This document shows, piece after piece, positions 1 through 32,357 of a DNA stretch of 32,357 nt. The DNA comes from Candidatus Omnitrophica bacterium CG11_big_fil_rev_8_21_14_0_20_41_12 (GTDB taxonomy: Bacteria; Omnitrophota; Gorgyraeia; Gygaellales; Profunditerraquicolaceae), in the NCBI GenBank assembly GCA_002796135.1, contig PCWB01000057.1, forward strand, positions 1 to 32,357, given 5' to 3'. Both the position numbers and the translations under genes were made by a program. The notes under the pieces were generated by a model, which did no database searches, was not told the DNA's origin, and worked only from the letters and a program-made list of their open reading frames with translations. The first letter of the stretch is position 1. The number at the start of each line of letters is the position of its first letter.

Positions 1-455
1 TGGGCAATCTCAAAAAGCAAATCAGAGATTTTTTTATCGCTGACGGTCTTAAAACCTTTATCCACATAATAAGGAGTTACCCCGTCGCCGCGGATAACCT
101 CATCAACCACAAATAAATCTCCGACCTTAATATTCTCATCAAGCGAGCCGGCAGTGCCGACGCGGATGATATTGGGGATTCCGGCATTACACATTACTTC
201 GGTGGTAATCGAGGTATCGGTTGAGAACCTGCCGCCGTTAATTCCGGTAACCTTAATTCCTTCATAGGTACCGGTGTACATCGTGTATTCCATAAATGAA
301 AAATTCTTCACAGGATTTTCAAGCTTCTTCATTAAAACATCAAGCCGGTCGCGCGGGCCGGGGACAATCGCGTATTTTCCCACATCCTGCGGCCGAAGCT
401 GAACCATCTCTGTCAAATCTTTCCCTGTTAAATGTACATTTTTCTGCATCTGCAT
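1..455 (-). CDS. Nucleoside phosphorylase (PNP/UDP phosphorylase family), 5' part only
   Basis: This is the N-terminal ~151 residues of a nucleoside phosphorylase; the gene runs off the low-coordinate edge of the window. The family catalyses phosphorolysis of purine or pyrimidine nucleosides to base and (deoxy)ribose-1-phosphate in the cytoplasm (nucleoside salvage). Visible hallmarks are a VPGPRDR segment near residue 32 in the place of the G-D-P/x-R phosphate-binding region of uridine phosphorylases, an NGGRFSTDTS segment, and RVGTAGSL followed by VGDLFVVDE, which is the phosphate/ribose-binding strand typical of PNP_UDP_1. The start at 455 is chosen because an AGGGAG Shine-Dalgarno lies 9 nt upstream; an in-frame ATG at 449 is spaced worse. 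Substrate (uridine or purine nucleoside) cannot be decided from this half. Confidence 0.85.
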   Translation of the reverse strand, partial: MQMQKNVHLTGKDLTEMVQLRPQDVGKYAIVPGPRDRLDVLMKKLENPVKNFSFMEYTMYTGTYEGIKVTGINGGRFSTDTSITTEVMCNAGIPNIIRVGTAGSLDENIKVGDLFVVDEVIRGDGVTPYYVDKGFKTVSDKKISDLLFEIA

Positions 456-517
456 TTTATTAATCTCCCTTTAATTAAGCGCGGTAGTGCGCAGAGGCGC
501 CTACCGAGCCCCTCCAA

Positions 518-847
518 TTAGGCCCGGTACATGATTACATTTGCTTTTTCCAGCGTGATCAAACCTTCTTTGACCATATTATCAAGCTGCGGAATAAACT
601 GATTGATCTTCTCCTCGCTATCGACAATTTCAATAATAACCGGTAAATCTTCGGAAAGCCGCAATAAATTAGCGGTATGCATGTGGCTCTTGCAACCAAA
701 ACCCATGAACCCTTTAATCGCGGTTGCTCCGGCTAATCCATTCTTCTTCGCCAGAAAAATAATCTCGGCATAAAGCGGTTTGCCCTCCCATTTATCAGCC
801 TCCCCGATAAAAATCCTTAAAAGTTTTCCGTCCGCGGGAATTTTCAT
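518..847 (-). CDS. DUF190 family protein (fluoride-channel partner)
   Basis: Small cytoplasmic protein of 109 residues that matches the DUF190 family in length and pattern: an N-terminal LLRIFIGEADKWEGKPLY segment, a central GATAIKGFMGFG stretch and a C-terminal ferredoxin-like beta strand ending in VIMYRA. DUF190 proteins are typically encoded beside crcB/fluc fluoride channels; their biochemical role is not established and a regulatory (PII-like) function has been proposed from the fold. Here its ATG overlaps the crcB stop by 4 bp (ATGA at 844-847), so the two are translationally coupled. No catalytic motif is seen. Confidence 0.85.
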   Translation of the reverse strand: MKIPADGKLLRIFIGEADKWEGKPLYAEIIFLAKKNGLAGATAIKGFMGFGCKSHMHTANLLRLSEDLPVIIEIVDSEEKINQFIPQLDNMVKEGLITLEKANVIMYRA

Positions 848-1218
848 ATGATCTCTCCTAATAAACTGCCTGCTCTGTATAATATAAAACCTAAAATTAC
901 GCTAACAATGATATTGCTAAAAGCGCGGATTGCCTGGCCGTTTCTGAGCAGATTATCGCTTTCGAATATCAAAGTTGAGAATGTCGTAAAAGCTCCGCAA
1001 AATCCGATCATCAACAAGACGCGCGCATCCGGGCCAAGAATAAACTTTTTATCCGCTAAAGAAGCTAAGATACCGAGAATAAAACAACCGCTGACATTTA
1101 CGATTAAGGTCCCATAAGGGAAACCCGTGCCCGTAAATCTGTAGACAACGCCAGCCAAAACATATCTGGCCACTGTCCCCGCCGCTCCCCCAATAATCAA
1201 ATTTACGAATTTCATCAT
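844..1218 (-). CDS. crcB: CrcB/Fluc family fluoride ion channel
   Basis: Membrane protein of 124 residues, the usual size of a dual-topology Fluc fluoride exporter channel that lets fluoride leave the cell. Family signatures are clear: GGAAGTVARYVL at the N-terminus, GTLIVNVSGCFILG (the pore Asn and G-F/L-G helix), and GFCGAFTTFSTLIFE, the TTFST break region that holds the central sodium and the Phe-box. Four hydrophobic segments can be drawn. It is the first gene of a two-gene unit with DUF190. The start may be 1218 or the adjacent ATG at 1215; the Shine-Dalgarno (TAAAG) is weak. I looked upstream for a crcB-motif fluoride riboswitch and do not see one. Confidence 0.93.
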   Translation of the reverse strand: MMKFVNLIIGGAAGTVARYVLAGVVYRFTGTGFPYGTLIVNVSGCFILGILASLADKKFILGPDARVLLMIGFCGAFTTFSTLIFESDNLLRNGQAIRAFSNIIVSVILGFILYRAGSLLGEII

Positions 1219-1269
1219 CTTTACTTAACGCGTCTGTCTTGTCTTGCTTTCCGTCTTTTGCTTCGGCAC

Positions 1270-1391
1270 GAAGATTTTCGCCGTGTGCTGCGGTTTGCGA
1301 CTCACTTTCGGCGCATTTACAATATGATCGAAGCCTTTCGTTCGTCGCAAACCCTTGCACACTCAAGTTAATAGCTGTGCCGAAAATCTTC
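1270..1391. repeat. Imperfect ~120-bp inverted-repeat element
   Basis: Three pairs of complementary blocks are nested in order: GAAGATTTTCG at 1270-1280 with CGAAAATCTTC at 1381-1391, GTGTGC at 1283-1288 with GCACAC at 1357-1362, and GGTTTGCGAC at 1292-1301 with GTCGCAAACC at 1344-1353. The centre, about 42 bp, has no clear pairing. The element occupies the untranslated region upstream of crcB and could fold in RNA or be a decayed non-autonomous mobile element. The same GAAGATTTTC core occurs inside the element at 2129-2299. Confidence 0.6.
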
Positions 1392-1474
1392 TAATTGTGC
1401 CTCCAGCAAAAGCCGGAAATCTTTATGAACCAGCCCTGCTCGAGTCCAAGCCTATCCATCCGCGAACCGTCATT

Positions 1475-1601
1475 TTATTTTTTTTCTTTTTTAGCGAGAA
1501 TTATCCCGCTAACTCCTTTCGCTCCCGGCGGCATTAAAAGTACTAAATTATCGATATTTGTAATTTTTATAAGGTAATTCTGAAATTCATAAGGTTTCCA
1601 G
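1475..1601 (-). pseudogene. Possible frameshifted C-terminal part of the GGITAG protein
   Basis: The reading frame that follows the end of the 1587-2054 gene, shifted by one, encodes YEFQNYLIKITNID followed by LLMPPGAKGVSGIILAKK, ending at a TAA at 1475. This has the hydrophobic pattern of a beta-rich protein end and reads naturally after the preceding VYFDQPL segment. No independent start with a ribosome site is evident at the junction. I infer that the original protein was about 190-195 residues and that an indel near 1590-1605 split it. It could equally be a sequencing or assembly error. Confidence 0.35.
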
Positions 1602-2054
1602 ACAATGTTGGTCTTTAAGAGGTTGATCAAAATAAACTTGAGAAATGGTAAATGTCTTTGCAGACTCATTCGGACTAAAATTTACCACTTTCCCAACCTT
1701 TTTTCCATCCTGATATAATCCATCTGGTTCTCTAATACCCAATGATTCCTTATCTGTAAAAATATTCAAATTTTCAATCTTCCCCGCTGTAAGCCCACCC
1801 TGCTGATTATCACTTTTAACATGATATATTTCCTTGGCCTTATCTTCTTCTTTACCAAACATTTTAGTCATCCCCCAAATTATTCCTGATCCTATTAGTA
1901 ATCCTGCTATAGGAATTAAGAGATATTTAAAATACGGATTTGCCCACACTCCTTTATTCTCTTTTAAATTATCCACTTTATTAAAATTTATAATCCCCGC
2001 GGTAATGCCACCTTTTTGGCTCTCACTTTTTACGTTAATTATTTTCTTACTCAT
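1587..2054 (-). CDS. Single-pass membrane protein with two GG(I/L)TAG motifs, unknown function
   Basis: Protein of 155 residues that I cannot assign to a named family. It begins with a polar segment NVKSESQKGGITAG, has one hydrophobic helix at about residues 43-66 (LLIPIAGLLIGSGIIWGM), and then repeats the first motif as HVKSDNQQGGLTAG. The two copies of V-K-S-(E/D)-x-Q-(K/Q)-G-G-(I/L)-T-A-G flank the membrane helix, which implies an internal duplication or a short beta-turn binding element. Similar Q-x-G-G-I-T-A-G stretches are seen in scattered hypothetical proteins of mobile or accessory regions. A second frame carries a plausible C-terminal continuation (see 1475-1601), so the gene may be broken. 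It lies outside the polyketide operon, separated from it by the inverted-repeat element at 2129-2299. Confidence 0.65.
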   Translation of the reverse strand: MSKKIINVKSESQKGGITAGIINFNKVDNLKENKGVWANPYFKYLLIPIAGLLIGSGIIWGMTKMFGKEEDKAKEIYHVKSDNQQGGLTAGKIENLNIFTDKESLGIREPDGLYQDGKKVGKVVNFSPNESAKTFTISQVYFDQPLKDQHCLETL

Positions 2055-2128
2055 ATTCGATCCCTATTCTTCGCGAAAAGTTAGTTGCCTAACAAGACGC
2101 AGCGCATCTTCCTTAGTATCTTTGTAAT

Positions 2129-2299
2129 TTTTGCGGGTGCCGAGACTTGATTTGAGCAGCATCTCAAAAATTTGAGCGGGCACGATTGCCCACAATAAAT
2201 GTCCCGGCAGAGCGAAAATTTTTGCCGAAGCGAAGATTTTCCACGCTGGGGAAAATCGAGCGGTGCTACGAGAAACAAGTCTCGGCAAAACCCGCAAAA
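2129..2299. repeat. 171-bp element with TTTTGCGGGT terminal inverted repeats
   Basis: The left arm 2129-2149 (TTTTGCGGGT then GCCGAGACTTG) and the right arm 2276-2299 are inverted copies that differ only by a 3-nt insertion (TTT) in the right arm. The ~126-bp interior has no credible gene; open frames across it look random. The outer end TTTGCGGGT/ACCCGCAAA is shared with the shorter hairpin at 7049-7115, so these appear to be members of one family (MITE- or REP-like). Its upstream edge lies 3 nt after the stop codon of the amidohydrolase gene, so it may also act as the 3' structure or terminator of the operon. Confidence 0.7.
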
Positions 2300-2302
2300 C
2301 TG

Positions 2303-3214
2303 TTACAGAGCAAAAATGGTTTTTAAGTTACCACCCAAGATATTTTGCTTATCATCTTGGGATATATCTAAATCATTGACGGCTTTGATGCCGGCGCTAA
2401 CATCCTGCTTTGCCGGCCAATCGCTTCCCCATAAAATATGCTTTGGCCCCATTAAATCCAGGCTCAAAAGAAAATTTGCTTTCGTGGTATCGCCGCTGGT
2501 ATCGACATAAATATTCTTAAAATAATCCGACGGTAATCCCTGCAGGTCTTTGACAAAGTTCATTCCCCGCAGCATCTGATAAGTTGTATCAAACCTCTGT
2601 TTCAGATAGCAGATTGCCCCGCCGAAATGGGCAAAAATAAATTTTACCTTAGAATACTGTCTCAAAATATCCGACATCAAAAGTTTACCAATCGAGATTG
2701 TCGAATCAAATACATACTCTACAACCGGGGTAAGTAAAGGATCTTTGACGCGCTCAAAGCCTATGGGGTTAACAATCTGTGAATGCACAAAAATCGGGAT
2801 ATTCTTATCTTGTGCCTCTTTATATATAGGTAAGAACATCTTGTCATCAAGGTAAACTCCGTTATAACTTGAGGCCAGAGAGATCGCTTTAAAACCTAAT
2901 TCACCGGTTGCCCGCTTTAATTCTTCCGACATATCAATACTGTTATCTAATGGCAGAATCGCCGCGCCGATAAATCTATTAGGATAGGTTTTTAAAATTT
3001 GCCCGACATTATCATTGTAAAGATGGGTAACCTGGCTGATACTGCCTAATTTCAGGTGTGCGTCTGTGGTCGGATAGCTTAAAACTGCCGCATCAATACC
3101 TGCCCCGTCCATAATTTTAAGCTGAGCCTCAATATCCCCCCAGCCCTTATGAAAAAAATGGGCATTAGAAATTATCTCAAGCGGCAGCCAATGGCTATGT
3201 GCGTCAATCAACAT
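2303..3214 (-). CDS. Amidohydrolase-2 family metal-dependent hydrolase/decarboxylase
   Basis: TIM-barrel enzyme of 303 residues in the amidohydrolase-2 (PF04909) family, which includes ACMSD, gamma-resorcylate decarboxylase and 6-methylsalicylate decarboxylase. Visible metal-ligand motifs are IDAHSHW (His6, His8), IFVHSQ (His144), FIFAHFGG (His196) and ILWGSDWP (Asp265). Family members either hydrolyse lactone-like or amide bonds or remove a carboxyl group from an aromatic ring using one divalent metal ion. In this operon, next to a ketosynthase pair and cyclases, decarboxylation of an aromatic polyketide acid is an attractive inference, but hydrolysis is possible. It is the last gene of the operon; its ATG overlaps the preceding stop by 1 bp (TAATG). 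Confidence 0.88.
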   Translation of the reverse strand: MLIDAHSHWLPLEIISNAHFFHKGWGDIEAQLKIMDGAGIDAAVLSYPTTDAHLKLGSISQVTHLYNDNVGQILKTYPNRFIGAAILPLDNSIDMSEELKRATGELGFKAISLASSYNGVYLDDKMFLPIYKEAQDKNIPIFVHSQIVNPIGFERVKDPLLTPVVEYVFDSTISIGKLLMSDILRQYSKVKFIFAHFGGAICYLKQRFDTTYQMLRGMNFVKDLQGLPSDYFKNIYVDTSGDTTKANFLLSLDLMGPKHILWGSDWPAKQDVSAGIKAVNDLDISQDDKQNILGGNLKTIFAL

Positions 3215-3627
3215 TAATGCTCCGTATTCTTTAAGATACGCTCAGTCATTTCTTTCTCATAGAGGGATTTAATCTCTTCTAAACCTCTTTTACCTAATTC
3301 TTTGGCAATAACTTTTTCTACGGCATCCAATTTTATCTCTGAAAAAATAAAATCCGGATTAATCTTTTTATGCTGATCTCTGAATTCCGAACAGGCCTTT
3401 TCTTTGTTTTCAATATATTTCTGAAAGTCATCAATGTGCCTCTGGAGAGCTTCTTTCTCATGCGAAAGATAAGAACCTAAGAACTCCTTTTCCATCTCCA
3501 TTAAGATATCTTTATCGATATCTACCTGAGTAAACTTGCGCTCGTATTTATCGAAAATTTCCTTCGCCGACTTATAGAGCCAGATAAAATAACGTTTCTT
3601 TAGATTCTTAACATCTTGATTATTCAT
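3214..3627 (-). CDS. Small charged helical protein, unknown function
   Basis: Protein of 137 residues, rich in Lys and Glu and predicted by eye to be almost entirely helical with coiled-coil stretches around residues 57-85 and 100-133. It has no signal peptide, membrane helix or recognisable catalytic motif. The N-terminal region is basic and contains aromatic residues (RYFIWLYKSAKEIF). It is embedded in the polyketide-like operon: 11 nt after the SDR gene and overlapping the amidohydrolase start by 1 bp, which argues that it is translated and that its product works with the cluster. I do not recognise a family; a docking or scaffold role would be speculation. Confidence 0.7.
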   Translation of the reverse strand: MNNQDVKNLKKRYFIWLYKSAKEIFDKYERKFTQVDIDKDILMEMEKEFLGSYLSHEKEALQRHIDDFQKYIENKEKACSEFRDQHKKINPDFIFSEIKLDAVEKVIAKELGKRGLEEIKSLYEKEMTERILKNTEH

Positions 3628-3638
3628 AGCTCTTCCTC

Positions 3639-4412
3639 CTATTTCCCGGGATGCTGCTGCTTAAACGGGATTACCGGAGCAGTCCAGGGTGTTTGTTGAT
3701 TAATTACGGAAATCTCTAGAGGGCACACGTTTGCCGGCACAGTCAGAGCAAAACGCACGGCATCTTCGATTGCCTGCGTGCTCATTAAACGCGACGTATC
3801 GCTGGTGACATCTTTAAGTTTTCCGGTTAAATCAGTATCGGTAACTCCGGGCAAGATCGAGGTTACTTTAATCCCGTGGTCGCGCAACTCCCAGAAAAGA
3901 CCTTTAGAAAAAGCCCGCAAACCGACTTTAAGTGAGCTGTAAACAATGAAATTTCTCGGAACCGGATCAACTAGGGTAGAGCCGGAAACAATATTGATAA
4001 TCGCCCCGTACTTCTGCTTAATCATATCGTTGATCACTAGGCGGATTAGCCGTACATACCCCAGATAATTTGTATGCGCTAATTTTTCAAAATCCTCGAT
4101 TGGCTGCTCTTGGAATGGATACTGTGAAGAAACTCCGGCACAATTAATCAGGATATCGGCCTTAGTAAATTTTTCTTTGGCCTTATTTACCAGGTTCTCC
4201 AAATCTGCTAATTTTGTGACATCGCAAGGCACCGCCAAAACTTCAACTTTAAATTTAGCAGCAATTTCATCCGCGGTTTCCTTTAAAAGCCCTTCCCCGC
4301 GGGCAGCCAAAACTAAATTTATACCTAGGCTTGCTGCAGTAGAAGCCATAGCTTTGCCAATGCCACGGCTGGCTCCGGTAACAATTGCAACTTTTCCTTT
4401 TAAATCTGTCAT
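3639..4412 (-). CDS. Short-chain dehydrogenase/reductase (ketoreductase-like)
   Basis: Classical SDR of 257 residues that uses NAD(P)H to reduce a carbonyl or oxidise an alcohol. The Rossmann motif TGASRGIG is at residues 12-19, an NCAG variant of the NNAG motif at 90-93, the active-site Ser in IVSGST (about 143-145), and the YxxxK pair as Tyr158 and Lys162. The basic residues after the first glycine motif (AARGE) suggest NADPH preference, as in FabG-type reductases. In a KS-alpha/KS-beta/ACP operon the natural reading is the polyketide ketoreductase. The C-terminus is longer and Pro-rich (TPWTAPVIPF) compared with FabG. The ATG overlaps the MFS stop by 4 bp. Confidence 0.9.
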   Translation of the reverse strand: MTDLKGKVAIVTGASRGIGKAMASTAASLGINLVLAARGEGLLKETADEIAAKFKVEVLAVPCDVTKLADLENLVNKAKEKFTKADILINCAGVSSQYPFQEQPIEDFEKLAHTNYLGYVRLIRLVINDMIKQKYGAIINIVSGSTLVDPVPRNFIVYSSLKVGLRAFSKGLFWELRDHGIKVTSILPGVTDTDLTGKLKDVTSDTSRLMSTQAIEDAVRFALTVPANVCPLEISVINQQTPWTAPVIPFKQQHPGK

Positions 4413-5536
4413 TTGCTACCTCCTAATTTAAAGATTCTATTTGAAAATAACAATAATAAAAGCGCGCTGCCGAAAATTATAAAACCTAGACTAAAACTCT
4501 TATGCATAATCATACCGCTTAAACTTACTCCGAGTCCGCCTGCGATAAAGCGCACCCCGCTATTTAAACTTGCAGCTTCATTTAAAAATTCAGCCGGTAA
4601 ATCCGTGAGCATTGTCGCCAGCCCCACATGATTAAAAGTCCAACCTAAACCCCAGATAATCATGATTAAACCAAGCAAGACCAGGGGCAATTTTACCAAT
4701 AACAGAAAAATACAGATGATCATGCCAATAATACCAAAGTTGACTACTTTTTGCCGGCTGATTTTATCAGCAAGATGACCACCCCAGAACTCCCCGAATA
4801 TCCCGCTTAAGCTGGTTAAGATAATTAACATGCTGATCGTAAACTGATTTAAGAGAAACTTTGTAGAAAAATAAACCCCTAACCACTGTTGTATAGCATG
4901 ATAAATTAAACTTATAATAAATATGTACACAAAAATCCTGATTACATTTCTATTTTTAAATGCTGCCGGGTAGCCAAAACGAAAACGCCCTAAATCCTCT
5001 TTAAAACTGGGCAAATACGCAAACATAAAAATCCAAAGTATCCCCCCAAAGATCGCAGGAATAATAAAAATTAAGCGCCAATGGATTATTCCGCTTAAAA
5101 ATAAACCCAAAAGTGATGCGATAAAGGTCCCGCCAAAAAATATCCCGAGAAAACTGCCGCGTTTACTCTGCTCAATATGCTTGCCAATGAGGATCAAGCC
5201 CAACGGGATTACGGATGCACCAAAAAACCCCATTAAAAACCTGGCAATAAAAAGTATGGTAATATTCTGCGACAAACCCGCTAAAAGATTAGCCAGTGAA
5301 AATAATAACATGCACACTAACTCTACTTTTCGGGCATCAAAAGCACGGACTATCGGACCATAAAGCAGCGCCGCCAAGCCATACGGAAGCATATACAACC
5401 AAATTATTTTACCAACCATAAATTGAGAAAGAACAAAATCAGCGGCAATTGATGGAACCAGTGCTGCACTTGCCGCAACATTAAACGACAAAACCGCGCC
5501 TTCCAAACAAAGGATGAAAAAGGTAATTTTTTTCAC
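4409..5536 (-). CDS. MFS family transporter, probable product exporter
   Basis: Membrane protein of 375 residues with about 11-12 hydrophobic helices, matching the Major Facilitator Superfamily in size and layout. The loop between helices 2 and 3 carries YGPIVRAFDARKV, a form of the MFS A motif (G-x-x-x-D-R-x-x-R/K), and the second half has a similar GGHLADKISRQKV, which gives the expected two-fold repeat. The early helix region (GAVLSFNVAASAALVPSIAADF) resembles drug/H+ antiporters of the DHA type. Position inside the biosynthetic operon, with 4-bp overlaps on both sides, suggests export of the operon's product or self-protection. Substrate is not readable from sequence. Confidence 0.88.
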   Translation of the reverse strand: MKKITFFILCLEGAVLSFNVAASAALVPSIAADFVLSQFMVGKIIWLYMLPYGLAALLYGPIVRAFDARKVELVCMLLFSLANLLAGLSQNITILFIARFLMGFFGASVIPLGLILIGKHIEQSKRGSFLGIFFGGTFIASLLGLFLSGIIHWRLIFIIPAIFGGILWIFMFAYLPSFKEDLGRFRFGYPAAFKNRNVIRIFVYIFIISLIYHAIQQWLGVYFSTKFLLNQFTISMLIILTSLSGIFGEFWGGHLADKISRQKVVNFGIIGMIICIFLLLVKLPLVLLGLIMIIWGLGWTFNHVGLATMLTDLPAEFLNEAASLNSGVRFIAGGLGVSLSGMIMHKSFSLGFIIFGSALLLLLFSNRIFKLGGSK

Positions 5537-5973
5537 TTAGAGGCTTCTTTTTCAATAATCTCTTTAAAGATCTTTAGATTGTGCTGCGAACCCTCATTAA
5601 TAAACCCTTCGATCTGCATATCGTTAAACTTAGCCTTAGGGTCCATCTGGAAATGCTGGATCCAGGTCATCTCGATTCCTTCAGTCTTAGGGGTATAGAG
5701 CCAGACAATCTTCATAAATTTAAAAGGAAATAACGGCTCCTCCCTTTGAGCATAAACAAAGTTCTTGTCTTTAAAAAGCAGCCGCCAAGATTGCCAGGAT
5801 TTATCGTCCTCATCAGTAAGGCGAAAAGTAATTCTATTGGCTTCTTGCTTAACGACCTCGGCTTTTTTGTATTCGGCGCCGAATAATTCAGTCCAGCGCG
5901 GGATATCATTAGAAATATCAAAAACCAACTCATATGGTGCATTAATGATTATCGAATTACAGGTGTGTCCCAT
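5533..5973 (-). CDS. SRPBCC (START-like) protein, aromatase/cyclase type
   Basis: Protein of 146 residues of the SRPBCC helix-grip superfamily (polyketide cyclase/dehydrase, PF10604/PF03364). Typical features are the N-terminal strand INAPYELVFDISNDIPRWTELF, which is the usual start of ligand-binding START-like domains, a central acidic/aromatic strand pair, the MTWIQHFQM strand, and a long C-terminal helix (EGSQHNLKIFKEIIEKEA). In type II polyketide clusters single-domain members of this family, such as the TcmN type, fold and cyclise the poly-beta-ketone chain. Its place between a PF04199 cyclase and the exporter gene supports such a role, but SRPBCC folds also bind lipids and other hydrophobic ligands. 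Confidence 0.82.
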   Translation of the reverse strand: MGHTCNSIIINAPYELVFDISNDIPRWTELFGAEYKKAEVVKQEANRITFRLTDEDDKSWQSWRLLFKDKNFVYAQREEPLFPFKFMKIVWLYTPKTEGIEMTWIQHFQMDPKAKFNDMQIEGFINEGSQHNLKIFKEIIEKEASK

Positions 5974-5989
5974 TTATCCTCCACTTTTA

Positions 5990-6787
5990 TTAAATAACTG
6001 CAACTACCCGGGCCCAGGCTGCCCCGGTATTCTTGATGCGTATCGGAAAACAAATGATCTTGAAACCGGAGTCCGGTAACTTTTCCAGATTCGCCAACCG
6101 CTCGATATGAATAAATTCTTTGATCCTGCCATAAAAATGCGCCGGATAAAATGTTTTGGGATCCTTGGTCTCTAAAAACTCTTTAAGCATAAACCTATAC
6201 GGACGGTCAATACCCATAGTATCTACGCCAAAAATTTTCACTCCTTGATTCAAGAGGTAATCGATTGCCGACGGATCTACTCCGGGATAATCCGAAAAAT
6301 ATTTCGGCCCCCCGTATAATTTATCTGCACCGGTTTGCAATAAAACTATGTCTAAAGGTTTTAATTGATAATTTATTTTATTTAAAGCCTGCTGGATATC
6401 TTCTGCTTTGATGACCTCATTAGGTTTTTTATGCCTAAGGTCCAGCTTTACGCCGTCCTGGTGACAATATTCTAATGGAATCTCATCGGCGGTTTTGGAG
6501 GGGCGGTTCTCAGATTTTGAGCCGTAATGAAAAGAGTAATCCAGGTGTGTGCCGATATGCACCGGAGCATGCACAATCTCTAGTGATAAGAATTCTTCAT
6601 CCGGCAGCTGCTCTTTTTTTACGATGCGCGCCCCTAAAGCATACTTTATTTTGCCTAAAAGAGTCTTGCCCATAATTACCCGGTTAAATTTATCCACCCC
6701 GGCCTTATGGGTTATGCGCTCAATATCAACCTTATGCACCTCAAAAGCCTTTTCATCAATTGGCAGGCTTAAATCGATTAATTTCAT
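5990..6787 (-). CDS. Cyclase family protein (PF04199, kynurenine-formamidase fold)
   Basis: Protein of 265 residues with the metal-binding signature H-x-G-T-H-x-D-x-x-x-H: His77, His81, Asp83 and His87 in the VHIGTHLDYSFHYG segment. PF04199 members are metal-dependent hydrolases or lyases such as bacterial kynurenine formamidase, and the family is also named putative cyclase because members occur in antibiotic biosynthesis clusters. Later motifs include VLLQTGADKLYGG and FGVDTMGIDRP, which are typical of the fold. The context (4-bp overlap with the ACP gene, then an SRPBCC gene) favours a role in ring formation or ester/amide hydrolysis on an ACP-bound intermediate. Which reaction it performs is not determined. 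Confidence 0.87.
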   Translation of the reverse strand: MKLIDLSLPIDEKAFEVHKVDIERITHKAGVDKFNRVIMGKTLLGKIKYALGARIVKKEQLPDEEFLSLEIVHAPVHIGTHLDYSFHYGSKSENRPSKTADEIPLEYCHQDGVKLDLRHKKPNEVIKAEDIQQALNKINYQLKPLDIVLLQTGADKLYGGPKYFSDYPGVDPSAIDYLLNQGVKIFGVDTMGIDRPYRFMLKEFLETKDPKTFYPAHFYGRIKEFIHIERLANLEKLPDSGFKIICFPIRIKNTGAAWARVVAVI

Positions 6788-7020
6788 TGCGCTAATTTTG
6801 ACTGGATATTATTTACAATATCGTCGATTGTCGAATTCTTGGTAATCTCCTTGGGGCTAAGCTTAACCGCAAAAGATTTTTCCAAGGCAATTACCGACTC
6901 GACCATCTCAGTAGAATCTACCCCGATGCTGTTGATCAAGGATACTTCGTCTTTTAATTCTTCAATCTTTACCTTTAATAAGTTGCTTAGAACTTCTTTT
7001 ACTTTCACCTTTATATCCAT
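6784..7020 (-). CDS. Acyl carrier protein
   Basis: Acidic helical protein of 78 residues, the standard ACP size. The phosphopantetheine attachment site is GVDSTEMVE with Ser36 after the conserved Asp35; this replaces the common DSL by DST. Helix 2 (EMVESVIALEKSF) and the C-terminal helix (TIDDIVNNIQSKL) follow the family pattern. It should carry the growing chain as a thioester in the cytoplasm after modification by a phosphopantetheinyl transferase, which is not encoded here. Its gene follows a 97-nt gap that contains the hairpin at 7049-7115, and overlaps the next gene by 4 bp. It is probably dedicated to the KS pair of this operon rather than to general fatty acid synthesis. Confidence 0.92.
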   Translation of the reverse strand: MDIKVKVKEVLSNLLKVKIEELKDEVSLINSIGVDSTEMVESVIALEKSFAVKLSPKEITKNSTIDDIVNNIQSKLAQ

Positions 7021-7048
7021 CGTTTCTCCTCCACACTAATAATACTTA

Positions 7049-7115
7049 TTTGCGGGTGGCACTGGGTGCTTTGCGCCAGATTTGGCGAGAAGCGCCCAGT
7101 GACAGGACCCGCAAA
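7049..7115. repeat. 67-bp near-perfect hairpin with TTTGCGGGT ends
   Basis: The arms TTTGCGGGT (7049-7057) and ACCCGCAAA (7107-7115) are perfect inverses, and the inner arms CACTGGGTGCTTTGCGCCA and TGGCGAGAAGCGCCCAGTG pair with three mismatches around a 4-nt loop. It begins 2 nt after the radical SAM stop codon. The transcript would form a long GC-rich stem that could protect the upstream message, attenuate transcription or reduce expression of the downstream genes. There is no U-run directly after it, so it is not a textbook intrinsic terminator. The outer 9 bp match those of the 2129-2299 element. Confidence 0.8.
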
Positions 7116-7117
7116 AA

Positions 7118-8578
7118 TTATATCTGCACTTCGCCTTTAGTTGCAGCTGCTTCCCACTTACCGACTCCGGCCATAACATCCTGAAAGCAAAGCTTAGCTA
7201 ACGGATCAAAATTACTTTCCATAATCCTATTGATTCTACCGGGCTTAGAGAAAAATTCACGCATACACCATGAACCTAAGCGGCCGAGGTCTTCTGTAGA
7301 CAGATGATCCGTAGGAATTACCGGATGAAGAAAATCCCATTGGGAAAAATCTACCTTTTTAGGATCAATCCAGTTTTTCTTTAAAGCAATCCTCCACATC
7401 GGAGAGTTCGGGGCAGGGGTAACATAGCCTACCCACAAAATATCCGGATCAACCAGGTCGGTAAACTCAAAACGCTGTTTGATGATCTCTTCGGTATCAT
7501 AATCAAAACCCATCATGATATCGGCAACAATGGCGATATCATTCCTGCGAAACATAGCTATAGTTTGTTTGATCTGATTAATGGTAATTCCTTTGGCGAT
7601 TTTTTTAAGTTCTGACTGGGTGGTAACCTCAATGCCAAAAACACCCATAATCAAACCGTTCTCCTTCATCATGGGTAAAATTGATTCGCAATTAACCCAA
7701 TCCGTGGCCCGGCCTAAAGAAACCCACTTGATCGGATTATTGGATGCCTTCTTAAGCTCACAGAACTTACGCACCCTTTCCGGATCGACATTAAAATTAT
7801 CATCCTGAATAACCACAACCTTAACTCCGTATTTATTATGTAAGAGATTCAGCTCTTCCATAACTCTTTCCGGAGATTTAGCGCGCCATTTTAAAAAATC
7901 CGAAGGCGAACGCGGATCAAACTGATCCCATTCATAACAGAATGTGCAGGCTGAAGGACAACCGCGCGAAGTAACCATATCTACGAACGGCTTCCAATAG
8001 GTATGGCCGACATATTTATCCATCGGAAATAGATCATAAGCCGGCAAAGGAAGCTTGTCTAAATCTGTCATCAGCGGTTTATGCGGGCCCATGACAATCT
8101 GACCATCAATACGGCTAGTTACCCCGCCTACATCTTTAAGCGGCTTATTTTTATCGATTGCCTCAATTAAATCTCCGAAAGATTCTTCTTCGCCCATCAC
8201 CACAAAATCAACTTCCGGAATTTCTTCTAATGTCGGCACAGGCATTGCTGAATACCATAGCCCACCGAGAATTATTTTTGTTCTCGGCAGCGCTTTTTTA
8301 ATACCAATAGCCGCATCTTTAAAATGCTTTAAAACTCCGTATCCGCCGTAACCATGCAATTGCTCACCCATAACCACAATATCAGGGGCTTTAGTCTTAA
8401 CCTGTTCAATCAATTGCTCCATAGGTATCTGATCGGCTTTGCCGTCGATGACCGCAACATCCGCATACCCTCTTTCCCGCACATATGCAGCCCAATGCGC
8501 ATAAAGCTGATTGGGGGACCGATGTGTTCCGTGCGTTGCCCACGCCCCGACTTTTGGCATCACAAACAAGATTTTCAT
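7118..8578 (-). CDS. B12-binding-domain radical SAM enzyme (BchE-like class)
   Basis: Protein of 486 residues with an N-terminal Rossmann-like cobalamin-binding-type domain (residues 1 to about 165, including IVVMGEQLHGYGG and VVMGEEESF) followed by a radical SAM barrel. The iron-sulfur cluster motif C-x3-C-x2-C is Cys207, Cys211 and Cys214 in SRGCPSACTFCYEW. The layout is that of class B/BchE-type enzymes that carry out C-methylation, cyclisation or oxidative chemistry at unactivated carbons. The classic D-x-H-x-x-G cobalamin motif is not present, as in many members of this group. It sits between KS-beta and ACP in the operon, so tailoring of the polyketide-like product is the likely role. 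Exact reaction unknown. Confidence 0.9.
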   Translation of the reverse strand: MKILFVMPKVGAWATHGTHRSPNQLYAHWAAYVRERGYADVAVIDGKADQIPMEQLIEQVKTKAPDIVVMGEQLHGYGGYGVLKHFKDAAIGIKKALPRTKIILGGLWYSAMPVPTLEEIPEVDFVVMGEEESFGDLIEAIDKNKPLKDVGGVTSRIDGQIVMGPHKPLMTDLDKLPLPAYDLFPMDKYVGHTYWKPFVDMVTSRGCPSACTFCYEWDQFDPRSPSDFLKWRAKSPERVMEELNLLHNKYGVKVVVIQDDNFNVDPERVRKFCELKKASNNPIKWVSLGRATDWVNCESILPMMKENGLIMGVFGIEVTTQSELKKIAKGITINQIKQTIAMFRRNDIAIVADIMMGFDYDTEEIIKQRFEFTDLVDPDILWVGYVTPAPNSPMWRIALKKNWIDPKKVDFSQWDFLHPVIPTDHLSTEDLGRLGSWCMREFFSKPGRINRIMESNFDPLAKLCFQDVMAGVGKWEAAATKGEVQI

Positions 8579-8610
8579 TTTTTCCTCCTAATTAATTCTT
8601 AATAGACCCC

Positions 8611-8690
8611 GTTTCCCGATTAGCTGCGAAACAGTTTCCAAGCTAAAGGGGAAACTGTTTCCCGATTGGGTCGGAAACTGTTTCGCTCTC
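8611..8690. repeat. Tandem GTTTCCCGATT...GAAAC(A/T)GTTTC repeats
   Basis: Two related units of about 30 bp start with GTTTCCCGATT at 8611 and 8657 and end with an 11-bp dyad GAAAC(A/T)GTTTC. Three such dyads occur at 8628-8638, 8651-8661 and 8674-8684, the middle one inside the larger near-palindrome GGGAAACTGTTTCCC. A third copy of the unit is at 15434-15468. Read on the minus strand the array starts directly after the KS-beta TAG stop (8690-8692). The stems are too tight for an RNA hairpin in each 11-mer alone, so they may be DNA-protein recognition sites or degraded mobile repeats. Confidence 0.7.
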
Positions 8691-9919
8691 TAAAGTTTCT
8701 CAACCACTAAAACCGAATTAATCCCTCCTCTACCGCGGGAAATGATTAATGACTTATTCACTTTATATTCTTTAGATTCTCTAGCAACATAGTTTAAATT
8801 ATTTAAAGCAGGTTTTTCCAAATTTATTGTCGGCGTAACTAAGCCGTGCTCCATAGTTAAAAGAGCAATAATCATATCCAGAACACCACTTGCCCCGAGT
8901 AAATTTCCAAACATGGATTTAGGGCAGCTCAACGGAATATTTTTTAAATTATCTCCGAAGACCGATTTCAAAGCCTTAATTTCAGAATCATCCCAAAGTT
9001 CAACCGCCAAACCATCTAAGCTGATATAGTCGATCTCTTCGGGATTTGCTTTTGCATCAGCTAGTGCAATTTTGATTGCCCGTGCCAATTCTTTACCGTC
9101 GCTAGCACAATTAATTCTATCCACTCCATCACAACTAGTGCCGTAGCCGCTAATTATTCCTAAGATATTGGCTCCTCTTTTTTTGGCGCGCTCAATATTT
9201 TCCATAACCACAATCCCTGCGCCTTCTCCGATGACAAAACCACTTCTTCCTTGATCAAAAGGCCGATAGGCTGCAGCCGGATTCGCATTATTGTTTGAAA
9301 GCGCCCCATAGGTATTACAACATAATAAGGCATATGGAGTAACCGGAGCTTCCATGCCGCCGGCTAAAATCATATTTAATTTATTTTTAGCTAAAACTTT
9401 CCTGGCATATCCTAAAGCCATGGAAGAGCTGGCCCGGTCACTGACAATAGTTTTGCTAAATCCTTTTATTCCGTAATATATGGAGACCTGGCCCTGGGGA
9501 GCTGCCGGAAACCAAGCAGAGGCCATGTAAGGAGAAACTCCTTCGCGTCCTTCCAGATATAAATCCCTTAATTCGGTTTCAGCATAAAGCCATCCACCAA
9601 TAGCATTGCCCAAAAAAATCCCCACTAAACTCGGGTCTTCATTTTTAATGTCGATCCCAGCATCCTGCAAAGCCAGCTCTGAGGACACCAGAGCCATATG
9701 CGAAAAGGCATCGATTTTTTTTAAAAGGCGTTCAGAGATATGGCTATATTTTTCCAAGTCATCGATTTGTCCGGCGATATGTGAAGGATATAAAGAAGCA
9801 TCGAAACGCGTAATCTCCTTAATAAAGGAACGGCCGCTTTTAAGGTTTGCCCAAAACTGCCGCTTTCCGATCCCCGAAGGGCTGACTACACCGATTCCTG
9901 TAATTGCAATCTTTTCCAT
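8690..9919 (-). CDS. KS-beta / chain-length-factor-like ketosynthase without catalytic residues
   Basis: Protein of 409 residues with the full beta-ketoacyl-ACP synthase II fold: N-terminal ITGIGVVSPSG, the GEGAGIVVMEN segment and C-terminal glycine-rich GRGGINS. The catalytic triad is gone. The nucleophile region reads IVSDRASSSMALGYAR (158-173), one residue shorter than in active KS and with no Cys, exactly as in chain length factors of type II PKS, where VVSEQAGG is typical. The first catalytic His is replaced by Asp302 (SLDGLA) and the second by Asn339 (MFGNLLGAS), while Lys334 is kept. Encoded 12 nt after a KS-alpha gene, it should form the heterodimer that sets chain length. A decayed duplicate is unlikely because the frame is intact. 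Confidence 0.9.
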   Translation of the reverse strand: MEKIAITGIGVVSPSGIGKRQFWANLKSGRSFIKEITRFDASLYPSHIAGQIDDLEKYSHISERLLKKIDAFSHMALVSSELALQDAGIDIKNEDPSLVGIFLGNAIGGWLYAETELRDLYLEGREGVSPYMASAWFPAAPQGQVSIYYGIKGFSKTIVSDRASSSMALGYARKVLAKNKLNMILAGGMEAPVTPYALLCCNTYGALSNNNANPAAAYRPFDQGRSGFVIGEGAGIVVMENIERAKKRGANILGIISGYGTSCDGVDRINCASDGKELARAIKIALADAKANPEEIDYISLDGLAVELWDDSEIKALKSVFGDNLKNIPLSCPKSMFGNLLGASGVLDMIIALLTMEHGLVTPTINLEKPALNNLNYVARESKEYKVNKSLIISRGRGGINSVLVVEKL

Positions 9920-9931
9920 ATTTAAAGTGAG

Positions 9932-11194
9932 CTACTCCTTAAATCGTTTTAAAATCAATGATGAATGTATCCCCGAAAAACCGCTTGAGGTCTTTAAAAT
10001 CGTATTAACTTTTTTCTGGATTGCCTGATTCGGAATATAATATAAGTCGCACTGCGGGTCCTTCTCCTCCTGATTTATCGTCGGAGGAAGGATATTTTTC
10101 TCAAAGATCATCGCGGTGATGGTTAGCTCGATAGCATTGGCCGCAGCCAGCGGATGCCCGATCATGGATTTAAACGAACTGATCGGCAACTTATAGGCAT
10201 ACTCGGAAAAAATCGCTTTATAGGCGTTGCTTTCAAAAATATCATTCATCCGCGTACTTGAGCCGTGGGCATTAATGTAATCAATCTCACCGGGTTTAAC
10301 CCCGGCATCTTGCAAAGCCAAACTAATACAGGTCTCCATTGCCCGGCCGTCAGAAGGCAAATCCGTCATATGAAAGGCATTGCAACTTGTACCAAATCCT
10401 AAAACTTCGCAATAGATCGGCGCATTACGTTTTAAAGCATGGTTTAATTCTTCTAAAACCAAGATTCCTGCTCCTTCTCCAAGCACAAAACCATCGCGCT
10501 TGTTATCAAAAGGCCGTGATGCTTTTTGCGGCTGGCTATTATGCACAGATAGAACATTAACTACATCAAATGCTCCGAAAGTAATCGGAGTAAGCGGAGC
10601 TTCGGCTGCGCCGCAAATCATAATATCCTGCTCTCCATCCTGGATGCTTTCTAAGCCAAAACCCAGCGAATCGGTACCGGCAGTACATCCGGTAGAAATT
10701 GTATTACAGATTCCTTTTAAGCCGTAACGCGCACTGATCTCTATCGACGGAGTATTGAACATCGCCGCATCATACAAATCAGGACGCACTAAAGCCGGAT
10801 TAATCGGTTGTTTGCCGTCATCAGTAACTAAAGCAAATTCTTCTTCCATATATTTGGTTCCGCAGATCGCATTGGCTAAACACACACCGATGCGCTGGGG
10901 ATCTTCTTTAGAAAAATCTAATTTACTGTCCTCAATTGCCATTTTTCCTGCGGCTACGCCAAACTGCACATAGCGGTCCATGCGCATTGCCTCCTGATGA
11001 TTTAATCCTAATTTAAAAGGATCAAAATCTCTGACTTCCGAAGCAATTTTAGTATTAAAAACCGACACATCAAAACTATCCACCAGGCGCACTCCGGATC
11101 TGCCGCTTGAGAAACCCTCCCAGGCATTAATTTTACCGATGCCGTTTGGTGAAATCACACCAATCCCGGTGATTACTACTCTGCGCTTAGCCAT
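9932..11194 (-). CDS. KS-alpha, beta-ketoacyl-ACP synthase (FabF type, catalytic)
   Basis: Condensing enzyme of 420 residues in the FabF/type II PKS KS-alpha family. It extends an ACP-bound acyl chain by decarboxylative Claisen condensation with malonyl-ACP. All active-site residues are present: Cys170 in STGCTAGTDS, His310 in INAHGSSTRMND, Lys342 and His347 in SSFKSMIGHPLAAA. GEGAGILVLEE and the C-terminal SSGFSGIHSS loop are also standard. A Shine-Dalgarno (GGAGAG) lies about 10 nt before the ATG. Followed 12 nt later by a paralog that lacks the catalytic residues, it fits the KS-alpha/KS-beta arrangement of type II PKS, aryl polyene and related systems rather than a housekeeping FabF, which usually stands next to acpP alone. 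Confidence 0.94.
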   Translation of the reverse strand: MAKRRVVITGIGVISPNGIGKINAWEGFSSGRSGVRLVDSFDVSVFNTKIASEVRDFDPFKLGLNHQEAMRMDRYVQFGVAAGKMAIEDSKLDFSKEDPQRIGVCLANAICGTKYMEEEFALVTDDGKQPINPALVRPDLYDAAMFNTPSIEISARYGLKGICNTISTGCTAGTDSLGFGLESIQDGEQDIMICGAAEAPLTPITFGAFDVVNVLSVHNSQPQKASRPFDNKRDGFVLGEGAGILVLEELNHALKRNAPIYCEVLGFGTSCNAFHMTDLPSDGRAMETCISLALQDAGVKPGEIDYINAHGSSTRMNDIFESNAYKAIFSEYAYKLPISSFKSMIGHPLAAANAIELTITAMIFEKNILPPTINQEEKDPQCDLYYIPNQAIQKKVNTILKTSSGFSGIHSSLILKRFKE

Positions 11195-11197
11195 GAC

Positions 11198-11794
11198 TTA
11201 TTTTCTCTCCTGAATTCTTGTCACTTTAAAAATAATATTTCCTCCGTCCGGACAGGTTACGGTATCAATCGAATCCAGATCAGACATAAAAAAGAACCTG
11301 GCCCCGAAATTTAAAGCAAACAAAGCCGGAAAAGCAGTATGAAACGCCGCGCCGCAGAAACCCGGAATACATTTTAACCCTTGAGTCTCCCATTTATCTC
11401 CGACTTTATAACCAAATGTACACTTTCCTTTTGCCTGCACAACCTCGATAATCATCTTCTTGGGATTAGGCCCTTTATGCTCCGGATCGCGCGGAATTTC
11501 CTCAACCTTTCCCTGTTTATCTAAAATCTCAGCTTTAAATTCGAGCTTGCCTCCGTCGGGACAAGTCACCAGTAAAGAGCGCTGATTATCGCGGAATCCA
11601 AACTTTGCGCCGAAACTCAAAGCATAGATAACCGGAAAAAGTGCATGGGCTAAGCCCAAACAAAAATGCTTGGGGGCATGGGTGAAATCCTCCAGAATAA
11701 TCTCATCGCCGATTTTATAACCGTGATAACAAACTCCGAGAACCTGCGTAACGATAAGTTTTAGACGAGGAAAAGGAGAATTAATTTCTTCCAT
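11198..11794 (-). CDS. Tandem TIGR04076-like protein, unknown function
   Basis: Protein of 198 residues formed by two copies of a ~90-residue domain. Shared landmarks in both halves are C-(Y/T)-x-G-Y-K-(I/V)-G-D, then F-C-x-x-(A/L)-x-H near a small helix, ALxFGA(K/R)F, and VTCPDGG close to the end. The pattern matches the TIGR04076 family of small Cys-containing proteins of unknown function, which are usually one domain of about 90 residues. The repeated Cys residues (two to three per half) could bind metal or form a redox pair; this is inference. It lies 3 nt upstream of KS-alpha and 2 nt after the dehydrogenase gene, so it belongs to the biosynthetic operon. Confidence 0.75.
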   Translation of the reverse strand: MEEINSPFPRLKLIVTQVLGVCYHGYKIGDEIILEDFTHAPKHFCLGLAHALFPVIYALSFGAKFGFRDNQRSLLVTCPDGGKLEFKAEILDKQGKVEEIPRDPEHKGPNPKKMIIEVVQAKGKCTFGYKVGDKWETQGLKCIPGFCGAAFHTAFPALFALNFGARFFFMSDLDSIDTVTCPDGGNIIFKVTRIQERK

Positions 11795-11796
11795 TT

Positions 11797-12801
11797 TTAA
11801 ATAAACTCCTTAGTTTTTTGAATTAAATCTTCTTTGCTGAAAAATCTGCCGCTCTTCTCTACTTCATGCACCATCTCCACCAAAACTTTATTTAAAGGAG
11901 CCGACAGATTGTTCTCTTCTGCCAGACGCACAAACTCGCCGTTAATATACTCAACTTCGGATAATTTACCACGCATAATACTCTGTAATATTGAGCCATA
12001 CAGCGGTTCCTTGCTTAAGCTACTCATCCGCTGTGAAAAAACCTGAGCGGCCAGTTCAACCGGCATGGAAGTAAGTTTAGTAATATTCTCTGCCGGAAAT
12101 CCGGGAAGAGAAACCAGCTGTAGCCCAACAGAATCAATAATCCCAAAAGCTTCTTTCCAGATGGCAATACTAATCCGGCTAATCCCCTGGTCGCTAAAAA
12201 CCTCCTGCATGCTTTTGCCAATAATTGCCGGCAGGCAATTGTTGGCGTTAACAAAGATCTTTAAATATTTTGCCCCTTTAATATCTTCACAGATTACCGT
12301 AGGAAATGCCTTATTTAAGACCAGGCTTAAAGAAAGCACGGATTCACTGAGTTTATGATTAAAAAAATTACCCAATACCCAACTACCTTCAAAATTATGC
12401 ACAACCTTACCCGGCTCAAGGTTGGTCGCACCAAACATAACAATACTAGAAATAATTTTCTCTTTATTCAGATATTTAACCGCTAAATTGTCCGCCTGAA
12501 CACCGTTTTGCACAATCAATAACAAAGAACTCTGCAATAAATGAGAATTATTTTGTAAAGCACAATTTATATCCTGAGTCTTAGTAGCTAAAATCGCCAG
12601 CTCCGGAATATAGTTTAAAGTATCAGATGCGCTAATATGAACTAAAAAATTACCTCTTACTCCGGAAACGGAAATACCTTTTTCTTTAATTGCCTTAACC
12701 GTACTGCTGTGGCCGACTAAAGTTACCTCTTCACCCTTCTCTTTCAGGTAAGCGGCAACTAAACAGCCTATGGCCCCGGCACCGATAACGGCAATGCGCA
12801 T
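11797..12801 (-). CDS. Ketopantoate reductase family (ApbA/PanE-like) dehydrogenase
   Basis: NAD(P)-dependent dehydrogenase of 334 residues with the N-terminal Rossmann motif IAVIGAGAIGCLVAAYL (G-x-G-x-x-G at 7-12) and the C-terminal helical domain of 2-dehydropantoate 2-reductases. Other hallmarks are LATKTQD in place of the usual VK-x-x-D/Q segment, VQNGV, and a YLKIFVNANNCLPAI segment where PanE has K-x-x-x-N; the Lys is kept (AKYLKIFVN). True PanE reduces ketopantoate for CoA synthesis. In this operon a paralog acting on a beta-keto or alpha-keto intermediate is more likely, though supply of the pantetheine arm cannot be excluded. Start 12801 directly abuts the previous stop at 12802. Confidence 0.85.
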   Translation of the reverse strand: MRIAVIGAGAIGCLVAAYLKEKGEEVTLVGHSSTVKAIKEKGISVSGVRGNFLVHISASDTLNYIPELAILATKTQDINCALQNNSHLLQSSLLLIVQNGVQADNLAVKYLNKEKIISSIVMFGATNLEPGKVVHNFEGSWVLGNFFNHKLSESVLSLSLVLNKAFPTVICEDIKGAKYLKIFVNANNCLPAIIGKSMQEVFSDQGISRISIAIWKEAFGIIDSVGLQLVSLPGFPAENITKLTSMPVELAAQVFSQRMSSLSKEPLYGSILQSIMRGKLSEVEYINGEFVRLAEENNLSAPLNKVLVEMVHEVEKSGRFFSKEDLIQKTKEFI

Positions 12802-13071
12802 TTAACTTTTATCCTCCCTGGGAAACCCATATTTCTTGTAATCAAAACCATTCTGTCCAAGGAGACGAACCATCATACTATAGAATGGAGAAGGCACATC
12901 GGTGAAAAAAGCAGCAATCACATCCTGATCCTCAACCTGGTTGCAATTGCGGCCTGCGGCAATCTTTTCTGCCTGCTGAGTGACCACGGATTCGGTAATC
13001 CTACGGTGGAATACCGGTATCTTAGAAATTAAAATTTTGAATTTGTTTTGCGTCTGAGCTTCCCAGATCAT
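12802..13071 (-). CDS. Small PCP_red-like helical protein, first gene of the operon
   Basis: Protein of 89 residues. The segment KIPVFHRRITESVVTQQAEK followed by DQDVIAAFF resembles the PCP_red domain (PF08369), a ~45-residue helical domain found at the C-terminus of protochlorophyllide reductase subunits and as small stand-alone proteins of unknown function. The match is by pattern (I-P-x-F-x-R then E-x-x-A then D-V-x-x-A) and is not certain. The C-terminal part (SPFYSMMVRLL) is hydrophobic. It is the promoter-proximal gene: a GAGG ribosome site lies 7 nt before its ATG and the promoter/operator at 13129-13182 precedes it. Its stop abuts the start of the ketopantoate-reductase-like gene. Confidence 0.65.
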   Translation of the reverse strand: MIWEAQTQNKFKILISKIPVFHRRITESVVTQQAEKIAAGRNCNQVEDQDVIAAFFTDVPSPFYSMMVRLLGQNGFDYKKYGFPREDKS

Positions 13072-13128
13072 TTCCTAACCTCATTAAAATTAAGGAGTTT
13101 AGCTCCAGAAATAGCTTTAGCTTAACAG

Positions 13129-13154
13129 TTATATAGTAAAATTTTACTATATAA
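13129..13154. promoter_or_regulatory. Perfect 26-bp palindromic operator
   Basis: Bases 13129-13154 form a perfect palindrome whose right half reads TTTTACTATATAA. It is AT-rich with one GC pair in each half (G13136/C13147). It starts at the last base of the -10 box and covers the expected transcription start near 13146, the classic position for repression by a dimeric regulator such as a TetR-family protein. No regulator gene is present in the window. Confidence 0.8.
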
Positions 13155-13182
13155 TTTTAATAAAGATAGGCTTCTTTGTCAA
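13154..13182 (-). promoter_or_regulatory. Sigma70-type promoter of the polyketide-like operon
   Basis: On the minus strand a perfect -35 hexamer TTGACA (13182-13177) is followed by a 17-bp spacer and a -10 hexamer TAAAAT (13159-13154), one mismatch from consensus. Transcription should begin near 13146, giving a leader of about 75 nt before the ATG at 13071. It lies in the 136-nt gap after gspK, which separates the secretion operon from the biosynthetic operon. Confidence 0.8.
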
Positions 13183-13207
13183 GTGATTATTGAGGCAATT
13201 CCCAGTT

Positions 13208-14110
13208 TTAATACTCGTTCCAGGAAAGAATCTTCTTAGTTGCCGGGTAGATGACTATGCTGTAGTGCAGCCCCTGGACTCCCCCAGAGCTGGGAATAAC
13301 ATTAAAGCGCAAATATTCTGACTTTACACTAAATACGGAAAGTAACGCTAAGATATCTTGCTCCTGCCTTAAGCCCAAAGAAACATAGCTTCTTAAACTA
13401 TCAAGCACTTTATTAATATCTGAAAAGCCATAACCCATTTCTTCTTCAGATTCCAGATCAGGGTTCTCTATTTTGTGCTCCTGACGAAAACGCATGATCG
13501 CCTCAGCCGTATCTTTGTCTAAACCTAAAGCTAAAAACACCTCTTTAGAGGCAGTATTGATATTGATCTTGCCTGTTCCGTAAACAGTAACCAGGTCTTT
13601 AAACTGTAGAAAATTATCTTTACTCATGCCTTCAACCAAAAGCACTTCATTAATTGAACTAAACGGGCGCAATCCGCAAGTAACTAATGTTTCGGCTAAA
13701 TCTTTATCCATTCCCGGCAGGCGCGACAGAACATCGATGGAGGCAAAATTCAAATTAATCAAGGCGCTTTCATCAATGATTTTAGCCGGATCAGAAGAAT
13801 TTTTATCGATAAAAAAATATCGGTAAGCATTATTTCCGCATAAACTTACGGTTTCTTCTTGATTTAATTCATCCCAGGTATCATATGCCGCAGTAGCATC
13901 TTTCTCCCTGAGATAAAAAACTTTTTTTAATGCACCTTGGGCGATGGGTAAAGAGGAGATCATGCGGGAATATGCTTTGTTAAACCTGATCTCTTGAAAA
14001 ACCAAGCCGGTGATCCCTAAGCCCAAAATAGCCAGGATCATAATCGTCCAGAGGCAAACAACTAAAATACTGCCTTGGTTAGTTTCTCGGTAAATAAACT
14101 GTCGATTCAT
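13208..14110 (-). CDS. gspK: Type II secretion minor pseudopilin GspK-like
   Basis: Protein of 300 residues with a GspK profile: an N-terminal prepilin-like segment NQGSILVVCLWTIMILAIL, in which the usual Glu at position 5 is absent as in GspK, and then two helix-hairpin-helix-type segments. The first is INLNFASIDVLSRLPGM and the second ININTASKEVFLALGLD, the paired SAM-like T2SSK domains. GspK caps the pseudopilus tip together with GspI and GspJ in the periplasm. It follows gspJ, overlapping its end by 32 bp, and is the last gene of the secretion block before the 13182 promoter. It is slightly shorter than enterobacterial GspK. Confidence 0.88.
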   Translation of the reverse strand: MNRQFIYRETNQGSILVVCLWTIMILAILGLGITGLVFQEIRFNKAYSRMISSLPIAQGALKKVFYLREKDATAAYDTWDELNQEETVSLCGNNAYRYFFIDKNSSDPAKIIDESALINLNFASIDVLSRLPGMDKDLAETLVTCGLRPFSSINEVLLVEGMSKDNFLQFKDLVTVYGTGKININTASKEVFLALGLDKDTAEAIMRFRQEHKIENPDLESEEEMGYGFSDINKVLDSLRSYVSLGLRQEQDILALLSVFSVKSEYLRFNVIPSSGGVQGLHYSIVIYPATKKILSWNEY

Positions 14111-14681
14111 ATTTTTTATTTTTACCGGTAATAATAAACTTAACCGCCAGCGGCAAAGCGTCTTCTTTCCACTCCTGCTTCCATAAATATAAGTTTTTGC
14201 TTAAGTCCAGGTAAAGATAACTGAAGCTGACTTCTTTAACCTTAGTTAAATAAAATTTTGCGGGAGCATGCAGTTCAGGGTCCAGCTTTCCATCCTCGTC
14301 GATAATATCATTTAATCTGTCCGCAACCCTTTTAATGGTCAGGCTTGCACTATCAAAATAATAAGTCAGCCGACTAGGAAAATAATCGATATTGGCGCAA
14401 AAGCTAATTCTAGTTTTATCCCCTTGAAATAATTGTTTACGGCAAGCACACTGCTCGCGTAGCTCCCGGGAGAGTCTCTCTGTTTTAAGTAAAATTTTCT
14501 GCTGGCCCAAATCAAAATTATTGATCCTGCGTAAAACCGCGCTGCCTGTAAAAAAAGCCGAATAAATGGCGATACTGACTACGGAAAAAATACCCACCGC
14601 AATCAGCAGTTCGACCAAGCTAAAAGCCCGAATGATAAAAAATCTATTTTTTTTGGAGTAAATACGTTGAAAGTGTGACAT
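14079..14681 (-). CDS. Minor pseudopilin GspJ/PilW-like prepilin
   Basis: Prepilin-like protein of 200 residues. A 17-residue basic leader precedes the methylation/cleavage motif RAFSLVELLIAVGIFSVV, with Ala at the -1 position and the conserved Glu5. The following hydrophobic helix and a C-terminal beta-rich domain with YYFDSASLTIKRV fit GspJ, which forms the pseudopilus tip complex with GspI and GspK. Gene order G-I-J-K supports this assignment. It overlaps gspI by 38 bp and gspK by 32 bp. Confidence 0.82.
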   Translation of the reverse strand: MSHFQRIYSKKNRFFIIRAFSLVELLIAVGIFSVVSIAIYSAFFTGSAVLRRINNFDLGQQKILLKTERLSRELREQCACRKQLFQGDKTRISFCANIDYFPSRLTYYFDSASLTIKRVADRLNDIIDEDGKLDPELHAPAKFYLTKVKEVSFSYLYLDLSKNLYLWKQEWKEDALPLAVKFIITGKNKKYESTVYLPRN

Positions 14682-15033
14682 TTTTTGGGGAATTTTTCTC
14701 TGTCCAGTTAACGCTCAGGCATGCCAAAACCGGATATTTTGCCGCATCCGTAGATTCCTCTGCCGGAACAATCTCCTGCTGATAACTATAATCTTTAGTT
14801 AAAGATTTTATGACCTGTGCAGAAGATGAGGATAGCGTTTCTCCTTTTAAACTAGCTATCTCTAAATTTTCCATTTTTTCTTTGGCGATCATTAAAGCTG
14901 AAATATTATTTTGCACGGAGTCCGCCCCGCGTAAGGCCAGAATATAGGAATTAGCTACTGTGGTCAAACCCACCCCCAGGATCAACACGCTAATCATTAA
15001 TTCAACTAAAGTAAAGGCGCGCAAATTAATCAC
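14644..15033 (-). CDS. Minor pseudopilin GspI-like prepilin
   Basis: Small prepilin of 129 residues with leader MINLR and motif AFTLVELMISVLILGVGL, again with Ala at -1 and Glu at +5. The short soluble domain contains AKEKMENLEI, which resembles the A-x-x-x-x-E-x-L segment common after the helix of GspI. Size and place between gspG and gspJ fit GspI, the minor pseudopilin that nucleates the tip complex. It overlaps gspG by 8 bp. Confidence 0.82.
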   Translation of the reverse strand: MINLRAFTLVELMISVLILGVGLTTVANSYILALRGADSVQNNISALMIAKEKMENLEIASLKGETLSSSSAQVIKSLTKDYSYQQEIVPAEESTDAAKYPVLACLSVNWTEKNSPKNVTLSTYLLQKK

Positions 15034-15424
15034 CCCAATTTACTACATCATCGGCATTGTCCGGTTGCCCATCTTTGCCTGCAGAATATAGGTCATAGCT
15101 ATCGGAATTATGCTCACCCGGAGCTTTATAAATATATACCTTACCCCAGGGATCCATCGGTTTTTTCTTCAGATACGGACCATGCCAACTCTCAGCGTCA
15201 GATCCCGAGCGGGTTCTTAAATCATCCAGAGACTCCGGATAACTACCCGTATCCATTTCATAAAGGTCTAAAGCCAGAGGAATGCTGGAATTAATATCAG
15301 TTTTGGCTGCTTGAATTCGCGCCTGTTCGCTACGGCCGGCAAGGCGCGGTACAACCATCGCCGATAAAACTCCGATAATAATTACTACCAACATTAACTC
15401 AATCAAAGTAAATGCTCTCTTCAT
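15026..15424 (-). CDS. gspG: Major pseudopilin GspG
   Basis: Protein of 132 residues, a close match to GspG in size and motifs. The leader is only MKRA, followed by FTLIELMLVVIIIGVLSAMVVP, the type IV pilin signature with Glu5. The soluble part has ALDLYEMDTGSYPESLDDL, then WHGPYLKKKPMDPWGKVYIY and DLYSAGKDGQ, which are the GspG core and calcium-binding loop. It polymerises into the periplasmic pseudopilus of a type II secretion system. Ala rather than Gly precedes the cleavage site. The repeat at 15434-15468 lies between this gene and the one before it. Confidence 0.94.
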   Translation of the reverse strand: MKRAFTLIELMLVVIIIGVLSAMVVPRLAGRSEQARIQAAKTDINSSIPLALDLYEMDTGSYPESLDDLRTRSGSDAESWHGPYLKKKPMDPWGKVYIYKAPGEHNSDSYDLYSAGKDGQPDNADDVVNWGD

Positions 15425-15433
15425 AATATCCCC

Positions 15434-15468
15434 CTTTCCCGATTAGATCCGAAACAGTTTCGCTTCTA
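15434..15468. repeat. Third copy of the TTTCCCGATTAG...GAAACAGTTTC repeat
   Basis: The sequence contains TTTCCCGATTAG, a short variable part and GAAACAGTTTC (15451-15461), followed by CGCTTCTA. It is closely similar to the units at 8611-8690, 7 kb away. Read on the minus strand it begins with the TAG stop of the preceding gene (15468-15466), the same placement as the copy after KS-beta. It ends next to the Shine-Dalgarno of gspG. Confidence 0.7.
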
Positions 15469-15996
15469 GGCAAAGGCAACACCTAAAATAACTACATCGA
15501 TTTTTAATAACCCAGTACTTTCATCCTTAACTGATAAATTAACCTTCTCGATCTGCAACAAAATTCCAGCACCTTCAACCTCTGAGACAAAATCCATAAA
15601 ACTCTTTAACTGGCCTTCAGCGCTTAAATTAACCCGGTAAAGAGTTACCCCTCCTTTAACCTTAGTCATACCGCTTGAATTCATATCTAATATTTTCAAT
15701 TTAGATTTTCTGGCCGCACCTTCAACCCTGCTAATGACCATTGCAAATTTATCTTCATCCGAACCCTTCAAGCTTGAATATCCTTCGATTTGTTTTTGAG
15801 CTTTGAGGATCTCTGCGCGATTGTGCTCTAAAGCCATATATTTACGAATGGCTACTTTGGCCTGCGCAATTTCTTGGGAATATGTATTGGTTTTATCATT
15901 AATCGGGCCCAAGACAAAAATCTTAAGTGCAAACAAGATCAACAATCCCCCGACTGATGCCGCCAATATTTTTTCTTTACTGTTTAATTTTCTCAT
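15466..15996 (-). CDS. PilO/GspM-like inner-membrane assembly protein
   Basis: Bitopic membrane protein of 176 residues: a short cytoplasmic start (MRKLNSKEK), one membrane helix at about residues 11-29 (ILAASVGGLLILFALKIFVL), a coiled-coil stretch (residues 33-75) and a small periplasmic ferredoxin-like domain. This is the layout of PilO and GspM, which pair with PilN/GspL to hold the assembly platform. Its start overlaps the PilM/PilN-like gene by 4 bp, the expected order M/N-O. Sequence similarity within this family is low, so the assignment rests on layout and context. Confidence 0.75.
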   Translation of the reverse strand: MRKLNSKEKILAASVGGLLILFALKIFVLGPINDKTNTYSQEIAQAKVAIRKYMALEHNRAEILKAQKQIEGYSSLKGSDEDKFAMVISRVEGAARKSKLKILDMNSSGMTKVKGGVTLYRVNLSAEGQLKSFMDFVSEVEGAGILLQIEKVNLSVKDESTGLLKIDVVILGVAFA

Positions 15997-17366
15997 TTTA
16001 AGAAAATCTCAAAATCGATTATCTCTTTATCTTTTAACCTGCGCCGGCGCGTATAACGGTTCTGCACACCCTTAAAGGTCTCTGAGCTTCCCAAGGTGTT
16101 AGTAAAAGCTAAAATATCCGGGATTGTCTGGGCATAACCTCGCATGGTAAATGATTTACCTAATTCCCAATTATAATTGGTGATCACAATATTATCTGGG
16201 CACAAGCGGTTTAAACCGTTAAGATAGGTCAAAACCGAAGATTTAGGATCCGCATATTGCCGGGCAATCTTTAATTTACTGGTAATATCATCCAGCTCTT
16301 TAGCATCCTTGCCTAAAGCAACAACTCTCTTTTTTAAATCGCCGGCGTAAGACTGACGTTGAACCAGCCTGACTAAGGAGATCCCGGCCAGCATGATTAA
16401 AATATAGATCAACCCCACCCCCAGAATCATTAATTGCTGTAGCTTGAGCTTCATCTCCTTCTGGATTTGAAGTTCCGGAAGGACAAACTTAAGGTCATCT
16501 TTAGCCGCAGGAGTGCTAAAACCCAATATCGCAGATAAAGAGATATCTTTAGGGCCGCTAGCCGTAAAATTATCATACTCCTTAGAAGAAAGATACTGGG
16601 CTTTTAAATTAAAGCCCTTGGCTAGGATAGCTTCAATAGACGCTAATTGCAAGCTCGCTGCGCCGGTTAAAAACAGTTTATCGCAACGGGCATCCGGTAT
16701 CTCATTATTTAAGGCGACTAGGGCCTGCTTTAATTCCGCAGTAAATCTTTCTTTTTCCAAAGGGTCATTCAACTGTTGGGCCCCCTGGGGAATAACAACG
16801 CTTGAACCTAACTTCTGATTATGCACTAAAACCAGATCGCTGTAATTTGCATCGATATCTAAAATCATATACGAAGCGGGTAAAGAAATTTTATTTTTTG
16901 CCACATCCTCAACATAATGTACCAGCCCCTGAGAGCTCATAAAGATAGATTCCGGAAGGACATTGATCGGCACAAAAGAGCTGACGATATTTTTAAAAAC
17001 ATTTTTTAAGGCCACGGCTAGAATTAAATGGCTATTGCTAATGCCGTCAAACCCCAAATTTTGATAGGCCCAGACAACCTCCTCTTTATGATAAGGAATC
17101 TGGCGGACCAAATAAAGCCCAAGCATCTGTTCAATTTCTTTGGAGTCTTGCGAAGGAAGGTCAACGCGGCGAACCATGATTTTATTGCGGCTTAAGACTA
17201 CCGAAACATCCAGATCTTTGCTGCCTCCACTATGCTTTAATATTGAATTTATTGCCGTAGAGATACTCCCCGGCTCAGTATTAGCTAGAGGCTCAACTGC
17301 AACTTTGTGACCAATACTCACCTTCAGCCAGCGTTCCAAGACTTCAATAACGATCTTAGTGCGCAT
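15993..17366 (-). CDS. PilM-PilN fusion (GspL-like) platform protein
   Basis: Protein of 457 residues in two parts. Residues 1 to about 290 have the actin-like fold of PilM or cytoplasmic GspL, with MILDIDANYSDLVLV (168-182) as the second phosphate-loop region and KLFLTGAASL as the following one. A membrane helix lies at 312-333, followed by a coiled coil and a periplasmic domain (YLNGLNRLCPDNIVITNYNW) typical of PilN/Fimbrial assembly (PF05137). GspL has the same fused plan. It links the GspE ATPase to the inner-membrane platform. Encoded between gspF and the PilO-like gene. Confidence 0.83.
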   Translation of the reverse strand: MRTKIVIEVLERWLKVSIGHKVAVEPLANTEPGSISTAINSILKHSGGSKDLDVSVVLSRNKIMVRRVDLPSQDSKEIEQMLGLYLVRQIPYHKEEVVWAYQNLGFDGISNSHLILAVALKNVFKNIVSSFVPINVLPESIFMSSQGLVHYVEDVAKNKISLPASYMILDIDANYSDLVLVHNQKLGSSVVIPQGAQQLNDPLEKERFTAELKQALVALNNEIPDARCDKLFLTGAASLQLASIEAILAKGFNLKAQYLSSKEYDNFTASGPKDISLSAILGFSTPAAKDDLKFVLPELQIQKEMKLKLQQLMILGVGLIYILIMLAGISLVRLVQRQSYAGDLKKRVVALGKDAKELDDITSKLKIARQYADPKSSVLTYLNGLNRLCPDNIVITNYNWELGKSFTMRGYAQTIPDILAFTNTLGSSETFKGVQNRYTRRRRLKDKEIIDFEIFLK

Positions 17367-17375
17367 ATTTATGTT

Positions 17376-18599
17376 TTAGCCACCAACAATTGTATTCATA
17401 TTAAATATCGGCAGGAGCATGGCGATCACCATTGCCCCAATCACTAAACCTAGAACTAAAATTATCGCCGGCTCAATTAAAGAACTTAATGTCTTTAAAT
17501 CCGATTCAATCTCTGCTTCATAAGACTCGGCAATATCCGCCAGCACGCTATCCAGCCTTCCGCCCTCTTCTCCCACCCGGACCATCTGCACAAAGAAATC
17601 CGGAAAAATCTTGAATTTTTCCAGGGCATCGGAAAAAGGTATTCCTTCGCTGATATTTTTACGCACCTCTTCTAATTGCCGGATATAAACAGGATTGCCG
17701 ATAACCGGGCCGGCATCGGTTAATGCCGAAAGTAAATTTACACCGCTTTGTAAAAGCAAGGAAAGGCTACGTGAAAAATTAGCTACCGACTGTTTATAAA
17801 CAATGTCCTTAACTAGCGGGATAAAATATTTTAACTGACTAAAAATACTTTCTTTGCCTGCGCACGTAATTTTTAAGACAAAAATAATCAGCGTAATCAA
17901 AACAACGAGTGCCCACCAGTAGCTTTGTAAAAATCCGGATACTTTCAGCAAAACCAGCGTTGGAACAGGTAGCTGGGCCTGAAAATCATCAAACATCCCG
18001 GCCAGCCGCGGCAGGACAAAAGTGAGCATCACAAAGATTGTGCCGATACCAACCACGCTCATAAATATCGGATAAGCCAAGGCCTGTTTGACTTTGAGCT
18101 TTAAATCCTGGAGCCGGCGTAGGTAATCCAGAAGCTGCATTAAAGCGTCTTTGAGCTTTCCGGTTGATTCACCGGTATGAATAATATTCACATAAAGCCG
18201 AGGGAAATATTTCGGAAATTTTCCCAGGCACGCCGAAAAGGGGACGCCGTCTTTGATATCCCGGATAATCTCCGAGAGCAATTGTTTTTCCGCCCGATTA
18301 TCACAATTTTTTTCTAGCAACCTTAAAGCACTTAACAATTCTACGCGGGAATTAATCAAATTATAAAGCTTTTGCGTAAATAAAACTAGCTGCTTTAAGC
18401 CAAACTTTCCGGCTTTTAATTTGGAGGTACTGGCTAAATTTAATGCTGCCGAAACTGAAGCAACAGCTACAGGATCAACAGAGATCGGCACCAACCCCTG
18501 GTTCAGCAGCTCTTCAAGCACTCCTTCAACATTAGCCCCCTCAATTTTACCCTCGACAATTTCATTAAGATTTTTTTTGGCTTTATATTTGAATTTCAT
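17376..18599 (-). CDS. gspF: Type II secretion / type IV pilus platform protein GspF
   Basis: Polytopic inner-membrane protein of 407 residues, the standard GspF/PilC length. It holds two T2SSF domains (about 70-193 and 273-395), each with the FxxxLxxLxxSGVxLLxAL-type helix (FTQKLYNLINSRVELLSAL and FSRSLSLLLQSGVNLLSAL) and a G-E-x-G-x-L segment (HTGESTGKL and RVGEEGGRL). Membrane helices lie near 170-195, 225-245 and 375-400. It couples GspE ATPase movement to pseudopilus assembly. The N-terminal domain (KYKAKKNLNEIVEGKIEG) is intact. Confidence 0.93.
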   Translation of the reverse strand: MKFKYKAKKNLNEIVEGKIEGANVEGVLEELLNQGLVPISVDPVAVASVSAALNLASTSKLKAGKFGLKQLVLFTQKLYNLINSRVELLSALRLLEKNCDNRAEKQLLSEIIRDIKDGVPFSACLGKFPKYFPRLYVNIIHTGESTGKLKDALMQLLDYLRRLQDLKLKVKQALAYPIFMSVVGIGTIFVMLTFVLPRLAGMFDDFQAQLPVPTLVLLKVSGFLQSYWWALVVLITLIIFVLKITCAGKESIFSQLKYFIPLVKDIVYKQSVANFSRSLSLLLQSGVNLLSALTDAGPVIGNPVYIRQLEEVRKNISEGIPFSDALEKFKIFPDFFVQMVRVGEEGGRLDSVLADIAESYEAEIESDLKTLSSLIEPAIILVLGLVIGAMVIAMLLPIFNMNTIVGG

Positions 18600-18602
18600 T
18601 GA

Positions 18603-20218
18603 TTACTCCAGCTCAACCACGCGTAAAATTTCTTCTTTACTCGTTAGCCCCTGCTCAACTAAAAGCATTCCGTTTTCCATCAGCGTGCGCATTCCTTTTT
18701 CACGCGCCTTAGTTTTAATCTCCTGCGCACTTTTATGAGCAATAATTAAATCACGAATGTCACCGTCAATCACCATAATCTCATAAATCGGCCGGCGGCC
18801 TTTAAATCCTGTCTCGCTGCAGACTTCGCATCCTTTGCCTTTACATTGCGGGCAAAGCAAGCGTACTAAACGCTGCGCAATAATTACCTCAACCGATGAA
18901 GCCAGTAAATAAGGCTGGATTCCCATATCCATGAGCCTGGCAACTCCGCTGGCGGAATCATTAGTATGTAAGGTAGAAAAAACTAAGTGGCCGGTTAAAG
19001 AAGAGCGGATAGCTAAATCCGCGGTTTCCGGATCACGGATCTCCCCGATCATCATAATATCCGGGTCATGACGCAGAACACTTCTTAAGGCATTGGCAAA
19101 AGTCAGCCCGACCTTAGGATTAACATGAATCTGGGTTATCCCTTCAATAGCATACTCAACCGGATCTTCAATGCTGATAATCTTTACCTCTTTACGGTTG
19201 AGACGGCTCAAACAAGTATAAAGCGTAGTTGTTTTACCGCTTCCGGTAGGGCCGGTAATTAAAATAATCCCGTGCGGTTTTTGTATAAGCTTAGTGATTG
19301 TGGCTAAATCCTGCGGCTGAAACCCGATGTTGTCTAAATCTAGAAGCACTTGAGAAGGCAATATCCGGATTACCACATTCTCTCCGAAATAACCCTGCAA
19401 GATCGAGACCCTTAAATCCACCTCCTGTCCATCCAGAAGCCTGACCTTAGCCCGGCCATCCTGCGGTATACGATGCTCCACCACATCTAGGTGACACATA
19501 ATTTTAATCCGGGAAACAATCGCCGGTTCAATATAATAAGCATCCTGGGGCATTTTCATCTCCCGCAAGACCCCGTCGATGCGGTAACGCAAAACCACCT
19601 TATTCACATAAATCTCGACATGGATATCGGTAGCGCGCACCTTAATCGCCTCAGAAATAATCTGATTAACTAATTTTATTACCGATGCTTCATCGGCATT
19701 TTTTTCAATATCTTCAACGCTCTCATCCTTGGTTAATTTAGTTCCGGCGCTGGCCTTATCCTCCATAATCTTATCGACTGTCCCGGCAACTGCCCCATAA
19801 TATTTATGAATAGCGCTCTCCACTTCGTGCCGGCTGGTTAAAATCCGGCTGACCTGAAAACCTAAATTCATTTTTATATTTTCAGCCAACCAGACATCCA
19901 TCGGGTTAAAGACGGCAACCGTAAGCACCTGCCCCTCTAAACTAACCGGTATAAATCCATAGTGCTGGACGAATTTTGCCGGCACTGCTTTAACTGCTTC
20001 CGGTGATATGCGCACCTCTTTTAAACGCAAGACAAAAGGCAAATTAAACTGTTCGGCAAGCACCTTTAAAAGGTCAACCTCTTTAATCTGTCCTGCGCTA
20101 ACCAAAATTTTTCCCAACATATCCCCGCTACCGGAAGACTCTTTTAATGCCTCATCAATCTGCTGCTGTGTAACCAAACCTTTTTTTACCAATAACTCTC
20201 CGAGTAATTTTGTCAACA

Positions 20219-20219
<1 letters not shown>
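18603..20219 (-). CDS. gspE: Assembly ATPase GspE/PilB with MshEN-like N-terminus
   Basis: Hexameric secretion ATPase of 538 residues. Walker A is GPTGSGKT (323-330), the Asp box is around EDPVEYA (351-357), Walker B is DIMMIGEIRD (387-396), the His box is LVFSTLHTNDS, and the zinc site uses Cys456, Cys459, Cys464 and Cys467. The N-terminus shows two 24-residue motifs separated by 5 residues (5-28 and 34-57) of the pattern x-L-G-x2-L-x3-G-x6-L-x3-L-x2-Q, the MshEN layout that binds cyclic di-GMP in some ATPases; the leading Arg of that motif is Leu or Met here, so binding is uncertain. The start overlaps the atpD stop by 1 bp (TAATG). Confidence 0.94.
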
Positions 20220-22457
<2,238 letters not shown>

Positions 22458-22463
22458 CTAAAT

Positions 22464-23924
22464 TTAGTCCGGTAGATTAGCTCTAAAAAATTCTTTAATC
22501 GCTTTATCCAGCTGCGACTTAATCTCTTCGGTTAATTCTCCTTGCTTATTTAAATCATCAATCAAACTTTGATTATATTTTTCCAAATGATTAAAAAATT
22601 TATTTTTAAATATCTTTACCTGGCTCATATCCAATGCCTCTAAAATCTTTTTCTGAAAGGCATAAAAAAGAGAGATCTCTTCGGCCTGAGAAACCGGAAA
22701 ATTATTTTCCTGGGTTAGAATCTCATAAAGCACCCTGCCGCGCTGAAGTTGGGCGGTTGCCTCCGGAGAAAGCTTGGTGCGCAGGCGCGTTAAGCGCAGT
22801 AAAGAGCGGAACTGTACATATTCATAACGCAACCCCGCGCTTAATTCTTTAATTGCCGGACATTGCACCTTGCTGCCGATACGCGAAACCGATAATTCTA
22901 AATCAATCGCCGGCTTAAACCCCTCCTGGAAAAGACTGGTATTTAAATAAATCTGCCCGTCGGTCATGGAAACAATATTGGAACAGATATAGCCGGTAAT
23001 ATCTCCCTGCAGGGTTTCGGCTAAAGGTAAAAATGTCATTGACCCGCCGCCAAATTTAGCTTTTAAGCGGCCTGCCCGCTCCATAAGCTGGGAATGCAAA
23101 AAGAAAATATCTCCGGGGTATGCTTCGCGGCCGGGTGCCCGTTCCAATAGTAGTGACATCTGCCGGTATACCCAACTATGTTTGGTCAGATCATCAAAAA
23201 TTACTAAAACATTCTTACCTTTATACATAAAATATTCGCCTAAAGAAGCTGCAGTATAAGGGCACAGGTACTGCTCGGCAGTAGAGGAGCCGGCAGAAGC
23301 GGAAACTGCCAAGGTATAATCCATTAAACCTCTTTGTTTTAGCTGTTGAATGATTTTATTAAAAGCAGCGTTATTGCCTCCGATCCAACAATAAATACAG
23401 ATGACATCTTTGCCTTTTTGGTTGATAATCGTATCCAGGCAAACACTGCTTTTACCGATCTGCCGGTCGCCGACAACTAATTCACGTTGCCCTTTGCCTA
23501 AAGGAATCAAAAGGTCAATGATCTTAATCCCCGTATGCAGCGACTGATTGATCGGCTCGCGCTCCATGACCCCGGCTGCTTCCCGGAATGCCGGATTAAT
23601 TCCTGCCGGCTCGATCTCTGGCCCCCCGTCCAATGGCCGGCCTAAGGCATCAACCACACGGCCGATAAAATTCTCACCTACCGGGACATTTAATAATTCG
23701 CCTTTACTATAAACCGGATCCCCGACTCTGACCCCCTGCTCATCGCCAAAAACAATTCCATAGGCTCCACTGGGATTAAATTCAATAATCATCCCTTTAT
23801 AGCCATTAGCCAGCTCAATAACCTCGCCGAAAAAACAGTTAGGAAGGCCGCTAATCTTGATGATCCCCTGCCTTACCTCTTCGACACGGCCGACCTCTTT
23901 AATATCTAAAGCTTGGATTTGCAT
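22464..23924 (-). CDS. atpA: F-type ATPase subunit alpha, short N-terminus
   Basis: Regulatory nucleotide-binding subunit of F1, 486 residues. P-loop is GDRQIGKSS (152-160, standard GDRQTGKTA); VIFDDLTKHSWVYRQMSLLLERAPGR and YPGDIFFLHSQLMERA are strongly conserved, and the Arg finger lies in SVSRIGSKVQ. The protein starts at EVGRVEEVRQGIIKISGL, so the ~20-25 residue N-terminal helix that binds subunit delta in standard enzymes is largely missing, in keeping with the absence of a separate delta gene. The residues IGGNNAAF replace IGQK-x-S-T-V. Encoded 1 nt after the b/delta gene. Confidence 0.95.
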   Translation of the reverse strand: MQIQALDIKEVGRVEEVRQGIIKISGLPNCFFGEVIELANGYKGMIIEFNPSGAYGIVFGDEQGVRVGDPVYSKGELLNVPVGENFIGRVVDALGRPLDGGPEIEPAGINPAFREAAGVMEREPINQSLHTGIKIIDLLIPLGKGQRELVVGDRQIGKSSVCLDTIINQKGKDVICIYCWIGGNNAAFNKIIQQLKQRGLMDYTLAVSASAGSSTAEQYLCPYTAASLGEYFMYKGKNVLVIFDDLTKHSWVYRQMSLLLERAPGREAYPGDIFFLHSQLMERAGRLKAKFGGGSMTFLPLAETLQGDITGYICSNIVSMTDGQIYLNTSLFQEGFKPAIDLELSVSRIGSKVQCPAIKELSAGLRYEYVQFRSLLRLTRLRTKLSPEATAQLQRGRVLYEILTQENNFPVSQAEEISLFYAFQKKILEALDMSQVKIFKNKFFNHLEKYNQSLIDDLNKQGELTEEIKSQLDKAIKEFFRANLPD

Positions 23925-23925
23925 A

Positions 23926-24645
23926 TTATTTTTTAAAATGGGGAAGAATTCTTTGCAGTTTATTTTTTAAAGATCCATCGATAACCAGCCCGCCGATCTC
24001 AACGATTAATCCACCGATCAGATCATTTTTCAAGCTCTCCTCAAAGATCATCTCTTTGCCGGTTTTTTCTTTTAAAACCTGTTGTAGATTTTCTTTCTGG
24101 TCTTTTCTCAATAAGTGGCTGGAGCTAACCTTAACCTTATCTGAAACTATAGTAAATTGATCTTTTGGAAGTTTGGAAATTTCTGAGATAATTTCTGAGA
24201 TGAATTCCTGTTGCAGATTTTCTTTGTCTTTTTCACTTAGAAGCTCCTCAACCAGCTTCATCGCCAAATCCAAGCTATGCGCCTCTGACTCCTTTAAATG
24301 TTTTTCCTTAGATTTTTCTACCTCGATATTGCCATCGGCAATAATTTTCTCTACCTGGCCCTTGGCTTGATCCTCCATCTCCATGCACAGCTTAACCCCC
24401 TCTTTACGCGCCTCTTCCATAATTAAACTGGCTTCATCGCGTGCTCGCTTAATCTCGGCATCTCCTTCTGCTTTGGCACGCTTAAGCTCGTCGGTAAGCT
24501 GTTGTTCCTTAACTAAATTTTCTTCATGCAGGCTATTTAATCTGGCTACAGCAGCATTTAAATGATAGGAAAAAAGGAAACGCAAAAAAAGAACTACCCC
24601 GGTAAAAACAATTGCCATGATTATGATTAACAGGCTTAAAGGCAT
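23926..24645 (-). CDS. atpF: F-type ATPase subunit b with delta-like C-terminus
   Basis: Peripheral-stalk protein of 239 residues, longer than a normal b subunit (about 160). It begins with one membrane helix (LSLLIIIMAIVFTGVVLFL) and continues as a long charged coiled coil to about residue 140. The C-terminal part ends with DLIGGLIVEIGGLVIDGSLK, which is the signature end of subunit delta (L-I-G-G-x-x-x-x-I-G-x-x-V-x-D-G-S). It therefore appears to be a b-delta fusion that alone forms the stalk, an arrangement also seen in N-type and some other atypical F-ATPases. No separate delta gene is present. Confidence 0.9.
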   Translation of the reverse strand: MPLSLLIIIMAIVFTGVVLFLRFLFSYHLNAAVARLNSLHEENLVKEQQLTDELKRAKAEGDAEIKRARDEASLIMEEARKEGVKLCMEMEDQAKGQVEKIIADGNIEVEKSKEKHLKESEAHSLDLAMKLVEELLSEKDKENLQQEFISEIISEISKLPKDQFTIVSDKVKVSSSHLLRKDQKENLQQVLKEKTGKEMIFEESLKNDLIGGLIVEIGGLVIDGSLKNKLQRILPHFKK

Positions 24646-24657
24646 GCTCTCCCTTCG

Positions 24658-24870
24658 CTACTTGGCAAATAAATTATAAATAATCAATAATGCTAAAACC
24701 GCAATCGCCTCAGAGAATATAAATGATAGAATCATGACAATAAATATCTTAGCTGATGCCGCCGGATTGCGCGCTACAGATTTGACTGCCGCCGACCCGA
24801 CCATCGCAATTACTGCCGCTGGGCCTGCGGTACTAAGAAACATCACTAGGATTAAAGCAAAAGTCGACAT
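24658..24870 (-). CDS. atpE: F-type ATPase subunit c, atypical ion site
   Basis: Proteolipid of 70 residues with two membrane helices joined by the polar loop SVARNPAA (R34-N35-P36), which contacts gamma/epsilon. The ion-carrying carboxylate is Glu54 in FIFSEAIAVLAL. The usual helix-1 glycine ladder (G-x-G-x-G-x-G) is replaced by GPAAVIAMVG (16-25). By alignment the position of the sodium-binding Gln of Ilyobacter-type rings is Ile21, and the residues after Glu54 are Ala-Ile-Ala rather than Ser-Thr, so a proton-type site is more likely than a sodium site. Loss of the glycine ladder may change ring packing. Confidence 0.92.
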   Translation of the reverse strand: MSTFALILVMFLSTAGPAAVIAMVGSAAVKSVARNPAASAKIFIVMILSFIFSEAIAVLALLIIYNLFAK

Positions 24871-24879
24871 ATCTGGTAA

Positions 24880-25104
24880 TTAAACCTCCACAAACAAAAC
24901 TAATTTATTGCTGCGTAAAAAAGCAATTCCGTCTTTGATGGCCGTGCACTGTTTACCGCTTCTTATTACGCCTTTTCGTAAACGGATTAAAAAAGGCTCA
25001 TGAAAATCTAAAATACAGAGGTTCCCGTCTTCAGCCGGCAGGCGTACCTCTTTTGCCTGGCCTTCCCAAATTATTTTTTTCGGCTCTAATATAGAAACCT
25101 GCAT
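24880..25104 (-). CDS. atpC: F-type ATPase subunit epsilon, beta-sandwich only
   Basis: Protein of 74 residues that corresponds to the N-terminal beta-sandwich of epsilon: MQVSILEPKKIIWEGQAKEV is the usual first strand pair (x-V-x-(I/V)-x-P-x-x-x-x-(F/W)-x-G-x-(A/V)), followed by LPAEDGNLCIL, which replaces LPG-x-x-G-x-x-x-(V/I)-L. The family is normally 130-140 residues; the C-terminal helical hairpin that inhibits ATP hydrolysis is absent, and the gene ends cleanly rather than by frameshift. It starts the ATPase set, 1 nt after the diguanylate cyclase stop. Confidence 0.85.
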   Translation of the reverse strand: MQVSILEPKKIIWEGQAKEVRLPAEDGNLCILDFHEPFLIRLRKGVIRSGKQCTAIKDGIAFLRSNKLVLFVEV

Positions 25105-25105
25105 C

Positions 25106-25984
25106 TTAAGCCAGGCACCACTTGTTCTTACCGGTTTGTTTTGCCTGATATAAAGCGCCGTCTGCTTTCTCGATCAGTTCGCCGGATTCGTGCGCATCTT
25201 CCGGAATACTGGCGATGCCTATGCTTACGGTAGACTTCAGATACAACTCAAACTGAACACGCAGGCGCTCAGCAACGATTTTGCTGGCCATTTTATCCGT
25301 CTGCGGCAGAATAATAATAAACTCTTCTCCGCCATAACGACAAACTACATCCTGAGGCCGCACGGAATTCTTAAAAACTTTGGCTGCGTCTTTAAGTAAA
25401 ACGTCTCCGGCCTGATGCCCTTGTGTATCATTATATTTTTTAAAATTATCGATGTCAAGCATTAGTACGGAAAGTGCCATCGGAGAACGCTTTAAGCGGT
25501 TAACTTCTGAAGAAATCAGCTCATTAAAATACCTGCGGTTAAATAACCCGGTTAAGCCGTCGCGTATAGCTAGATCAACCAGAAAATCTTTTTCTTCGTT
25601 ACCGGAAAGCAGAAAATATTTTTCTACCGCACGCTCAGTGACAATCCTGATCTCGGAGCTGTTTAAAGGCTTGGTGATGTAGCCGTAGGCTCCCACCTCC
25701 ATGGCTTCAATTGCCGAACTGATAAAAGAGTACGGAGTAACGACAACCACGCTGGTTTGCCCGGTAATCTTATGCACTGCCTGAGTAACCTGAACTCCGT
25801 TCATCTGAGCTGAACGCATCTCACAAATCACCACGCTGAAGGTATTGCTGTGTAAAAGCTTTATTCCTTCTTTAGCGTCTGCCATTATCCAGGTACGATA
25901 ACCAACGGCTTTAAGCGTATCCTCCAGTTGCGCAGCCAAAACTGCATCCTCCTCGATAATCAAGATATTTACCTCTTTAACCAT
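25106..25984 (-). CDS. REC-GGDEF response regulator, diguanylate cyclase
   Basis: Protein of 292 residues: receiver domain (about 5-120) and GGDEF domain (about 135-292). The cyclase half is complete, with a GGEEF active site (218-222), the RPQD inhibitory I-site (209-212) at the correct 5-residue spacing and DGLTGLFNRRYF before it, so it should make cyclic di-GMP from two GTP. The receiver keeps the acidic pocket (Glu11, Glu12, Asp13), Thr83 and Lys105, but the phosphoacceptor Asp is Glu55 (VVICEMRSAQMNG). Such a change prevents normal phosphorylation and often mimics it. It begins the block that leads into the ATPase genes, 21 nt after the peptidase gene. Confidence 0.93.
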   Translation of the reverse strand: MVKEVNILIIEEDAVLAAQLEDTLKAVGYRTWIMADAKEGIKLLHSNTFSVVICEMRSAQMNGVQVTQAVHKITGQTSVVVVTPYSFISSAIEAMEVGAYGYITKPLNSSEIRIVTERAVEKYFLLSGNEEKDFLVDLAIRDGLTGLFNRRYFNELISSEVNRLKRSPMALSVLMLDIDNFKKYNDTQGHQAGDVLLKDAAKVFKNSVRPQDVVCRYGGEEFIIILPQTDKMASKIVAERLRVQFELYLKSTVSIGIASIPEDAHESGELIEKADGALYQAKQTGKNKWCLA

Positions 25985-26005
25985 ATCGCCCCCTCAAAAT
26001 AATTT

Positions 26006-26779
26006 TTAACTGTGTTTTAAAATATAATTTTTCCAAGCCTCTTCCAGCTCCTCAGAGTTTGAAAAACGATACGTCCGCAACAACGCCTGCTTCCAGGGTT
26101 CTTTATCCCGCAATTTCCCACAAAAATCCCGGAACTTTTCACTGCCATACTCTTTAATTAAGAAAACAATAATTGAGGCGCTTTCAGCATAAAAAGTATG
26201 CGGCACGATTAAAGCATAATTTCTTACCTCAAAAAGATTATCAAATTTAAGATAATTATTTTGATTAATTATCTCGCCAGCCGCCTTCATGCGCGCGGCC
26301 AAATTACTGGTTTCCTGGGAGCTGGCAATACCTTCATCCAGCCAGAGCGGTAAATCATTTCTATCTCCGACAAACTCGCGGAAGATAATATGTGTCATCT
26401 CATGCGGAAGAATAGAATCAAAAAATATATCCTGTCCGATATAAGTCTTGATCGTACGAGTTTTTATGGAAACTGATGCCCCACTCCAAGCCGCACGCTG
26501 AGTATCTTTAACATAGGCGGCATTATCTTTATATAGATAAATTTTTGCCCGGTTTTCCCAGCTCCAAAAATCAAACCGGCGAAACCCTAATTCATCGACA
26601 ATACTATTATAATAATTCTCCGCCCGGTTAATCAACTCCTTAACAAAACCTCCGGAATCCTCCTGATAATAAATAATAAAGTGCGGGGATTTCTCGGTTT
26701 GCCAAAGAGAGCTGTCTACTTCTGCAAAAATCCTCAAAGGAGCAAACAAAAAAATAGCTAAAAATAAAAACGTTTTCAT
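26006..26779 (-). CDS. Secreted gluzincin-type metallopeptidase (peptidase MA-like)
   Basis: Protein of about 257 residues from the start chosen here (ATG at 26779). It begins with a typical signal peptide (MKTFLFLAIFLFAPLRIFA) and contains HEMTH, the zinc-binding H-E-x-x-H, with the third ligand in PLWLDEG about 19 residues on, as in peptidase MA-like proteins (PF13485). A longer in-frame reading goes through the palindrome at 26785-26846 back to a TTG at 26872, but that part is repeat sequence and would put the signal peptide inside; I reject it. No good ribosome site precedes 26779, so translation may depend on the upstream gene or start within the repeat at 26803. Likely periplasmic or extracellular; substrate unknown. 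Confidence 0.82.
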   Translation of the reverse strand: MKTFLFLAIFLFAPLRIFAEVDSSLWQTEKSPHFIIYYQEDSGGFVKELINRAENYYNSIVDELGFRRFDFWSWENRAKIYLYKDNAAYVKDTQRAAWSGASVSIKTRTIKTYIGQDIFFDSILPHEMTHIIFREFVGDRNDLPLWLDEGIASSQETSNLAARMKAAGEIINQNNYLKFDNLFEVRNYALIVPHTFYAESASIIVFLIKEYGSEKFRDFCGKLRDKEPWKQALLRTYRFSNSEELEEAWKNYILKHS

Positions 26780-26784
26780 TAGAT

Positions 26785-26846
26785 TAATAGGGACAGCGGC
26801 CATTTTTGGTCGTTTTATTACGGAAAAATGGCCGCTGTCCCTATTA
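26785..26846. repeat. REP-type palindrome with GGGACAGCGGCC arms
   Basis: Perfect inverted repeat: 23-bp arms at 26785-26807 and 26824-26846 around a 16-bp loop; the arms contain GGGACAGCGGCCATTTTT. Short palindromes with a GGGACAG...CTGTCCC core are commonly found near REP-associated tyrosine transposases (IS200-like) in many bacteria, so this is probably a non-autonomous copy. The first base triplet of one arm forms the TAA stop (26846-26844) of the upstream gene. It could also act as a transcript-stabilising stem between that gene and the peptidase. Confidence 0.85.
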
Positions 26847-27533
26847 TTCCTGGGGTTTTTCTTCAGCTTCAATTTTACTTTGCCGCTGCCAGATAAAAAA
26901 GAAACTTACCCCCAAAACACCCAAGAAAATAATAATAAACAGGATGATCTTCCAGGTAAATTTAGCTAATCCCTTGGGGCTGACCTCTGCCAACAGCGTC
27001 TTAGCCGCAAGCAGATCTGCTTTAGCGGAATTCAATAAACTTAAAGCATTACGGTAGTTAGAGATATGGTAACCGGGGCTGGCTGAAGAAGCCTTCTGCA
27101 TCTCAGCAACATTCTGCAACTTTTTATCAATACCCTGATAAATTAAAGCTGCTTTGGCTGCGTAGTTGGTTTTTTTAAAATCCTCGGCAATACTCTTGGC
27201 CTCTTGACGAATTAAATCAATCTGGCTTTCATCAATTATCCAGATATCCTTAAGCTCGATCTCTTTTTCTAAAACTTCTTTAGGCCCAAGCAAATACTCG
27301 CCATGGACATAATAAGAACCCTGTTGCGTATCATAACCGATCTCTAAGTCCTCTTTATAAATAACATCTTCCGGCTTTATTTCCATCGGCAGATAAACCT
27401 TTACCGGAACAGTCTGCTCATTATCCGCCGGGTTCATCGCTACGAGGCGCAGGGTAATTCCGGCATAAGATATTGTAATAAAATAAAAGGTGGAAAATAT
27501 ACAGAATAAAAGGCAGGATAAAGCTCTCTTCAA
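26844..27533 (-). CDS. Exported protein with C-terminal membrane anchor, unknown function
   Basis: Protein of 229 residues with an N-terminal signal peptide (LSCLLFCIFSTFYFITISYA), an exported domain with a beta-rich beginning (ITLRLVAMNPADNEQTVPVKVYLP) and a coiled-coil-like helical region from about residue 98 to 185, one membrane helix near residues 192-215 (WKIILFIIIFLGVLGVSFFFIW), and a short charged tail. The start codon is TTG at 27533, supported by a strong GGAGG about 7 nt upstream. No family recognised. Its signal peptide and tail anchor suggest an inner-membrane protein facing the periplasm, next to a secreted peptidase and upstream of the c-di-GMP/ATPase/secretion genes. Stop codon provided by the REP palindrome. 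Confidence 0.75.
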   Translation of the reverse strand: MKRALSCLLFCIFSTFYFITISYAGITLRLVAMNPADNEQTVPVKVYLPMEIKPEDVIYKEDLEIGYDTQQGSYYVHGEYLLGPKEVLEKEIELKDIWIIDESQIDLIRQEAKSIAEDFKKTNYAAKAALIYQGIDKKLQNVAEMQKASSASPGYHISNYRNALSLLNSAKADLLAAKTLLAEVSPKGLAKFTWKIILFIIIFLGVLGVSFFFIWQRQSKIEAEEKPQE

Positions 27534-27556
27534 AACTTCCTCCGGTTTTGAATTAA

Positions 27557-27624
27557 CTGATGTAATGTTACGTTTATCTTATCATATTTTCTAGAAAATT
27601 GATGATATTTTTTCATAACATCAG
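27557..27624. repeat. AT-rich nested inverted repeat between giant gene and next operon
   Basis: Outer arms CTGATGTAATG (27557-27567) and CATAACATCAG (27614-27624) pair with one mismatch, and the centre 27580-27607 is itself an imperfect palindrome around TTTTCTAGAAAA. It fills most of the 110-nt gap between the end of the giant protein gene and the TTG of the next gene. It could be the 3' structure of the first transcript or a regulatory site of the second; no convincing -35/-10 pair was found here. Confidence 0.5.
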
Positions 27625-27643
27625 CCACGGATAAGGCAGAAAT

Positions 27644-30600
27644 TTATTTAAACTCAAACCAGGACTGCACCACCGGTTTGTTCGCCACGTTTTGCATCAT
27701 CTTCTGGTTAATCTCCATGGTCGCCTTTAACTCCTGGGCCTTATTCTTAAGATAGGTGATGTCATCCTTCTTATCCTTGGAGACTTTATAAAGCTTCTCT
27801 AAGCTCACTCCCTGCGTGCCACCGATCTTCTTGATCTGGCCACTTAAGGCAGTTAATTGATTATATACCGATTCTAAATCATTAACAACACCTTTTGTCT
27901 TGCTAACCTCTCCGGATATTCCTTGGCCCAAGTTACCCAGAGCCTTTTCAATCAGGCCAAATTGTGAATTCAAAGTATCAACGATATCCCCAAGACCGGT
28001 TAAGCTCGAAGTCGTCCCTAAGATCCCCGAGACCTGCCCGGAAATCTCTTCCAGATCGTGACGAACTACGCTGATTGCTAAAGCATCGGCAGTACCTTGG
28101 GTGGATTCAGAGCAAACAATAGTAAAATCTCCAATGCCCCAATTGTTTTCAAATTTCACATTGTATTCATAAACTCCGGTTGCCCCGATTTCTTTCATTG
28201 TTTTACTGGCAACTTTTAAAACATTTTTAGGATCATATATGCTGATTACCGGAGTCAAACCAGTTGTCGTGCGGTAAGATACAGTCATAGAAGATCCGAT
28301 TTTTACTGAGGTTTCGCGATTAAGAATACCTGATTGTACTGAAGGCTTAATCTCCTTAACCACTGCTTCCTGCACTGCAGTTATCTGGGCAGGTAATGTA
28401 GTGCCGGTAGCAGTTAAAATTTGACCGGTTTCGGCTTTTACCGCTGCTACTGCTGCCTTAACCTCTTCAGCTTTAGTCTCTACTGCTGTCTTTACGTCAC
28501 CGACGGCGCTTTTAATATCGCTTGTGGCAACCCCTAACTGCGCGCTTAACTCTTCTTTAGCCGCCTGTTGCTCTTTTGCCGCGGTTACATCAATATTACC
28601 GCCGGAAGTATATATCCCCTCCCTGTAAAAAATTTGCGCCTTTACGAAAGAAACTTTCCCTGTTGTTAATCCGGTTTTGTCCCAGTTAAAAGAGAATACC
28701 CCCTGACCATCCGGAGTAGTGGAAACCAACTCCTTAACCAACGTATCCCCATCATAAACTTGTAGAACAGCTTTTTTAAGATCCGCCCGCTCTACGTCGG
28801 TAAGGCCGACCATCTTGCCTCTACGTTCCAACCAAGAGGAAACCCGTAAACTATCCGTTGCAGCAGAATAAGAAGTACTTAACAGAACGTGCCATTCAAT
28901 TTGCGCCGAGATAGCCGACTCCAGATAAACCGTAACTGTCTTATCCGCGTTAGCAACCCAAACAGTAGAACGTTCGGGATACTCGGTCCCTTTCGACCAG
29001 AAAGTAGTATAGCTACCGTAAGGATACTTATGAATAGTCCCGGTAGGAGAATCTACTTCTGTTGCACTCCATAACGCATCCTTAACGCTAAGCGTACTTA
29101 TATCGGTATAAGTATCATAATCAAGAATTCGCCAGCTGATTGTATAATAATCGATCTTAAAATCTACTTCGCCATAGATTGTAGAATCATTGGAATCAGT
29201 TATACGCAGGCGGCATGAGCTATTTACCAGATCAGGCAAAACCCAAGAATAGCTTCCGGTGTTATCTACAGGCCCGGCGACTGAATTCCACGACGTACCA
29301 TTATTCAAAGAATAATCTAAATTTACTTTAGCAATAGTACCCTTGGTTGACCACTGAATGGTTTGCGGTGATTTTGCTCCCCAGGTATCTGTCAATTTAG
29401 GCGCAGTAAAAGTAAATCCGCCTCTTAACCTAAAGGCTCCGGAAACAACAGGATCAACATTCGGATTCTCGCTGGTTAGTTTTAGTTTAATATTCGGACT
29501 GCTCAAAGCATCTAAAGGAATTGACCAATTATAGCTTCCTGCGGCGCTATCAATATTATTGGCGACCTGTTTTTCAGTTACAAAATTATCCGCGGAGTAG
29601 GTTAACGTTAATTTTCCGACTGACAATCCTTTTGTGCTCCATTTAACAAGCATTGTCTCCCCTAAAACATAAGTATCTCCTGCCTTAGGCGAATCCAGAG
29701 CAATCGTTGGTTTTGGTATAATATTAAAAGCATTAGATATAGCAAGTGTATTCTGCCTTTCCCCGTCCATAATCTTAAATTTCACTGAAGTTGACGGGTC
29801 ATTCGACACTAACCAGAAATATGCGTCGGTATTTGCCACACCGCTAGTAATCGGTGCGCTCCAACTGGCGCCATTATCAGTAGAATAGTAAAGGATTAAG
29901 TTGTTACTTACATTGCCGGTAGTTTTCCATTTAACAGGCGCAGAATCTCCGGCTGCCCAATATTCGCCTCCGGCAGGCGAGGTAATCTCAATTACGGGCA
30001 GTTTAATATTAAATACATTATCTGAAATATCGGAGGTTGCGGTATTTGTGTTATCAATAATTCTGACTCTGACATTATTAAAAGAGCTCTGGAATAAACC
30101 AAAAATGTCTTTATCCGGAATAGTCCAAAGGCAAATATGGCTGGTCGGATCAAAAGGCGCGTTAGGAGTAATGCCAAACCAATTTGTGCCGTTAACAGTA
30201 TATTCAAATTTTAAGTCATTGCTGATTTTACCTCCGTTATCAGTCCAGGTAATCGACTGTTGAGTGCCCATAATCCAGTTTTCCGCTCCGTTAGGGGCGG
30301 TAAGTGTAATCTCCGGAACAGGCAAAACCGTAAAATTTGCAGATGACTTCCCCATGCTTATCGGCCTGCCGGTATCAGTGATCCTTACCCTATAGGTCGC
30401 AGATAAAGGATAGTTCACGCCGGTTTGAAACAAAGGATATTCGGTCAGCGTATTGCTAATTGTAGCAATTGTTACGGCGCTGGATGCAAAATTATCTAAA
30501 GAATACTCTAATTTTAAATCTCCGACGAGCTTTCCTTCAGTAGTCCAACGAATCATTTCACTGGCATCATTTAATGTTACTAATTCTCCTCCCTTGGGAT

Positions 30601-32357
30601 AATCTACGGTAATCGTCGGAACGGAAATAGAAAATATATTCGAACTAAACTGCAGGTTATCCCCACGTTTGGTATCGGTAACCCTGACCTTACAGGCATC
30701 CGAGATTACGGCGCCTGCCGGGACATCCCAGGCAAAAGAACCGGCTGCGGCATCTATTGAACTTCCGCCCTGAATAGCCGTCCAATTTACGCCGTCAGTC
30801 GTATACTCAAATGTTAACGAATTCGACGGAAATACGCCTGCGGCAGTCCAGGCAATATCATGTTTTGTCCCGACGATCCATTTATCTCCGAGCTTAGGCG
30901 CAGTCACAGAGATACTTGGCGGAGCAATGGTAAAACCCGTTGAAGTAGCAGTTGTGGATGTGTGAGTTGTATCAAATATTTTTATTTTAGCGGCGCCGCT
31001 TGCAGAAACCGCATCAACTACTGTCCAAAGATACGAACCATTGGCAACACCCGTGGCATCCGGAGTGCCATAATTAATCTTTGCCGGATCAATAGTAATA
31101 TCTGTAAAATTTGTGCCGTCCTTGGAATACTGTAACTTTAAATTATTAAATATGGAATTATGGTCGCCGGTTGCCTTCCAAATAATACTATGATCGGTTC
31201 CCACCACCCAGGAATCGCCTGTTTTAGGAACGGTTAGAGCAAAAGTGGGCGCGACAACATTAAATGTCATATCTGAAGTGTCTATGGTCGTAGCTCTTCC
31301 GGGATCCTTAGCCTGAACTAAACAAGACTTTCCCGCTAAACTATCCGGAACTGTCCAGGTATATTTACCTGCGGCGACAGCAGCAGCTCCGGAGACAGTA
31401 GCAAAATTCGTCCAACTCGTACCGTTATTTATAGAATAATCTAAGGCTAAATCATCTACGGCGCCGTCTTTGGTCCAAGTAATATCATATTTACCGTTGG
31501 CATACACGGTCTCTCCCCCCTTCGGATAAGTTACTTTGACTGATGGCAGCATGATATTAAAATATCCGTCGGAGGTATCGCTTACGCTGCTTTCGTTATA
31601 ATCGGCATCTAAAGAAATAACGCGTATTTTTACCTTTGCACAAGTATCGTCATTAACGCTCGACCAAATATACTTACCGCTATTAAATAATCTATCTACT
31701 ATTAACACCGGCAGACCTATCATATTCCCACTAGCATCATATTTAATGTATTCAATTTTTACTTTATTCGGGCTGGAAAGAGGATGATTAAATTCTCCAT
31801 AATTATTCCAAATAATATCATAAGCGGTTCCGATAACTAAAGATTCTCCTCCATTAGGTGAAGTAACAGTAACGGTTGGACCAGAGAGAACCTTAAATAC
31901 CGCTGAATCCGCAGATATCGTTGAATTGTCTCCATCTTCAATACGGATTTTAACGTTATCGGAAACAGCACCTGAAGCTACGGGATTCCAGGTATATGTG
32001 CCGGAGTTAGATACGGGGGTAGAATTAATTGTTGTCCATGCGTCGCCATTTACAGAATAGTAAATTGACAAATTATTACTTATCGCGCCTTTGGTGGTCC
32101 AGGTAATCTTACGGCTAATATCTCCGGCAGCCCAAATATCCGTGGCTATCGGAGAAGTAATTGTAATATTGGGTTGTGTCACAGAAAAAATCCCGGAGAT
32201 ACCTTCCTGAGCTGTATTTGTTTCTCTTGCCGGAGTGGGAACTCCAGCCTCGACTACTTTCACACTTACAGTAGTACTCGCCGGACCAGGAATATTTATC
32301 CAGTTATATTGCCCGGATGAACCGGTATTAGTTACAGCGCTAGAATTGATTTTTGTC
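27644..32357 (-). CDS. Giant surface/secreted protein with at least ten Kre9/Knh1-like repeats, 5' end outside window
   Basis: The frame is open for about 1570 residues and continues past the high-coordinate edge; the GTG at 32263 is only an internal codon, because upstream codons encode the end of another repeat (GQYNWINIPGPASTTVSVKV). Ten complete repeats of about 90-110 residues follow (roughly 32185 to 29150). Each has the pattern P-x-I-x-(V/I)-x-x-P-x-G-G-(D/E)-x-W-x-x-G, then (I/V)-x-W-x-x-x-G, L-x-(F/Y)-x-Y-S-x-(N/D)-G-x-x-W, G-x-Y-x-W-x-(V/I)-P and (V/I)-(R/K)-(I/V)-x-D, as in Kre9/Knh1 (PF10342) beta-sandwich domains. The last ~350 residues are largely alpha-helical, with an Ala/Glu/Lys-rich coiled coil (VKTAVETKAEEVKAAVAAVK) and a second near the C-terminus. 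No membrane anchor or sorting signal at the C-terminus. Likely an extracellular adhesin or envelope protein. Confidence 0.85.
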   Translation of the reverse strand, partial: TKINSSAVTNTGSSGQYNWINIPGPASTTVSVKVVEAGVPTPARETNTAQEGISGIFSVTQPNITITSPIATDIWAAGDISRKITWTTKGAISNNLSIYYSVNGDAWTTINSTPVSNSGTYTWNPVASGAVSDNVKIRIEDGDNSTISADSAVFKVLSGPTVTVTSPNGGESLVIGTAYDIIWNNYGEFNHPLSSPNKVKIEYIKYDASGNMIGLPVLIVDRLFNSGKYIWSSVNDDTCAKVKIRVISLDADYNESSVSDTSDGYFNIMLPSVKVTYPKGGETVYANGKYDITWTKDGAVDDLALDYSINNGTSWTNFATVSGAAAVAAGKYTWTVPDSLAGKSCLVQAKDPGRATTIDTSDMTFNVVAPTFALTVPKTGDSWVVGTDHSIIWKATGDHNSIFNNLKLQYSKDGTNFTDITIDPAKINYGTPDATGVANGSYLWTVVDAVSASGAAKIKIFDTTHTSTTATSTGFTIAPPSISVTAPKLGDKWIVGTKHDIAWTAAGVFPSNSLTFEYTTDGVNWTAIQGGSSIDAAAGSFAWDVPAGAVISDACKVRVTDTKRGDNLQFSSNIFSISVPTITVDYPKGGELVTLNDASEMIRWTTEGKLVGDLKLEYSLDNFASSAVTIATISNTLTEYPLFQTGVNYPLSATYRVRITDTGRPISMGKSSANFTVLPVPEITLTAPNGAENWIMGTQQSITWTDNGGKISNDLKFEYTVNGTNWFGITPNAPFDPTSHICLWTIPDKDIFGLFQSSFNNVRVRIIDNTNTATSDISDNVFNIKLPVIEITSPAGGEYWAAGDSAPVKWKTTGNVSNNLILYYSTDNGASWSAPITSGVANTDAYFWLVSNDPSTSVKFKIMDGERQNTLAISNAFNIIPKPTIALDSPKAGDTYVLGETMLVKWSTKGLSVGKLTLTYSADNFVTEKQVANNIDSAAGSYNWSIPLDALSSPNIKLKLTSENPNVDPVVSGAFRLRGGFTFTAPKLTDTWGAKSPQTIQWSTKGTIAKVNLDYSLNNGTSWNSVAGPVDNTGSYSWVLPDLVNSSCRLRITDSNDSTIYGEVDFKIDYYTISWRILDYDTYTDISTLSVKDALWSATEVDSPTGTIHKYPYGSYTTFWSKGTEYPERSTVWVANADKTVTVYLESAISAQIEWHVLLSTSYSAATDSLRVSSWLERRGKMVGLTDVERADLKKAVLQVYDGDTLVKELVSTTPDGQGVFSFNWDKTGLTTGKVSFVKAQIFYREGIYTSGGNIDVTAAKEQQAAKEELSAQLGVATSDIKSAVGDVKTAVETKAEEVKAAVAAVKAETGQILTATGTTLPAQITAVQEAVVKEIKPSVQSGILNRETSVKIGSSMTVSYRTTTGLTPVISIYDPKNVLKVASKTMKEIGATGVYEYNVKFENNWGIGDFTIVCSESTQGTADALAISVVRHDLEEISGQVSGILGTTSSLTGLGDIVDTLNSQFGLIEKALGNLGQGISGEVSKTKGVVNDLESVYNQLTALSGQIKKIGGTQGVSLEKLYKVSKDKKDDITYLKNKAQELKATMEINQKMMQNVANKPVVQSWFEFK

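Follow-up and report, generated by a model that had tools for sequence, protein, structure and literature searches.

The gene at 8690–9919 (minus strand) of a 32,357-nt stretch of DNA from a Candidatus Omnitrophica bacterium, hereafter the window, encodes a ketosynthase (KS)-like protein of 409 residues that lacks the catalytic Cys and His residues of its intact neighbour. Is this protein the chain-length-factor (CLF)-type subunit, KS-beta, of a type II polyketide synthase (PKS), an independent lineage with its own priming mechanism, or a decaying copy of the gene beside it? We find it quite probable that 8690–9919 encodes the KS-beta subunit of a complete type II PKS conserved in Omnitrophota. 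Judged by its sequence, the protein is predicted to be catalytically dead in its own site, has an intact KS-alpha and an acyl carrier protein (ACP) as partners, and belongs to the KS-beta clade.

Replaced active-site residues in KS-beta

KS-beta is encoded by one unbroken open reading frame (ORF); the plus strand across 8690–9919 is full of stops, and the coding frame is that of the minus strand. The AlphaFold2 model of the monomer (pLDDT 94.4, from an alignment that included FabF rows) has a complete KS fold with a helix from residue 161. Foldseek matches this model to FabF (TM-score 0.96), the actinorhodin (act) KS (0.95), and the act CLF (0.93), and because FabF ranks above the act CLF, the monomer fold cannot tell a CLF from FabF. 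The best NCBIfam model is FabF (TIGR03150) at 370 bits, below its cut-off of 494. The protein departs from FabF, the fatty acid KAS II, both in this score and in having neither the Cys nor the His. A role in ordinary fatty acid synthesis is unlikely, given the failed FabF cut-off and another site in the genome (57 contigs, 1.22 Mb) where a separate FabF adjoins an ACP. A search of Rfam gave no match.

We used MAFFT to align 75 KS-beta and 74 KS-alpha sequences from Omnitrophota with reference sequences. Arg162 (9434–9436), Asp302 (9014–9016), Lys334 (8918–8920), and Asn339 (8903–8905), all encoded on the minus strand, occupy the columns of the KS-alpha Cys, His, Lys, and His, respectively, so that within 8903–8920 the Lys is retained and the second His replaced. 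All four assignments agree with the original prediction. That prediction also described a one-residue deletion in the nucleophile loop, shared with actinobacterial CLFs, which the alignment does not bear out: from G[IL]KG to the next LG, KS-alpha, KS-beta, and actinobacterial CLFs are equal in length and free of gaps, and Arg162 aligns with both the KS-alpha Cys and the CLF Gln. The apparent deletion arose from anchoring a short motif by eye. The vestigial loop itself, residues 158–173 (IVSDRASSSMALGYAR; 9401–9448, minus strand), runs into the helix predicted from residue 161.

These replacements are fixed. Asp161, Ala163, Asp302, Lys334, and Asn339 are invariant in all 75 Omnitrophota KS-beta orthologues, and position 162 is always basic (Arg in 70, Lys in 5), so that the nucleophile Cys and the catalytic His residues are lost in 75/75; the KS-alpha proteins keep Cys, His, Lys, and His without exception (74/74). 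Pairwise dN/dS between KS-beta and orthologues of 85–91% identity is about 0.01–0.07 where dS can be estimated, equal to the KS-alpha value, and is trusted to an order of magnitude only since dS is near or past saturation. KS-beta is on these grounds a functional protein under strong purifying selection, in which the dead active site is itself maintained, and its fixed replacements reflect neither chance nor decay.

A type II polyketide gene cluster

Only 12 nt separate KS-beta from KS-alpha (9932–11194), which has an intact C170-H310-K342-H347 set and whose closest solved structures are AntD and the act KS; the two genes are adjacent in 70 of 75 loci. All genes of the cluster lie on the minus strand. 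The ACP (6784–7020; 78 residues, with the motif GVDSTEMVE) scores above the PF00550 cut-off, and its gene overlaps the next start codon (ATGA). It was missed when the sequence was first read; the impression given by the ORF list that the cluster lacks an ACP is an artefact of its 80-residue length threshold. The minimal type II PKS set of KS-alpha, KS-beta, and ACP is complete within this one cluster.

Between KS-beta and ACP lies a gene for a B12-binding radical SAM enzyme related to BchE (7118–8578), which fails the BchE equivalog cut-off (205 bits versus 481), although BchE is still its nearest equivalog. Downstream of ACP are a PF04199 'putative cyclase' with the metal-binding motif HIGTHLD (5990–6787), an SRPBCC polyketide cyclase/aromatase-like protein (5533–5973), an MFS exporter (4409–5536), a ketoreductase-like SDR (3639–4412), a conserved 137-residue protein with no assigned function (3214–3627), and an Amidohydro_2 protein that is a possible decarboxylase (2303–3214). 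Upstream of KS-alpha are a TIGR04076 family protein with two copies of the domain (11198–11794), a ketopantoate-reductase-like oxidoreductase (KPR; 11797–12801), and, as the outermost upstream gene, an 89-residue DUF2621-like protein that scores below the Pfam cut-off (12802–13071).

This content recurs in the 39 loci that extend across the region. All 39 have ACP, the PF04199 cyclase, and the SRPBCC protein, and KS-alpha, the radical SAM enzyme, and the SDR are each present in 38/39. KPR, the DUF2621-like protein, and the amidohydrolase follow (37/39 each), then TIGR04076 (35/39), the MFS protein (27/39), and the 137-residue protein (24/39). The flanking genes are not conserved among the same 39 loci (GspE in 3, ATP synthase alpha in 0, CrcB in 7). 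The position of the radical SAM gene varies: in the family of the window it separates KS-beta from ACP, and elsewhere it lies at one end or the other of the cluster. In the sole spanning locus without KS-alpha (L123, genome G071), that gene lies about half a megabase away and both ketosynthases are kept (C1:990777–991976 and C1:436386–437639).

A strong hairpin lies between the radical SAM gene and ACP at 7049–7115 on the minus strand (−41.9 kcal/mol and z −4.7 for 7021–7117). Several relatives have another strong hairpin at this junction, and in locus L035 its arms, GGGGACGGTTCT...AGAACCGTCCCC, look like a mobile palindromic repeat. Genome G077 carries, besides KS-alpha and KS-beta, a second and divergent neighbouring ketosynthase pair (C1:1175980–1179107), 35–36% identical to the KS-alpha of the window.

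From its gene content, the PKS is probably aromatic and O2-independent. KS-beta would form a heterodimer with KS-alpha, line the chain tunnel across the interface, and set chain length, and KS-alpha would carry out priming and all condensations on ACP. The PF04199 and SRPBCC proteins, which are the cyclase/aromatase mark of aromatic type II PKSs and whose activity is assigned by family only, would then fold the poly-beta-ketone; the SDR would reduce the polyketide, the amidohydrolase may decarboxylate it, the radical SAM enzyme would add an O2-independent modification, and the MFS protein would export the product. No oxygenase gene is recognised in the cluster. KS-alpha/KS-beta-like pairs also occur in polyene and cispentacin-type pathways (PMC10698177), and the product could accordingly be non-aromatic, as a polyene, a ladderane-like lipid, or the work of a KS-CYF-type ring former; we consider this improbable, because no dehydratase gene is recognised in the cluster and the SDR is single, the two cyclase-type proteins are present at every spanning locus, and the KSs that KS-alpha most resembles, AntD and act KS, are aromatic.

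Phylogenetic position and the basic residue at the Cys column

In a maximum-likelihood tree of 76 KSs, the KS-beta and CLF sequences all fall in a single clade (100/100) and the KS-alphas all in a second (98/91), a split that is stable when the active-site columns are removed. The Omnitrophota KS-beta proteins branch within the KS-beta/CLF clade and are separate from both KS-alpha and FabF (100/100), and their description as KS-beta or CLF-like was correct. Three KS-beta groups are each recovered, namely Omnitrophota, Actinobacteria, and Bacillota with Azospirillum and AntE (84/86 only for the last), with a branching order that is not resolved. When AntE, AntD, and the act CLF are added, the Omnitrophota KS-alpha proteins are sister to AntD and the Azospirillum KS-alpha (95/87). 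AntE enters the tree as a 252-residue fragment taken from an alignment; it groups with Azospirillum on long branches, which leaves its exact placement unsure. The CLF of the E. coli aryl polyene (APE) system (240 residues) was left out of the trees as too short and divergent, and two APE KSs have very long branches.

One ancient KS duplication is also the published view (PMC6638757), and the mostly non-actinobacterial CLF clade of a 2023 catalogue agrees with our tree (PMC10132072). An 'independent or deeply branching' lineage had been proposed for this KS-beta. The second half of that proposal stands, in that Omnitrophota form one of the deep KS-beta branches. Independent origin is ruled out by the single 100/100 clade, with the active-site columns in or out, and taken together with the rejection of a local duplication this makes the lineage deep rather than independent.

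We then compared the active-site columns across the KS-beta groups. All 11 actinobacterial CLFs examined have Asp in place of the first His, keep the Lys, and have Arg at their second His; the Asp and the Lys in Omnitrophota are the ordinary actinobacterial CLF state and nothing unusual. The actinobacterial CLFs also share with Omnitrophota the tandem KS-alpha/KS-beta arrangement with ACP (as in the act KS/CLF, PDB 1TQY), the clade, and the AWF motif. They differ in having Gln at the Cys column, the mark of actinobacterial-type CLFs, where Omnitrophota have Arg162; Gln is found in most of those examined, with His in L139 and Gly in L148. They differ further at the second His (Arg versus Asn) and at gate position 109 (Phe or Thr versus Trp).

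Outside Actinobacteria, the Cys column holds Arg or Lys in the Omnitrophota, Bacillota, and Azospirillum KS-betas and Asp in Photorhabdus AntE, so that other non-actinobacterial KS-betas have the Arg/Lys162 variant as well. At the second-His column, every Omnitrophota sequence has Asn, Actinobacteria have Arg, Azospirillum has His, and Bacillota have either His or Ser; among the KS-beta groups aligned, an invariant Asn339 is found in Omnitrophota only. The CLF-type AWF motif is present in most of the set comprising AntE, Bacillota, Azospirillum (as SWF), and actinobacterial CLFs, and is not a feature of KS-alpha.

A basic residue at 162 is paired with Asp or Glu at 302 in every Omnitrophota, Bacillota, and Azospirillum KS-beta examined. 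Cys and His are in contact in working KSs. Because of this contact, the simplest reading of the pattern is an ion pair in the old site: Arg162 and Asp302 are probably ion-paired and occupy the place of the former Cys and His. We propose from such a pair that the former site is structural and not a malonyl decarboxylase. Trp110 (9590–9592, minus strand) is present in all 75 Omnitrophota orthologues, and the same gate column is Trp in Bacillota, Azospirillum, and AntE. It aligns with Phe109 of the act CLF, which we take to be the gatekeeper, and a conserved Trp at the gate is a weak hint that the chain does not exceed an octaketide.

The nearest characterised system is the Photorhabdus anthraquinone minimal PKS, AntD/AntE/AntF (PDB 6SMO/6SMP; PMC6638757), of which AntD is the closest to the Omnitrophota KS-alpha by sequence. 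AntE and the Omnitrophota KS-beta have GGW, AWFPAA.QGQ, and SKT in common, and both are without Cys and Gln. AntE differs in its Asp at the Cys position and its divergent C-terminal third (PMC6638757), whereas the Omnitrophota protein is full length and carries Arg162, Asp302, and Asn339. Bacillota carry plasmid-borne clusters (loci L140, on a P. megaterium plasmid, and L143–L145) in Priestia megaterium, Apilactobacillus kunkeei, Lactobacillus gasseri, and Staphylococcus saccharolyticus. These resemble the Omnitrophota cluster in having KS-alpha, KS-beta, ACP, a PF04199 cyclase, an SRPBCC protein, and Trp at the gate, and their KS-betas carry an SDR/ADR/SDK motif that places Arg or Lys in the Cys position. 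They differ in having Glu for Asp302 and His or Ser for Asn339, and in carrying an AMP-ligase, a methyltransferase, and a cupin in place of the B12-radical-SAM enzyme, KPR, TIGR04076, and the amidohydrolase. The S. saccharolyticus cluster adjoins a salicylate synthase gene.

The original prediction also held that the replaced residues point to a different gating or priming mechanism, which these comparisons do not support: Arg/Lys recurs in Bacillota and Azospirillum, and AntE, an experimentally working CLF, has Asp at the Cys position (PMC6638757). Since AntE works with this Asp, the loss of Gln alone does not imply new priming, and KS-alpha-driven priming is the conservative mechanism. In its fullest form, the alternative is an independently evolved KS-beta that primes or gates through a buried Arg/Lys, for example by binding or decarboxylating malonyl-ACP in place of the CLF Gln. 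We give this little credence. Its appeal lies in the strict conservation of Arg/Lys162 in Omnitrophota and its recurrence elsewhere, together with the missing Gln and the Asn339 peculiar to Omnitrophota; it has to contend with the single KS-beta clade and with AntE and the annotated actinobacterial CLFs with His or Gly, from which we conclude that the residue in the Cys position can change with no new mechanism involved. The open-access papers searched gave no report of Arg at the KS-beta Cys position.

That KS-beta arose recently as a copy of the neighbouring KS-alpha and has since decayed, as the tandem position, the same fold, and 34% identity between the two might suggest, can be dismissed almost entirely, because a forced clade of Omnitrophota KS-alpha and KS-beta is rejected under the model used (p-AU 3e-11, lnL 129 worse), dN/dS is far down at the values given above, and the active-site replacements are fixed throughout the lineage.

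Distribution in Omnitrophota and significance

The preferred reading, a KS-beta subunit of a conserved type II PKS, extends well beyond the window. Among 384 sampled Omnitrophota genomes, about 138 have a KS-beta orthologue (counted by hand from matches of at least 54% identity, a few of them partial), including 17/18 genomes of the genus to which the window belongs; loci with 88–91% identity in KS-beta belong to Candidatus Omnitrophota. A wider scan took one genome per species and used peptide patterns from the window protein, which distant homologues would escape. Its matches above 70% identity are Omnitrophota among the named genomes, save one probably mislabelled metagenome-assembled genome (MAG), and its best matches outside Omnitrophota reach 37–38%. 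The exception (L057), titled Planctomycetales, has the cluster with a KS-beta of 82% identity and is probably an Omnitrophota MAG.

The 2023 catalogue already lists KS-CLF pairs in Candidatus Omnitrophica, and the passages considered here are silent on the make-up of the cluster, the active-site residues, and conservation across the phylum (PMC10132072). The content of the Omnitrophota cluster type is described nowhere in the literature that we searched. In much of this uncultured phylum, KS-alpha/KS-beta type II polyketide synthesis is in these terms conserved and not sporadically acquired. A natural set of CLFs with Arg/Lys for Gln opens to direct test the old question of whether chain initiation requires the CLF Gln, and a cluster that combines a BchE-like B12 radical SAM enzyme with no recognised oxygenase may give a new aromatic scaffold. 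More speculatively, and as a doubtful extension, a phylum-wide, vertically kept, O2-independent pathway in these small-genome bacteria could supply a near-core aromatic metabolite (a pigment, redox carrier, or signal), with B12-radical-SAM chemistry replacing oxygenases and KS-beta stabilised by a buried Arg/Lys-Asp pair that might also shape priming or chain length.

Two other regions of the window deserve mention. At 20219–24645, F-type ATPase genes (a fused b-delta protein, alpha, gamma, and beta) adjoin type II secretion/type IV pilus genes; no epsilon gene is found there among the listed ORFs, and beta scores for a V/A-type C-terminal domain. At 27644–32263, a protein of 1539 residues contains many diverged Ig-like repeats ('...ITWTTKG...') and matches Kre9/KNH-like domains.
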